A DNA stretch of 64,000 nt from contig NZ_PDKB01000001.1 of the NCBI RefSeq assembly GCF_003316695.1, positions 1 to 64,000 of the forward strand. Reading direction: 5' to 3'. The notes under the pieces are model-generated. The model was not told the origin of the DNA. It ran no database searches and was given only the letters and a program-made list of their open reading frames with translations. The position numbers and the translations under genes were made by a program. The stretch is from Aliarcobacter vitoriensis (GTDB lineage: Bacteria > Campylobacterota > Campylobacteria > Campylobacterales > Arcobacteraceae). This document shows positions 1 to 64,000 of the stretch, piece by piece; positions within the stretch are counted from its first letter, which is position 1, and each line of letters begins with the position of its first letter.

Positions 1-513
1 TATTTCCTATATCTCAACACAATTAAACATATTTAAACACCTTCTTCAAGTTTTATTTATATCCTCTTTATTTTTTTCTATTTATCTTTATTTACATGTT
101 TTATACTATTTATATTTAAGCTTTCTTTTTTATAGATTAGCTTTATTATGTAAGATTGAATAAAACTTTTATTCTTCACTATAACTTTTATTTCATAATA
201 CTTTTATATTTTAGTAAATACTTTATCCTTATATTTTTTTCTATTTATCTATTTCTATTTTTTAAATTTATTTACATAATTCATCTTTTAACTCTTTTTT
301 TAAAGAAGTTTTATTACATTTTATGAGTATTTTTTTAATTATAATTAAGAGCAATAAAAAATTGAAAACAGAATTTTTACTAATAATTGTTACAAAAAGT
401 AATTCGAACTAACAAATTTCAAAATTCTTTTGTAAAAATTGTCCATTTTTTTCATTTAAATCGTCTTACTATATAGAGAAACAAATTCTCAAAATTAATA
501 CAAAGGATTTAAG
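1..513. other. AT-rich non-coding leader upstream of TonB receptor
   Basis: No convincing coding region was seen here on either strand. The stretch is extremely AT-rich. A T-rich motif beginning TTTTTTTCTATTTATCT and ending TTTATTTACAT occurs twice in imperfect form, near 74-97 and 234-277, which may be a decayed duplication or simple compositional bias. A TATATA box at 470-475 is a plausible -10 element for the downstream receptor gene. I saw no clear Fur box, although iron control would be expected for this kind of receptor. Confidence 0.5.
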
Positions 514-2869
514 ATGAAAAGAAAGATTTTCATTTCAGCTTTAGCATCAATGATGTTAAGTGGAACAATGTTAAATGCAAAAGAGATAAGTTTGCAAGAA
601 GCAGTAGAGAATATAGTAAAGAAATATAATGTAACATATATTTCAAAAGCTAATAACTTGAAAGATAAAAGTATAGATTCGCAAAAAGTGAGTTTCGGGG
701 GGGGGTACGGTATTAGATAGTTTAAATAGTATATTAAATCCAAATGAATTAAAAGCTATTCAAGAAGATGGTGTAATATATATAATAGAAAAACCAAAAT
801 ATCAAAACTTTGGTAATACTACTGTTTTAGATGAAATTTCTGTCTCTAGTTCTAATTATAAAAATGGAAGTGCTGAATCAGGATACCTTGTAGAAGAAAC
901 TTCAGATATAGGTCCTTGGAAAGGTAAATCTCTTCAAGATACACCAGTATCAATAAATGTAATCACAGAAGATTTAATCCAAAATATTCAAGCAACAACA
1001 GTAGATCAAATATACAATATCAATCCAACAGTTTCGTCTCATACTATAAAAGAAGCATCAGCATGGAATCCTATTATATTAAGAGGAGTTAGTGGTAGTG
1101 CTGGTACTGCTTTTGATGGTATGAAAAGGGTGGAATCATTTGAGAGTAATAATCCTGAAGAGTTTGAAAGAATAGAAACTATTACTGGTTTATCAGGATT
1201 TTTATATGGAGCAAATAATGTAGGTGGAATTATAAACTATATTCCAAAACGACCAACTTCAAAAGCACAACATAGTGTAACTATCGGAAATGGTGGTGGA
1301 ACTAGTGGGTATTATGCACATCTTGATTCAGGTGGACCACTAGATAGTGAAGGGAAATTTGGTTATAGACTAAATGTAGTTAGCGAAGACCACAATACAA
1401 TAGTATCAAATCAAGATTATGATAGACAAATGATAAATCTAGCACTTGATTATAGACCAACAGATAATCTACTTCTTCAAGCAACAGTTTCTGATAGTAA
1501 ATATAAACTAAATGGAGCTCAAACAAGTTGGAGTATAGGAACTGGAGCTAAAAGATCAAGTGCAAAGCTTATAGATAGTAATAAACTTTGGGGAGAAAAA
1601 TGGGCATATTATTCAAAAGAAAATAGAAGATATAGTACAAATCTTTTATGGAATATAAATGATAATATAGATTTTAGAGCTGCTTATATGTATGAAAAAC
1701 AAGATAGAGGTGGAAATAGTTATGTATGGACAACGATAAATTCTGATGGGACTTATGACAAGGAAGCATATCATAGAGAAAATGGACAAGAGTTTAAAAA
1801 CTGGGGAGCTTATGCTTTCTTATACTTTGATTTTGATACAGCAAGTATAAATCATCAATTAACTTTTGGAGTTCAAACAAGTGAAGGAAAAACAACTGGA
1901 AATATAATGGGTCCAGATAATGGCTATGGAGCAACTTTAACTGGATTAAGTTTTGATTCTCCAACATATATAGGAGATCTTCCTAAAAGAACAGTTATAG
2001 GAAGAGGGTTACACTGGCAGAATAAGTACCAAAATCTAACAATTGGTGATAGTATAGCATTAAATCCTCAATGCGATTTAATCTTGGGAGCAAGTTATGT
2101 AACACTTGAAAATGTAGTAAGTGGCTATGAAAAAAGTGAATTAACTCCATCTGTTTCACTTGTATATAAACCATTTGAAAATCTATCTTTATATACTAGT
2201 TATATGGAAGCTCTTGAGCAAGGAGGAATAGCAGGAGAAACATATAATGGTTATGATGTAACAAATGCAAATGAACAAATGGATCCTATCATGAGTAATC
2301 AAATAGAAGTAGGAGCAAAACTTACTTTAGGTAATACACTTCTAACTGCTGCACTGTTTCAAATAGATAGAGCTTTTCAGTTTTATGATGAAAGTGATAT
2401 AACAAAACCAAAGTATGTACAAGATGGAAGAAATGTATATAAAGGATTTGAGTTTACAGCAACTGGAAAACTAACAGACAATCTAACAGCTCTTGGTGGA
2501 TTTACATTGCTTGAAGCGAGTGTAAAAGACAATAAAAGTAATCCAGCATTAGAAGGAAAAACACCATTTAATGTTTCTGATAAATTTGCAAAATTGTATT
2601 TAGAATATACTCCATTTGATAGTATTAATTTTGCAGTAAACGGTGGAGCAAACTATACTGGAAGTTTTTATGGTACAAATTTTGAAACAGATAAGATAGA
2701 TAGTTACATTTTATATAATATAGGTGCTAGATATACTACAAATGCTACACCTTATCCTTTAACTTTTAGAGTGAATGTAAATAATTTATTTGATAAAGAA
2801 TATTGGGCAAGTTCTTGGAATACAGGAGATAGAAGAAGTGTTTATGCTTCTGTTCAGATGAAGTTTTAA
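514..2869 (+). CDS. TonB-dependent siderophore-type receptor, phase-variable, OFF (frameshifted) in this sequence
   Basis: This is an outer-membrane receptor gene split by a frameshift. The 5' frame (514-720) gives a signal peptide ending near LNA and the start of an STN domain, then stops after 68 residues just past a run of nine G. The 3' frame, readable from about 707 to 2869, continues the STN domain, the plug (GFLYGANNVGG, IINYIPKRP) and the beta-barrel, ending in phenylalanine as outer-membrane proteins do. Eight G would join the frames as FGGGTVLDSL and give about 784 residues; eleven G would also restore the frame. The start is ATG 514 with AAAGGA at 502-507. STN plus plug plus barrel is typical of TonB receptors that can signal to a surface-signalling regulator, but none is next to it. 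The ligand is unknown, probably a ferric siderophore. Confidence 0.85.
697..705 (+). repeat. Poly-G contingency tract (G9)
   Basis: Nine consecutive G lie inside the STN-domain coding region of the TonB receptor, in an otherwise strongly AT-rich sequence. The upstream frame requires 8 or 11 G to enter the downstream frame; with 9 it reaches a stop at 718-720. Slippage at G/C runs is the standard phase-variation mechanism in Campylobacter and Helicobacter. Confidence 0.85.
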
Positions 2870-2878
2870 AACATATAG

Positions 2879-2905
2879 TATAAAGAGAGTTTTTCTCTCT
2901 TTATA
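2879..2905 (+). terminator. Hairpin downstream of TonB receptor
   Basis: A perfect 11-bp inverted repeat (TATAAAGAGAG at 2879-2889, CTCTCTTTATA at 2895-2905) surrounds a TTTTT loop, ten bases after the receptor stop codon. There is no strong T-run directly after the stem, so termination strength is uncertain. Confidence 0.6.
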
Positions 2906-2973
2906 TATTACAAAAAAATATTCTAATCTTTTAACTTAATTAAGTATAAAGCAAATAACAAATTTTTTTTAGC

Positions 2974-2979
2974 TATAAT
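2974..2979 (+). promoter_or_regulatory. Predicted -10 box of eno
   Basis: TATAAT lies directly after a T8 run and AGC, the T-rich spacer plus extended -10 layout usual for Campylobacterota housekeeping promoters. It is 33 bases before the eno start codon. Confidence 0.65.
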
Positions 2980-3002
2980 CTTATTAAAATATTATAAATT
3001 AG

Positions 3003-4288
<1,286 letters not shown>

Positions 4289-4289
<1 letters not shown>

Positions 4290-4537
4290 TGCAAAAAACA
4301 AAAAAGAAAAGTGGTATTGGCGGATTTATACTAATAGTGATTTTTTCACTATTGGTAACAATATATTTTGCTTTACACTGGGTAAATCTTCTTTTTGGAG
4401 ATAATTCAATAGAAGTTTATAACTCATTGAAAAATAGAAAAGCTTATTTGGAAAATGAGATTGCAAGACTTCAAAAAACAAACGCTTATTTGCAAAAAGA
4501 GTATTTTGAACTTAAAAATTTGGAGCCAGAAGAATGA
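4289..4537 (+). CDS. FtsB/DivIC-like septum formation protein
   Basis: Small bitopic membrane protein of 82 residues: a basic N-terminus, one transmembrane helix at about 11-32, then a coiled coil at about 40-72 with heptad-like leucines and asparagines (NEIARLQKTNAYLQKEY). This is the architecture of FtsB/DivIC division proteins, which partner FtsL and FtsQ at the septum. The gene overlaps eno by one base and the AMIN-domain gene by four (ATGA). An eno-linked gene of this type is, from memory, normal in the Campylobacterota. Sequence signal is weak in such short proteins, so the assignment rests on architecture and position. Confidence 0.7.
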
Positions 4538-5289
4538 AAACAAAATTGATTATGCTAACAGTAGTTTTGACGATATTTTTGGAGGCAAGAGATAATCCTT
4601 TTGCAAAATACGAAGAAGAAACAGGTAGAATGTTTGAATTAAACGAAACACCTAAGAATCTTGAAGAGATGCAAGAAGCAGAGTATATAAAAAAAGTTCA
4701 ACAAGAAATAAATCAACAAGTTACTACACAAACTCCTACAAAAACACCTACTCAAACAACAAAACAACCTGTGAAACCAGCTGAAAAAACTTATTCAAAA
4801 AAAGAAGTTGATAGTTTAATTCAAAAAACAAAACAACAAAGTGAACAAAAAACTAAAGAGTTGGTAAAAAAAGAGTTGTCAAATGTGAAAAAAGAGCCTG
4901 AACAAATAGTTTATGTAAAACCACGAGCTGATGTTGAATCTGATGGAAAAACTACTACTTCTTCAAATGATGGTGGGACAAGTGGTTCAAAAAATATTTT
5001 ACCTTTTCTAAATGTTGAGATATCTGATGATAAGTTGGTAATAAAAAGCGAACACACTATGTTTAAAAAATTTACTATCAATAAAGAAAATAAATTGGCT
5101 CTTGACTATCGTGCAAAAGTATCTTTTACTACAAAACGAGAAAATATAAATTCTAAAAACTTTAAAAATATTGTTGTTGGGAATCACCAAAAAGGTGGCT
5201 ACTATCGAGTTGCTATTGAACTTGGAGATAAACCATCAAAATATAATGTTGATGTTGCAGGTGGGACTGTAACTATAAGCTTGAAATAG
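4534..5289 (+). CDS. AMIN domain-containing periplasmic protein
   Basis: Exported protein of 251 residues with an N-terminal signal peptide (about 1-18). A long low-complexity middle rich in Lys, Gln, Thr and Pro spans about 45-150. The C-terminal domain (about 155-251) is beta-rich and contains FLNVEISDDKLVI, a conserved-looking YYRVAIEL and a final VTISLK, as in AMIN domains that localise amidases and secretins to the envelope. It overlaps the ftsB-like gene by ATGA, so the three genes eno, ftsB-like and this one form a translationally coupled unit. No enzymatic domain was seen, so it is probably a localisation or peptidoglycan-binding factor. Confidence 0.7.
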   Translation: MKTKLIMLTVVLTIFLEARDNPFAKYEEETGRMFELNETPKNLEEMQEAEYIKKVQQEINQQVTTQTPTKTPTQTTKQPVKPAEKTYSKKEVDSLIQKTKQQSEQKTKELVKKELSNVKKEPEQIVYVKPRADVESDGKTTTSSNDGGTSGSKNILPFLNVEISDDKLVIKSEHTMFKKFTINKENKLALDYRAKVSFTTKRENINSKNFKNIVVGNHQKGGYYRVAIELGDKPSKYNVDVAGGTVTISLK

Positions 5290-5320
5290 ATAAGAATTTT
5301 CTTATCTATTTTTGTTTTAA
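5287..5320 (+). terminator. Rho-independent terminator after AMIN gene
   Basis: An 8-bp stem (TAGATAAG at 5287-5294, CTTATCTA at 5301-5308) with a six-base loop is followed by TTTTTGTTTT. It begins at the stop codon of the AMIN-domain gene and overlaps the last codon of convergent mnmG. Confidence 0.8.
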
Positions 5321-7174
5321 AAACATATTCAAATTTAAATGTATAATATCAAGTGCAGCTGGAGTAATACCAGATATTAAACTTGCATTATAAAGTGTAG
5401 GTGGTCTGTGTTTTTCTAGCTTCTCTACAACTTCATTTGAAAGTCCTGGAAGTCCTTTATATGAGAATTCATCAGGTATTCTTAGTTTTAACATCTTTTT
5501 CATTTTTTCTATTTGTTTTTGTTGTTTTTGAATATATCTATAATATTTTGCTTCTATTATAATTTGTTCTTTTGTGTATTCATCAATATTTGCTAAAGTT
5601 GGCACAAGAGTATTAAATTTCTGATTGTCAATAGTATTTCTTCCTATCAAATCTATCAATAAAACTTTATCATTTATTTTTTCTTCCCCAATACTATCAA
5701 GAAGTTCTAAAGTCTCTTTTTTTGAAGTTATCCAAGTTGAAGCCATAAGCTCGACAGCATCACTTAAAATCTTTCTTTTTTCTTCTACTTTGTCTAGTTG
5801 CTCTTTAGAGATTAATCCTAACTCATATCCATACTGGCTTAGTCTTAAATCGGCATTTTCTTCTCTTAAAAGTAGTCTATATTCAGCTCTTGAAGTAAAC
5901 ATTCTATATGGTTCATGAGTTCCTTTTGTGACTAAATCATCGATTAAAACTCCAATATAAGCTTCATCTCTTCGTAAAATAAAAGGCTCTTTTTCATCTA
6001 TTGATAAACTTGCATTTATACTTGCCATAAGTCCTTGAGCTGCTGCTTCTTCATATCCTGTTGTAGCGTTGATTTGTCCTGCATGATAAAGATTTTTGAT
6101 TTTTTTAGTTTCAAGTGTGTGTTTTAACTCTGTTGGATCAACATAATCGTACTCAATAGCATACCCATATCTTACAATTCTAGCATTTTCTAAACCACGA
6201 ACAGAATGAATCATCTTTTTTTGAACTTCAATAGGCAAAGAGCTTGACATACCGTTTATATAGTATTCTGTACACATTGAAGTTTGTGGTTCTAAAAATA
6301 GTTGATGTCTATCTCTTTCACTAAATCTTTTTACTTTATCTTCAATACTAGGACAATATCTAGGTCCTAAACCTTCTATTTGTCCAGTATAAATAGGTGC
6401 TCTATGAAAATTTTGTGAGATAATATCATGTGTTCCAAGATTTGTATATGTTACATAACATGGATATTGTGTTGGTTTGAATTTAGTTTTATCTGTTCTA
6501 AATGAAAATGGTGCAGGGTTTACATCTCCACCATGTAGATCCATAACTGAAAAATCTATCGAATTTGCATCTATTCTTGAAGGAGTTCCAGTTTTTAGTC
6601 TTCCTACATTTAATCCTAACTCTTTTAACTGAATTGAAAGTGTAGAAGATGGCAATTCCCAAGCTCGACCAGCTGAATAAGTATTTTCTCCGATATGAAC
6701 AAGTCCTCGCATAAAAGTTCCTGTTGTAAGAATCACTTTTTTTGCTAAAAACTCCTCTGTTAGTTTTGTTTTTACTCCAAATACTTCATCATTTTTTACT
6801 AAAAGTTCAGATACTTCATCTTGATAAATATCTAAATTAGGAGTGTTATGACAAACTTCTCTCATATAAGCACGATATTTATCCATATCAATTTGTGCTC
6901 GGCTTCCTTGAACAGCTGCACCTTTTGAACCATTTAAAATACGAAATTGTATTCCAGTTGCATCTGTACAAAGTCCCATTTCTCCACCCAAAGCATCTAG
7001 TTCTCTTACTAGATGCCCTTTTGCTAAACCTCCAATGGCAGGGTTGCAACTAGCAGCTCCTATTTGTTCAACAAGCATAGTTATCAAAAGTGTTTTTTTA
7101 CCTAATCTTGCACCAGCAAGTGCTGCTTCTATTCCAGCATGTCCACCACCAACAACGATAATATCGTATTGCAT
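5306..7174 (-). CDS. mnmG: tRNA uridine-5-carboxymethylaminomethyl modification enzyme MnmG (GidA)
   Basis: FAD-dependent partner of MnmE that installs the cmnm5 group on U34 of several tRNAs. The 622 residues match the family. The N-terminal dinucleotide fold [11 protein letters not shown] is followed by the family signatures [32 protein letters not shown] and [14 protein letters not shown]; the helical C-terminal part (about 540-622) is the MnmE-binding region. The start is ATG 7174 with AAGGAAA a few bases upstream. It stands alone on the minus strand, convergent with the AMIN-domain gene and divergent from the ACR3-like transporter. A possible -10 (TATAAT on the minus strand) lies at 7250-7255. 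Confidence 0.97.
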
Positions 7175-7283
7175 ATATTTTTCCTTTTTGAAAGACTATT
7201 TCGATTTTGTAAAATTAGTTAAAATAAGCTTCTTATAAATTTTTGCAAGATTATATCTAAATTATAAATAAAGCTATTTTAAG

Positions 7284-7289
7284 TATAAT
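7284..7289 (+). promoter_or_regulatory. Predicted -10 box of ACR3-like transporter/ribE
   Basis: TATAAT in the context TTTTAAGTATAATC, 28 bases before the ATG at 7318. The promoter probably serves both this transporter gene and ribE, which follows without a gap. Confidence 0.6.
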
Positions 7290-7317
7290 CGAAACTTAAA
7301 TTTATAATGGAGTTTAA

Positions 7318-8286
7318 ATGAATTTTATAAAATTAAAAGATTTTATGGAGAATTATCAAATTGCTATATACTTTATAATAATCGCAATTGCTATTTTAAT
7401 CACTTTTGTTGTACCAAATACATCATCTTTTCAAAGTTTGATAAATCCTGCTTTAGCTTTGATGTTATTTGTGACTTTTTTACAAGTTCCTATTTCTGAA
7501 TTGACTCAAGCATTTAAAAAGATTAGATTTATTTTTGCATTACTTTTTTCAAATTTTATTCTTATTCCACTTCTTGTTTTTGGACTTATACAGTTTTTAC
7601 CTGATAATCCTTTGCTAAAATTAGGAGTTTTATTTGTTTTATTAACTCCTTGCGTTGATTATGTTGTGACATTTTCACATTTGGGAAAGGCTGATTCAAA
7701 ACTTCTTTTAGCCTCAACACCTATTTTATTGATAGTTCAGATGTTACTTTTGCCAGTTTATTTATCTGTATTTTTGGGAGAAGAATCATCAAGTTTAGTA
7801 GAGATTTCTCCTTTTATTGAAGCTTTTATTTTTTTGATTTTAGCCCCATTGCTTCTTGCAGGTTTTTTTCAAATATTTTCTAAAAAGAGTGTTTTTATAG
7901 AAAAAATTGTAGATATTTTCAATCTTCTTCCCGTTCCATCAACAGCGTTTGTTTTGTTAGTTGTTATTTTGAGTGTTGTTCCACAATTAAGTTCGGTGAT
8001 AAATGATATATTGTTTATAGTTCCAATTTATATAGCTTTTGCTATTATTGCACCTATTATTGGATTTAGTGTAGGAAAAATTTTCAAGTTTGAAACAAAA
8101 GAAAAAAGTGCAATAGCATTTAGTGCAGCAACTAGAAATTCTTTGATTATTTTACCTTTAGCTTTAGCTGTACCAAATGCTTTGCCACTACTTCCAGCAG
8201 TTATTGTTATGCAAACTTTTGTAGAGTTGATAAGCTCTATAATCTATATTTTTATCTTTAAAAAAATAAATAAAAAAGGTTTTTAA
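7318..8286 (+). CDS. ACR3/bile acid:sodium symporter-like membrane transporter (possible arsenite efflux)
   Basis: Integral membrane protein of 322 residues with about ten hydrophobic helices. The LLTPCVDYVV segment in the fourth or fifth helix and the late ATRNSLIILPLALAVPN motif resemble ACR3-type arsenite permeases of the bile/arsenite/riboflavin transporter superfamily. The cysteine in TPCVDY sits where ACR3 proteins carry a conserved cysteine. The start is ATG 7318 with GGAG at 7309-7312. The next gene, ribE, starts on the base after its stop codon. No arsR, arsC or other arsenic gene is nearby. Because the superfamily also includes riboflavin-type transporters and ribE is adjacent, the substrate is open. 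Confidence 0.65.
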   Translation: MNFIKLKDFMENYQIAIYFIIIAIAILITFVVPNTSSFQSLINPALALMLFVTFLQVPISELTQAFKKIRFIFALLFSNFILIPLLVFGLIQFLPDNPLLKLGVLFVLLTPCVDYVVTFSHLGKADSKLLLASTPILLIVQMLLLPVYLSVFLGEESSSLVEISPFIEAFIFLILAPLLLAGFFQIFSKKSVFIEKIVDIFNLLPVPSTAFVLLVVILSVVPQLSSVINDILFIVPIYIAFAIIAPIIGFSVGKIFKFETKEKSAIAFSAATRNSLIILPLALAVPNALPLLPAVIVMQTFVELISSIIYIFIFKKINKKGF

Positions 8287-8895
8287 GTGTTTACTGGACT
8301 TATAAGGGAATTAGCAAAAGTTGAGAGTTTTTCAAATAATTTTTTAACTTTAAAAGCAAAATACAATCCAAAAATAGGTGATTCCATAGCTATAAATGGA
8401 GCTTGTTTAACTGTTGTAAAAGTTTCAAAAGATAGTTTTACAGTTGAGTTGTCTCCTGAATCTCAAAAGATTTTAGCTATGGAAAATTATAAAAATGAAG
8501 TTCATATTGAACCTGCAATGATGATGGGAGATAGATTTGAAGGACATATAGTTCAAGGGCATATTGATTGTATTGGTAATATTACAAAAATTGTACAAAA
8601 TGGTAATTCGACAGATTTTTTTATAACAATTGCTAAAGATTTTCTAAGATATATTATTCCAAAAGGAAGTGTAACAATAGATGGAGTTTCTTTAACAGTA
8701 AATGAAGTTTTAAAAGATGGATTTAGGCTTACTATTATACCTCATACAATTGATAATACACTTTTTAAGAGATATAAAGTTGGCTCAAAAGTAAATATAG
8801 AAACTGATATGTTTGCAAGATATATCTATAATATGTTTAAAAAAGATGATAAATTAACTTGGAGTGAAGTTGATAAAATTATGGCTAGTTATTAG
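8287..8895 (+). CDS. ribE: Riboflavin synthase, alpha subunit type
   Basis: Dismutates two 6,7-dimethyl-8-ribityllumazine molecules to riboflavin in the cytoplasm. The 202 residues hold two lumazine-binding repeats (about 1-90 and 95-190). The N-terminus MFTGLIRELAKV is diagnostic, and the repeat signatures NGACLTVV and DGVSLTVN are both present. The GTG start follows the transporter stop directly, which makes coupled translation likely. The 3' end overlaps the 3' end of convergent mreC by 11 bp, leaving no room for a terminator between them. Confidence 0.95.
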   Translation: MFTGLIRELAKVESFSNNFLTLKAKYNPKIGDSIAINGACLTVVKVSKDSFTVELSPESQKILAMENYKNEVHIEPAMMMGDRFEGHIVQGHIDCIGNITKIVQNGNSTDFFITIAKDFLRYIIPKGSVTIDGVSLTVNEVLKDGFRLTIIPHTIDNTLFKRYKVGSKVNIETDMFARYIYNMFKKDDKLTWSEVDKIMASY

Positions 8896-9700
8896 ATTCT
8901 TGGATATTTTCTTCTAAAGGCTCTATTGTATCTAGGTGATTTATTTTTTTGTAGGTATAGAAATATCTTTTTTTAAGTGGATTTGCATAAGGCTTTATAG
9001 TTGCAATCTTCATATCTGGTAACTCTTTGATTTGAGTTACTTTTCCAACTTTTAATCCTTCAAAGAATATATTATCCATTCCAGATGTTATAACTTCATC
9101 ACCGATATTTATATCGGCCCAAACAGGGATAAATTTTACAAAAAGTTCATCTAATCTATCAGCAGCAGTTACAATACCAGGGCTTTTTTCATTTCCTATA
9201 AATACTGCATAAGTACAATCTTTGTTTCCATTTAAAAGACCAATTGATTTACCTTGTTTATTCAGTAAAATTCCAGAAGCATAATTTTCAGATATTAAGC
9301 CTAAAATTTTATTATTTTGTTCAGGTTTTTTATCTAACCAAACATTTGTAAAATCGTCAAAATTTATATAAGATAGAACTCTTACTATTTCTATTTTTGA
9401 ATTAACTTCAGGTAGTTCAACATTATTGATAAATTCTTGAAAATTCTCAATTCTTGCCTTTGCTTCACTATAAAGAATTTTATATTCTTTGAGTTCTAAA
9501 TTTTCATTTAGAAGCTCTCTTATCATTCTTTCATGTTCAAAATGGTTTGCTATTCTTTCTGATACTGATATATAATTGTTTATATATGCAGTTTTAATTG
9601 TAGCAAATATACTAAAATGTTTTGCTAGAAACTTATCTAATTCAAAAAGATAAGCTAATCCAGCAATTAAGAATAAAAAGATAAATAGTATTCGCTTCAT
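8885..9700 (-). CDS. mreC: Rod shape-determining protein MreC
   Basis: Inner-membrane scaffold protein linking cytoplasmic MreB to periplasmic cell-wall synthases. The 271 residues show one N-terminal transmembrane helix (about 3-20), a coiled-coil segment (about 50-95) and a C-terminal beta-rich domain containing DEVITSGMDNIFFEGLKVG, typical of MreC. The gene starts 6 bases after mreB with no good Shine-Dalgarno, suggesting coupling to mreB translation. It is the last gene of the minus-strand lpx-clpX-mre cluster. No mreD follows. Confidence 0.92.
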   Translation of the reverse strand: MKRILFIFLFLIAGLAYLFELDKFLAKHFSIFATIKTAYINNYISVSERIANHFEHERMIRELLNENLELKEYKILYSEAKARIENFQEFINNVELPEVNSKIEIVRVLSYINFDDFTNVWLDKKPEQNNKILGLISENYASGILLNKQGKSIGLLNGNKDCTYAVFIGNEKSPGIVTAADRLDELFVKFIPVWADINIGDEVITSGMDNIFFEGLKVGKVTQIKELPDMKIATIKPYANPLKKRYFYTYKKINHLDTIEPLEENIQESNN

Positions 9701-9706
9701 TTAAAA

Positions 9707-10747
9707 TTAAGAGTTTTTCATATCTTCAATAACTTTTAAAAGTCCTGGTTCATCAAGAACTTGACTTGTTCCGTAAGCAACAGATAATAAAGGTTCATCT
9801 GCTATTTTTACAGGTATTTTTACAATTTCCATTAGATATTTATCTAATCCTCTAATTAAAGCACCACCACCAGTTATGATAATACCATTATCGACAACAT
9901 CTCCAGCCAAATCTGGTGGCATATTTTCTAAAACACTTCTAATTGCTGATGCAATCTCTTTTAAAGGTTCTTTTATAGCTATTCTTATACCTTCACTTCC
10001 AAGTTCAATAGTAGATAAATATCCAGAATGGTCTTTTCCTTTTATTTGGATTTTTAATTCAGGGTCTAATTTGATTGCAGCGGCAACTTCTATTTTTACA
10101 GTTTCAGCAGTTCTCTCACCTATAAATAAGTTATAATTTTGTCTTACATATTCAATAATTGATCTATCGATTTTATCTCCACCAACTTTTACGCTTTTAC
10201 ATAAAACTAATCCACCTAAACTTGTAACTCCAATTTCAGTAGTTCCTCCACCAATATCAACAATAACGTGTCCTTCTGGGTCTGATACTGGAATTCCAGC
10301 ACCAATAGCTGCTGCCATTGGTTCTTCAACTAAAAATACTTCTCTTGCTCCTGCACTCATAGCAGACTCTTCAACAGCTTTTCTTTCAACTTGAGTTATA
10401 CCGTAAGGGATACAAATAATTACTCTTGGACGAATAAACGATTTTCTTGAGTGTGCTTTTTCAATAAAATATCTAATCATTCTTTCAGTCATCTCAAAAT
10501 CTGCAATAACTCCATCTTGCATTGGTCTTACTGCTTGAATATTAAGAGGTGTTTTACCAAGCATTCTTTTTGCTTCTTGCCCAACTGCTAAAATTTTATC
10601 TTTTCCATGTCTATCATTTTGTACTGCTACAACTGAAGGTTCATTTATAATAATACCTTTTCCTCTTACCGATACAATCGTATTTGCAGTACCTAAATCT
10701 ATTGCCATATCGTTTGAAAAAACGCCAATTAATTTATCTAAAATCAT
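9707..10747 (-). CDS. mreB: Rod shape-determining protein MreB, actin homologue
   Basis: Bacterial actin that polymerises under the inner membrane and directs lateral wall growth. At 346 residues it has the standard length. The nucleotide-binding motifs are visible: phosphate-1 loop DLGTANTIV, phosphate-2 DIGGGTTEIGV and the adenosine motif GGGALIRGLDKYL. It lies 5 bases after clpX with AAGGAT as ribosome binding site, and is followed by mreC. Cotranscription with clpX and lipid A genes ties shape control to envelope synthesis. Confidence 0.97.
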   Translation of the reverse strand: MILDKLIGVFSNDMAIDLGTANTIVSVRGKGIIINEPSVVAVQNDRHGKDKILAVGQEAKRMLGKTPLNIQAVRPMQDGVIADFEMTERMIRYFIEKAHSRKSFIRPRVIICIPYGITQVERKAVEESAMSAGAREVFLVEEPMAAAIGAGIPVSDPEGHVIVDIGGGTTEIGVTSLGGLVLCKSVKVGGDKIDRSIIEYVRQNYNLFIGERTAETVKIEVAAAIKLDPELKIQIKGKDHSGYLSTIELGSEGIRIAIKEPLKEIASAIRSVLENMPPDLAGDVVDNGIIITGGGALIRGLDKYLMEIVKIPVKIADEPLLSVAYGTSQVLDEPGLLKVIEDMKNS

Positions 10748-10752
10748 TTTAT

Positions 10753-11976
10753 TTATCCTTTACTTACTATTGGTTCTTCTTTTTTTTGAATAACATTTTT
10801 TGTAATAACAATTTTTTTATTTTTATATTTTGGAAGGTCAAACATAATATCTAGCATAATATCTTCTAGTATTGATCTAAGTCCTCTTGCTCCAGTTTTT
10901 CTTTTTATTGCAAGTTCAGCAAGTTCTAAAAGGGCATCTTTCTCGAATTCCAAAGTTACATTATCCATTTCAAAAAGTTTTATGTACTGCTTTATAAGAG
11001 CATTTTTAGGTTCAGTTAAGATATGTACCATATCTTCTTTTGTGATTTCATTTAAAGTTGCTACCATATGTAATCTTCCAATTAATTCTGGAATAAGACC
11101 ATATTTTACTAAATCATCAGTTTCAACTTTTGATATAATCTTGTCTTGCTCATCTTTTGATTTTTTATCTTGATTAAATCCTAAAACATTTGAACCTTGT
11201 TTTCTTCTAATAATATCTTCAAGTCCATCAAAAGCTCCACCACAAATAAATAAAATATTTGTAGTATCTACTTGTAAAGAGTCTTGTCCGGGGTGTTTTC
11301 TTCCACCTTTTGGTGGAACATTTACAACAGCACCTTCAACTATTTTTAATAAGGCTTGTTGAACACCTTCTCCTGAAACATCTCTTGTGATACTTCTGTT
11401 TTCACTCATTCTTGCAATTTTATCTATTTCGTCAATAAAAATAATTCCTCTTTGAGCTTTCTCAATATCTCCAGAAGCTGCTTGAACAAGTCTTGTTACA
11501 ACATTTTCAACATCATCTCCAACATATCCAGCTTCTGTTAAACTCGTCGCATCAGCAATTGCAAGTGGAACATCAAGATATTTTGAAATTGTTTGAGCAA
11601 GTAGTGTTTTCCCACTTCCTGTTGGACCAATTAAAAGGACATTTGATTTATTTAATTCAATATCTCCATTTACTTCATCTTTTCTAAATATTCTTTTATA
11701 ATGATTGTAAACAGCTACTGAAAGAACTTTTTTTGCTCTATCTTGACCTATAACATATTCATCTAAAATCTTTTTTAGTTCAGCTGGAGTTTTTATTTTA
11801 ATCTCTATTTTTGTATCTGAATCTTTTTGTGTTGAAGTTGTACCTTCTAATTCAGCATTCATTATTTCACTTGCAGCATTTACACAAGCTTTACAAATAC
11901 TTGCGTTATCTCCAGTAATTATTGGATTTATTTTTGTATCTGCTGCTCCACAAAAATCACAAACTATTTTACTCAT
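10753..11976 (-). CDS. clpX: ATP-dependent Clp protease ATP-binding subunit ClpX
   Basis: AAA+ unfoldase that feeds substrates to ClpP. The 407 residues start with a four-cysteine zinc-binding domain (C6, C9, C28, C31), followed by Walker A GPTGSGKT, the pore loop GYVGDDV, Walker [10 protein letters not shown] and the C-terminal small AAA domain ([15 protein letters not shown]). The start overlaps lpxA by four bases (ATGA). clpP is not in this window. Confidence 0.97.
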
Positions 11977-12770
11977 ATTTTATCTTCACTTTTTCTATTA
12001 AATGGAATTCCTCGTTTTGTGTTTAAAACAAAACTTGCTAACTCTTTTACATATTTATTTTCGTAATTCTCAAATAAGTCACGTGCTACTTCTTGTAGTG
12101 GTTTACCAGACTCAAAAAGTTCTCTGTATGCATGTTTTATAGCATCAATATCTTCTCTATTTTCAAATCTTCTTCTAAGACCTGTTAAATTTAATCCTCT
12201 TAAAACAGCTTTATTTCCTTCTGCTAAACAAAATGGTGGAATATCTTGTGTAACAGCACTTGCTCCTCCAACCATAACTTGAGTACCTAATTTACAAAAT
12301 TGATGAATTGGAGTTAATCCTCCAACTACAACAAAATCATTGCACTCTACATGTCCTGCTAATGTTGCTCCATTTGCAAAAATACAATTATTTCCTATTA
12401 TACAATCGTGTGCTACATGAACATATCCCATAAATAAATTGTTATCACCGATTCTTGTTATGCTTCCACCACCAGCAGTTCCAGGATTAAATAGAGTAAA
12501 TTCTCTTATTTTATTATTATCTCCAATTATCAACTCTACATCTTCGTTGTTAAATTTTAAATCTTGAGGAATAGAACCTATTGAAGCATGAGAAAAAATA
12601 TGATTATTTTTTCCTATCGTAGTTTTTCCTGTAATCAGTGAATGTGAATCTATAATAGTTCCATCACCAATCTTTACATTTTTACCAACAATTGTATAAG
12701 CTCCAATAGTTATATTTTCGCCTAAAACTGCACCATCTTCAATGATGGCTGTTTTGTGAATATTATTCAT
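11973..12770 (-). CDS. lpxA: Acyl-ACP:UDP-N-acetylglucosamine O-acyltransferase
   Basis: First enzyme of lipid A synthesis, transferring a 3-hydroxyacyl chain from ACP to UDP-GlcNAc. The 265 residues consist of left-handed beta-helix hexapeptide repeats from the N-terminus to about 190, then a helical C-terminal part. The catalytic histidine region [12 protein letters not shown] is present. It lies 12 bases after fabZ and overlaps clpX by four. The fabZ-lpxA pairing is a widespread arrangement because both draw on 3-hydroxyacyl-ACP. Confidence 0.96.
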
Positions 12771-12782
12771 ATTTTGACCTAA

Positions 12783-13226
12783 TTATTTATCAACAATCAT
12801 AGCTTTAAACTCAGCTTCTGCCGTTAATTTTCCATCAACATAAGCTTTGCCTTCTAGCACCATTAGTGTACTTTTCATTTTAACTGCTGTTAGTTCATAA
12901 TCAAGTCTATCCCCTGGTTTTACAGGATTTCTAAACTTTGCTTTGTCAATACTCATAAAGTATATAACTTTTTTTTTCATTTGTTCATCTGTAAGTCCTG
13001 AACTTTTAAGAGCTAAAACTCCACCACATTGAGCCATACCTTCAAGTATTAAAACACCAGGATATATTGGGTGTCCAGGAAAATGTCCTTGAAAAGCTGG
13101 TTCTGAAATAGAGATATTTTTATAACCTTTTATTGATTTTGCTAATTCCATATCTGTAATTCTATCAACTAAAAGAAGTGGGTATCTATGAGGTAAAATC
13201 TCTTGAATTTGTATAATATCAAACAT
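12783..13226 (-). CDS. fabZ: (3R)-hydroxyacyl-ACP dehydratase FabZ
   Basis: Dehydrates 3-hydroxyacyl-ACP in fatty acid elongation. The hot-dog fold signatures are [13 protein letters not shown], the catalytic-histidine segment [11 protein letters not shown] and the glutamate-bearing LEGMAQ. The frame is open to a TTG at 13262, but I place the start at ATG 13226: AGGA sits 8 bases upstream and the resulting 147-residue [16 protein letters not shown] matches normal FabZ N-termini. Confidence 0.94.
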
Positions 13227-13281
13227 AATTGAATCCTGAGTATTAAATTTACTAAAGTTCAAGATTTTATCTAAAAGTAGT

Positions 13282-14325
13282 TTAATTTTCTATAACTGAA
13301 GCTACATTTTGAGAACTACCATTCTTTAAATACTGCCTTAAAATCTTAGAATTCTCAAAGAATTTATATTTATCCATACTATTGTAATCACTTAAAAGAT
13401 TTTCAACAGTAACATCACTTTGTAAAAATTCACTATGAAGTTTTTCTTTTCCCATTTTTTCAAAGAATATATTTGCAAGACCGACAAAATTAAGCTTTAC
13501 AAAGGTTTTGCCTATAAAAAAATCTAGTTTTTTTGCTATATATGAAAGTGTAAATGGAGTTCCTATTAGTGCTGCTTCAAGTGTTGCTGTTCCACTACAA
13601 ATAAAAGCATATTCAGCTTGAGATAATGCTTCATGAGCATTTTTTGAAACAGTAAAATTTGAAACATCACCATAAGTTTTTTTTATATATTCATCACCAA
13701 ATTTTGGTGGAATTACTAAAATATACTCTTTATTTGGAATTTTTTTAATAAGTTCTTTAAAAATTGGCATAAGATTTGTAATTTCTGTTTTTCTACTTCC
13801 AGGCATAAAAACAATTTTTCCAGAATTTGTAAGTTCGTGTTTAAACTCTTTAATTTCATCAAGTAAAGGGTGTCCTACGTAAGTGATTTTTTCTTTGTCA
13901 TTATAAATATCTTTTTCAAAAGGTAAAATTGAGCAAAGTTTCGAGCAAGTTTGTTCCAAAACTTTTACCCTTCCTTTTTTCCAAGCCCAAGCTTGAGGTA
14001 GGATATAATAAATAATTTCTTTATTTGGATAAGTTTCTCTTAACTTTTTTGCTAGTGGTAAATTAAATCCTGAACTATCAAGAAGTAAAACTTTATCACA
14101 ATCCTTTGCTAATTCTACCAATTCATCACGAAGGCGAAAGAAAAACCTTATTTTCTTTAATGCATCAACAAATCCCATAATTGCAAGATTTGTTAAATCA
14201 TAAAGTGGTTTTCCTAACTCTTTATCAAAAACTCCAACAAACTCTATATCATTACTTAAATATTTTTTTAACTCTTTTAAATGTACATTTGATGAGGTTT
14301 CCATAGCACTTACTAAAATTTTCAT
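13282..14325 (-). CDS. lpxB: Lipid-A-disaccharide synthase
   Basis: Glycosyltransferase of family 19 that joins lipid X and UDP-2,3-diacylglucosamine. The 347 residues are somewhat short for LpxB but in line with Campylobacterota forms. Recognisable segments are the N-terminal [35 protein letters not shown], the nucleotide-sugar loop [10 protein letters not shown] and the later [17 protein letters not shown]. It overlaps queH by four bases (ATGA) and precedes fabZ and lpxA, so three lipid A or fatty acid genes sit together. Confidence 0.95.
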
Positions 14326-15401
14326 ATTATCTCTTCTTTTATATCTTCATAAGTTACAGAATTTATCTCTATTTCATATTTTTCGTCTATTATCTCATCT
14401 AAAACTATCAATGAACTTAAATCATATGGATTTTTTAAAATCTCATTTCGTAAGTTTATTTCATCATAAAAATCAATAGGATTATATAAAAGTTCTTTTA
14501 CATTTTTATATGAAGTTTTTGCTAAGTTATTGAATGTTTCAATATTTATAAATTTTATCTCATCACGATTAAAATAGAAAATTCCATCTTTTTGATACTC
14601 TATTCTTCCATTTGAACTTTTTTTATTCAAAGTTGAATAAGCAAAAAAATATGAAGGTATTATCTTTTTTTGAATACTTACTTTTGCATTTAGAAGTCTA
14701 TAATTTAAGAATCTTTTTTTTATGATTTTGTACTCTTTTTTTTCATCTTCAAGTTTGTTTCTTAGTTTGTATAATTCTAATCTTTCTTCTATTGATTCTG
14801 GTAATATTTGATTTGAAATTGGATTAAACATCTCATCCATAATCTTTTTTTGAGCTTCTCTTTGTGCAGTTAAACCAAACAAACAACCACAATAGTTTTG
14901 TCTATAAAGACTATTTTCTTTTACTTTTTCACCTTGAATTTGTCCACCATTACCACTTCTATAATCTTTAAATATGAACTCTACACCAGTTTTTTTAGTT
15001 AAGTTTTCTCCGATAATTGCTAGTTTTTCTTGAGATTTTTTAGGAGATATTAGTAAGCTTGTTGTAAATTTATCGTGACCTAACTCCATTGCTTTTTGAA
15101 CACTAACATCCAATCTATCATCATAACAAACTGTACATCTATCACCTTTTTCAGGCAAATGCTCCATACCTTTTACTTTTTTTAGCCACTCTTCAAGATT
15201 GTATGAACCTTCAATTAATGGAATGCCAAGTTTTTTACAAGAGTACTCTACATCCAGATATCTAAGACGATATTCACTATACGGATGAATATTTGGATCA
15301 TAAAAATAACCAACTAACTTTTCATTTGGATAATCTTCTTGTATTTTTTCTAAAAAATAGTGGCTATCAACAGCACAGCAAATATGAACTAACAAAATCA
15401 A
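14322..15401 (-). CDS. queH: Epoxyqueuosine reductase QueH with C-terminal extension
   Basis: Converts epoxyqueuosine to queuosine in tRNA, the non-orthologous alternative to QueG. The QueH (DUF208) core occupies about 1-190 with its cysteine motifs: HICCA at the N-terminus, CTVCYDDRL near 90 and YCGCLFG near 170. About 165 further residues rich in Lys, Glu and Asn follow, ending in a possible small globular domain; extensions of this kind are, from memory, common in Campylobacterota QueH. Translation probably starts at TTG 15401 with AAAGG just upstream. It is the first gene of the minus-strand cluster. No queG was seen in the window. Confidence 0.88.
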   Translation of the reverse strand: MILLVHICCAVDSHYFLEKIQEDYPNEKLVGYFYDPNIHPYSEYRLRYLDVEYSCKKLGIPLIEGSYNLEEWLKKVKGMEHLPEKGDRCTVCYDDRLDVSVQKAMELGHDKFTTSLLISPKKSQEKLAIIGENLTKKTGVEFIFKDYRSGNGGQIQGEKVKENSLYRQNYCGCLFGLTAQREAQKKIMDEMFNPISNQILPESIEERLELYKLRNKLEDEKKEYKIIKKRFLNYRLLNAKVSIQKKIIPSYFFAYSTLNKKSSNGRIEYQKDGIFYFNRDEIKFINIETFNNLAKTSYKNVKELLYNPIDFYDEINLRNEILKNPYDLSSLIVLDEIIDEKYEIEINSVTYEDIKEEII

Positions 15402-15464
15402 AAACCTTTAAAATATAAAATAAGGTACAATTATAGTTAAAAAATTTTAAACAAAGGATTTATT

Positions 15465-15851
15465 ATCAAAAATTTAATATTTCTACTTATTTCACTATTT
15501 TTATTTACTGCTTGTAGCCAAAAAGAGCCACAATTATCTTCAAATAGTGCAACAATTCTTTTTAAAACACCACAAATAAAGTTTCATGATAAAGGTTTTA
15601 TATATAAATTTAAAGATTATACCCAAGTACAAGTTTTTAGTTTTGGAAATGCCATTTTTGATATGAAAATTTATAATGATAAAATATGTAAAAGTACATT
15701 TAAATGCCAAGATTTAGATACTTTTAACAAAGAAAATTTAAGTTCAACATATCCAAAAAATTTCTTAAAAGAGTTATTTGATACAGATAAAAAAGAGATA
15801 ATTCATAGGGATAATGAAAACTCTATTTTGATTAAAATTATTAAAGATTAA
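15465..15851 (+). CDS. Small putative lipoprotein with a non-AUG start
   Basis: The reading frame encodes a classical lipoprotein signal, KNLIFLLISLFLFTACS, with a lipobox cysteine at about residue 18, followed by about 110 polar residues without a recognised domain. No ATG, GTG or TTG lies in frame upstream of the signal peptide before the stop at 15438. An AAGGA ribosome binding site at 15454-15458 sits properly before ATT 15462 and ATC 15465. In ATCAAAAAT, one base change would restore ATGAAAAAT. Either a rare non-AUG codon is used, or the start has been lost and the gene is silenced. An internal ATG at 15663 would leave only a fragment without the signal. Function unknown. Confidence 0.65.
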   Translation: MKNLIFLLISLFLFTACSQKEPQLSSNSATILFKTPQIKFHDKGFIYKFKDYTQVQVFSFGNAIFDMKIYNDKICKSTFKCQDLDTFNKENLSSTYPKNFLKELFDTDKKEIIHRDNENSILIKIIKD

Positions 15852-15873
15852 AGTTTTTTCTTTAATCTTTAAT
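15840..15873. terminator. Bidirectional terminator between lipoprotein gene and ndh
   Basis: A perfect 14-bp inverted repeat (ATTAAAGATTAAAG, 15840-15853, and its complement at 15860-15873) encloses a TTTTTT loop. It covers the stop codons of both convergent genes, so it probably ends transcription from both sides. Confidence 0.75.
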
Positions 15874-17068
15874 GTCTTTTTAATTTTGCATAACCTTTTT
15901 TTATAAGCTTCAATAAAGGAGATCTATATGAACTAAATACATATTTTTTTATTTCATAGGCTAATCTTCCTTTTACTGTAAGAATACCGTATATATCTCC
16001 AGCAGCATATTTACCACCCAGAGCGATTAAAATTCCATCCAGCTTGGGATTACATTTTTCTAAAGCTTTACCTTTAATCATATTTAATACATTTTTTCCA
16101 GCATTTATTCCACTATGTCTTGCTATTGTAACGCTTGGTGGCATAAGTTCGCCTTTGTTGTCTCTAATTTCTGCTACATCTCCAGCTGCAAAAATATTTT
16201 CATATTTATTGGTTTGCATATATTCATTTACAATAATTTGCCCTTTAGAATTTCTTGCAACATCAATTTCTGCTGAAATAGTTGAAGCTTCGATTCCTCC
16301 AGTAAATACTACAAAAGAGTGTTGGATTTTTGTTCCATTTGTTAATGTACAATAATTATCTTCAATTGATTGAAGCTTTGTATTTGTAATGACATTTATT
16401 CCCAAATCTTTCAATCTTTTTTGAGAAATGTTGATTAAATCTTGTTTTAGACCAGGTAAAATAGAAGATGAACTACTAATAATAGAGATTTTTAAGTTAT
16501 CGCAAGAAAAATTTCCTCTTTTGAAAAACTTGATTGAATAGTAAGCCATTTCAGCAGCTATTTCAACTCCTGAAAGACCAGCACCAACAACAACTATATG
16601 TGTATCTGCACACTGTTTTAATTCATCTCTTATTTTTTCAAATAGTTGTTTTTCAAATCTTTGTTTAAAACTAATAGCTCTGTGAAGTTTTTTAATATCA
16701 TCTGCATTATCAAGCCCTGAAATAGTAGGTGGAAAGAAAGTTCTTGTTCCAGCTGCTATAATTAAATAATCAAACTCGACTATTTCTTGTTCTTCAGTAT
16801 AAATTTTTTTATTTTCTCTATCTATTTTTCTAACTTTTAAATTTTTGAAATCTAAATGATTGTGTTCAAATCCTCTGCATAAAGTTGTAAGATCAATAGT
16901 AACATCAGCAAAAGTTGAGTTATTTGCTATTAAATCATAAACTTCTGGTTGTAAATTGTGATAAGTATGTTTGTCTATTAAAGTAATTTTAATATTTTTA
17001 TTTTTAACTAATTCTCTTAATGCATATATACCTGCATACCCACCACCTATAATAACGACTTTTTCCAT
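15869..17068 (-). CDS. ndh: Type II NADH:quinone oxidoreductase (NDH-2)
   Basis: Single-subunit, non-proton-pumping flavoprotein that passes electrons from NADH to the quinone pool at the inner membrane face. The 399 residues contain two Rossmann folds: FAD site VVIIGGGYAGIYALREL at the N-terminus and NAD(P) site VVVGAGLSGVEIAAEMA near 160. FAAGDVAEI near 300 is the second FAD contact. The basic, partly hydrophobic C-terminal tail suits peripheral membrane attachment. Related flavoproteins such as sulfide:quinone reductase are possible, but SQR-type cysteines were not seen. Confidence 0.85.
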   Translation of the reverse strand: MEKVVIIGGGYAGIYALRELVKNKNIKITLIDKHTYHNLQPEVYDLIANNSTFADVTIDLTTLCRGFEHNHLDFKNLKVRKIDRENKKIYTEEQEIVEFDYLIIAAGTRTFFPPTISGLDNADDIKKLHRAISFKQRFEKQLFEKIRDELKQCADTHIVVVGAGLSGVEIAAEMAYYSIKFFKRGNFSCDNLKISIISSSSSILPGLKQDLINISQKRLKDLGINVITNTKLQSIEDNYCTLTNGTKIQHSFVVFTGGIEASTISAEIDVARNSKGQIIVNEYMQTNKYENIFAAGDVAEIRDNKGELMPPSVTIARHSGINAGKNVLNMIKGKALEKCNPKLDGILIALGGKYAAGDIYGILTVKGRLAYEIKKYVFSSYRSPLLKLIKKGYAKLKRH

Positions 17069-17122
17069 AAAAGCGACCTTTAAAATTTTTAATATGTAAT
17101 TCTATACTTAGCCTTTTTAGGA

Positions 17123-17128
17123 TATGAT
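17123..17128 (+). promoter_or_regulatory. Possible -10 box upstream of nfo
   Basis: TATGAT follows a CTTTTTAGGA stretch in the ndh-nfo intergenic region. It would give a leader of about 70 bases that includes the inverted repeat at 17130-17185. Confidence 0.4.
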
Positions 17129-17129
17129 A

Positions 17130-17185
17130 AAAAGTAACATATTTACACAATAAAAAAATTGAGAGTGTTTATAAATGTTACTTTT
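17130..17185. repeat. Inverted repeat in ndh-nfo intergenic region
   Basis: Perfect 11-bp arms AAAAGTAACAT (17130-17140) and ATGTTACTTTT (17175-17185) flank 34 bases, within which ACAC and GTGT are also symmetrically placed. It could be a regulator dyad or a leader hairpin for nfo. It is not followed by a T-run, so a terminator is unlikely. Confidence 0.5.
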
Positions 17186-17205
17186 AGAAATAATAGGATT
17201 TTAAA

Positions 17206-18048
17206 ATGAAATATATAGGTGCTCATGTAAGTGCAAGTGGTGGAGTTTTTAATGCTCCAATAAATGCAACAAAAATCGGTGCAAAAGCATTTTCTCTCTT
17301 TACAAAAAATCAAAGACAATGGAATGCGAAAGCACTTGATAATAAAACAATAGATTTGTGGTTTAAAGAACTAGAAAAGAGTAAAATTGAAACAAAACAT
17401 ATTTTACCTCATGATAGTTATTTGATAAATTTAGGACATCCTGATAGTGAAGCTAGAGAAAAATCTTTACAAAGTTTTATAGATGAAGTTCAAAGATGTG
17501 AAATTTTGGATTTAGATAGACTAAATTTTCATCCAGGAAGTCATTTAAGACAGATAAGCGAAGAAGAGTGCTTAGATAATATTTCAGAGTCTATGAATAT
17601 AGTTTTGGATCAAACAAGTGGTGTAAAACTGGTACTTGAAAACACAGCAGGTCAAGGAAGTAATCTTGGATATAAATTTGAACATTTGGCTTATATTATT
17701 GATAAAATTGAAGATAAAAGCCGAGTTGGAGTATGTATTGATACCTGTCATATGTTTACTGCTGGTTATGATATAAGAACTAAAGAAGCTTATGATAAAA
17801 CATGGGATGAATTTGGAAAAATTGTTGGATTTGAGTACCTAAGTGGTATGCATATAAATGATTCAAAACCACCTCTTGGAGCAAAAGTTGATAGACATGA
17901 TAGCTTAGGAGCTGGGCAAATTGGTTGGGATAGTTTTAAATTTTTGATGAATGATGACAGAATGGACGATATTCCACTTATTTTAGAAACTATTGATGAA
18001 AATATTTGGACACAGGAGATAGAAACTTTATATAGTTTTGTTAAATAA
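17206..18048 (+). CDS. nfo: Endonuclease IV (AP endonuclease)
   Basis: Class II abasic-site endonuclease of base excision repair, a three-zinc TIM-barrel enzyme of 280 residues. The metal-ligand motifs appear in order: GAHVSASGG at the start, FHPGSH near 106, [13 protein letters not shown] near 142, [13 protein letters not shown] near 177, HINDSK near 215 and [12 protein letters not shown] near 228, ending with LETIDEN. The start is ATG 17206 with AGGA at 17195-17198. It is a single-gene unit, convergent with the efflux operon. Confidence 0.97.
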
Positions 18049-18049
18049 G

Positions 18050-18072
18050 GAAAATAGATCTAATCTATTTTC
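18050..18072. terminator. Hairpin between nfo and efflux operon
   Basis: A 9-bp perfect stem (GAAAATAGA at 18050-18058, TCTATTTTC at 18064-18072) with a five-base loop lies at the junction of the two convergent stop codons. It has no long T-run on either side, so it is a moderate candidate. Confidence 0.45.
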
Positions 18073-19448
18073 TCATTTCCTCCTAAAGAGGTATATAAAC
18101 TTACTCTATTTATTAGCTCAATTAATTTTGTATCTACTAAAACTCTTTGTGTGTCAAATAATGTTTTTTGTGCAACTAAAACATTTAAATAAGTTCCTAA
18201 TCCATATTTATACGAATTTAAAGCTACTTCATAATTTTTTTGTGCAGTGTTTACTAAATCTTCTTGAGCATTTAATTGTTTACTTATATTTGCTCTTTCA
18301 ATTAAAGCATCAGATACATCTTTAAATGCTGATTGTATAGTTTTCTCATATTGAGCAAGAGCTATTTTTTGTTGAGCATTTGCATAATCTAAATTTGCTT
18401 TATTTTCTCCGCCTTTAAATATTGGTAAATTTATACTTGGTATAAAAGACCATACTGTTTGAGCATTTCCATTAAATAAAGAACTTAATGAAGTACTAGC
18501 AAGACCGTAATCTGCTGTTAAAGTAATTGAAGGAAAAAATGCAGCTCTTGCAACACCTATATTTGCGTTTTTTGCTTTTAAATTATATTCTGCTTCAATA
18601 ATATCAGGACGAGAAAAAAGAACTTCTGATGAAAGTCCAGATTGTATTAACATCAAACTATTTTCAGTATCTTTAAACCCAGTTGGTAATAAATTATTTG
18701 GAATGCTTGTTGATACTAATAACTCTAAAGCATTTTTATTTTTTTCAATCATTGTTAGCTGATTTAATAAATTAACTTCGGCTTCTTTTAGACTTGTTTG
18801 TGAACTAAAAACATCATCAATTAAAATAATTCCCATATCAAACTTTTTTTGAGTTAATTCAGAAGCTACTTTTAAATTATCAATACTGTTTTGCAATAGT
18901 TTTAAATGTTCGATATTTGAAGAAAGAGTATTCCAAACATTAATTACTTCTGATATTAAACTAATTTTTGTTGATGTTGCTGCATATTTTGTAGCTAAAT
19001 AACTTTGTAGTGCAGAGTCATTTAAACTTCTAGTTTTGCCAAATAAATCAAGTTCATAAGAAGCTCCAAATTTTGCTGAATATGTACGAGAGATTTCTGT
19101 ATTGTTATTTGAAGTAACATCTCTTGCATTTGTATTACTGGCTTTTGCCTCAATAGATGGAAAATATTTTGCTTTTTCTATTCTATAAGTAGCTCTTGCT
19201 GACTCAATATTTAAAATAGCTATTTTTAAATCTCTATTGTTTTCAAGAGCCAATTTAATTAACTTTTTTAGCTTATCATTTTTCACAAAATCTTGCCAAT
19301 TTGGTTGAATATACTCTAAATTGCTATTTTTATCTGTACTATTTTTAAACTCTGTTGGTATTATTGAATCATTATATTCTATATCTGGCTTCAAACTACA
19401 ACCAGTAAATATAAAAAGATTTATTAAAATAAATAAAAATTTAAACAT
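18060..19448 (-). CDS. RND efflux outer-membrane channel (OprM/CmeC family lipoprotein)
   Basis: TolC-like outer-membrane factor of 462 residues that completes the tripartite pump. A lipoprotein signal (LFIFTGCS, cysteine about 17) is followed by two outer-membrane efflux repeats. AFFPSITLTADYG, GENKANLDYANAQQ and YGLGTYLNVLVAQ are typical. It overlaps the pump gene by 8 bp and is the last gene of a three-gene minus-strand operon. Confidence 0.93.
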   Translation of the reverse strand: MFKFLFILINLFIFTGCSLKPDIEYNDSIIPTEFKNSTDKNSNLEYIQPNWQDFVKNDKLKKLIKLALENNRDLKIAILNIESARATYRIEKAKYFPSIEAKASNTNARDVTSNNNTEISRTYSAKFGASYELDLFGKTRSLNDSALQSYLATKYAATSTKISLISEVINVWNTLSSNIEHLKLLQNSIDNLKVASELTQKKFDMGIILIDDVFSSQTSLKEAEVNLLNQLTMIEKNKNALELLVSTSIPNNLLPTGFKDTENSLMLIQSGLSSEVLFSRPDIIEAEYNLKAKNANIGVARAAFFPSITLTADYGLASTSLSSLFNGNAQTVWSFIPSINLPIFKGGENKANLDYANAQQKIALAQYEKTIQSAFKDVSDALIERANISKQLNAQEDLVNTAQKNYEVALNSYKYGLGTYLNVLVAQKTLFDTQRVLVDTKLIELINRVSLYTSLGGNEKID

Positions 19449-22400
19449 TTTTTACACCTTTTTGCTTTTTCTTTGCAAATATTTTTTTGATTAAAATAAA
19501 CATCAAAGGAACATAAAATATTGCTAAAATTGTACCTGTTAAAGTTCCACCAATAATTCCTGTACCAATTGAAATTCTACTATTCGCTCCAGCCCCACTT
19601 GAAATTGCTAAAGGTATAATTCCTGCAATAAAAGCCAATGAAGTCATAATAATTGGTCTAAATCTTAAGCTAGCACCTTCTATTGCTGATTTTATAAGTG
19701 GTTTTCCATTTTTATATGCATTTTCAACAAATTCTATGATTAAAATTGCATTTTTTGCTACAAGCCCAATAGTTGTTAAAAGTGCAACTTGGAAATATAC
19801 GTCATTATTTAAATCTCTAAAATAAACTGATATAACTGCACCAATAATTCCTAATGGAACAGCTAATAAAACAGAAAAAGGGATACTCCAACTTTCATAT
19901 AAAGCAGCTAAACATAAGAAAATCACTATCAAAGATAAAATATATAAATAAATTGCTTGTCCACCTGATAATTTTTCTTGATAAGATAGTCCACTCCAAG
20001 CATAATTAGTATCTGAATTATTAGCTTTTGCTAATCTCTCCATTTCGTCCATTGCAACTCCTGAACTCACTCCATAATTAGCTTGTCCTTGAAATAAATA
20101 AGAAGCCAAACCATTGTATCTTGTTAATGATTTTTCAGTTGGCTCCCAAGATATATTAGTGAACTCTTCAAAAGAGACCATTTTATTATCTTTATTTCTA
20201 ACATTCCATTGATATAAATCTTCTGGTTTTGCTCTATATTGTGCATCAGCTTGGATATAAACTCTTTTTACTCTTGATTTATCAATAAAATCATTTACAT
20301 AGTTTCCAGCCCAAGCAGAACTTAAAGTATTGTCAATATCTTCATAAGATAAACCTAAAGAATATATTTTCTTTTTATCATAATTGAGTTTTAATTGATG
20401 AGTTTCTTCTGTACCTTCAACTCTTGCTCCAACGATTAATTCATTTGATTTTACTGTTTCTAATAAAGAATTTTTTGCTTCAAGAAGTTCTTCTCTTGAC
20501 ATTTTTGCTCCAGCTTGTAACTGAAATTCAAAACCTTCTGAGTTTCCAAGTCCTGGAATAGAAGATGGATTCATTACATAAACTTCTGCATCTCTTATAA
20601 AATATTTTGAGTCATTTTCAGAAAAAGCTATCATTGCCCTTTGGGCAATTTCATCTGCTTTGTTTTCTTTACCACTTCTTTGACTCCAATTTTTTAATTC
20701 AACAAAACCTAAACCACTATTTTGTCCATTCCCTGCAAATGTAAATCCAACAATAGTAAAAATAGAATTAACACTTGCCTTTTCTTCTATTAAGAAATAA
20801 TCTCTTATTATTTTTTCAACATCTTCTGAACGTGTTGCACTAGCTCCAATAGGTAGCATAAATTGAAGCATTAAATCCCCTTGATCTTCTGATGGTACAA
20901 ATCCTGTTGGTAATTTTAAAAATAATAAAATTGTTACAGCTACTATTGCAACATAAGCAGTCATCCATTTTAAGGGTTTATTTACAAAATTAAAAATACT
21001 CATTTTATATTTTCTAGTTAAATTATCAAATTTTTTGTTAAACCATACTATTGGACCACTATCTTTTGCATTTGGGTTATGTGGTTTTAAAAATGTTGCA
21101 CAAATTGCAGGAGATAAAGTGATTGCTACAACAACTGATAAAACCATTGAAGAGATAATTGTAACAGCAAACTGTTTATATATTATTCCTGTTGAGCCAT
21201 TAAAAAATATCATTGGTAAAAATACAACTGAAAGAACAGTTGCAACTCCGATTAGAGCACTTGTTATTTCACTCATTGCAATAATAGTAGCTTCTTTTGC
21301 ACCCAGATTTTTTTCTCTCATATTTCTTTCAACATTTTCAACTACAACAATAGCATCATCAACTAATAAACCAATTGATAAAACCATAGCAAACATTGTT
21401 AAAGAGTTTATTGTAAATCCTAAGAAGTTTAAAATAGCAAATGTTCCAAGTAATACAACTGGTACAGCAACAGCAGGAATTATAGTTGCCCTCCAACTAT
21501 TTAAAAAAACAAACATCACAATAACAACTAAAACTATAGCTTCAAAAAGTGTTTTTACAACCTCCTTTATAGATGCTTCAATAAAAATAGTTGTATCATA
21601 AGGGTAAGAGATTATGTAACCATTTGGTAAATTATTTTCAAATGAAGATATATACTCTTTAACTTTTTTTGCTGTTTCTACTGCATTTGATCCTGATGAT
21701 AATTTAATTCCTACTCCACTTGCTTGAAAACCATTTACCTTTGATATAAACGAATAATCTTGGCTTCCTAATTCAACTTTTGCAACATCTGATAAAAGTA
21801 CATTTGCTCCATTAAGATCGCTCTTTATTACAATATCTTCAAACTCTCTTACATTTTCTAATTTTGTTCTTGACACAACATCAGCATTTAACTCTTGATT
21901 TTTTAATTGAGGTCTTGCACCAATACTTCCTCCAGATGCTTGCGTATTTTGTATCATAATTTCTTTGTTTATATCAGATGGCATCAAATTGTATGATTTT
22001 AGTTTTTTAGGGTCTAGCCAAATTCTCATAGCATATTCAGTACCAAAAAGTTCAACTCCTCCAACACCATCAACTCTTGCTAATCCATCTTTTATATTAC
22101 TAATCAAATAATCTGATATATCATTTTCACTAGATTTTCCTGATTCATCATGAATAGAAAATATCATCAAATAGTCATTTTGAGCTTTTACAACACTTAC
22201 CCCTTCTTTTCTAACATCTTCAGGAAGTCTTGGCAAGATTTGTTGTACTTTATTGTTCACTTGAACTTGAGCTATATCTGGATCTATGCCTTTTTCAAAT
22301 ACAACACTTATTGTTGAAGAGCCTGAACCACTTGTTGAAGAGAAATATAATAAACCATCTAATCCAGTTAATTCTTGCTCTATAACCTGAGTAATACTAT

Positions 22401-22578
22401 TTTCTATAGCTTTAGGAGAAGCTCCTGAATATGTAGCTCTTATTTCAATAGTTGGAGGAGCAATATCTGGATACTGTTCTATTCCTAAATTTTTTATTGA
22501 AAGTATCCCTGCTAACATTATAATTAAAGAAATAACCCAAGCAAAAATTGGATGATGGATGAAAAATCTAGCTATCAT
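19441..22578 (-). CDS. RND multidrug efflux permease (AcrB/CmeB family, HAE1)
   Basis: Inner-membrane proton/drug antiporter of 1045 residues, full length for HAE1 pumps. It has twelve predicted transmembrane helices and two large periplasmic loops. The proton-relay aspartates are visible in helix 4 (GLLVDDAIVVVENVERNM). The N-terminal FFIHHPIFAWVISLIIMLAG and the late LTTIGLVAKNAILIIEF are classic. It overlaps the adaptor gene by 4 bp and the channel gene by 8 bp. Substrates cannot be read from sequence; homologues export bile salts, dyes and antibiotics. Confidence 0.96.
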   Translation of the reverse strand: MIARFFIHHPIFAWVISLIIMLAGILSIKNLGIEQYPDIAPPTIEIRATYSGASPKAIENSITQVIEQELTGLDGLLYFSSTSGSGSSTISVVFEKGIDPDIAQVQVNNKVQQILPRLPEDVRKEGVSVVKAQNDYLMIFSIHDESGKSSENDISDYLISNIKDGLARVDGVGGVELFGTEYAMRIWLDPKKLKSYNLMPSDINKEIMIQNTQASGGSIGARPQLKNQELNADVVSRTKLENVREFEDIVIKSDLNGANVLLSDVAKVELGSQDYSFISKVNGFQASGVGIKLSSGSNAVETAKKVKEYISSFENNLPNGYIISYPYDTTIFIEASIKEVVKTLFEAIVLVVIVMFVFLNSWRATIIPAVAVPVVLLGTFAILNFLGFTINSLTMFAMVLSIGLLVDDAIVVVENVERNMREKNLGAKEATIIAMSEITSALIGVATVLSVVFLPMIFFNGSTGIIYKQFAVTIISSMVLSVVVAITLSPAICATFLKPHNPNAKDSGPIVWFNKKFDNLTRKYKMSIFNFVNKPLKWMTAYVAIVAVTILLFLKLPTGFVPSEDQGDLMLQFMLPIGASATRSEDVEKIIRDYFLIEEKASVNSIFTIVGFTFAGNGQNSGLGFVELKNWSQRSGKENKADEIAQRAMIAFSENDSKYFIRDAEVYVMNPSSIPGLGNSEGFEFQLQAGAKMSREELLEAKNSLLETVKSNELIVGARVEGTEETHQLKLNYDKKKIYSLGLSYEDIDNTLSSAWAGNYVNDFIDKSRVKRVYIQADAQYRAKPEDLYQWNVRNKDNKMVSFEEFTNISWEPTEKSLTRYNGLASYLFQGQANYGVSSGVAMDEMERLAKANNSDTNYAWSGLSYQEKLSGGQAIYLYILSLIVIFLCLAALYESWSIPFSVLLAVPLGIIGAVISVYFRDLNNDVYFQVALLTTIGLVAKNAILIIEFVENAYKNGKPLIKSAIEGASLRFRPIIMTSLAFIAGIIPLAISSGAGANSRISIGTGIIGGTLTGTILAIFYVPLMFILIKKIFAKKKQKGVKNV

Positions 22579-23714
22579 TTTACATCTTCTTTTAAACTAT
22601 TAATATCTTTTGGTATTACGATACTTTTATCGTTTATTTTACTTAAACCTTCAATTATAATCTTATCTGTTTCTAAAACACCATTAGTTACAAGCCATTT
22701 ATTTCCTATTGCTCTTTCTACAGTTATTATCTTTGTTTTAATACTATTATCATCTTGAATAACAGTAACTATATAATTTGATTTTGCATCTAATGTAACG
22801 GCTTGTTGAGGAACTAAAAAAGCATTAATATTACCATTTTTTATTATTGTATTTACAAACATATTATCTAATAATTCACCATCTGGATTTGGAAATTCTG
22901 CTCTTAAAGTTACATATCCTGTATCTTCATCAACTGATATTTCTTGAAGTTTTAGTGTTCCACTATGTTTGTATATTGTATTATCTGGTAATATGATATT
23001 TACATTTATCTCATCTTGTTCTATATTATTTTGATTTGATTTCTTTAATTTAAATAATTGATTATTTGACTGACTTAAATCAACATAAACTTTACTTGTA
23101 TCTCTTATTGTAGTTAAAACATTTTCTTGATTTTGTGAAACTAATGCTCCAACAGTATAGTTAGATATTCCAATAAATCCAGAAATTTGTGCTTTTATTT
23201 TTGTTCTATCCAAATTAATCTTAGCACTTTTTACCAAAGCTTTATTTTGTTCAACCAAAGCAATTGCTTGTAGATATGCAGCTTTTGCATCATCAGCATC
23301 TTGTTTTGATATTACATTAAATTTTACAGATTCTTCATATCTTTCATTTTTTAGTTTTAGTGTTATTAAATTTGCTTCTGAACTTTTTAGGGTTGCTAAG
23401 GCTTCTTCATAACTAGCTTGGTAGGAATCTGGATCAATTACATATAAAACTTCTCCTTGTTTTACAAAACTTCCCTCTTTAAAAAGTTGTTTTTTAATAA
23501 TTCCATCAATTTGTGGTCTTACTTCTGATTTATAAATAGATTTTATTCGTCCTGACAACTCTTGTTGTAAAGGAACTTCTTGTTTATTCAATGTTATATA
23601 TCCGACTTCAATTGCTTGATTTTCTGATGAATAATCAGTTGATTTTTCACCACTACATCCAGAAAAAAAAGTAAGAAATAGTAAAAAAATTAATTTTTTT
23701 AAGTAAAAATACAT
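22575..23714 (-). CDS. RND efflux periplasmic adaptor (membrane fusion lipoprotein)
   Basis: HlyD/AcrA-type adaptor of 379 residues bridging pump and outer-membrane channel. The lipoprotein signal ends LTFFSGCS. The lipoyl half-motifs VRPQIDGIIKKQLFKEGSFV and AQISGFIGISNYTVGALVS flank a helical hairpin (about 95-155), followed by the beta-barrel and membrane-proximal domains. It is the first gene of the pump operon, and its start lies just inside the region with the palindromic operator. Confidence 0.94.
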   Translation of the reverse strand: MYFYLKKLIFLLFLTFFSGCSGEKSTDYSSENQAIEVGYITLNKQEVPLQQELSGRIKSIYKSEVRPQIDGIIKKQLFKEGSFVKQGEVLYVIDPDSYQASYEEALATLKSSEANLITLKLKNERYEESVKFNVISKQDADDAKAAYLQAIALVEQNKALVKSAKINLDRTKIKAQISGFIGISNYTVGALVSQNQENVLTTIRDTSKVYVDLSQSNNQLFKLKKSNQNNIEQDEINVNIILPDNTIYKHSGTLKLQEISVDEDTGYVTLRAEFPNPDGELLDNMFVNTIIKNGNINAFLVPQQAVTLDAKSNYIVTVIQDDNSIKTKIITVERAIGNKWLVTNGVLETDKIIIEGLSKINDKSIVIPKDINSLKEDVK

Positions 23715-23728
23715 TATTTAACCTTTAT

Positions 23729-23746
23729 AATACATACGTATGTATT
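23729..23746. promoter_or_regulatory. Palindromic operator between efflux operon and tetR gene
   Basis: AATACATACGTATGTATT is a perfect 18-bp palindrome lying 15 bp upstream of the adaptor start codon and about 75 bp upstream of the tetR start. On the minus strand a TATAAA-like -10 box for the pump operon abuts it. Its position between divergent pump and TetR genes is the standard layout for AcrR/CmeR-type autoregulated repression. Confidence 0.7.
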
Positions 23747-23821
23747 TAATATTTTTGAAATAGTATTTAAAGAAATATTAAATTTTAATTAAATAATATG
23801 CACTTGAATAGGAGTTATAAA

Positions 23822-24361
23822 TTGAGCACAAAAAATAAAATAGATAAAAACCACTTAATAAGTGTTATTGAAGATATTATATTAGATGAAGGAATTTCAG
23901 GTTTAAGTATTAGAAAAGTTGCTTCTAAGGCAAATATTTCAATAGGTGGAGTTCAATATGCCTTTGGAAATAAAGAAGGAATGATAAAAGCAGTTGCACA
24001 TAAAAATGAAGATGATTATAACCAACAAATAGAAATTTTATCAAAAAATGATAATTCAAAATATGCCAAATTAAAAGCTCATATTAATTATATAGCAAAT
24101 TGCAATAGCACTGAAGAATTCAGCAAAATGTCAAGAATGGTAACTATGCTTTTACAAGATGAAATTATTTTAAAAGAGTTTCAAGATTGCTATACTACTT
24201 CTTTAGATTCTATTGATACATCAAATGATGAAGGTAAAAAATTAAGGTTAGCCTTTTTACTTTCAGAAGCACTATTTGCTTTGTTATCTTTTAAATATAT
24301 AAAATTATCAGATAAAGAACAAAAAGAGATTTTTGAAGATTTAAAGAAATTTTTACTTTAA
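23822..24361 (+). CDS. TetR/AcrR family transcriptional regulator
   Basis: Likely repressor of the divergent RND operon. The N-terminal helix-turn-helix reads LSIRKVASKANISIGGVQYAF (about residues 27-47 of the chosen start), the usual TetR DNA-reading head; the rest is an all-helical ligand-binding domain. The frame is open to an ATG at 23798, but TTG 23822 has AGGAG at 23810-23814 with ideal spacing and gives a 179-residue protein, so I chose it. The MFS exporter downstream may be cotranscribed. The ligand is unknown. Confidence 0.88.
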   Translation: MSTKNKIDKNHLISVIEDIILDEGISGLSIRKVASKANISIGGVQYAFGNKEGMIKAVAHKNEDDYNQQIEILSKNDNSKYAKLKAHINYIANCNSTEEFSKMSRMVTMLLQDEIILKEFQDCYTTSLDSIDTSNDEGKKLRLAFLLSEALFALLSFKYIKLSDKEQKEIFEDLKKFLL

Positions 24362-24424
24362 GTTTTTTTTGATACACTTTCAATCTCAATACAGTTGTAT
24401 TGAAATATATTTTGAAAGAATTTT

Positions 24425-25624
24425 ATGAAAAAAAGATTAATTACTTTTAAATTTATTATGACCATTGCTTTTGTTGAAGTTCTTTGTTATATGGCTGTTG
24501 ATTTTTATTTAGCTTCTATGCCACATATTGCAACATATTTTGAAACATCTTATTCAAAAGTTCAGCTTTCACTTACATTTTTTCTCTTTGCAATGGGTAT
24601 TGGGCAACTCTTTTTTGGTCCAATTATTGACTATTTTGGAAGAAAAATACCTTTAATTTTTGGAATTGTTCTTTACTCTTTATGTTCAATCCTTATGACT
24701 TTTGCAATAAATATAGAAGCATTTTTATTTTTTAGAGTTATTCAAGGATTAAGTGTAGCTTTAATATATGTTTGTGTGATAAGTATGGTTAGAGATGTAT
24801 CAAAAGGTAGAGTTGCAGCAAATATTTTTGCAATATTAATTACTATTGGAGCTACAACTCCTATTTTAGCACCAACATTAGGTGGTTATATAGACCAAGA
24901 GTTTGGATGGAAAACAGTTTTTTATATACTTTTTATACTATCAATTATTTTGGCATTAGCATCGCAATTTACATTACAAGAGACTTTAAAAGAGCAAAAA
25001 AGAGTTACAATAAATTTTAAAAATATTTTTATTATTTATTTTAATATTATAAGAGATAGAGATTTTTTGACACCAGCTATTGCTGCTTGTTTAATGTATA
25101 TGTTTGTGTTTGCATATATTGCAGGAGCAAGTTTTGCTTATCAAGAGATATATAAACTTGATTCAAAAACCTTTGGCTTAGTATTTGGAGCAACAGGAAG
25201 TGCATTACTATTTGGAGCATTAATTTCTACTAAACTATTAAAAATATTTAATATGAAGCAACTATCAATTAGTGGAGCAACTATTTTAGTTTTTGGTTCA
25301 ATTATTAGTTTTACTAGTGCAAATATATCTTTTATTGGTTTTGATGGAATAGTTGCAGGGTTTTTTATCTCATTTTTTGGTTTAGGACTTTGTGAAGCAA
25401 GTCTATTTTCTATGGCTATGTCTTCTCAAAAGAAGTCTGTTGGAGCAACTGCTGCACTATTAGGTTCATTGCAACTTTTATTACCTGCTAGTGTAACTTT
25501 GATTGCGGGGTATTTAGTAGAGATATCAACACTTTATTGGTTAGGAATTATACTTATTTTAGGTATTTTATCATTTTTATTTACTTACATAGTTTTTAAA
25601 AATAAAAAACAATTAATCAAGTAA
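24425..25624 (+). CDS. Bcr/CflA-type MFS drug exporter
   Basis: Major facilitator of 399 residues with 12 predicted helices. The DHA1 signature after helix 2 reads GPIIDYFGRKIPL, and the N-terminal FYLASMPHIATYF resembles Bcr/CflA proteins of the bicyclomycin/chloramphenicol group. It follows tetR by 63 bases on the same strand, so it could belong to the same stress regulon as the RND pump. Its 3' end overlaps the convergent small gene at 25613 by 12 bp. Confidence 0.88.
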   Translation: MKKRLITFKFIMTIAFVEVLCYMAVDFYLASMPHIATYFETSYSKVQLSLTFFLFAMGIGQLFFGPIIDYFGRKIPLIFGIVLYSLCSILMTFAINIEAFLFFRVIQGLSVALIYVCVISMVRDVSKGRVAANIFAILITIGATTPILAPTLGGYIDQEFGWKTVFYILFILSIILALASQFTLQETLKEQKRVTINFKNIFIIYFNIIRDRDFLTPAIAACLMYMFVFAYIAGASFAYQEIYKLDSKTFGLVFGATGSALLFGALISTKLLKIFNMKQLSISGATILVFGSIISFTSANISFIGFDGIVAGFFISFFGLGLCEASLFSMAMSSQKKSVGATAALLGSLQLLLPASVTLIAGYLVEISTLYWLGIILILGILSFLFTYIVFKNKKQLIK

Positions 25625-25936
25625 AATATATTTTTCAACATCTACGATATCAATTTGTGAATATGGTAGATGTTTTTTGATATATTTCAAGAATTCTCCA
25701 CTTCTTAAAAAATCATTAAAAATATCTTTTTGTATATAATGATAATCTACTAAACTTTTAAGTATCTCTAAAATCTCTTGAGCAGTTTTAATATTGTTTG
25801 ATAAAATCAATATTTCAAAAATTTCAAAATAAATCTCAATTTTTTTATCTATTTTAGAATTTACAACACTATCTAAATTTGTGTAATCCAAAAAATCACT
25901 AGAAACACAATTTTCTAAGCCTAATTTTTTATGCAT
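25613..25936 (-). CDS. Hypothetical protein paired with HTH regulator
   Basis: Acidic protein of 107 residues, predicted mostly alpha-helical, with no signal peptide, membrane helix or domain I recognise. It faces away from the HTH gene at 26034; both promoters share a short region with two near-identical palindromes. The arrangement resembles a regulator controlling itself and a small partner gene, as in toxin-antitoxin or small stress modules, but nothing in the protein shows toxin function. It tail-overlaps the MFS gene. Confidence 0.6.
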   Translation of the reverse strand: MHKKLGLENCVSSDFLDYTNLDSVVNSKIDKKIEIYFEIFEILILSNNIKTAQEILEILKSLVDYHYIQKDIFNDFLRSGEFLKYIKKHLPYSQIDIVDVEKYILLD

Positions 25937-25952
25937 AAAATCCTCTTTGTAG

Positions 25953-25968
25953 ACGATATATATATCGT
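25953..25968. promoter_or_regulatory. Operator-like palindrome 1 of HTH divergent region
   Basis: ACGATATATATATCGT is a perfect 16-bp palindrome 17 bases upstream of the minus-strand hypothetical gene. Its core GATATATATATCGTT recurs 53 bp away, close to five helical turns, which suggests cooperative binding by the adjacent HTH protein. Confidence 0.55.
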
Positions 25969-26007
25969 TGTTTAAATATTAACAAAAACTATATTATTTA
26001 AAACTTA

Positions 26008-26022
26008 GATATATATATCGTT
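26008..26022. promoter_or_regulatory. Operator-like palindrome 2 of HTH divergent region
   Basis: A second copy of GATATATATATCGTT, directly before the AGGAAAAA ribosome binding site of the HTH gene. Binding here would block expression of the HTH gene itself. Confidence 0.55.
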
Positions 26023-26033
26023 AGGAAAAAGTT

Positions 26034-26288
26034 TTGCAAAATGAATTAGAAATTGATTTAGAAAGTTATAGTGAAAAAATTTTGGATATTGTTTCATTAA
26101 ATGTAAAAAAATATAGAGAAGAAAAAGGCTTAACCCAAATGCAACTAGCTTTAGAGATAGGAATGAGTGGTGGAGCATATTTAGGTCGTGCTGAACTTAG
26201 AAAAAATAACCACCATTTTAATATAAAACATTTGGCAAAAATCTCTAAAGTTTTGAATATAGATATTAAAAACTTTTTTGAAGCATAG
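26034..26288 (+). CDS. Small XRE-family HTH transcriptional regulator
   Basis: DNA-binding protein of 84 residues. The helix-turn-helix spans about 22-75 (YREEKGLTQMQLALEIGMSG), followed by LAKISKVLNIDIKNFF, the usual end of a Cro/CI-type domain. There is no extra domain. The start is TTG 26034 with AGGA shortly upstream. It is likely autoregulatory through the twin palindromes, and probably controls the divergent gene at 25613. Confidence 0.85.
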   Translation: MQNELEIDLESYSEKILDIVSLNVKKYREEKGLTQMQLALEIGMSGGAYLGRAELRKNNHHFNIKHLAKISKVLNIDIKNFFEA

Positions 26289-26301
26289 AAAATCTATGCT
26301 T
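26281..26301. terminator. Hairpin between HTH gene and sulP
   Basis: An 8-bp perfect stem AAGCATAG/CTATGCTT with a five-base loop sits across the two convergent stop codons. Confidence 0.55.
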
Positions 26302-27925
26302 TCATCTCTTTTACTTTGTATTTTTTTGAATAGTTTATAGCGTCTTCTATACTTGAAAAAGTTGTAACATAATCAAATTTAGCTCTTTGTAATTTTTGTA
26401 ATACTCTTTGATTTAATCCTGCAAAAATTAGCTTTTTATTTTTTGCTTCAAAACTATCAATTATAGATTTTAAAGCTACCATTGCAGTCATATCAAGCAT
26501 TGATACATTTTTCATATTAAGTATTACGATATTTTTTTGTTCATTTATATTTACTAAAGTTTTTAAAGCTTTTTGAGCGGCACCAAAAAACATAGGTCCA
26601 TTTATATCATAAATTAAAATATCTTTTGGCATATCAGGATGGCTTTCTAAATTTTCACTTACAAGTTCAATAGAGTATAAATCGATAATTCGTTTTATAA
26701 ATAGTATTGAAGCAAGAGCGATACCAACAGCAACAGCAACTTCCATATCTATTAAAACAGTTAAAGAAAAACAAGTAAGTAAAACATAAATATCATCTCT
26801 TGGAGCAGTTTTTAAGATATTTATAAAGTGTTTAACTTCACTCATATTCCAAGCAACCATAAGTAAAAGAGCAGATAAGGCAGCCATTGGCAAATACGAT
26901 ATTATTGGAGCAATAAATAAAATAGATGCTAAAATAAATATTGAGTGAACTATTGAAGATAATTTAGTTGTTCCACCAGAGTTTATGTTGGCAACTGTTC
27001 TAGCTATTGCAGCAGTTGCTGGAATTCCTCCAAAAAATGGAACTACCATATTTGTTATACCTTGCCCAATTAGTTCTTTATTTGGATCTGTTTTATTTCC
27101 TGTCATAGCATCACTAATAACGGCACATAAAAGAGATTCTAAAGCCCCTAAAATAGCAATTGCAACTGCATGAGGGAGAAGTTTTATTAGTAAATCAAGA
27201 TTTATTTCATGTGGTTTTAAAAACTCCCAAGGAAGTGAAAATTGTAAAGGAATAGGTGGAATTCCATTTCCTTGCAAACCATTTATATTATAAGTAAAAG
27301 TTGAATTTATTGTTGATATATTTAAACCATATTGAGAATTAAAAAAAGCTACAAAAAGTGCAACAACTCCTAAAGCAACCAAAGCTGCTGGAAGTTTACT
27401 TTTTGTTTTTCTCCAAATGATTAGCAAGAATAGTGTTACACTTGCAGTTAAAAACTCATAGATATTAAAAGTAGAAAAAGAGTTAAAAAGTAAAATAATT
27501 TTATCTATATAAGTTCCGCTAAAATTTTCTATATGAAGACCAAAAAAATCTTTTATTTGAATAGTTGCGATTACAACTGCTATTCCAGATGTAAATCCAA
27601 CAGTAACTGGATATGGAACTAACTCAATTAAATTTCCAAGTTTAAAAACCCCAACAAGAACTAAAATAACACCAGATAAAAGTCCACATAAAAGCAGACC
27701 AGTTATTCCAAACTCTTGAACTATTGGGATTAAAATTACTATAAAAGCAGCTGTTGGTCCAGAAATATTTACTTTACTACTTCCAAAAACGGCTGCAAAA
27801 ATACCAGCAATTATTGCTGTATAAAGACCAAGTTGTGGTGGAACTCCTGTTGCAATAGCAAGTGCCATAGATAAGGGTAACGCAATAATTCCAACTGTAA
27901 GACCTGATAAAATATTATCTTTCAT
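26294..27925 (-). CDS. SulP family anion transporter with STAS domain
   Basis: Membrane transporter of 543 residues in the SLC26/SulP family, moving sulfate, bicarbonate or similar anions. It has about 12-14 hydrophobic segments to about residue 400, with the SulP signature region NISGPTAAFIVIL in the third segment. The C-terminal cytoplasmic STAS domain (about 430-540) contains VILNMKNVSMLDMTAMVAL. There is no adjacent carbonic anhydrase or sulfur gene to fix the substrate. Start ATG 27925 with AAGGAAAA upstream. Confidence 0.92.
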   Translation of the reverse strand: MKDNILSGLTVGIIALPLSMALAIATGVPPQLGLYTAIIAGIFAAVFGSSKVNISGPTAAFIVILIPIVQEFGITGLLLCGLLSGVILVLVGVFKLGNLIELVPYPVTVGFTSGIAVVIATIQIKDFFGLHIENFSGTYIDKIILLFNSFSTFNIYEFLTASVTLFLLIIWRKTKSKLPAALVALGVVALFVAFFNSQYGLNISTINSTFTYNINGLQGNGIPPIPLQFSLPWEFLKPHEINLDLLIKLLPHAVAIAILGALESLLCAVISDAMTGNKTDPNKELIGQGITNMVVPFFGGIPATAAIARTVANINSGGTTKLSSIVHSIFILASILFIAPIISYLPMAALSALLLMVAWNMSEVKHFINILKTAPRDDIYVLLTCFSLTVLIDMEVAVAVGIALASILFIKRIIDLYSIELVSENLESHPDMPKDILIYDINGPMFFGAAQKALKTLVNINEQKNIVILNMKNVSMLDMTAMVALKSIIDSFEAKNKKLIFAGLNQRVLQKLQRAKFDYVTTFSSIEDAINYSKKYKVKEMKA

Positions 27926-27965
27926 CTTTTTCCTTTTAGTTAAGACTTGCGACCTTTATAAATCT

Positions 27966-28604
27966 TTAGAAAATATATATTTTGTGGTTTAAATCCTCTT
28001 TATTTGATTTTACTTTATTTAACCAATATTCATATTTTACTTGGTCTTTTGCTTGTTCAAAAAGTCCTTGTTTATAAATATTTGCTAACATCTCTTGCGC
28101 TTGAAAAACACCTTTTTGTGCTGCAAAATTTAGTAATTCTACACCTTTATCATTGTCAACTTTTGTATTTATACCTTGAAGATAAAATCTTGAAAGTTGA
28201 AAGGCAGCAACAGGATCAATAGAAGAAGACTCTTTTAAAAGTTCAAAAGATTTATTGATATCTTTTCTTACTCCCTCACCTTTATAATAAATAAAAGATA
28301 TAGGTAAATTTGCAAAAAGGTTATCTTTTTGTTTTGCTTCATTTAGATATGCTAGAGCTTCTTGATACTCTTTTCTATCAGCATGATAAGTACCTAATCG
28401 AATTTTAGCAAATGAGTTAGTCGATAGATTTTTATAGCAATACAGTTTATTTGATTCATTTTCCATAGATTGGCACTCATTTGCTTCTTTTAACTCTTCT
28501 TCATAATTTATATTAGAACCAAATGTTAAAAAATCTGGCATTTTAAATGAACAAGCTGTTAATAAAAATATTGCAATAAGTGAAATAAATATATTTTTTA
28601 ACAT
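27966..28604 (-). CDS. Sel1/TPR-like repeat lipoprotein (copy 2)
   Basis: Outer-envelope lipoprotein of 212 residues: signal ending FLLTACS, then a cysteine pair (QSMENESNKLYCYKN) and Sel1-like helical repeats from about 70 to 195, with LPISFIYYKGEGVRKD and LANIYKQGLFEQAK matching the repeat pattern. It follows its paralogue at 28605 with no gap and shares the SFA(K/Q)IRLG segment and repeat spacing. Such proteins usually act as scaffolds; no catalytic domain was seen. Confidence 0.75.
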   Translation of the reverse strand: MLKNIFISLIAIFLLTACSFKMPDFLTFGSNINYEEELKEANECQSMENESNKLYCYKNLSTNSFAKIRLGTYHADRKEYQEALAYLNEAKQKDNLFANLPISFIYYKGEGVRKDINKSFELLKESSSIDPVAAFQLSRFYLQGINTKVDNDKGVELLNFAAQKGVFQAQEMLANIYKQGLFEQAKDQVKYEYWLNKVKSNKEDLNHKIYIF

Positions 28605-29216
28605 CTATCTTCCATATATTTTTTTTGTAAAATCTTCTTGCCCATCTTGATATAAATTGTCATAATATAGGCTTTTGTCTTCATCTTCTTCTAAATATTG
28701 ATTATTTGAAAATACCAAAACTAAATCTTTTTGAGCATCTTTTACACCATTTTGTGCAGAATATTCAAGAAGTTCAATAGCTTTTTGTGGATTATTTTCT
28801 GTAAAGTAATAAAAAGATAGTCTATATGCTGCGATTGGATCAACTTCTTGAACATCTTTTAGTAGATTGATAGATTTTTTTTCATCAACTTCAACTCCTA
28901 TACCATTTGCATAAAGATTTGAAATAAGGGCATTTGAATAAAAGTTTCCAGCTTTTTGTGCTTTTGTGTATCTATCCAAAGCTTCTTGTGCTAAACCTAC
29001 ATTTTGTGCTTGAATTCCAAGTCTTATTTGTGCAAAAGAGTTTTTATATGAGATTAAATCATAGCAATCCATCTCAAAATTTATATTCATATTTTTGCAT
29101 TGGTCTGCAATTTCTAGTTCATTTGGTAAAACCTTCATTGCTTGATTGTGGCTAGAACAAGCTACAATAAAAGGTAATATAGCTACTAAAATAGCAAGTT
29201 TTATAACTTTAAACAT
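28605..29216 (-). CDS. Sel1/TPR-like repeat lipoprotein (copy 1)
   Basis: Lipoprotein of 203 residues with signal ending PFIVACS. It contains C-x9-C (QCKNMNINFEMDC) and helical repeats including SNLYANGIGVEVDEKK and YRLSFYYF. It is a diverged tandem paralogue of the next gene, and the two are probably cotranscribed. A C-terminal acidic-aromatic tail differs from copy 2. The role is unknown, plausibly envelope assembly or protein interaction. Confidence 0.75.
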   Translation of the reverse strand: MFKVIKLAILVAILPFIVACSSHNQAMKVLPNELEIADQCKNMNINFEMDCYDLISYKNSFAQIRLGIQAQNVGLAQEALDRYTKAQKAGNFYSNALISNLYANGIGVEVDEKKSINLLKDVQEVDPIAAYRLSFYYFTENNPQKAIELLEYSAQNGVKDAQKDLVLVFSNNQYLEEDEDKSLYYDNLYQDGQEDFTKKIYGR

Positions 29217-29335
29217 AGTTAAATCCTTGTTTTGAAATTTAAAATAGCTCTATTCTATCATTTTTTTATTCATATGTAGTTAAGAAGATTTAAGATAACA
29301 TATAATCTTAAGCAGATTTTATTTATTGAGGAATA

Positions 29336-31069
29336 ATGCAAGAAGTAATAAATTTTTTAAAAGCAAAAGATATAGAAAGTACAAAATTTTATAATCAACT
29401 AAAGTGTTCAGTTGAAGAAGCAAAAATTTTACAATATATTTCAAAAGAGTATATAAATGGAAGAGATGTTCTAAGTGTTATTGATATATTAGGTCAATTT
29501 TACAATATTGAGAAATATGAGCATTTAGAAAAGCTAATTTTGATTAAATCGTTACTTGAATTTGGTTGGTTGATTCAAGTATCTTTTGATCAAGTAAAGT
29601 TAAATGAAGCATCAAAACTTGAATTGATAAATTCTAGTATTACACTTTCTAGTGCATATTTAAAGATGTTGGAAAATGGAAGTAATGATTTTGTTTTACC
29701 TGAAATTAAAAATTATGGAGATCATTTAGAGTATTTACAAGATCAATTTTTAAAAATTGATTTAGCACAACAACTAAATATTGTTAGAAAAAATTTTGAT
29801 GTAAATAGTCCTAGTTCAAATAGGTTAAAAAATAAACTTTTACTTCTTGAGAATCGTATAAAAGATAGAATAGTTGCTACTACAAGCCCAATTATGATAG
29901 AAGATTTTTTCAAAGAATATAATCTTTCTGAACAAGAAAAAACACTTTTCTTGGCTCTTTTAAAAGAAGAATATAGTGGTGGAGATGGTACATTAAGAGA
30001 GATGAATTATCTTATTGAACTTATTTCAAATGATGATTATGAAAAGATAAAATATAGAAGTTTACTTGAAGAGAGTTCAACACTTATTTCAAAAAATTTA
30101 GTTGATTATGATGAGGTTTTAACTCCTTTTGGTGGTATAAATAGAAACTTTTATATTCCAGATGAAGTTTTATACAAAATATCACATCCTGCAAAAAAGA
30201 CTTCAAATGTAGCAAAAATAAAACTTGAAACAATCATCAAAGATCAAGAGATGTTTGAGTTAATATCTACAACAAAAAATTTAAGTGATGTTGTACTAAA
30301 TCCAAAAACAAAAGATACTTTAAACAATCTTTTAAAACAAGTTGATAAAAGTGTTATAAATAGGCTAAAAGCTTGGGGAATAAAAGATAAAAAAAGAGGA
30401 ATTGATGCGAAAATAATCTTTTATGGAGTTGCTGGAACTGGAAAAACTATTACAGCTTTAGCTTTAGCAAAATCTTTGAAAAAAGAGGTTTTAAGCTTTG
30501 ATTGTTCAAAAATATTATCTATGTATATTGGTGAGAGTGAAAAAAATGTACGAGCAATATTTGATAAATACAATGAAATAAAAGAGCAAACAAAAAGTGA
30601 ACCAGTTTTACTTCTAAATGAAGCTGACCAATTTTTAAGTTCAAGAAGTAGTGGAAGCAGTAGTAGTGCTGATAAAATGCACAATCAAATGCAAAATATT
30701 TTTTTAGAGCAAATAGAGAGATTTGATGGTATTTTAATAGCAACTACAAACTTACTTGAAAATCTTGATAAGGCATTTTCAAGAAGATTTAACTATAAAA
30801 TAGAGTTTGTAAAACCAAATCTAGAACAAAGAGTTGAACTTTGGAAGAAATTAATTCCTAGTTCTTTACCTCTTGAAAAAGATTTTGATTTTGAAAAAGT
30901 TGCAAAACACGAGCTAACAGGCGGACAAATAGAGTTAGTTATAAAAAATACTGCCTATAAACTTGCAATTAGTGAAAATGCAATATTTACTTTGAAAGAT
31001 TTTGAAGAGCAAATATCAAAAGAGAAAAAAGGTCAATTTGATAGTGAAACAAAAGTTGGATTTTTTTAA
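29336..31069 (+). CDS. AAA+ ATPase of unknown function
   Basis: Protein of 577 residues. The first 300 residues are helical without a recognised domain. The AAA module begins near 345: Walker A VAGTGKTITALAL (about 366), Walker B LLLNEADQFL (about 425), sensor 1 LIATTNLLENLD, arginine-finger region FSRRF, and a C-terminal lid. The Walker B aspartate position reads Asn (LNEAD), a variant I recall from other CDC48-like bacterial AAA proteins, so not necessarily inactivating. A serine-rich insert SSRSSGSSSSADK follows it. Start ATG 29336 with GAGGA. The next gene begins 12 bases later, so the two are probably one transcript. Substrate unknown. Confidence 0.8.
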   Translation: MQEVINFLKAKDIESTKFYNQLKCSVEEAKILQYISKEYINGRDVLSVIDILGQFYNIEKYEHLEKLILIKSLLEFGWLIQVSFDQVKLNEASKLELINSSITLSSAYLKMLENGSNDFVLPEIKNYGDHLEYLQDQFLKIDLAQQLNIVRKNFDVNSPSSNRLKNKLLLLENRIKDRIVATTSPIMIEDFFKEYNLSEQEKTLFLALLKEEYSGGDGTLREMNYLIELISNDDYEKIKYRSLLEESSTLISKNLVDYDEVLTPFGGINRNFYIPDEVLYKISHPAKKTSNVAKIKLETIIKDQEMFELISTTKNLSDVVLNPKTKDTLNNLLKQVDKSVINRLKAWGIKDKKRGIDAKIIFYGVAGTGKTITALALAKSLKKEVLSFDCSKILSMYIGESEKNVRAIFDKYNEIKEQTKSEPVLLLNEADQFLSSRSSGSSSSADKMHNQMQNIFLEQIERFDGILIATTNLLENLDKAFSRRFNYKIEFVKPNLEQRVELWKKLIPSSLPLEKDFDFEKVAKHELTGGQIELVIKNTAYKLAISENAIFTLKDFEEQISKEKKGQFDSETKVGFF

Positions 31070-31081
31070 GAAGGAAAATGA

Positions 31082-31852
31082 GTGAAAATTATAGAAAATT
31101 ATGATTATATTTTAAGTATTGGAACATTTTTTGAAGATGAAGAGTTAAAAAATAGTTTACAAAAAGCCTGTAAAAATGGAACAAATTTTACATATATGCA
31201 TCCAATAGATAATTTTGAATTAAAAAAAATATATACTCAATTTATAAAATATGAAGTAGGAAGTGAAGAGGGAATCTGTGTTTTGATTCTGGATACTTTT
31301 GTAAAAAATTGTGATAAAACAACACAAAATTTTATAAATAATCTTGATTTAGGATATATTTCAGCTGAAAGTAGTGCAGGAGAAGAAGAGTTTGAAGAGG
31401 CTTATGAAAGCTACAAAAATTCAAATTTTAAACTTTTGATTATCGGAAATGATATAAAAAACCACGAAAGAGTTGAAAATATCATAAAACTTTTAGCAAC
31501 TATAAAAAAATATACAGATTTTGAAGTTCTCTTTTTAGATGAAGATTTACAAAATAAATTTAATTCGTTTGAAAATTTTGAATTAGAAGATATTGAAGAT
31601 TTAAAGTCATTTAATGGAACTTTAGTTTACTCTTTATTTGGAACAGATAAATCTTTTTTATTAGCAAGTCAAACTTTTGCAAATATAGCAAAAGCAAAAG
31701 ATGGTGAAAATATAGAGATAATTTCTAAAAACGATAAATTAAAAAGAGTTTTGAAAATAGATGAAACTTTAACAGGCACAATTGCAATACTAAATGTTGA
31801 GAATGTTGCAAACGAATATAGATATAAACAAGTAAAAATAGAAAAGGAGTGA
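31082..31852 (+). CDS. Uncharacterised protein, possibly NuoG C-terminal-like
   Basis: Cytoplasmic protein of 256 residues without signal or membrane helices. The start is GTG 31082 behind AAGGAAAA. Segments such as YDYILSIGTFFEDEEL, FTYMHPIDNFELKKI, YEVGSEEG and LGYISAESSAGEEEFEEA resemble, from memory, the molybdopterin-type C-terminal part of NuoG in Campylobacterota, but no iron-sulfur cysteines are present and the rest of the complex I operon is absent here. It lies between the AAA+ gene and the MqnD-like gene with 12- and 3-base gaps. The NuoG link is inference only; it may be a stand-alone accessory or a diverged fragment. Confidence 0.5.
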   Translation: MKIIENYDYILSIGTFFEDEELKNSLQKACKNGTNFTYMHPIDNFELKKIYTQFIKYEVGSEEGICVLILDTFVKNCDKTTQNFINNLDLGYISAESSAGEEEFEEAYESYKNSNFKLLIIGNDIKNHERVENIIKLLATIKKYTDFEVLFLDEDLQNKFNSFENFELEDIEDLKSFNGTLVYSLFGTDKSFLLASQTFANIAKAKDGENIEIISKNDKLKRVLKIDETLTGTIAILNVENVANEYRYKQVKIEKE

Positions 31853-31855
31853 TAT

Positions 31856-32725
31856 ATGAATAAAACTATTAGCGTAGGACACTCTCCTGATGCAGATGAT
31901 ATTTTTATGTATTATGCTATCAAATTTGGTTGGGTTAGTTTAGAAAATACAAAGTTTGAAAATATTGCTTTAGATATAGAAACTTTAAACCAAGCTACTT
32001 TAAAAGGTGTTTACGATATCTGTGCTATTTCATTTGCACTTTATCCATTTGTAAAAGATGATTTTGCACTTTTAAAAACGGCTGTTTCTTTTGGTGAGGG
32101 CTATGGTCCAAAACTTATCAAAAAAAAAGACACTAAGTTAAAACGAAACTTTAAAGTGGCTTTAAGTGGAGAGTTTACTACAAATGCACTTTTATTTAAA
32201 ATTGCTTATCCAGAAGCACGAATTTCATATATGAATTTTTTAGATATTGAAAAAGCTGTTCTTGATGGAGTTGTAGATGCTGGAGTTTTAATTCACGAAT
32301 CGATTCTAACTTATAGCAGTGAACTTGAAGTAGAAAAGGAAATTTGGGATATTTGGGTAGAACTTTGTAATGGTGAAGATTTACCTCTTCCTCTTGGGGG
32401 AATGTGTCTTCGTCGTTCAATTCCTCTTCATGATGCTATAAAATATGAAAATGCACTTATAAAAGCTGTTGATGTAGCAAATAAAAATAGAAAAACTTTA
32501 GCTCCAATGCTCTTAGAAAAAGGTTTAATAAGAGTTGATGCTCCAACTTTAGATAAATATTTGGATTTGTATGCAAATGATAATTCTGTAAAGATGAGTG
32601 AAGTTCAATATAAAGCACTAAATAAACTTTTTGAACTAGGCTACAAAAGTGGACATTATCAAAACCTAATAAAAGCAGAAGACTTTTTAATCCCAAATGA
32701 GTATGAAGAGTTAAGAAGTAGATGA
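31856..32725 (+). CDS. mqnD: MqnA/MqnD family menaquinone biosynthesis protein (probable 1,4-dihydroxy-6-naphthoate synthase)
   Basis: Enzyme of the futalosine route to menaquinone, used by Campylobacterota instead of the Men pathway. The 289 residues have the periplasmic-binding-protein-like fold of MqnA/MqnD. VGHSPDADDIFMYYAIKFG at the N-terminus corresponds to the family's SPxxDxFxF motif, and DLPLPLGGMCLRR is the conserved late signature. MqnD is favoured over MqnA by that late motif, but I could not align it fully. It overlaps murB by four bases. Confidence 0.8.
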   Translation: MNKTISVGHSPDADDIFMYYAIKFGWVSLENTKFENIALDIETLNQATLKGVYDICAISFALYPFVKDDFALLKTAVSFGEGYGPKLIKKKDTKLKRNFKVALSGEFTTNALLFKIAYPEARISYMNFLDIEKAVLDGVVDAGVLIHESILTYSSELEVEKEIWDIWVELCNGEDLPLPLGGMCLRRSIPLHDAIKYENALIKAVDVANKNRKTLAPMLLEKGLIRVDAPTLDKYLDLYANDNSVKMSEVQYKALNKLFELGYKSGHYQNLIKAEDFLIPNEYEELRSR

Positions 32726-33504
32726 ATAGCACTAAAATAATAGATTTTAAAAGATACTCTTCTATACATATTGGTGGAGTAAAAGAAGTTTTAGTTATCA
32801 ACGAAATTGGCGACTATAAAAATTTTCAAATTATTGGTCGAGCAAATAATTTGCTAGTTTCACCAAATTGTGAAAAAAAATTTGCTATTTTAGGTGAAGA
32901 GTTTGACTATATAAAAGAAAAAGATGATTTAATTTATGTTGGTTGTGCAACGAGTAGTGGAAAACTTCTAACATATACAAGAAAGAATAATATTGCTTCT
33001 TTAGAGTTTTTAGCAAAATTACCAGGGAATTTGGGTGGTTTAGTAAAAATGAATGCTGGATTAAAACAGTGGGAAATTTTCAACTATATTCACTCAATAA
33101 AAACAAAAGATGGTTATATTTTAAAAGAAAATTTAGATTTTTCATATAGAGAAACAAAAATAGACACTATTGTTTATGAAGTAGTTTTTTATAAAGAGTT
33201 TGGTTTTTCACAAGAAAAACAAAATGAATTTACAAAAATGCGAGACAATCAACCTCAAATGGCTAGTGCTGGAAGCTGTTTTAAAAATCCAAAAGGGGAT
33301 TTTGCAGGAAGATTGATAGAAGCAGTTGGACTAAAAGGATATAGAGTAGGAGATATGGAGTTTTCACAAACTCATGCAAATTTTTTAGTAAATCATGGAA
33401 ATGGAACTTTTGAAGATGCAATATCTTTGATAAATCTTGCAAAACAAAGAGTAAAAGAGCAGTTTGATATAGAGTTGGAAGAAGAGATTATAATCTTTGA
33501 GTAA
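32722..33504 (+). CDS. murB: UDP-N-acetylenolpyruvoylglucosamine reductase
   Basis: FAD enzyme making UDP-MurNAc for peptidoglycan. The 260 residues are short, as in other Campylobacterota MurB. Motifs: SIHIGGV in place of the usual NTF(R)xGG, FAD segment GRANNLLVS, LPGNLGGLVKMNAG, YRETKI and the late AGSCFKNPKGDFAGRLIE with the catalytic serine. It overlaps mqnD by ATGA. The restriction locus starts 18 bases downstream with no terminator visible between them. Confidence 0.93.
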   Translation: MNSTKIIDFKRYSSIHIGGVKEVLVINEIGDYKNFQIIGRANNLLVSPNCEKKFAILGEEFDYIKEKDDLIYVGCATSSGKLLTYTRKNNIASLEFLAKLPGNLGGLVKMNAGLKQWEIFNYIHSIKTKDGYILKENLDFSYRETKIDTIVYEVVFYKEFGFSQEKQNEFTKMRDNQPQMASAGSCFKNPKGDFAGRLIEAVGLKGYRVGDMEFSQTHANFLVNHGNGTFEDAISLINLAKQRVKEQFDIELEEEIIIFE

Positions 33505-33522
33505 AAAATAAGGGCAAAAACT

Positions 33523-35064
33523 ATGACAAGTACACAACAACGAGAAGAACTACAACGACAAATTTGGCAAATAGCAAATGATGTTCGAGGTAGTGTTGAT
33601 GGTTGGGATTTTAAACAATATGTTTTGGGAACTCTTTTTTATAGATTTATTAGTGAGAATTTTGCAAATTATATTGAAGGTGGAGATGATAGTGTAAATT
33701 ATGCAACTCTTTTAGATAGTGTTATTACTTCTGAAATTAAAGAAGATGCTATAAAAACAAAAGGTTATTTTATCTACCCAAGCCAACTTTTTTCAAATAT
33801 TGTAAAAGATGCTAATACAAATCCTAATCTAAACACAGATTTAGCAAAAATATTTTCAAGTATTGAATCTAGTGCAAATGGATACCATTCTGAAGAAGAT
33901 ATAAAGGGATTATTTGCTGATTTTGATACTACAAGCAATAGATTAGGAAATACGGTAATAGATAAAAATAGTCGTTTAAGTGCTGTTTTAAAAGGTGTTG
34001 AAGCTCTTAACTTTGGTAAATTTGAGGATAATCATATTGATTTATTTGGTGATGCTTATGAGTTCTTAATATCAAAATATGCCGCAAATGCAGGTAAAAG
34101 TGGTGGGGAATTTTTTACACCACAAAATGTTTCAAAGCTTATATCTCAACTTGCTATGCATAAGCAAGAGAGTGTAAATAAAATTTATGACCCCGCAGCA
34201 GGTTCTGGAAGTTTACTTCTTCAAGCAAAAAAGCAGTTTGATAAGCATATAGTTGAAGATGGTTTCTTTGGTCAAGAGATAAATCACACAACTTATAATC
34301 TTGCAAGAATGAATATGTTTTTACATAATATCAACTATGATAAATTTAATATAGCTCTTGGTAATACTTTGATAAATCCACATTTTGGAGATGACAAACC
34401 TTTTGATGCTATTGTTTCAAATCCACCATATTCAGTAAATTGGATAGGAAGTGATGATCCAACTCTTATAAATGATGATAGATTTGCACCTGCTGGAGTA
34501 CTAGCTCCAAAATCAAAAGCAGATTTTGCTTTTGTGTTGCATTGCCTTAGTTATCTCTCTTCTAAAGGAAGAGCAGCGATAGTTTGTTTTCCTGGTATCT
34601 TCTATCGTGGTGGAGCTGAACAAAAAATAAGAAAATATCTAATAGATGGCAACTATGTAGAAACTGTTATATCACTAGCTTCAAATCTTTTTTTTGGTAC
34701 TTCAATCGCTGTAAATATATTGGTTCTTTCAAAACATAAAAAAGATACAAAAACACAGTTTATCGATGCAAGTGAACTTTATAAAAAGCAGACAAATAAC
34801 AATATTCTTACAGATGAACATATAGAACAAATACTAAAAGTATTCGATAGTAAAGAAGATATTGAACACTTTACTAAATGTGTAGATATTGAGACAATAG
34901 AGCAAAATGATTACAATCTTTCAGTTAGCTCTTATGTAGAAGCCAAAGATATAAGAGAAAAAATAGATATAAAAAAGCTAAATGATGAACTAAAAATCAC
35001 AGTTGCAAAAATAGACAATCTTAGAAGTGAAATAGATAAAATCATAGCGGAGATTGAAGCATGA
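33523..35064 (+). CDS. hsdM: Type I restriction-modification system, DNA methyltransferase subunit (type IC-like)
   Basis: Adenine N6-methyltransferase subunit of 513 residues. The helical N-terminal domain begins [20 protein letters not shown]. AdoMet motif [14 protein letters not shown] lies near 223 and the catalytic NPPY motif ([12 protein letters not shown]) near 300. The C-terminus forms a coiled coil that packs on HsdS. From memory the sequence is very close to the EcoR124I/EcoprrI (type IC) M subunits, which is striking for a Campylobacterota genome and suggests horizontal transfer. It overlaps hsdS by four bases. Confidence 0.95.
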
Positions 35065-36212
35065 GTGAAAAAATTTCTATAAAAGAACTGCTTGAGGGTG
35101 TAGAGGTTGAGTGGAAGCCTTTGGGGGAAGTTGCAAATTATGAACAACCTACAAAATATTTAGTTAAATCAAAAAACTATAGTAATGAGTTTAAAATACC
35201 AGTTTTAACAGCTGGTAAAACTTTTATTCTTGGGTTTACCGATGAAATAACAGGACTTTATGAAGCATCAAAAAAACCTGTAATTATCTTTGATGATTTT
35301 ACAACTGCTAATAAATGGGTAGATTTTGATTTTAAATCTAAATCATCAGCAATGAAGATGATTACATCAAAAGATGAATCAGAAGTTTTACTAAAATATA
35401 TTTATTATTGGTTAAATACTCTACCAAGTGATTTAATAGATGGAGACCATAAGAGGCAATGGATTAGTAATTTTTCTACTAAATTAATCCCAATCCCATC
35501 TTTAGAAGTGCAAAGTGAAATTGTCCGAATATTGGACAATTTCACGGAGCTTACAGCGGAGCTTACAGCGGAGCTTACATCACGAAAAAAACAATACGAA
35601 TATTATGAAACAAAGTTGTTATTTGAGAATAATTATGAAATGGTTCCTTTAGGTCAACTTTGTACTGTTAATCAAGGTTTACAAATCCCAATAAGTGATA
35701 GAAAAACAGAGGCTGGAGAAAATAGATATTTTTATATAACAGTACAATTTCTAAAAGGAATTGATGAAAAATATTATATAGAATCTCCTTCTCAATCAGT
35801 TATTTGTGATTACGATGATATTTTAGTAACAAGAACTGGAAGTACTGGAAAAATTATTACAGGAGTAAAAGGTTGTTTTCATAATAATTTCTTTAAGGTT
35901 AATTGTTTTGAAAATATAAATAAAAGATATATGTACACAGTTTTAAATAGTAAAGTAATGTTTGGAAAATTACTACAAGTTGCATCAGGTGGAACAGTAC
36001 CAGATTTACCACATAACAAGTTTTACAAAATAAATATTCCTCTTCCATCACTAGAAGAACAAGAAAGAATCGTATCTATCTTAGATAAATTTGACACTTT
36101 AACAAACTCAATTAGTAAGGGTTTACCAAAAGAGATAGAGCTTAGACAAAAACAATATGAGTATTATAGAGATTTACTTTTGACATTTCCAAAAAAAGGT
36201 ATAGAGATATAA
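35061..36212 (+). CDS. hsdS: Type I restriction-modification system, specificity subunit
   Basis: DNA-recognition subunit of 383 residues with two target recognition domains (about 1-150 and 190-330) and two conserved helical spacers. The central spacer (about 150-185) contains [13 protein letters not shown], the TAEL-type repeat characteristic of type IC S subunits, followed by [14 protein letters not shown]. The C-terminal spacer reads [20 protein letters not shown] then [12 protein letters not shown]. In EcoR124 a change from two to three TAEL units adds one base to the spacer of the recognition site. The target sequence cannot be read from here. The two halves differ fully in their recognition domains. 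Confidence 0.93.
35517..35543. repeat. Perfect inverted repeat inside hsdS next to TAEL repeats
   Basis: GAAATTGTCC (35517-35526) and GGACAATTTC (35534-35543) form a 10-bp perfect stem with a seven-base loop, ending two bases before the tandem repeat. It lies in frame in coding sequence, so it may reflect chance or replication-slippage history. Confidence 0.6.
35545..35579 (+). repeat. 12-bp tandem repeats encoding TAEL units in hsdS
   Basis: The unit CGGAGCTTACAG occurs twice exactly and a third time with its last base changed (35545-35556, 35557-35568, 35569-35579/80). It is GC-richer than its surroundings. Each unit encodes four residues of the central spacer helix, so gain or loss of a unit keeps the frame and changes the distance between the two recognition half-sites. 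Confidence 0.85.
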
Positions 36213-36213
36213 T

Positions 36214-37446
36214 ATGGCACAAACATTACAAGAAATCGCCAAACAATTAAGTACACCTAAGATTATAAAAAAAATTGTAAAGACAGAAACTAAGCAAATC
36301 GCAGCAAAAGAAGTTGAAGAAACAAAACAAATTCCTAAAGTACAACTTATTTATGCTTTTAATGGTACAGGAAAAACAAGGCTATCAAAAGAATTTCAAC
36401 AGCTAATCTCTCCAAAAAATGATTATGAGGAAAGTGAAAAAACTAGAGAAAAAATACTCTATTACAATGCTTTTACAGAAGACTTGTTTTCTTGGGACAA
36501 TGATTTAGAATATGATATTGAACCAAAATTAATAATTAAATCTAACTCTTTTACTGATTGGATTTTGAAAGAACAAGGGCAGGATCAAAATATTATAGCT
36601 AATTTTCAGCGATATACTGATGATAAATTGACACCGAAATTTAATCAACAATATTTAAAAGATGAAAATGACCCAACTTCTATAGTAAGAGCTTTTTCTG
36701 AAGTTAGCTTTTCTTTTAGGCGAGGAGATGCAAATAGTATAGAAAATATAAAAATTTCAAAAGGGGAAGAGAGTAACTTTATTTGGAGTGTATTTTATAC
36801 ACTTTTAAAGCAAGTCATGAGTGTAAAAGATGAACAAGAATCAAGTCAATTTGACTCTTTAGAATATATATTTATAGATGATCCAGTCAGTTCATTAGAT
36901 GAAAATCACTTAATAGAGTTGGCAATTGATTTAGCACAATTGATAAAATCTAGTAATTTTGAAAAACATAAATTAAGGTTTATTATTAGTACTCATAATC
37001 CACTTTTTTACAATGTCTTATATAATGAACTCGAAATTAATAAGAAAAAAAGTGGTTATATGCTCACTAAAAATGAAGATGGAACTTTTGAATTGAATGA
37101 AAAATATGGTGATTCAAATAAAAATTTCTCTTATCATTTATTTTTAATAGAAACAATTAAAAAAGCAGTTAATAATAATGGTATAGAAAAATTTCATTTC
37201 ATGTTGTTGCGTAATTTATATGAAAAAACAGCAAGTTTTTTAGGTTACCCTCAATGGTCTCAATTATTACCTACAGAAGCTAGAGACTCTTATGTTAGGC
37301 GTATTAATCTTTATAGTCATAAAAGTTTATCAAATGAAGAAGTTAGTGAGCCTACTCCAGAGGAAAAAAATACTGTTAATTACTTACTTGAACATTTAAT
37401 AAATGAATATAGTTTTTGGAAAGAGGTAGAACACAATGAGTCTTGA
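36214..37446 (+). CDS. prrC: Anticodon nuclease PrrC
   Basis: tRNA-Lys anticodon nuclease held latent by the type IC restriction complex and released when phage attack it, as known for E. coli PrrC. The 410 residues match PrrC length (about 396). N-terminal ABC-type ATPase: Walker A FNGTGKT (49-55), signature SKGEESNF (182-189), Walker [14 protein letters not shown] (218-230) and H-loop [10 protein letters not shown]. The nuclease part carries KYGDS (297-301), and R333, E337 and H369, whose spacing (+4, +36) equals the R320/E324/H356 triad of E. coli PrrC. Gene order M-S-prrC-R is that of the prr locus. It starts 1 base after hsdS and overlaps hsdR by 11. Confidence 0.93.
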
Positions 37447-40400
37447 AGCAAAAGCAATAGCCCAATCAAATAACTTTATAGTTTTAGATAAATATATAAA
37501 AATAGAGCAAGATGGAAGCTCTTATCAAAGTGAAGCAGAACTTGAAAATGAACTAATAAAGGATTTGCAAAACCAAGGTTACGAGTTTTTAAGTGATGTA
37601 AATACTCCTGTTAAATTATTAGAAAATGTAAGGCTTCAACTTCAAAAACTTAACCGTGTAGAGTTTAAAGATAGTGAATGGAATCGTTTTTTAGAAGAGT
37701 ATTTGGATAAACCAAGCGATAATATTGTAGAAAAAACAAGAAAAATTCACGATGATTATATCTATGATTTTGTTTTTGACGATGGTCGTATTCAAAATAT
37801 ATATCTTTTTGATAAAAAAAATATTACAAGAAACAAACTACAAATTATTAAGCAATTTTCTCAAAAAGGAACACAAACCAATCGCTATGATGTAACTATT
37901 TTGGTAAATGGTTTACCACTTGTCCAAATAGAACTTAAAAAAAGAGGAGTTTCTATAAGAGAAGCTTTTAACCAAATTCATAGATACTCAAAAGAGAGTT
38001 TTAATGCAGAAAATTCTTTATATAAATATCTGCAAATCTTTGTTATAACAAATGGAACAGATAGCAGATACTTTGCAAATACTACAAAAAGAGATAAAAA
38101 TAGTTTTGATTTCACAATGAATTGGGCAAAATCTGATAATACTCACATAAAAGATTTAAAAGATTTTACAGCAACATTTTTCCAAAAAAGTAGTTTATTA
38201 GATGTGTTGATTAACTATTGTGTATTTGATACAAGCAATACTTTACTCATAATGCGACCTTATCAAATAGCAGCAACAGAGCGAATTATTTGGAAAATAA
38301 ATAGTTCATATTTAGCCAAAAATTGGTCAAATGATAAAAGTGGTGGGTATATTTGGCATACAACAGGAAGTGGAAAAACTCTAACTAGTTTTAAAGTGGC
38401 AAGATTAGCAACAAAACTTAATTTTATAGATAAAGTATTCTTTGTGGTTGATAGAAAAGATTTAGATTATCAGACTATGAAAGAGTATCAAAAATTTTCA
38501 CCAGATAGTGTAAATGGAAGTGATAGCACAGCAGGACTTAAACGAAATATTGAAAAAGATGATAATAAAATCATCGTTACAACTATACAAAAACTAAATA
38601 ATTTAATGAAAAGCGAAGATAATTTAGATATTTATAATAAGCAAGTAGTTTTTATTTTTGATGAGGCTCATAGAAGTCAATTTGGAGAAGCACAAAAAAA
38701 TCTAAAGAAAAAATTTAAAAAATTCTATCAATTTGGATTTACAGGAACTCCAATTTTTCCTGAAAATGCACTTGGAGCTGAAACTACTGCTAGTGTATTT
38801 GGAACAGAATTGCACTCTTATGTTATTACAGATGCTATACGAGATGAGAAAGTTTTAAAATTTAAAGTGGATTACAATGATGTTCGACCACAGTTTAAAG
38901 CTTTTGAAAGTGAACAAGATGAGAAAAAACTAAGCTCTATTGAAACTAAACAAGCATTACTACAACCTAAAAGAATCAATGAAATCACACAATATATTTT
39001 AAATAATTTTAATCAAAAAACTCATCGTTTGCAAATGGGTGCAAATGGTTTTAATGCAATGTTTGCAGTAAGTAGTGTAGATGCAGCAAAGCTTTATTAT
39101 GAAGCGTTTAAAAACTTGCAAAAAGGCAAAGAAAGACCTCTGAAAATTGCTACTATCTTTTCATTTGCAGCAAATGAAACACAAGATGCAATAGGGGATA
39201 TTTCAGATGAAAATTTTGAACCAACTGCAATGGAAGCAAGTGCAAAAGAGTTTTTAAGTAGTGCAATTGATGATTACAATAAAATATTTAAAACTTCTTA
39301 TAGTGTTGAAAATAAAAGCTTTGAAAACTACTACAAGGATTTAGCAAAAAGAGTAAAAAATAAAGAAGTTGATTTACTTATAGTTGTAGGAATGTTTTTA
39401 ACTGGTTTTGATGCAAAAACTTTAAATACTTTATTTGTTGATAAAAACCTACGATACCACGGTTTAATACAGGCTTATTCAAGAACAAATAGAATATATG
39501 ATGCCACAAAAACTTTTGGAAATATTGTAACTTTTAGAGATTTAGAACAAGCAACTATCGATGCTATAACTTTATTTGGAGATAAAAATACTAAAAATAT
39601 AGTTTTAGAAAAAAGCTATGAAGAGTATATGCAAGGTTTTACAGATATAGTAACGAAAGAAGCTAGAAGAGGTTATTTAGATATTATAGTTGAACTTGAA
39701 CAAAAATTCCCAAATTCTGATGAAATAGAAAAAGATAAAGATAAAAAAGAGTTTGTAAAACTATTTGGAGAGTATTTAAAAGCTGAAAATGTATTACAAA
39801 ATTATGATGAGTTTACAGCTTTAAAAGCTTTACAAGAGTTGGATATTGATAATAGTGATGAAATAGAAGAGTTTAAAACTAAATACTATTTAAGTGATGA
39901 AGATTTTAATAAAATGCAAAATATTAAAATACCAACAGAGCGAACTATTCAAGATTATAAATCAACTTATAATGATATAAGGGAATGGATTAGAAGAGAA
40001 AAAACTTCTAATGAAAAAGAGAGTTCTAAGATTGACTGGAATGATATAGTATTTGAGATTGATTTACTTAAATCTCAAGAGATTAATCTTGATTATATTT
40101 TAGAGTTAATCTTTGAACATAATAAAAAGCTTAAAGATAAAACTACATTGATTGAAGAAGTAAGAAGATTAATTCGTGCTAGTTTGGGAAATCGTGCTAA
40201 AGAGAGTTTGGTTGTAGATTTTATAAATCAAACAAATTTAGATGAAATTTTAGATAAGGCAAGTATTCTTGATGTGTTTTATAAATTTGCACAAATAGAG
40301 CAAGACAAAGAAATAAATACATTAATATCTGATGAAAATTTAAATGAAGAAGCCACAAAAAGGTATATAATTTCATCACTAAAAAGAGAATATGCAAGTG

Positions 40401-40537
40401 AAAATGGTACGGAATTAAATTCGATATTACCAAAAATGAGTCCACTTAATCCTCAATATTTAACAAAAAAACAGAGTGTTTTTCAAAAAATTTCTTCTTT
40501 TGTTGAAAAGTTTAAAGGAGTAGGTGGAAAGATTTAG
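37436..40537 (+). CDS. hsdR: Type I restriction-modification system, restriction/translocation subunit
   Basis: Motor and endonuclease subunit of 1033 residues. The N-terminal PD-(D/E)xK nuclease shows [11 protein letters not shown] and VQIELKK (about 140-175). Superfamily 2 helicase motifs follow: Walker A TTGSGKT near 305, DEAH box [12 protein letters not shown] near 407, motif [12 protein letters not shown], and motif VI region [12 protein letters not shown] near 680. The helical C-terminus (about 850-1033) docks on the methylase. It appears intact, so with hsdM and hsdS the system should be functional. Translation is coupled to prrC by overlap, keeping toxin and guard expressed together. 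Confidence 0.95.
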
Positions 40538-40622
40538 TTGGATTAAAAAAATACTACTATTTAAAAGTTATCAAAAATTCTAAATTATAAAAACATTTAT
40601 AATATTAAGAAAATCTTACAAA

Positions 40623-40653
40623 TTTTATGTTAGAATGAAAAATTTTAGAAAAT
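40623..40653 (+). repeat. Imperfect copy of the topA leader, downstream of hsdR
   Basis: A 31-base segment matches the topA promoter/leader at 42211-42241 at 27 of 31 positions, including TTTTATG, TAGAATG and TTTTAGAAAAT. It lies in the 3' end of the broken TM2 gene. It may be a remnant of a duplication flanking the small-gene patch. Confidence 0.45.
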
Positions 40654-40929
40654 CAAGATAATCATCTTCTAAAATTGAAAATATTGCTAATAAATATAGT
40701 ATTGTTAATGGTAGTAAAATAGTTAATTTTAAAATACCAATAAAAATATCCCCAATATAAAATCTATCTAAAGCAAAAGTTCCCCCGATAAGTCCAAAAA
40801 AATAACAAATTCTGGGGTTTTAAAATCTTGAATTAATAATAATTTTTTTTGTTTATTAGGCAAATCACTAAATTTGTTTTGTACTACAGCCCAATTACCT
40901 ATATGAAAATATTTTACTAAATTAAACAT
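40625..40929 (-). pseudogene. TM2 domain protein gene, frameshifted
   Basis: The minus strand reads MFNLVKYFHIGNWAVVQNKF and on to DFKTP, then loses frame at a run of four C (plus-strand G run 40814-40817). One extra C would continue as RICYFFGLIGGTFALDRFYI and end ...DFLKFFILT before the stop at 40625-40627, giving about 101 residues. GGTFALDRFYIGD and the following hydrophobic segment match TM2 domains, as in the intact neighbour. The ATG at 40929 lies three bases after that neighbour's stop, so the two were probably an operon. The lesion could be true decay, a sequencing error or very short-tract slippage. Confidence 0.65.
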
Positions 40930-40932
40930 ATT

Positions 40933-41199
40933 TTAAAGCAATGCTTGTTGAACTTTTTGCAAGTTATCTTTTTTTATCCCTTTAAAAACTAAAAATAAAT
41001 CTATAATAGTCCAAATTGCAAGACCACCAAGAGTTAGTAGTTTTAAAATACTAAGTCCTATATCGCCTTTGTAAAATCTATCTACTCCTAATCCACCTAA
41101 AAATAAACCTAAAATCAACCTCATTATAGGGCTTTTTAAATTTAGCATAGTTATGTAACTTGTTTTTTTATCATCTAAATTATATAATTTCTCTTGCAT
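40933..41199 (-). CDS. TM2 domain-containing membrane protein
   Basis: Protein of 88 residues with two transmembrane helices (about 30-45 and 52-72) joined by the TM2 signature GGLGVDRFYKGDIGLSILKL. A lysine-rich tail follows. Function is unknown in bacteria. The downstream paralogue is frameshifted. The start codon lies over the -10 box of the oppositely oriented HTH gene, so the two promoters overlap. The ribosome binding site is weak. Confidence 0.8.
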   Translation of the reverse strand: MQEKLYNLDDKKTSYITMLNLKSPIMRLILGLFLGGLGVDRFYKGDIGLSILKLLTLGGLAIWTIIDLFLVFKGIKKDNLQKVQQALL

Positions 41200-41204
41200 A
41201 TAAT
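41199..41204 (+). promoter_or_regulatory. Possible -10 box for the start-less HTH gene
   Basis: TATAAT at the end of the divergent TM2 gene's first codon. Transcription from here would begin near 41211, just before GGAAG at 41216-41220 and the candidate ATA start at 41231. Confidence 0.45.
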
Positions 41205-41230
41205 ATGCATCTTTTGGAAGTTTCGAAAAG

Positions 41231-41599
41231 ATAAACTATTTATTAGAAGAAAAGAATATATTAAAACAAGAGTTTGCAAATAGGCTTATTTCACTTGAAC
41301 CAAAGCTAAAAAGAACTTTAGAAACTCCTTCTTCTCAAACAATATTAGGTTACTTATACGGAAAAAGAGAGTTAAAAGTGGAACTTATTCCATATATAGC
41401 CGAAGTTTTAGGAGTGAGTGAACAAGAGCTTTTTCACTTTAATATTGAATTTGCAACAGAGTACAACTATAAACAATCAAAAGAAGTTAGAGAAATCATA
41501 GATTTATTACCACATGCCCCAAATAGTATAATTGAACATATCAAAACTCAACTACAAAAATATAAAAATTTAAATGATGAAACAAAAAATAAGATTTAA
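41231..41599 (+). CDS. XRE-like HTH regulator with a non-AUG start (or 5'-damaged)
   Basis: The frame is open from 41204 to 41599 and reads FEKINYLLEEKN, FANRLISLEPKLKRTLETPS, TILGYLYGKRELKVELIPYI and AEVLGVSEQELF. This resembles, from memory, a Campylobacterota XRE-type regulator family usually beginning M..FEKINYLLE. No ATG, GTG or TTG is in frame until GTG 41378, which would remove the DNA-binding half. GGAAG at 41216-41220 precedes ATA 41231. ATG 41205 is in another frame and has no ribosome binding site; one extra T near 41221 would join it. So this is either rare AUA initiation or a recently damaged gene. About 122 residues if started at 41231. Confidence 0.6.
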   Translation: MNYLLEEKNILKQEFANRLISLEPKLKRTLETPSSQTILGYLYGKRELKVELIPYIAEVLGVSEQELFHFNIEFATEYNYKQSKEVREIIDLLPHAPNSIIEHIKTQLQKYKNLNDETKNKI

Positions 41600-41602
41600 T
41601 AC

Positions 41603-42112
41603 TTAGATTAAAGTTGTTAAATCTTTAATATACAAGTTTCTTAAATAGCCATGTCTTTTGTACTCTTTTATAAATTTCATACCCAAATTTGTTAAAGATT
41701 TATTACTTGCAATATTATTAGGATGAGCAGTAGCTAAAAGATATTTTATATTTTTAGCTTTTGCTATTTTTATTAACTCTTTATTTATGTTTAGCATACA
41801 ACCTTTTCCTCTAGCGCTTAATAAAGTCATAGAAGCACCTATTTCTACACAATCAGTAAGCTTTATATTAAGAAGTGTTAATTCATCATAAAAATCTTCA
41901 ACATCAAAAATCAATCCAGATAAAGCTATTAAGTGCTCACCTTCTAAACATCCATAAAATATAGCTTTTTTGTCATCTTTTAAAAATTCATCTATTTCAT
42001 TGTTGCTAAAAAAACCTATGAAAAAATCTGGATTTTCTAAAGTTTGTTTTGTGTCTTGATTGATATATATAAAATCATCTTTATGTTTTTTTTCTAGTTT
42101 TATGATTTTCAA
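41603..42112 (-). CDS. GNAT family N-acetyltransferase
   Basis: Protein of 169 residues with a GNAT fold: beta strands around YGCLEGEHLIALSGLIF, the acetyl-CoA loop region LLSARGKGCMLNINKELIKI and the late YLLATAHPNNIASNKSLTNLGMKF. The frame extends to TTG 42148, but TTG 42112 has AAGGA with good spacing and gives MKIIKLEKKHKDD, so I chose it. The substrate is unknown. It converges with the HTH gene with a 3-base gap between stops. Confidence 0.75.
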   Translation of the reverse strand: MKIIKLEKKHKDDFIYINQDTKQTLENPDFFIGFFSNNEIDEFLKDDKKAIFYGCLEGEHLIALSGLIFDVEDFYDELTLLNIKLTDCVEIGASMTLLSARGKGCMLNINKELIKIAKAKNIKYLLATAHPNNIASNKSLTNLGMKFIKEYKRHGYLRNLYIKDLTTLI

Positions 42113-42210
42113 TTTTGATTCCTTAATTAATAAAAATAATTTTACCAAAAGAAAGATTTATAGCTAACAATATTTAAAAAAAGATTTATACATTACTATA
42201 ATATTACATT

Positions 42211-42241
42211 TTTTATGCTAGAATGCAAGCTTTTAGAAAAT
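42211..42241 (+). repeat. topA promoter/leader segment matching 40623-40653
   Basis: The partner of the copy downstream of hsdR, 27 of 31 bases identical. It contains the topA -10 box TAGAAT at 42219-42224 and continues into the leader, so promoter similarity alone does not explain the TTTTAGAAAAT part. Confidence 0.45.
42219..42224 (+). promoter_or_regulatory. Predicted -10 box of topA
   Basis: TAGAAT behind TTTTTTATGC, 33 bases upstream of the GTG start of topA. Confidence 0.55.
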
Positions 42242-42256
42242 ATGAAGGTAATTTAA

Positions 42257-44578
42257 GTGAAAAATTTAGTAATAGTGGAGTCTCCAGCAAAGGCAAAAAC
42301 AATCTCAAAATTCTTAGGTAAAGATTTTACCGTTATGGCATCTATGGGTCATGTACGAGATTTGCCAAAATCAACTTTAGGATTTGATCCAGATGATAAC
42401 TTTAAACCAAGTTATCAAGTAAGCACTGATAAAAAGAAAGTTATAAGTGAACTTAAAAAGCAAATCTCAAAAGATACAACTATCTATTTAGCGGCCGATG
42501 AAGATAGAGAGGGAGAAGCTATTGCTTGGCACTTAATACCAGCTCTTAAAATAGAAAAAAACCCAATAAAAAGAATAGTTTTTCACGAAATTACAAAAGA
42601 TGCAATATTGAAAGCTTTGGAAAATCCAAGAGATGTTGATCAAAATTTAGTTGATGCCCAACAAGCAAGAAGGATTTTAGATAGAGCTGTTGGATATGAA
42701 CTTTCACCATTACTTTGGAAGAAAGTAAGATATGGACTTAGTGCTGGAAGAGTACAAAGTGTTGCAGTAAGAATAATAGTTGAACGAGAAAATGAAATAA
42801 GAGAGTTTATTCCAGAAGAGTATTGGAAAATAAAAGCTGATTTTATAAATCCAGAACTAAAATCAGAACTTGCAAAACAAAATGGAAAAAATGTAAAAAT
42901 ATCAAATGAACAAGAAGCTTTAAAAATTGAGGCTTCATTAAATCAAGGAATATATCAACTTATAGATATTGAAGAAAAAGATAGCACAAGAAATCCAGCA
43001 GCTCCTTTTACAACTTCAACTTTACAACAAGAAGCAAGTAGAAAAATAGGGCTTAGTGTAGCACAAACTATGATGGTAGCACAACAGTTATATGAAGGAA
43101 ATACAGCAAATATTCCAAATCATACAGGCGGACTTATCACTTATATGAGAACAGACTCTTTAAATCTTTCAACTATTGCTACAAGTGCTGCTAAGAAAGT
43201 TATTGAAGAGGAGTATGGAAAAGATTATGCTCTTAAAAGCCCACGAGTTTTTAAAGCAAGTTCAAAAGGAGCTCAAGAAGCACACGAAGCAATTCGTCCT
43301 GTTGATATGAGTTTAAAACCAAGTTATGTAAAAGAGTATTTGGACAATGCTCAATATAGACTTTATAGTCTTATTTGGAAAAGAACAATAGCTACTCAAA
43401 TGGCACAAGCTAAAATTGCAAATACAACATATAAAATAGAGGCTGGAAAAAATAAAGAGTTTGAATTTCAAGTAAAAGGTCAAAGAATTATTTTTGCTGG
43501 ATTTATGAAAGCTTACACTGAAGGTAGTGATAATCCAGAAGCTGCACTTGATAGTACAGAAAAGTTATTACCAAATATAAAAGTTGGAACTATTTTAGAG
43601 CTAGAAAATTTACAAAGTGAACAAAACTTTACAAAACCACCTACAAGATATACTGAAGCTTCTTTAGTAAAAAAGCTTGAAAGTGAAGGAATAGGGCGAC
43701 CATCAACTTATGCTCCAACAATTTCAACTATTCAGGCACGTGAGTATGTAGTAAAAACAGAAGATAAAAAATTAGCACCAACTCCAACAGGGGAAATTGT
43801 AAATAGTTTTTTAACTGATCACTTCTCAAATATAATTGATTTAGGCTTTACTGCAAGAATTGAAGAAGAGTTTGATGATATTGCTGATGGTAAAAAAGTT
43901 TGGACTGATGTTATGAAAAACTTTTATACAGGGTTTAAAGACACTATAAAAGATAAAGAAGAGAATATAAGTAAAGCTGATTATTCACAAGTAAGAGAGC
44001 TTGGAATTGATCCAAAATCTGGAAAACCTGTGAGTGCAAGAATTGGGAGATTTGGTCCATTTGTACAAATTGGAACAAAAGATGATGAAGAAAAACCAAA
44101 ATTTGTTGCAATTCCAGATAATTTAAATATGGATACAATAACACTTGAAGAAGCTTTATTCTTATTTACACTTCCAAGAGTTGTCGGATTAACTGAAAAT
44201 GGTGAAGAGATAAAAGCAAATATTGGAAGATTTGGACCATATTTACAAGTAAAAACAAAATACTACTCATTAAAAACTGATGATCCATATACTGTTGGTG
44301 AAACAAGAGCAAAAGAGATAATAAAAGAGATTGATGAAGCAAAAAGTAAAGCTTTAATAAAAGAGTTTGCAAAAGAAAAAATATCTGTACAAATTGGACA
44401 ATATGGTCCATATATCAAACAAGGTAGAAAAAACTTTAAAATACCAAAAGGTAAAGTTGCAGAAGATTTAACTTTAGAAGAGTGTTTAGAAATAATAGAA
44501 AAAGATAGTAAAGCTACAAAAAAACCAGTAAGAAGAGTAAGCAAAACAACTATTAAAAAAACAACAAAAAAAGAGTAG
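42257..44578 (+). CDS. topA: DNA topoisomerase I
   Basis: Type IA topoisomerase relaxing negative supercoils. The 773 residues begin with a Toprim domain (LVIVESPAKAKTISKFLG, metal motif AADEDREGEAIAWHL). The catalytic tyrosine lies in LITYMRTDSLNLS near 295. The C-terminal part (about 580-750) holds three related repeats around RIGRFGPFVQIG, NIGRFGPYLQVK and QIGQYGPYIKQG, then a Lys/Arg/Thr tail. No CxxC zinc ribbons are present, unlike E. coli TopA. The start is GTG 42257 with AAGG upstream. The phosphodiesterase gene follows on the next base. Confidence 0.96.
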   Translation: MKNLVIVESPAKAKTISKFLGKDFTVMASMGHVRDLPKSTLGFDPDDNFKPSYQVSTDKKKVISELKKQISKDTTIYLAADEDREGEAIAWHLIPALKIEKNPIKRIVFHEITKDAILKALENPRDVDQNLVDAQQARRILDRAVGYELSPLLWKKVRYGLSAGRVQSVAVRIIVERENEIREFIPEEYWKIKADFINPELKSELAKQNGKNVKISNEQEALKIEASLNQGIYQLIDIEEKDSTRNPAAPFTTSTLQQEASRKIGLSVAQTMMVAQQLYEGNTANIPNHTGGLITYMRTDSLNLSTIATSAAKKVIEEEYGKDYALKSPRVFKASSKGAQEAHEAIRPVDMSLKPSYVKEYLDNAQYRLYSLIWKRTIATQMAQAKIANTTYKIEAGKNKEFEFQVKGQRIIFAGFMKAYTEGSDNPEAALDSTEKLLPNIKVGTILELENLQSEQNFTKPPTRYTEASLVKKLESEGIGRPSTYAPTISTIQAREYVVKTEDKKLAPTPTGEIVNSFLTDHFSNIIDLGFTARIEEEFDDIADGKKVWTDVMKNFYTGFKDTIKDKEENISKADYSQVRELGIDPKSGKPVSARIGRFGPFVQIGTKDDEEKPKFVAIPDNLNMDTITLEEALFLFTLPRVVGLTENGEEIKANIGRFGPYLQVKTKYYSLKTDDPYTVGETRAKEIIKEIDEAKSKALIKEFAKEKISVQIGQYGPYIKQGRKNFKIPKGKVAEDLTLEECLEIIEKDSKATKKPVRRVSKTTIKKTTKKE

Positions 44579-45091
44579 ATGCGAATAGGAATACTATCTG
44601 ATAGCCATTTTAAAGTCGCTTATCAAAAAGAAGTTGTTGAATTATTCAAAAATGAAAGATGCAAATATTTAATTCATGCTGGGGATTTTTGTTGTGAAGA
44701 AAATATTAAAAATTTAGAAGATTCAAATCTAAAATATATATCAGTTTTTGGGAATAATGATAGAGATTTGTTTGATTTATCATCAGAATATAATATTAAA
44801 AAAGAGCCATACTATTTTAAAATAGAAGATATTAGTTTTAAACTTATGCACTTGCCACTTCATTTAAGTCCTGATACAGATATTGTGATTTTTGGTCATA
44901 CGCATCAGTTTCATTGTGAATATGTAAATAAAAGATTATATTTAAATCCTGGTGAAGTTTGTGCAATACAGAAGCCAATTATATCTTGTTTAAAACTTGA
45001 GATTAATCAAAATGAGTATATAATCACACACTATTATAAAGATGTAAATCAAAAAAATTTTATGAAAGAAGAGTTTAAATATGAGCGATAA
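44579..45091 (+). CDS. YfcE/MJ0936 family metallophosphoesterase
   Basis: Calcineurin-like phosphodiesterase of 170 residues with all metal motifs: ILSDSH at the N-terminus, HAGDFC, VFGNNDRD and IFGHTHQFHCEY. Family members hydrolyse phosphodiesters of unclear physiological identity. The gene starts one base after the topA stop and overlaps bioB by 11 bp, so topA, this gene and bioB are probably cotranscribed. Confidence 0.9.
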   Translation: MRIGILSDSHFKVAYQKEVVELFKNERCKYLIHAGDFCCEENIKNLEDSNLKYISVFGNNDRDLFDLSSEYNIKKEPYYFKIEDISFKLMHLPLHLSPDTDIVIFGHTHQFHCEYVNKRLYLNPGEVCAIQKPIISCLKLEINQNEYIITHYYKDVNQKNFMKEEFKYER

Positions 45092-45929
45092 TAAAATATA
45101 TTTATGTGCAATTTCAAATATTGAAAGTGGAACTTGCAACGAAGATTGTCAATTTTGTACGCAAAGTGTTAAATACAAAGCAGATATTCAAAGATACAGA
45201 AGAAAAGAGATAGATCTAATAGTTGAAGAAGCTAAAAGAGCAAGAGAAAATAAAGCTGTTGGATTTTGCTTAGTTACTGCTGGAACAGGACTTGATGATA
45301 AAAGACTTGATTATGTTTGTAGAGCTGCTGATGCTGTGCATAAAGCAGTTCCAGATATTTCAATTATTGCCTGTAATGGAATTGCTAGTTTTGAGCAGTT
45401 AAAAGAGTTGAAAAAACATGGTGTAGAAAATTACAATCATAATTTAGAAACAGCTAGAGAATTTTATAGCCAAATTTGTACAACACACTCTTGGGATGAT
45501 AGATATAATACTTGTTTAGATGCAAAAAAAGCTGGACTTCATCTTTGTACAGGAGGAATTTTTGGCTTAGGAGAGACTCAAGAAAATAGAATTTCTATGC
45601 TTGAATCTATTGCTTCTTTAGAACCTATGTCTGTTCCTATCAATTTTTTCCATCCAAATGATGCACTTCCTTTGGTAAAAAACCCTTTAACAAAAGAAGA
45701 AGCATTTAAATTGGTTGAATTATCAAGAAGTTATTTACCAAATCAAATGCTAATGATTGCTGGTGGAAGAGAAGTAATGTTTGGTGAAAATCAATATGAT
45801 GTATTTAAACATGGTGCAAATGCACTTGTTGTCGGAGATTATTTAACAACTGGAGGAGCGAGTGCTGAAGATGATATAAAAGCCGTTACAGCTTTAGGAT
45901 ATGAGATAGCCTTTGCTTGTCATCAATAA
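45081..45929 (+). CDS. bioB: Biotin synthase
   Basis: Radical SAM enzyme inserting sulfur into dethiobiotin. The 282 residues contain the CNEDCQFC cluster motif (CxxxCxxC), YNHNLETAREFY, HLCTGGIFGLGET, and the late GGREVMFG with the arginine that binds the second iron-sulfur cluster. It is short at both ends compared with E. coli BioB (346), as in other Campylobacterota. No other bio gene is in the window. Confidence 0.95.
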   Translation: MSDNKIYLCAISNIESGTCNEDCQFCTQSVKYKADIQRYRRKEIDLIVEEAKRARENKAVGFCLVTAGTGLDDKRLDYVCRAADAVHKAVPDISIIACNGIASFEQLKELKKHGVENYNHNLETAREFYSQICTTHSWDDRYNTCLDAKKAGLHLCTGGIFGLGETQENRISMLESIASLEPMSVPINFFHPNDALPLVKNPLTKEEAFKLVELSRSYLPNQMLMIAGGREVMFGENQYDVFKHGANALVVGDYLTTGGASAEDDIKAVTALGYEIAFACHQ

Positions 45930-45954
45930 ATAAGAGTAAAAACTCTTATTTATT
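45925..45954. terminator. Bidirectional terminator between bioB and recA
   Basis: A perfect 13-bp stem (AATAAATAAGAGT, 45925-45937, and complement 45942-45954) with an AAAA loop is followed by TT on the plus strand. It lies between convergent stop codons. Confidence 0.75.
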
Positions 45955-47007
45955 TTAGTCATCTAAAGAAGAGCTATCTTCTTCACTGTCATCACTTCCC
46001 CCAGTGATAATTGCATCATTTACACCCATAGAATTTAGGATTTTATCTTCTATTTCTTTTGAAATTTCTGGATTATCTTTTAAAAATACTTTGGCATTTT
46101 CTCTACCTTGACCTATTTTTGTATCACCATAACTAAACCAAGAACCAGCTTTGTCAATAATATCAAGTTTAACACCATAATCAACTATTTCACCAGTTTT
46201 AGAAATACCTTCCCCAAACATAATATCAAACTCTGCTTGTTTAAATGGAGCTGCAACTTTATTTTTTACAACTTTTACTTTTACTCTATTTCCAATAGAA
46301 TTTTCACCTTGTTTTAGCGTTGCTATTCTTCTTATATCAAGTCTTACTGAAGAGTAAAATTTAAGTGCATTTCCACCAGTTGTTGTTTCGGGGCTTCCAT
46401 ATCCTGTCATACCTATTTTCATTCTTATTTGATTAATAAAAATAACTGTACAATTCATCTTACTTAAAAGACCAGTTACTTTTCTTAAAGCTTTACTCAT
46501 AAGTCTTGCTTGAACACCAACTTGTTGGTCATCCATATCTCCATCAATTTCTACTTTTGGAGTAAGTGCAGCAACAGAATCCACTACAACTAAATCAACT
46601 GCACCACTTCTTATAACAGTCTCAAGGATTTCTAAAGCTTGTTCTCCAAAATCTGGTTGAGAAACAAGTAAATTATCTGTATCAACTCCAATATCTTTCG
46701 CATATTTTACATCTAAAGCATGTTCAGCATCAATAAAAGCACAAACACCACCAGCTTTTTGAGCTTCTGCAATAGCATGTAAAGTTAAAGTTGTTTTTCC
46801 TGAACTTTCTGGTCCATATATCTCTATAACTCTTCCTTTTGGAAGCCCACCAACACCTAAAGATAAATCAAGTCCTAAAGAACCTGTACTGATGGCTTCT
46901 GTTGGGATAACTTCTTTATCTCCAAGTCTTATTAAAGTTCCTTTTCCAAAAGCTTTATCTATTTGTTTTATAGCAAGTTCAAGTGATTTTTTTTGATTTT
47001 CATCCAT
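45955..47007 (-). CDS. recA: Recombinase RecA
   Basis: Strand-exchange protein of 350 residues for recombinational repair and, where present, LexA cleavage. Walker [12 protein letters not shown], Walker [11 protein letters not shown], the DNA loop [15 protein letters not shown] and [13 protein letters not shown] are all intact, with an acidic C-terminal tail ([12 protein letters not shown]). Start ATG 47007 with AGAGG upstream. No LexA box was recognised in the promoter, consistent with the absence of a classical SOS system in many Campylobacterota. Confidence 0.98.
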
Positions 47008-47049
47008 TGTGACTACCTCTTTTTTTGTTATTTTTTATCTTATGTTGAA

Positions 47050-47055
47050 ATCTTA
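47050..47055 (-). promoter_or_regulatory. Predicted -10 box of recA
   Basis: TAAGAT on the minus strand, preceded by AATTTTTAGC, the same T-rich spacer plus AGC seen before the eno -10 box; about 43 bases upstream of the recA start. Confidence 0.55.
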
Positions 47056-47076
47056 GCTAAAAATTTTAAAAATTCA

Positions 47077-47105
47077 TAAAAATATTACAATTTGCAATAT
47101 TTTTA
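47077..47105 (-). terminator. Hairpin after small gene, upstream of recA
   Basis: A 13-bp stem with one G-U pair (TAAAAATATTGCA, AAT loop, TGTAATATTTTTA on the minus strand) begins at the stop codon of the 62-residue gene, separating it from recA transcription. Confidence 0.55.
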
Positions 47106-47291
47106 TTTCTTATTTAGATTTTGTATAGTTTCAATTACTTTTATATGCGCTTTTACTCTTTGTTGCATAGTATGAGATTTTATATGTTTTGCTAATATTT
47201 TTGTATATTTTTTATAATTTCTTGAATCTTTTTCAAAATTTGCAAGTTTTTTTTGTATTTTTAAAATATTATCTGGGATAATTTCTTTCAT
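47103..47291 (-). CDS. Small basic hypothetical protein
   Basis: Reading frame of 62 residues, lysine-rich, predicted alpha-helical (ILKIQKKLANFEKDSRNYKK). ATG 47291 has GGAAAAGAGA upstream and a hairpin ends it exactly at the stop codon, which supports a real gene. No domain was recognised. Its charge would suit nucleic acid binding, but that is speculation. Confidence 0.5.
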   Translation of the reverse strand: MKEIIPDNILKIQKKLANFEKDSRNYKKYTKILAKHIKSHTMQQRVKAHIKVIETIQNLNKK

Positions 47292-47365
47292 TTTCTCTTT
47301 TCCATATAAAGTTAATTTTTATTATTACATAATAAAATAAAATATTAAATAAATTGAAAATTAGA

Positions 47366-47371
47366 TAGAAT
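47366..47371 (+). promoter_or_regulatory. Predicted -10 box of pse operon
   Basis: TAGAAT 31 bases before the pseB ATG, downstream of an AT-rich stretch and followed by ACAAGC, similar to the topA -10 context. No other promoter was seen in the 12 closely packed genes that follow. Confidence 0.5.
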
Positions 47372-47389
47372 ACAAGCAAATCTGAATAA

Positions 47390-48394
<1,005 letters not shown>

Positions 48395-48395
48395 T

Positions 48396-49523
48396 ATGAA
48401 CTTCATACCATATGGAAAACAAACTATAGGTGAAGATGATATAAATAGTCTGGTTGAAACATTAAAATCTGATTTCTTAACAACTGGACCGAAAATAAAA
48501 GAATTTGAAGAAAAACTTGCAAAATATTGTAATGTAAAATATTGTGTCGCTGTAGCAAATGGAACTGCAGCACTTCATCTAGCTTCCCTTGTACTTTTAA
48601 ATAGAAATGACAAAGTTTTAACCTCTCCAAACTCTTTTTTAGCCACTTCAAACTCTATACTTTATGTTGGTGCAAAACCAATTTTTGTAGATATAAAAGA
48701 TGATGGAAATATAGATTTAGATATTTGTGAAGAAGAGCTAAAAAAAGATTCTTCAATAAAAGCTATATATGTTGTACATTTTAGTGGAAATCCAATAAAT
48801 CAAGATAAACTGAAATATTTAAAAAATAAATATAATATTAAAATATTAGAAGATTGTGCACATAGTATTGGAGCGACTTTTGGTGAAATAAAATCTGCCA
48901 GTTGCACAAACAGTGATTGTAGTATCTTATCTTTTCATCCAGTTAAACATATAACTACTGGTGAAGGTGGAGCAATTACTACAAATTCAAAAGAGCTTTA
49001 TGAAAAACTATTAGAACTTAGGGCACATGGAATGGTAAGAAAATCAGAAATTGCACCTTGGTATTATGAAATGCAATCTTTAGGATTTAATTATAGAATA
49101 ACTGACATTGCTTGTGCTTTGGGCATTAGTCAGTTAAAAAAACTTGATGATTTTATAGAAAAGAGAAAAAATATTGCTTTAAAATATGATAAAGCTTTTG
49201 AAAAAACTAACATAAATCCCTTATATCTATATGACGGAAATTCATCTTATCACCTTTATGTAGTAAGAGTTGATTTTTCAAAATTAACTATTTCAAAAAT
49301 AGAATTATTTAACAAAATGAAAGAAAAAAACATAGGTTTACAACTTCACTATATTCCTATAAATAAACAACCTTTTTATAGAAATTTAGGTTATGGAGAT
49401 GAAAAAAATCCAATTATGGATAAATATTATGAAGAATGTTTTTCTCTTCCTATGTATCCTAGTTTAAGTGAAGATGAACAAGAATATGTTATAAAAAATT
49501 TATTAGAAATTTTAAATGTCTAA
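48396..49523 (+). CDS. pseC: UDP-4-amino-4,6-dideoxy-N-acetyl-beta-L-altrosamine transaminase
   Basis: PLP-dependent DegT/DnrJ aminotransferase of 375 residues, the second pseudaminic acid step. The Schiff-base lysine lies in SFHPVKHITTGEGGA; YGKQTIGEDDINSL and ITDIACALGISQL are further family signatures. It overlaps pseF by 8 bp. Confidence 0.94.
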   Translation: MNFIPYGKQTIGEDDINSLVETLKSDFLTTGPKIKEFEEKLAKYCNVKYCVAVANGTAALHLASLVLLNRNDKVLTSPNSFLATSNSILYVGAKPIFVDIKDDGNIDLDICEEELKKDSSIKAIYVVHFSGNPINQDKLKYLKNKYNIKILEDCAHSIGATFGEIKSASCTNSDCSILSFHPVKHITTGEGGAITTNSKELYEKLLELRAHGMVRKSEIAPWYYEMQSLGFNYRITDIACALGISQLKKLDDFIEKRKNIALKYDKAFEKTNINPLYLYDGNSSYHLYVVRVDFSKLTISKIELFNKMKEKNIGLQLHYIPINKQPFYRNLGYGDEKNPIMDKYYEECFSLPMYPSLSEDEQEYVIKNLLEILNV

Positions 49524-50229
49524 CTGTGTAGCAATAATTCCAGCTCGAGGTGGAAGTAAACGAATCCCTAAAAAAAATATAAAAGATTTTCATGGAAAAC
49601 CACTAATTGCATATAGTATTGAGGCTGCTCTAAAATCAAAACTTTTTGATAAAGTTATAGTTTCAACTGATGATGAGGAAATTGCAAAAATTGCAAAAGA
49701 ATATGAAGCTGAAGTTCCATTTATAAGACCAAAAGAGTTAAGTAATGATTTCACAGGCACAGGTGCTGTTGTAAGTCATGCAATAGACTTTTTAAAAGAA
49801 CAAGGTGACAAAATAGATTTTGTTTGTACTATTTATGCTACAGCTCCTCTTTTAAATGAAAAATATTTGATTGAAGGATTTACTAAACTAAAAAATTCAA
49901 ATGCAAAAAATGCCTTTTCTTGTACCTCTATGCCATTTCCAATACAAAGAACTTTTAAAGTAACACCAAATGAAAGATGTGAGATGTTTTGGCCTGAAAA
50001 TTTTATGAAACGAAGCCAAGATTTAGAAGAGGCTTATCAAGATGCAGGGCAGTTTTATTGGACAAACTTAAATATAAACTCAAATGAAATTATTTTTGGC
50101 AAAGATAGTATTCCTATAATCTTACCAAGATACTTAGTTCAAGATATTGATACACTTGAAGACTGGACTAGAGCTGAATTTATGTATGAAGCCATAAAAA
50201 AATCTGAAAATCAAAAAAGTGAAAAATAG
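49516..50229 (+). CDS. pseF: Pseudaminic acid cytidylyltransferase
   Basis: CMP-sugar synthetase of 237 residues that activates pseudaminic acid with CTP. The nucleotide-binding IIPARGGSKRIPKKNI and the following HGKPLIAYSIEAAL are typical of NeuA/PseF. PseF is favoured over NeuA by its place between pseC and pseG. Confidence 0.92.
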   Translation: MSNCVAIIPARGGSKRIPKKNIKDFHGKPLIAYSIEAALKSKLFDKVIVSTDDEEIAKIAKEYEAEVPFIRPKELSNDFTGTGAVVSHAIDFLKEQGDKIDFVCTIYATAPLLNEKYLIEGFTKLKNSNAKNAFSCTSMPFPIQRTFKVTPNERCEMFWPENFMKRSQDLEEAYQDAGQFYWTNLNINSNEIIFGKDSIPIILPRYLVQDIDTLEDWTRAEFMYEAIKKSENQKSEK

Positions 50230-50230
50230 T

Positions 50231-51148
50231 ATGAATATTTTAATAAGAGCAGATTCTTCTTCATATATTGGAACTGGTCATATTATGAGAGATTTAGTTT
50301 TAGCAAAGCAATTTCCAAAAGATAATATTATTTTTGCAACACAAAATTTACAAGGAAATATAAATCATAAAATAGTTGAAGAAAATTACCAAATTGAACT
50401 TCTAAAAACTAATAATTTTGAAGATTTAAACCAACTTATAAAAAAACTAAATATATCTATGATTATAATTGACCATTACGACATAAATTATAATTTTGAA
50501 AAAAAATTGAAAGAAGAAAACCCTACTTTAAAAATTTTTGTTTTTGATGATACTTATGAAAAGCACTATTGTGATATTTTATTAAATCATAATATAAGTG
50601 CAAATGAAGAAAAATATATAAATTTAGTACCTAAAAATTGTGAATTAAGATGTGGAAAGAAGCATACTCTTCTAAGAAAAGAGTTTTTAGAGGCAAAAAA
50701 GCAACAAAATACAATAACAAAAAATGTAAAAGTTAAAACTATATTTATTGCTATGGGTGGAGCAGACCATAAAAATCTAAATATCAAAATATTAAAAGCT
50801 ATAAACAAAGTTTCTAACAAGTCTATTAAAGTAAATATTGTAACAACAATAGCAAATAAAAATTTAGAAAAACTAACAAAATATTGTAAAAATAAAAAAT
50901 GGATAAATTTATACATAAACTCAAATGAAATAGCAAACCTTATGATAAAAAGTGATTTTGCTATTGTAACACCAAGTGTTACTGTAAATGAAGTTTATTA
51001 TTTAGATATTCCATTTATTGCTATTAAAACAGCCAAAAATCAAATTGATATGTATAAATATCTTAAAAAAAATGGATATTATGTTATGAAAGAGTTAAAT
51101 AAAAAAATTTTAAAAAAATATATAAAGCTATTTTTGGAGAAAAAATGA
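50231..51148 (+). CDS. pseG: UDP-2,4-diacetamido-2,4,6-trideoxy-beta-L-altropyranose hydrolase
   Basis: Removes UDP from the diacetamido sugar before condensation with PEP. The 305 residues have a GT-B fold with the N-terminal signature IRADSSSYIGTGHIMRDL (the histidine is functionally important in PseG) and IAMGGADHKNLN in the second half. A GTG four codons upstream (50219) is possible, but ATG 50231, one base after the pseF stop, matches the family N-terminus MNILIRADSS. It overlaps pseI by four bases. Confidence 0.9.
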   Translation: MNILIRADSSSYIGTGHIMRDLVLAKQFPKDNIIFATQNLQGNINHKIVEENYQIELLKTNNFEDLNQLIKKLNISMIIIDHYDINYNFEKKLKEENPTLKIFVFDDTYEKHYCDILLNHNISANEEKYINLVPKNCELRCGKKHTLLRKEFLEAKKQQNTITKNVKVKTIFIAMGGADHKNLNIKILKAINKVSNKSIKVNIVTTIANKNLEKLTKYCKNKKWINLYINSNEIANLMIKSDFAIVTPSVTVNEVYYLDIPFIAIKTAKNQIDMYKYLKKNGYYVMKELNKKILKKYIKLFLEKK

Positions 51149-52176
51149 AAATAGGTACTTTTGATTTAAAAAAAGATGGAACTTTTATTATTGCAGAACT
51201 TAGTGCAAATCATAATGGTAGCTTACAAACTGCACTTGATACAATAAAAGCCGCTAAAGAAATAGGTGCAAATGCTATAAAACTTCAAACATATACTGCT
51301 GATACAATTACACTAAATAGTAAAAATCCTGATTTTATGATAGATGGTGGAACTTTATGGGATGGCAAAAATCTTTATGAATTATATCAAGAAGCTTATA
51401 CTCCATGGGAATGGCATAAAGAATTATTTGATTATGCAAGAAGTTTAGATATAGATATTTTTTCAACTCCTTTTGATAAAAGTGCAGTTGATTTTTTAGA
51501 AACTTTAAATCCAACAGCTTACAAAATAGCATCTTTTGAAATAACTGATTACGAATTAGTTAGATATACAGCAAGTAAACAAAAACCAATTATTATAAGT
51601 ACAGGAATTGCTACAATAGATGAAATTCAAGATGTTATAGAAATTTGTAAAAGTGTGGGAAACAATAATATCATACTTCTAAAATGTACAAGTGAATATC
51701 CAGCACCACTACATGAAGCCAATTTAAAAACTATCTCAAATATGAAAGAAACTTTTGGAGTTGAAATTGGTTTTTCTGATCACACAATGGGCTATATCGC
51801 TCCAGTTGTTGCAGTAACTTTAGGTGCAAAAGTTATAGAAAAGCATTTTATTATTGATAAAACAATTGGTGGAGTAGATTGTAAATTTTCTTTAGATAAA
51901 GAAGAATTCCATGAAATGATAAAAGCTATAAGAGATACTGAAAAATTAATTGGAACTGTAGATTACAGTCTAAATGAAAAAAGAAAAAAACAAAGAAGAT
52001 TTGCAAGAAGTTTATATGTTTCAAAAGATATAAAAACTGGTGAAGTTTTTAGTGAAAATAATATAAAAAGTGTACGACCATTTTATGGACTTCATCCAAA
52101 ATATTTAAAAGACATTCTAGGAAAAACTGCTACAAAAGACTATAAATTTGGAGATAGATTTGAAAATAATTTTTAA
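51145..52176 (+). CDS. pseI: Pseudaminic acid synthase
   Basis: NeuB-family enzyme condensing the 6-deoxy-diacetamido-altrose with phosphoenolpyruvate. The 343 residues comprise a TIM barrel (AELSANHNGSLQTALD, ANAIKLQTYTADTITL, LLKCTSEYPAP, GFSDHTMG) and a C-terminal SAF antifreeze-like domain (about 285-343, ARSLYVSKDIKTGE). The 3' end overlaps the pseH-like gene by 17 bp from the chosen TTG. Confidence 0.94.
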   Translation: MKIGTFDLKKDGTFIIAELSANHNGSLQTALDTIKAAKEIGANAIKLQTYTADTITLNSKNPDFMIDGGTLWDGKNLYELYQEAYTPWEWHKELFDYARSLDIDIFSTPFDKSAVDFLETLNPTAYKIASFEITDYELVRYTASKQKPIIISTGIATIDEIQDVIEICKSVGNNNIILLKCTSEYPAPLHEANLKTISNMKETFGVEIGFSDHTMGYIAPVVAVTLGAKVIEKHFIIDKTIGGVDCKFSLDKEEFHEMIKAIRDTEKLIGTVDYSLNEKRKKQRRFARSLYVSKDIKTGEVFSENNIKSVRPFYGLHPKYLKDILGKTATKDYKFGDRFENNF

Positions 52177-52693
52177 AGATTTTATATTTTTAAACAATAA
52201 TGAAATTGAAGAAATTTTAGAGCTTAGAAACCAAACATATATAAGAGAGAATATGATTAATACTGAACTAATAAGTTTAAAAAATCATATTAATTTTATA
52301 AATTCTTTAAAGACCTCATCAAATAAAAAATATTTTGCTATTTTTTGTGAAAATGAACTTTTTGGCTCAGTTAATTTTGTAAAAAATGAAAAAGAACTTA
52401 GTTGGGGATTATACTTTAAGAATAACTCAAATCCTATTTTAAAATCAGTTTCAACTTATATATTTTTAAATTTTATTTTTGAAAGATTTGATGAAGATAT
52501 TCACTCCTTTGTAAAAAAGAGTAATCTACAAGCAATAAATTTTAATAAAAACTTTGGTTTTAAAAGTTTTAAAGAAGATATCGAATATTTTTATTTGAAA
52601 CTTTCTAAAGAAATCTGGGAAAAACATAAAAACTCAAAATTAATAAACCCTATTAAAAAATATTTAGATAAAATAGAATATAACTTTAACTAA
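52160..52693 (+). CDS. pseH: PseH-like GNAT N-acetyltransferase
   Basis: Probable acetylation step of the pseudaminic acid pathway (N-acetylation at C4). The 177 residues have GNAT features: ILELRNQTYIRENMI near the start, FAIFCENELFGSVNF, and NLQAINFNKNFGFKSF late. Sequence divergence from known PseH is high, so the call leans on context: pseB, C, F, G and I are immediately upstream and an acetyltransferase is the only missing function. The start is taken at TTG 52160, with GGAG at 52149 and suitable spacing; TTG 52148 is an alternative. Confidence 0.72.
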   Translation: MKIIFKDFIFLNNNEIEEILELRNQTYIRENMINTELISLKNHINFINSLKTSSNKKYFAIFCENELFGSVNFVKNEKELSWGLYFKNNSNPILKSVSTYIFLNFIFERFDEDIHSFVKKSNLQAINFNKNFGFKSFKEDIEYFYLKLSKEIWEKHKNSKLINPIKKYLDKIEYNFN

Positions 52694-52704
52694 AGAGAAG
52701 AACT

Positions 52705-52998
52705 ATGCAAAAGCAGATTGAACAAATAATAATTGAAACCCTAAAAGAATTAAATGAAGAGTTAGAAAATGAATTATTTATAAATCCGACTTCTAAAACA
52801 AAATTATATGGTGGAACTGGAGCATTAGATTCTTTAGCACTTGTGAGTTTTATCACTGATTTAGAAGATAAGATTTCTGATAAATTTGAAAAAAATATAA
52901 TTTTAGCAGATGAAAAAGCAATGAGTGCAAAAACATCTCCTTTTAGAAACATTGAAACTTTAACTTTATACATTAAAGATTTACTGGAAAATCAATGA
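52705..52998 (+). CDS. Acyl carrier protein-like
   Basis: Small acidic carrier of 97 residues. The phosphopantetheine-attachment motif is GALDSLALV with Ser43, followed by the expected helix (FITDLEDKI). It overlaps the SDR gene by four bases and is upstream of an acyl-activating enzyme, so it probably carries an acyl or aminoacyl group destined for a sugar. It is distinct from housekeeping AcpP by its longer N-terminus and context. Confidence 0.82.
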   Translation: MQKQIEQIIIETLKELNEELENELFINPTSKTKLYGGTGALDSLALVSFITDLEDKISDKFEKNIILADEKAMSAKTSPFRNIETLTLYIKDLLENQ

Positions 52999-53696
52999 GT
53001 AAAATTATACTTATAACTGGGACTTCAAAAGGTATTGGAAAAGCTATAGCAAACTATTATTTGAAAAAAGACAATATTGTAATAGGTTGTAGTAGAAGTG
53101 AAAGTTCTATAAATCATAAAAATTATAGACATTTTTCTTTAGAAATAAACAATGAAATAGCTGTTGTAAATATGATAAAAAATATAAAAAAAGAGTTTCA
53201 AAAGATTGATATACTTATCAACAATGCTGGGATTGCATCAATGAATCACATTTTGACAACTTCAATTGATACTATTTCAAAACTTTTTAATACAAATTTT
53301 ATAGGAACTTTTTTATTTACAAGAGAAGTTTCAAAAGTTATGATGAAACAAAAGAATGGAAGAATTATAAATTTTACAACAGTTGCAAAGCCACTTAGAC
53401 TTGAAGGAGAAGCTGTTTATGCTTCAAGTAAAGCTGCTATTGAAACTTTTACTCAAACTGCTTCAAAAGAGTTAGCTCCTTTTAATATTACTGTAAATGC
53501 TATTGGCCCAACACCAATTCAAACTGATTTAATCAAAGCTATTCCTAAAAATAAAATTGATGAACTCTTAAATAAACAAACTATCAAAAGATTTGGTACA
53601 TTTGAAGATATCATAAATGTATGTGATTTTTTTTGTGATGATAAAAGCAACTTTATAACAGGTCAGATAATTTATCTTGGTGGAGTAAATAACTAA
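52995..53696 (+). CDS. Short-chain dehydrogenase/reductase (FabG-like)
   Basis: NAD(P)-dependent reductase of 233 residues. The cofactor loop is TGTSKGIGKAIA, with NNAG, the active-site YASSKAAIETF and the late GPTPIQTDLI all as in FabG-type SDRs. Lying between an ACP and an acyl-activating enzyme, it may reduce a 3-keto group on the ACP-bound intermediate. Confidence 0.85.
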   Translation: MSKIILITGTSKGIGKAIANYYLKKDNIVIGCSRSESSINHKNYRHFSLEINNEIAVVNMIKNIKKEFQKIDILINNAGIASMNHILTTSIDTISKLFNTNFIGTFLFTREVSKVMMKQKNGRIINFTTVAKPLRLEGEAVYASSKAAIETFTQTASKELAPFNITVNAIGPTPIQTDLIKAIPKNKIDELLNKQTIKRFGTFEDIINVCDFFCDDKSNFITGQIIYLGGVNN

Positions 53697-55034
53697 ATGA
53701 GTTTTGTAATAGAAAGATTTAAAAGTTTTAACCAAAAGAAAGCACTAATATTTGAAGATATTTCATATACCTATGAAGAGTATATTCTTCAAATAGAAAC
53801 TTATAAAAAAATTTTAACTGAAAACAAAATATCTTCAAAAGTAGTTGCAATTTTAGGGGATTACTCTTTTTATAATTTGGCACTTTTTTTTGCTTTATAC
53901 GAAAATAAAAATATTATTGTTCCTATTACTACTAACATACAAAAAATTCAAGATGAGTTTATACAAGAATCTTTTTGCAAAATTACAATAAAAGTAAGAA
54001 ATGATGAATTATTAATACAGAATTTGGAACAAAATCATTCTCATAATATGATAGAAAAACTAACAACTAATAATAATTCTGGTTTAGTTCTGTTTTCTAG
54101 TGGAAGCACTGGCAAACCAAAAGCTATGATTCACAATCTTGATAATCTCTTAAACTCATATAAAGATAAAAAAGAAAAATCTATGAATATGTTGGTTTTT
54201 TTGATGTTTGATCATATTGGTGGACTAAATACAATTTTTAATTCTTTATTTATGGGTGCAACTCTAATCATACCTAAACAAAAAGATGCAAAAAATATAT
54301 GTTCTTTAATAGAAAAATATAAAATAATGGTACTTCCAAGTAGTCCAACATTTTTAAATCTGATTTTAATTTCTGGTGAACATGAAAAATATGATTTAAG
54401 TAGTTTAAGAATGATAACATATGGCACAGAAACAATGCCAGAATCACTACTTTTAAGACTAAAAAATATCTTTCCAAAAGTAAAATTTTTGCAAACTTTT
54501 GGAACAAGTGAAACAGGAATTAGCACAACTAGTTCAAAATCATCTGATTCTTTATTTATGAAGCTTGAAGATATAAATTGTGAATACAAGATAGTTGAAA
54601 ATGAGCTTTGGCTAAGAAGCCAAACTCAAGTTTTAGGATATTTAAATGCTTCAATGGATAGTTTTACGAGTGATGGTTGGTTTAAAACAGGTGATTTAGT
54701 AGAAGTTCTTGAAGATGGATTTTTAAAAATTATTGGAAGAAGTAAAGAAGTAATAAATGTAGGTGGACAAAAAGTATTACCAAGTGAAGTTGAAAGTATT
54801 ATTTTAAGTCTTGATGAAATAGATGATTGTATGGTTTATGGCGAAAAAAATGCTATAACTGGGCAAACAGTTGTTTGTGATGTAGTTTTAAATAAAGATG
54901 TTGAAAATATAAAAAAAATTATAAGACTTTTTTGTAAAGATAAACTTGATGCTTTTAAGATTCCTACAAAAGTAAATATTGTTGAAAAAACAAATTTTTC
55001 TGAACGATTTAAAAAAATCAGAAGGAAAGGTTAA
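53697..55034 (+). CDS. Acyl/amino acid-activating AMP ligase (ANL superfamily)
   Basis: Adenylate-forming enzyme of 445 residues, short for the family. Visible core motifs are LFSSGSTGKPKAMIH (P-loop), TFGTSETGIS, GWFKTGDLVEVLEDG and GRSKEVINVGGQKVLPSEVE. The catalytic C-terminal lysine is probably in FSERFKKIRRKG. It probably loads the adjacent ACP. In C. jejuni, genes of the flagellar glycosylation island include a similar activating enzyme next to an ACP (known from memory), so acyl or amino acid decoration of a nonulosonate is a reasonable inference. Confidence 0.82.
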   Translation: MSFVIERFKSFNQKKALIFEDISYTYEEYILQIETYKKILTENKISSKVVAILGDYSFYNLALFFALYENKNIIVPITTNIQKIQDEFIQESFCKITIKVRNDELLIQNLEQNHSHNMIEKLTTNNNSGLVLFSSGSTGKPKAMIHNLDNLLNSYKDKKEKSMNMLVFLMFDHIGGLNTIFNSLFMGATLIIPKQKDAKNICSLIEKYKIMVLPSSPTFLNLILISGEHEKYDLSSLRMITYGTETMPESLLLRLKNIFPKVKFLQTFGTSETGISTTSSKSSDSLFMKLEDINCEYKIVENELWLRSQTQVLGYLNASMDSFTSDGWFKTGDLVEVLEDGFLKIIGRSKEVINVGGQKVLPSEVESIILSLDEIDDCMVYGEKNAITGQTVVCDVVLNKDVENIKKIIRLFCKDKLDAFKIPTKVNIVEKTNFSERFKKIRRKG

Positions 55035-55037
55035 AAA

Positions 55038-56417
55038 ATGATTTCTTTAAAATCTTTTGACAATAAAGTAATATATTTAGCTCCTCACTCTCCAATGACT
55101 TTAGCTTTAAAAAATTATTTAGAGGTTAAAAATGTAAATATTAAAGGCTTTATTGATAAAAATAAAGAGGACACTAATATTATAAAGATTGAAGAATTAG
55201 CTAATATAGAATTTGATTATATTTTTATTCTAAGCCCAAATCATTTTAATGCAATTTTTCAAGAATATTCTAAAACTATTAATAAAGATAAAATAATTCA
55301 GCTCTCTATAAATAATGGGAAGTATAAATTTAATAAAACTTTCAATATCACTCAACGAGATTTTTTTTATATTCCAAAAGATATAGAGTGTAAAAGGAAT
55401 AAATTTGTATTTATTTCAAAAAGCTTTATAAGTGCAAACAATAAAGCTTTATATCTTTATTGTATTAGAAATAATATAGATACAATATTGTTAACAGATA
55501 ATAATGAACAAGTAAAAGAGCTAAAACAGAATAACCTTCCATATCATTTATTAAATACAAAAGAAGCTGATTATGAAATAGCTATCTCTAAATTTATAAT
55601 TTTTGACCAAGGAAATTATACATATTTACCAAATTTACACAATTCACAAAGTACAGTTCAATTGTGGCATGGTGTGGGTTTAAAAAAAATGTCTAAAATG
55701 AATAACATTACTTATGACTATTTCATATCAACTTCTAACTGGACAAATGAAACAAACTTTAAAAATATATTTAATGCAAAAGAATTTTTGAACTTAGGTT
55801 ATCCTAGAAATGATATTTTTTTTAAAGAGGATGATAGTTTAGATTTAATGTTCTGTGATAAACAAGTTTATGAAATAGTTAAAAATAATAACTATAATAA
55901 AATAATTTTATATATGCCAACTCATAGAGAAAATAACACAGAAATTGCTTTAGATTTAGATAGGTTAAATAAGAAATTACAAGAAATAAACTCTCTATTT
56001 ATAATTAAATTACACCCTTTTGTTTTAGAATTTTATAAACATACATATAACAAATTATTTAGTAATATAATTTTTCATAATGCTAACGGTGATATATATC
56101 CACTTTTAAAATATGTAGATATTTTAGTAAGTGATTATTCATCAATAGTATATGATTTTTTACTACTAAATAAACCTATAATATTTTATATATATGATAT
56201 AGAAGATTATATAAAGAATACAAATCTTCTTTTTGATTATAATGAATATTCTTCAGGAATAAAAGTAAAGAATCAAGATGAATTAGAAAATAGTTTTTTA
56301 CAAGAAGATATATATTTTAAGCAAAGAAAAAAGATAAAAAATCTATTTTTTGATGAAATTGCTCAAGATATATGTTCTAAAAATATTATAGATAAATTAT
56401 TGGAGAAAAATATATGA
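55038..56417 (+). CDS. CDP-glycerol/ribitol-type polyol-phosphate transferase (TagF/TagB-like) with N-terminal Rossmann-like domain
   Basis: Protein of 459 residues. The N-terminal 100 residues form an alpha/beta domain (NKVIYLAPHSPMTLALKNYL, IDKNKED) similar in style to nucleotide-sugar binding caps. The C-terminal half is of the CDP-glycerol glycerophosphotransferase family: LWHGVGLKKMS, MPTHRENN, IKLHPFV and the hallmark SDYSSIVYDFLLLNKPIIFY. It lacks membrane helices. The fused CDP-ribitol synthase follows, so the donor is likely CDP-ribitol. It overlaps that gene by four bases. Confidence 0.82.
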   Translation: MISLKSFDNKVIYLAPHSPMTLALKNYLEVKNVNIKGFIDKNKEDTNIIKIEELANIEFDYIFILSPNHFNAIFQEYSKTINKDKIIQLSINNGKYKFNKTFNITQRDFFYIPKDIECKRNKFVFISKSFISANNKALYLYCIRNNIDTILLTDNNEQVKELKQNNLPYHLLNTKEADYEIAISKFIIFDQGNYTYLPNLHNSQSTVQLWHGVGLKKMSKMNNITYDYFISTSNWTNETNFKNIFNAKEFLNLGYPRNDIFFKEDDSLDLMFCDKQVYEIVKNNNYNKIILYMPTHRENNTEIALDLDRLNKKLQEINSLFIIKLHPFVLEFYKHTYNKLFSNIIFHNANGDIYPLLKYVDILVSDYSSIVYDFLLLNKPIIFYIYDIEDYIKNTNLLFDYNEYSSGIKVKNQDELENSFLQEDIYFKQRKKIKNLFFDEIAQDICSKNIIDKLLEKNI

Positions 56418-57778
56418 ATATTGCAATAATTCTAAGTGCAGGAAGTGGAAGTAGATTTGGAAGTGATGTACCAAAACAGTTTATAAATTTAGCTGGTAAA
56501 AATATTATTGAATATACTATTGCTGCATTTGAACAAAATGATAAAATAGACGAAATATGTATCGTTACAGATACAATTTATCATGAAAAATTACTTGAAA
56601 TCTCAAAAAATAATAATTTTATAAAAGTAAAAAAAGTTATTCAAGGTGGAGTTGAGAGAAAAGATTCAAGTTATAATGCTATAAAAGAGTATGAAAATCA
56701 AAAAGATATAAATCTTATTTTCCATGATGCAGTTCGACCTTTTGTTTCTCAAAGAATAATAAATGATACAATTGAAGCTTTGAAAAAATATAACGCAATA
56801 GATGTTGCTATACCAACTGCAGATACAATTATACAAATAGATGAAATTTCAAAAACTATAGAGAATATACCTCAAAGAAGTAAACTTCAAAGAGGACAAA
56901 CACCGCAAGCCTTTAAACTAGAAATTATAAAAAAAGCTCATGAATTAGCTATTGAAGATATAAATGAACCAATGTTTACAGATGATTGTGGTTTAGTGAA
57001 ACAGTACTTACCAAATGAAAAAATATTTGTAGTAAATGGTGAAGAAAAAAATATAAAAATTACATATAAAGAAGATTTACTTTTTGCAGAAAAATTAATT
57101 CAGTTTAATTCTATTTCATTATCGAAAGAAAACTCTTTTTCTACTTTAAAAAATAAAGTTATAGTTGTTTTTGGTGGAAGTAGTGGCATAGGAAAAGAGA
57201 TAGTAAAAATTGCAAATGCTCATAAAGCAAAAGCAATATCTTTTAGTAGAATAAATGGTATTGATATAACTTCAAAAAAAGATGTGAAAAAAGCTTTAAA
57301 AAAAGTTTTTGAAAGATATGGAAAAATTGATAGTGTTATAAATTGTGCGGCAACTCTAACTAAGAAAGAGTTAGTAGATATGAGGTTTGAAGATATAAGT
57401 AAAGAGATAAATATAAATTTTTTTGGAGCAATAAATATTGCAAAAACTTCTTTTAAATATTTGAAAAAATCTAAAGGCTCTTTAATTTTGTTTACTTCAA
57501 GTTCATATACAAGAGGAAGATCTAGTTATAGTTTATATAGCTCTACAAAAGCTGCAATCGTAAATTTAACACAATCACTTGCTAGTGAGTGGCAAAAAAA
57601 TAGTATAAATGTGAATGTGATTTGTCCAGCAAGAACAGCAACACCAATGAGAGAAAAAAATTTTGGTAAAGAAGATAATAAAACTTTACTTAGCTCAAAA
57701 ATTGTAGCAGAAAATACACTTCAAACTTTGATAAAAGATTTTAGTGGTTTAGTTATTGATGTAAAGCAAGGAATTTAA
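56414..57778 (+). CDS. Bifunctional ribulose 5-phosphate reductase/CDP-ribitol pyrophosphorylase-like fusion
   Basis: Two-domain protein of 454 residues. Residues 1-230 are an IspD/TarI-type cytidylyltransferase: ILSAGSGSRFGSDVPKQF, FHDAVRPFVS and the late FTDDCGLVKQY. Residues 245-454 are an SDR with cofactor loop VFGGSSGIGKEI and active-site SLYSSTKAA. This domain order is that of H. influenzae Bcs1, which reduces ribulose 5-phosphate and adds CMP to give CDP-ribitol. A plain IspD is unlikely because of the fusion and locus. The neighbouring TagF-like gene would use the product. Confidence 0.82.
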   Translation: MNIAIILSAGSGSRFGSDVPKQFINLAGKNIIEYTIAAFEQNDKIDEICIVTDTIYHEKLLEISKNNNFIKVKKVIQGGVERKDSSYNAIKEYENQKDINLIFHDAVRPFVSQRIINDTIEALKKYNAIDVAIPTADTIIQIDEISKTIENIPQRSKLQRGQTPQAFKLEIIKKAHELAIEDINEPMFTDDCGLVKQYLPNEKIFVVNGEEKNIKITYKEDLLFAEKLIQFNSISLSKENSFSTLKNKVIVVFGGSSGIGKEIVKIANAHKAKAISFSRINGIDITSKKDVKKALKKVFERYGKIDSVINCAATLTKKELVDMRFEDISKEININFFGAINIAKTSFKYLKKSKGSLILFTSSSYTRGRSSYSLYSSTKAAIVNLTQSLASEWQKNSINVNVICPARTATPMREKNFGKEDNKTLLSSKIVAENTLQTLIKDFSGLVIDVKQGI

Positions 57779-57780
57779 TA

Positions 57781-60081
57781 ATGACGAGTATTTTAGAAAA
57801 AAAGTTTTTAGATATTTTAAATAATGATGAAATAAAAATTGTATCATTTGATATATTCGATACTCTTTTTTTTAGAAAGTGTTTATTACCTGAAAATATA
57901 TTTGAGATTGTTGGTGAAAATACTTATGTAAAAAAGTATTTTGATACTCCTAGTGGTTTTAAAAAATATAGAATGTATGCAGAGAAAAATGCAAGACTTA
58001 CAAATAAACACCTTCAAGATGTAACATTAAACTTGATATATAAAGAACTATCTATTCCTAAAAAAGCTAAAGAGAAAATAAAACAAATCGAGTTAGATAT
58101 CGAAAAAGATTTTTTAGTTGTTAATTATGATTTAGAAAAATATATAGATTATTCAATAGAAAAAGGTAAAAAAGTTATATTAATATCAGATATGTACCTA
58201 AACCAAAATGAACTTAAATATGTTTGTTTAAATAAGCTAAAAAATATAGACAAAGTATCAAAAATATATGTTTCAAGTGAATATAAACTAACAAAAGCAA
58301 AAGGTAACTTATTTTTAAAAGTTTTAGAAGAGGAAAATATAAAACCAAATGAGTTATTTCATATTGGAGATAATAAAATATCTGATAATTTAATACCAAA
58401 AGATTTAAATATAAATACTTTATATTATGGATTTTCAAATATCCAAGAAATGGCATTTGAGTATGAAAAAGCTTATATAAATAAGGATATAAAACAAGGG
58501 AATAATGTTAGAAAATTAGCAATTTTAAGAAATCCTTATGAAGATGAGTTTGAAAATTTTTATTTTAATTTTGGTGCTTCTATTTTTGGACCTATTTTAT
58601 TTGAATTTTCACATTGGTTAAATGATTTATCTAAAAAATATAAGATTGAACAATATAATTTTATTCTAAGAGAGGGTTTTTTATTTGATAAATATTTTAA
58701 AAAATTATTTCCAAATACAAAAACGAATTTAGTTTATGCTTCAAGAAATTCAACATTTCCAATAGTGATAGATTTAGATAATATGAGTTCGATTTTATTG
58801 GGAACACAAAGAGCTTTTACAATAAATGATTTATATAAGAGTTTAGAAATAAAAATAAAAAATAAAAAAATCCTACCATATAAAAATGAACTATTATCAA
58901 AAGCAAGTTTGATTAATATAGATAATATTACTTTATATGAAAAGATAAGAGAAGATTTAGTTTTTAGGAAAAGTGATATTTCAGAAAAAAACATAGAACA
59001 AAAAGCACTTATAAAAGAATATTTTACAAGTTTAGAGATTAGTAAAAAAAGTATTTTTATAGATTTTGGTTCAGGTGGAACTATTTTAAATCGAATTAAA
59101 GATATTTTACCAAAAAAACAAATTCCTAAAATAAATGCTTTATTTTGTATAAATGAGAGAGGTTATGAAATTCAGTCAAAAAATCAAACTTTATCATTTT
59201 TACCATATAATCAAGAGACTTTAAAATATATAGAAACAATTTCAAGAAGCCCAGAAGTATTTGAGATATTATTAAATTTAGATTTAAGTACAACATTAAA
59301 CTACTCAAAAATAGACAATAATATTATTCCAAATGCTTTACTTTCTAATTGTAATAAAAATACTATATATAAGATGAAAGAGGCTTTTTTAAATGGAATT
59401 GATACCTTTTTTGAGACAGTAAAAATATATAAAATTAAGAAAAATCATTACAGTAGAGATTTTTTAGTAAAACTTTTAGCTAGAGTTATAAATCTTCCTA
59501 CAAAATACGAAGTAAATTTCTTTGGAAATTTTGAATATGATGAAGGAAATGGAACAAATAATATATATAAAATAGTTGATAAAAATAAAATTGATTATGT
59601 AAACAACTTTATGATTGAAAAAATTTATTTTGAATATATAAGAAATAGAGCAAAATATAGACATGCTTTTCCTTGGATTGAAGCAGTTATTGCTACAATA
59701 AAGCCAGATTTTTTAATAAATATTTATAAAGAACCAAATAAAAATTCTTCAAATCTGCAAGTTATTTTGCAACTTTTAGAAAAAATAGATAGAAGTAATG
59801 AAAAAGAGTTTATGGTTTATGGAGCTGGTGATTTGTTTAAAGAGTTATTACCTTTTTTACAAGATAGAAATATCAAGATTATATCTTTAATAGATTCCAA
59901 AGCACAATTACAAGAGTTTGAAGTATTAAACTATAAAGTAATCACTTTAGAAAAGGCTTTTGAAAATATAAATCAATCAAATTTAATTATTGCTAGTGGA
60001 GTTTTTACTAAGAATATAAAAGAAAATATAGAGTATTTTGCAAAAGAGAATAATAAAAGAATTGAAATATTTTCCATTTAA
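57781..60081 (+). CDS. Multidomain HAD-like protein with C-terminal Rossmann-like domain
   Basis: Largest gene of the operon, 766 residues. N-terminal HAD-type domain (about 15-215): motif I FDIFDTL, with D24 but Phe at the usual second Asp, motif II ILISDMY, motif III KLTKAKG and motif IV HIGDNKISD. A long middle region (about 230-650) follows, beginning GASIFGPILFEFSHWL and of unrecognised fold. The last 110 residues form a small alpha/beta domain (FMVYGAGDLFKELLPFL, LIDSKAQ) like those in two other proteins here. Similar HAD proteins sit in polysaccharide loci, but their reaction is unknown. The Phe in motif I is seen in dehalogenase-like branches and may rule out ordinary phosphatase chemistry. 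Confidence 0.6.
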   Translation: MTSILEKKFLDILNNDEIKIVSFDIFDTLFFRKCLLPENIFEIVGENTYVKKYFDTPSGFKKYRMYAEKNARLTNKHLQDVTLNLIYKELSIPKKAKEKIKQIELDIEKDFLVVNYDLEKYIDYSIEKGKKVILISDMYLNQNELKYVCLNKLKNIDKVSKIYVSSEYKLTKAKGNLFLKVLEEENIKPNELFHIGDNKISDNLIPKDLNINTLYYGFSNIQEMAFEYEKAYINKDIKQGNNVRKLAILRNPYEDEFENFYFNFGASIFGPILFEFSHWLNDLSKKYKIEQYNFILREGFLFDKYFKKLFPNTKTNLVYASRNSTFPIVIDLDNMSSILLGTQRAFTINDLYKSLEIKIKNKKILPYKNELLSKASLINIDNITLYEKIREDLVFRKSDISEKNIEQKALIKEYFTSLEISKKSIFIDFGSGGTILNRIKDILPKKQIPKINALFCINERGYEIQSKNQTLSFLPYNQETLKYIETISRSPEVFEILLNLDLSTTLNYSKIDNNIIPNALLSNCNKNTIYKMKEAFLNGIDTFFETVKIYKIKKNHYSRDFLVKLLARVINLPTKYEVNFFGNFEYDEGNGTNNIYKIVDKNKIDYVNNFMIEKIYFEYIRNRAKYRHAFPWIEAVIATIKPDFLINIYKEPNKNSSNLQVILQLLEKIDRSNEKEFMVYGAGDLFKELLPFLQDRNIKIISLIDSKAQLQEFEVLNYKVITLEKAFENINQSNLIIASGVFTKNIKENIEYFAKENNKRIEIFSI

Positions 60082-60085
60082 TTGA

Positions 60086-61162
60086 TTATAAAACGGTATA
60101 AAAACTTTGATTTATTATACTTATTTTGTCTTTTGGAATACCATTTTTTATTAGTTCTTCAATAATACCTTTTTCTCTATTAATCAAGCTTATTAAGATA
60201 GTATCAAATTCATACTTATTAATTTTATCTAATGTAATTATTGGTAAAGGACTATATTTATCTACAAAAGATTTATCTATAATACAAGTTATTTTATTAG
60301 AATAGTGAGAATATAAAAGTTTTCCTAATGAACCATAACCATATAAAGCTACTTTATTGTATTTATTCATAGTTTTTTCTATATTTAAAAGCACTGAACT
60401 TAGAATCGTTGGAAATACGTTTAGACTTTTATTATTATATTCTTCAAAAGATTTAATAATAGATGAATTTTTGATTAAAAATTGAGTATCTGGATATTCC
60501 ATAATTAATGAATTTAAAGCTTCCGAAGTATATTTAATCATATTAAAAGTATGAATTCCTCCTACTAAAAATTTTGCAATTTTTACATTTGGTAAATATT
60601 CAAACTTATATTTTTTAATATATAATTTAAAGAATAGGTCAAAATCTGAAGCTAACTTATAATCTCTACGAAATGGAAAATTTGATATTACATCTAGTTT
60701 AGTAAATGAACTTTGGTGTGTAAATGGCATTTTTGAAATAAAAAAATTTTCTAAATTTTCTGCTTTATATTCAGAAATTATGTCAAGATTTTTATTTATT
60801 ATATAGGTATCTGAATATAAGACACTTGAGTTATAATTTTTATAAAAGATATCCTTTAAAATCATATTTGTAGAGAATAAATCTCCTGCATTCATAAAAT
60901 TTATCCACTCTCCAGTTGCTATATCAATTCCTTTGTTCATAGCATCATAAATTCCACTATCAGCTTCACTTATCCAATAAGTTATATATTTCTCATATTG
61001 TTTAATTATATCAACTGTTTTATCGCTACTTGCGCCATCGATAACTATATACTCTATATTCGGATAATCTTGCGCTATCACACTTTTAATAGTTTGTTCT
61101 AAATATTGTTCTGCATTGTATGTTACTGTTACAACTGTTATTTTTGGAAGATTATTTTTCAT
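60086..61162 (-). CDS. Family 2 glycosyltransferase with C-terminal Rossmann-like domain
   Basis: Protein of 358 residues. The GT-A domain (1-230) shows ITVVTVTYNAEQYLEQ, YIVIDGASSDKTVD and NFMNAGD (the DxD-type region). The last 90 residues carry an alpha/beta module starting VALYGYGSLGKLLYSHY, with IDKSFVDKY. ATG 61162 is favoured over ATG 61177 because MKNNLPKITVVTV is the usual start, although neither has a clear ribosome binding site. It overlaps fcl by 11 bp, so it is cotranscribed with the GDP-fucose genes and may transfer fucose. It converges with the HAD-like gene. Confidence 0.82.
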   Translation of the reverse strand: MKNNLPKITVVTVTYNAEQYLEQTIKSVIAQDYPNIEYIVIDGASSDKTVDIIKQYEKYITYWISEADSGIYDAMNKGIDIATGEWINFMNAGDLFSTNMILKDIFYKNYNSSVLYSDTYIINKNLDIISEYKAENLENFFISKMPFTHQSSFTKLDVISNFPFRRDYKLASDFDLFFKLYIKKYKFEYLPNVKIAKFLVGGIHTFNMIKYTSEALNSLIMEYPDTQFLIKNSSIIKSFEEYNNKSLNVFPTILSSVLLNIEKTMNKYNKVALYGYGSLGKLLYSHYSNKITCIIDKSFVDKYSPLPIITLDKINKYEFDTILISLINREKGIIEELIKNGIPKDKISIINQSFYTVL

Positions 61163-62201
61163 TATTGTACCACTCATAAATTATTTTGATTCCATCTTGT
61201 AATTTAATTTTGTATTTCCATCCTAAAGTATTTAATTTACTTACATCGGTTCGTTTTAATATTGTTCCATCAGGTTTTTGAGTATTAAAATACAATTTAC
61301 CTTTAAAACCTATAATATCCTTTATAAGATATGCCAACTCTTTGATTGATATATCTTTACCTGTTCCTATATTTATATGTGTATTTCTTATCTCTTTTGA
61401 GTCTTTTTTATAAGTATTTTGAAAATCTCTATTTTCTAGTAAGAATACACAAGCATCAGCCATATCTTCACTATAAAGAAACTCTCGTTTTGGATTTCCA
61501 CTTCCCCATATTTCAACTTTTTCTTTTGAAATACCAAATTTAGACAAGTACATATTTGCCTCTTCAAAAGAATTGACATTTAAATCTTTGATTATTTCAT
61601 CTATTTTATTTTCATCTAAAAATTTTGCCAAATGTATTTTTCGAACTAAAGCAGGTAATACATGAGAAGTTTCTAAATCAAAATTGTCATTTGGTCCATA
61701 AAGGTTTGTTGGCATTACAGATATAAAATTTGTACCATATTGTAAATTATACGATTCACACATTTTAATTCCTGCTATTTTAGCAATAGCATATGGTTCA
61801 TTCGTATATTCAAGTTCACTTGTAAGTAAATAATCTTCACTCATAGGTTGTGGTGCATTTTTAGGGTATATACAAGTTGAACCAAGAAACAAAAGTTTTT
61901 CTACTTTATGTATATAACTTTGGTGAATGATATTATTTTGAATTTGTAAGTTTTCATAAATAAAATCTGCTCTATAAGTGTTATTTGCAACAATTCCACC
62001 AACTTTCGCAGCAGCAAGTATTACATATTCAGGTTTCTCTTTTTCAAAAAACTTTTCTACATCTTTTTGATCTATTAAATCTAACTCTTGATGGGTTCTT
62101 GTGATTAAATTTTTATAACCTTTTGATTGAAGATTTTTTACTATTGCACTTCCAACAAGTCCTATATGTCCTGCTACATATATTTTGCTATTTTTATTCA
62201 T
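61152..62201 (-). CDS. fcl: GDP-L-fucose synthase
   Basis: Epimerase/reductase converting GDP-4-keto-6-deoxymannose to GDP-L-fucose. The 349 residues contain the NADP loop VAGHIGLVGSAIVKNL, the characteristic AAKVGGI, STCIYPKNAPQPM, and the catalytic YAIAKIAG. The protein is longer than E. coli WcaG (321), with an insert around 205-225 (NVNSFEEANMYLSKFG). It starts seven bases after the gmd stop, forming an operon with gmd and manC. Confidence 0.92.
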   Translation of the reverse strand: MNKNSKIYVAGHIGLVGSAIVKNLQSKGYKNLITRTHQELDLIDQKDVEKFFEKEKPEYVILAAAKVGGIVANNTYRADFIYENLQIQNNIIHQSYIHKVEKLLFLGSTCIYPKNAPQPMSEDYLLTSELEYTNEPYAIAKIAGIKMCESYNLQYGTNFISVMPTNLYGPNDNFDLETSHVLPALVRKIHLAKFLDENKIDEIIKDLNVNSFEEANMYLSKFGISKEKVEIWGSGNPKREFLYSEDMADACVFLLENRDFQNTYKKDSKEIRNTHINIGTGKDISIKELAYLIKDIIGFKGKLYFNTQKPDGTILKRTDVSKLNTLGWKYKIKLQDGIKIIYEWYNNEK

Positions 62202-62208
62202 CTATTTT

Positions 62209-63354
62209 TTACTCAAAATAACTCATAATTTTATATCCACCATCTTTTAAGTAAACATCTTTTGTCATAAGTTTTAAATCATTTTTCATCATATCATTTA
62301 CTAAGTCTTGTAAATTAAATTCTCTATTCCATCCTAGTTTTTTTTCTGCTTTACTTGGATCTCCTAAAAGTAAATCAACTTCTGTTGGTCTAAAGTATTT
62401 TGGATCTACACAAACAAGAGTTTGATTTAAGTTTAAATGAGAAATATCAATATTCGACTCTTTTGCTTTTTCTAAATCTAAAGAATCTATAATTCCAACT
62501 TCATCTACACCTACACCATCAAATCTAAGATTTATTCCAGCATATGCAAATGAGAACTTTACAAAATCTCTAACTGTTGTTGTTTGCCCAGTTGCTATTA
62601 CCCAATCTTCTGGTTCATCTGCTTGAAGAATCATCCACATCATTCTTACATAATCTTTTGCATGACCCCAATCTCTTTTTGCATCAAGATTTCCAAGATA
62701 TAATTTATCTTGAAGCCCAAGTGCTATCTTACTTGCAGCTCTTGTTATTTTTCTAGTTACAAATGTTTCACCTCGAACTGGTGATTCATGATTAAAAAGT
62801 ATTCCATTACAAGCAAACATCCCATAAGCTTCTCTATAATTTACCGTTATCCAATAAGCATACATTTTAGCAACAGCATAAGGGCTTCTTGGATAAAAAG
62901 GTGTTGTTTCTTTTTGAGGAGTTTCTTGTACTTTTCCATAAAGTTCAGAAGTTGAAGCTTGATAAATTTTTGTTTTGTTAGTCAATCCTAAAAGCTTTAT
63001 GGCTTCAAGTATTCTTAAAGTTCCAGTTCCATCAGCATTTGCTACATATTCAGGTGTTTCAAAAGATACATGAACATGGCTCATAGCCGCAAGATTATAT
63101 ATCTCATCAGGTTGAGTCTCTTGAATAATTCTAGTTAAATTCATACTATCTGTCATATCACCATAATGAAGATGCAACTTTACATCTTTTTCATGAATAT
63201 CTTGATATAAATGGTCTATTCTATCTGTATTAAACAAAGAGCTTCTTCTTTTTATCCCATGAACTAAATATCCTTTTTTTAAAAGAAATTCTGCAAGATA
63301 ACTTCCATCTTGACCCGTTATTCCTGTTATTAGTGCTACTTTTTTATTTTTCAT
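62209..63354 (-). CDS. gmd: GDP-mannose 4,6-dehydratase
   Basis: Extended SDR of 381 residues producing GDP-4-keto-6-deoxy-D-mannose. The N-terminal [38 protein letters not shown] and active-site [10 protein letters not shown] are typical of Gmd. The start follows the manC stop directly. Confidence 0.95.
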
Positions 63355-64000
63355 CTATTCTCTTTTAAAATCATCTTCATATCGTATAATATCATCTTCA
63401 CCAGTATAACTTCCTACTTGAATTTCTATTATAACTAAAGGTTTATTAGTGTTATTAGAGAGTCTGTGAATTTGTCCGGCTTTTATATAGGTACTTTCAT
63501 TTTCATTTAATAAAAACTTTTTATTATCCACTTCAACTGTTGCAACTCCACTTATAACAACCCAATGTTCATTTCTAAATTTGTGTTTTTGTAAAGATAA
63601 TCGTTTTTTTGGTTTTACTTCAATTCTTTTTATTTTATATCCATTTGATTCTTCTAAAACTGTGTATGTTCCCCAAGGACGATTACCTGTTAAATGAATA
63701 TTATGAAGTTGTGAATTTGTTTCTTTGAGTTTTTCAACCACCTTTTTTACTTTTTGTGAACTTCCTTTTTTAGAAATCAATAAAGCATCACCACTATCGA
63801 CAACTATTAAATTTTCTATATCAATAGTTGCTATTTTTCTATCTTTACCATAAATTAGATTATTTTTTGAATCTATTGAAATATGATTAAAATTTACAGT
63901 ATTAAAATTTTCATCTTTTTCTAGTTCTTCAAAAAGTGAATCAAAACTTCCAACATCGCTCCAAGCAATATTTGAAGGGATTACTTTTACTATATTTGAT
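63355..64000 (-). CDS. manC: Mannose-1-phosphate guanylyltransferase/mannose-6-phosphate isomerase, C-terminal part (cut by window end)
   Basis: The minus-strand frame runs through the right end of the window, so the N-terminal nucleotidyltransferase motif is outside. Visible residues include AWSDVGSFDSLFEEL, IENLIVVDSGDALLI, and the isomerase-type cupin domain RPWGTYTVLEE, KPKKRLSLQKHKFRNEHWVV and NESTYIKAGQIHRL. It makes GDP-mannose for gmd and is the first known gene of the fucose operon. An internal TTG (63780) is not the true start, because upstream residues are clearly conserved. Confidence 0.9.
   Translation of the reverse strand, partial: SNIVKVIPSNIAWSDVGSFDSLFEELEKDENFNTVNFNHISIDSKNNLIYGKDRKIATIDIENLIVVDSGDALLISKKGSSQKVKKVVEKLKETNSQLHNIHLTGNRPWGTYTVLEESNGYKIKRIEVKPKKRLSLQKHKFRNEHWVVISGVATVEVDNKKFLLNENESTYIKAGQIHRLSNNTNKPLVIIEIQVGSYTGEDDIIRYEDDFKRE

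Follow-up and report, generated by a model that had tools for sequence, protein, structure and literature searches.

A split TonB-dependent siderophore receptor gene in Aliarcobacter vitoriensis, a probable member of a dispersed receptor family carrying a portable poly-G switch cassette

A receptor gene split at a run of nine G residues

The window, the whole 64,000-nucleotide stretch of A. vitoriensis DNA analyzed here, carries close to its start a receptor gene divided between two reading frames (Table 1). The ATG at 514, preceded by AAAGGA, opens a frame that encodes a signal peptide followed by the first part of a signalling (STN) domain. The Pfam STN model gave no match on the split leader, and the STN assignment of this frame comes from the profile comparison of intact relatives described below. 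The frame following the tract, whose translation begins TVLDSLNSILNPNELKAIQE, is open until the stop codon at 2867-2869 and encodes 721 aa, matching the PF07715 Plug model at positions 2-107 of 107, the PF00593 beta-barrel model at positions 2-436 of 436, and the TIGR01783 siderophore-receptor model over its full length (1-649 of 649; 282 bits vs. a cut-off of 223.5). The solved relatives closest by sequence are FemA and BauA, and only distant proteobacterial receptors (21-29% identity) were retrieved by querying named genomes with the receptor body. With both plug and beta-barrel complete and the subfamily model matched above its cut-off, the gene in the window is a TonB-dependent siderophore receptor.

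Table 1. Features of the receptor gene and its upstream region (positions in the window)
Feature	Position	Strand	Remarks
Palindrome GTTACnnnnnGTAAC (window copy GTTACAAAAAGTAAT), possible operator	389..403	+	begins 52 bp ahead of the -35-like element
Putative FecI-type (ECF sigma) promoter GTCCATTTTTTTCATTTAAATCGTCTTA	441..468	+	
Inverted repeat GAGAAACAAATTCTC	476..490	+	between promoter and start codon; kept in cassette copies
Ribosome-binding site AAAGGA	502..507	+	from the sequence; kept across cassette copies
Leader ORF, 68 aa	514..720	+	signal peptide and first half of STN; ends out of frame
G9 slippage tract	697..705	+	in-frame lengths are 3n+2
TonB-dependent siderophore receptor body	704..2869	+	rest of STN, plug, beta-barrel
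3' part of cassette	706..840	+	second half of STN and linker; kept until about 130-150 bp past the tract
Stem-loop, terminator-like	2879..2905		3' of the receptor; strand not assigned

The G9 tract is out of frame, because leader and body are joined only at lengths of 3n+2. In the downstream frame the earliest start codon of any kind is found at 1121, within the plug, and an exported product therefore cannot begin after the tract; in the present G9 state an exported receptor should not be expected. A preliminary description of this DNA had placed the split at nine G within the STN domain and had taken the frame past the tract to be otherwise intact, and both points hold: the 68-aa leader stops at 720, just past the tract at 697-705, and Plug and beta-barrel matches are complete in a frame open to 2869. 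The same description had kept sequencing error as an alternative, which looks unlikely, since 25 runs of 8-9 A or T residues are found within long intact frames of the window. The tract is the sole run of at least 7 G in the window (3 overlapping G7 matches vs. 0.15 expected from shuffles).

Other regions of the window were surveyed as well. No Rfam family was found in it. Type I restriction-modification genes reside at 33523-40537, the specificity and restriction subunits being separated by an ATPase-like gene, and a large surface-glycan region, the genes of which resemble those for pseudaminic/legionaminic acid synthesis and nucleotide-sugar enzymes, spans 47390-63780.

A leader cassette common to many receptor genes

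The genome (here G000) is a 2.43-Mb draft in 66 contigs, in which the stretches around all TonB plug matches and all G tracts were examined. The leader of the window gene is part of a cassette of approximately 450 bp, made up by a putative ECF-type promoter, a signal peptide, an STN domain with the tract inside, and a linker. The 18 fully readable copies, aligned on the tract, are mostly 0.74-0.99 identical from approximately 300 bases before it to approximately 130 bases after it, and identity outside the cassette goes down to 0.30-0.45. Past the tract, sliding identity among the same copies is 0.83-0.89 to 120 bp, 0.71 at 120-150 bp, and 0.40-0.45 after 180 bp. The receptor bodies found behind the cassette differ widely (mean identity 32%, range 19-74%), and one paralogue is 100% identical to the window gene in the first 45 residues past the tract, but only 22% identical in the body. 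All four combinations of leader alleles are present at three pairs of sites, and hence the cassette recombines among copies; as judged from these comparisons, it appears to have passed from one unrelated receptor body to another, by transfer or by conversion. Several contigs of the assembly end within the cassette. No copy of the promoter was found in viral contigs, and no copy of the cassette in plasmids.

The Pfam STN model failed to match also the intact relatives of the family. When profiles were compared, the intact leaders of G014 and G003, both from the same genus (see below), matched the STN receptors of G000 with 97.6% probability (E 4e-12, 112 columns), and the FecI/FecR-linked receptors with 96.4% probability. 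By this comparison the cassette family carries an N-terminal STN domain ahead of the plug, as TonB-dependent transducers do, and a frame break within this domain would abolish signalling and transport together.

Abundance and frame of G tracts in the genome

TonB plug matches number 58 in G000; the other members of the genus, 30 genomes, have 2-35. Tracts of at least 8 G residues are 33 (one G8, 30 G9, two G10), a number to be compared with approximately 0.5 expected in 2.43 Mb if bases were independent. Twenty-two tracts share the context TTTC(G)nTAC[G/A]GTATTA and lie in STN-type receptors. Twenty-one of these cassette tracts are G9, one is G10, and all 22 are out of frame. In the C7 and C18 cassettes the leader is one base longer and belongs to a different in-frame class, and both are still out of frame at G9. 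The run is not a matter of ordinary codon choice, because GGG accounts for only 53 of the 1,041 glycine codons found elsewhere in genes of the family.

A second family of receptors carries the tract in the signal peptide. Among its 8 loci, 5 are out of frame, 2 are in frame at G9, and one is an orphan leader with G10. The non-orphan loci (L068, L071, L073, L091, L098, L110, L119) have promoters different from that of the cassette. The orphan, made up by signal peptide and G10 tract, resides on contig C63 at approximately 110175-110184 (L085, minus strand, 817-826 of the reverse complement), before an intact receptor featuring its own signal peptide, and looks like a remnant of recombination. 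Further tracts were noticed. A G9 tract at position 2038 of L131 (C65 19537-19545) lies just ahead of a two-component sensor-kinase/response-regulator gene set, and could be a regulator switch. L126 has a G8 tract (at 2314 of the reverse complement) close to small regulator-like genes; the G9 tract of L130 (at 2331 of the reverse complement) lies in a gene-poor stretch. Loss of mismatch repair was considered as the cause of the tracts and discarded: a MutS_I protein is present in G000, and mismatch repair does not set this genome apart, since the protein is found in all 30 other genomes of the genus.

The uniform G9 length might be an artefact of sequencing or assembly, longer tracts having been shortened or leader bubbles collapsed, and the genes might truly be in frame. 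G tracts are hard for Illumina sequencing (PMC9187656), and contigs ending inside the cassette indicate that the assembler struggled there. Such an origin is nevertheless improbable. Receptors of the second family likewise carry G9 tracts, two of which are in frame, so that no single systematic error would bring every gene into frame. Two tracts were read as G10, and the long A/T runs of the window leave its genes unbroken. Tracts and family would remain, moreover, even were the lengths wrong.

Tract length and frame in related genomes

Two further genomes of the genus, G003 and G014, have relatives of the leader at full strength. The single G003 copy has no tract and is complete (785 aa). Three copies reside in G014, a closed genome. 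The first has a G10 tract, is in frame, and encodes 785 aa; the second has a G8 tract and is out of frame, the 25 bases on each side of the tract being identical to those of the G10 copy. In the third the tract is interrupted by an A (GGGGGAGGG; L133, C1 437833-438015), the leader is out of frame, and the barrel frame is open. The first two copies, paralogues and not members of one population, are direct evidence that tract length differs between identically flanked genes and sets the frame.

Integrity of the receptor bodies

The 18 complete bodies (707-735 aa) total 12,987 codons and contain no stops, whereas among the 25,938 codons of the two shifted frames 3,013 are stops. Values of dN/dS are 0.27-0.57 for the ten pairs of bodies closest to each other, and 0.38 when the window receptor is compared to its nearest paralogue. 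Because stops are missing and dN/dS is in this range, the OFF receptor genes appear to be maintained rather than decaying; intact bodies under selection would not be expected of genes never expressed.

These data bear on the view that the family consists of silenced or decaying duplicates, among which an out-of-frame leader was spread by gene conversion, the bodies being pseudogenes or sequence donors. All 22 readable tracts of the assembly are indeed out of frame, the cassette has clearly been spread by recombination, and the interrupted-tract copy of G014 looks fixed out of frame. Stop-free bodies with dN/dS values of this order make decay very unlikely, as do the 785-aa in-frame copy of G014, which bears the same kind of tract, and the two tract-bearing receptors of the second family that are in frame in G000. 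A fixed slippery site, at which slippage of RNA polymerase or ribosomes on G9 would let each copy supply full-length receptor at a low, steady level with no change in DNA length, would fit the uniform G9 and the intact, selected bodies, but is hardly credible given that G10 and G8 occur in identically flanked copies, so that DNA length does vary, and that two copies of the other family are in frame at nine.

Slippage in the DNA remains the preferred reading, and as far as sequence comparison can tell, the loci display the features of a poly-G contingency locus: a tract within an ORF sets the frame, coding sequence on both sides is intact and selected, and in-frame and out-of-frame lengths are found among related copies (G10 and G8 in G014, G9 and G10 in G000), these copies being paralogues and not strains.

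Promoter of the family and its link to FecI/FecR

The promoter pattern GTCCATTTTTN(4-14)TCGTCTTA is present in 26 copies in G000, 24 of which match letter for letter, and the reversed control gave 0. G014 has three copies, and the remaining 29 genomes of the genus gave no match. The palindrome GTTACnnnnnGTAAC is found at equal spacing in 25 of the 25 cassette copies checked; it was not seen at six other FecR-linked receptors of G000. The inverted repeat GAGAAACAAATTCTC is found, with changes, also in G014, G013 and G003. A sigma-70 promoter was searched for ahead of the window gene, and none was found at 300-513.

On contig C2, genes encoding an ECF sigma factor (FecI) and a FecR protein with a FecR_C domain directly precede the cassette promoter and a family leader, and thus adjoin a receptor of the family; the contig breaks off within this receptor gene, ahead of the tract. 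Orthologues of the C2 FecR (67-74% identity) were found in G014 (74%), G012, G013 and G003. In G014 and G013 the gene following FecI/FecR is an STN receptor, with a promoter nearly the same as that of the family (GTCCACTTTTTGATAGTTCAATCGTCTTA in G014) and an STN leader which differs from the family's. In FecI/FecR-type systems the STN domain is known to make contact with the anti-sigma factor, at a C-terminal portion that is itself STN-like (PMC11637429). Because the linked receptors of G014 and G013 have a different leader, the compatibility of the family STN with this FecR is a matter of inference. The six other FecR-linked STN receptors of G000 have no tract, and their promoters are similar in form and different in sequence. 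The simplest reading of the shared promoter is that the C2 FecI recognizes it throughout the family; crosstalk from other FecI proteins may also occur.

Discussion

The gene in the window probably belongs to a dispersed family, with at least 26 TonB receptor loci, that is provided with a portable phase-switch cassette, mostly OFF, and served by one surface-signalling sigma factor. Replication slippage in living cells would alter the length of the tract. At an in-frame length the leader would be joined to plug and barrel, giving an exported receptor; at G9, the usual length in G000, translation would break off immediately, and the gene would give no protein for transport or for signalling. The default state would be OFF, because none of the 22 tracts that could be read in the family is in frame, and rare cells would turn single receptors on. 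The FecI/FecR pair found beside the C2 cassette most likely drives the common promoter. A receptor switched on and engaged by a ferric siderophore, its presumed ligand, would signal through STN to FecR and raise the transcription of the whole family, the G tracts determining which receptors get made.

More tentatively, and with somewhat less than an even chance in our estimate, the arrangement may work as a two-layer receptor lottery. One sigma factor would serve approximately 26 alternative siderophore receptors, each kept OFF by default by the recombining STN G-tract cassette; cells would sample receptors at random, and a productive receptor would feed back on the family. Two findings run counter to switching as such: the presence of G9 in 21 of 22 tracts is more uniform than might be expected of a fast switch, and no in-frame copy of the family is found in the G000 assembly. 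Rare tract lengths may have been flattened in the draft assembly of near-identical leaders, a risk raised by the contigs ending inside the cassette.

A slippage switch caught OFF in an iron-type receptor had been proposed in the preliminary description. Comparative evidence backs the kind of switch, as purifying selection acts on an intact body, 22 paralogous copies keep the tract, and G014 offers an in-frame and an out-of-frame version between identical flanks. The scale envisaged was far too small: in place of one lone switched receptor, at least 26 loci, the gene among them, have a common promoter and leader. Poly-G contingency loci in Campylobacter and Helicobacter are mostly surface-sugar and flagellar genes; homopolymeric G tracts shift frames there as here, where the target is a family of outer-membrane receptors. 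The analogy drawn with Campylobacter is not automatic, since A. butzleri RM4018, the relative studied best, was reported to be without poly-GC tracts (PMC2147049). Gene content and seven FecI/FecR pairs suggest a placement of G000 near A. butzleri. Strain RM4018 has seven ECF sigma/anti-sigma pairs, five of which are flanked by TonB receptor genes (PMC3445524; PMC2147049), a number in line with the seven FecR-linked STN receptors of G000; the latter differs in featuring 33 tracts and 58 plug matches.

Switching of iron receptors by poly-G tracts is known in the meningococcus for HmbR and HpuAB (PMC3786947). Outer-membrane iron-acquisition receptors are switched in both cases by poly-G length within the coding frame, but the meningococcal systems are two, while at least 26 loci share here one cassette, with the tract in STN, and a common ECF-type promoter. 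STN-FecR signalling is established in the FecA/FecR/FecI and FoxA/FoxR/FoxI systems (PMC11637429), which likewise consist of an STN receptor, a FecR with FecR_C, and an ECF sigma factor having the receptor gene as target. Systems of this type usually have one receptor per sigma/anti-sigma pair and no tract, whereas many receptors share here the promoter of one pair. In the pilus genes of Bifidobacterium breve an intragenic G tract similarly splits an ORF in two, joined upon length change; that switch concerns Gram-positive pili and two loci, unlike the receptors of G000 (PMC9187656). No paper combining Arcobacter, TonB-dependent receptor and phase variation was found in the open-access literature, and no many-member receptor family with one common switch cassette and one surface-signalling promoter was found described in the open literature searched.

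Studies of phase variation commonly deal with single genes. In G000 a mobile cassette uniting promoter and switch seems to have come to lie before many unrelated barrels, so that an expansion of receptors would now be a largely silent stock governed by a single sigma factor. TonB receptors are also entry doors for phages and bacteriocins; a default-OFF repertoire would for this reason keep rare uptake abilities in the population without exposing every cell. Arcobacter-type bacteria can hold a large set of candidate G-tract switches, notwithstanding the report on A. butzleri RM4018 (PMC2147049), and the cassette family makes testable how signalling receptors share one FecI/FecR pair.
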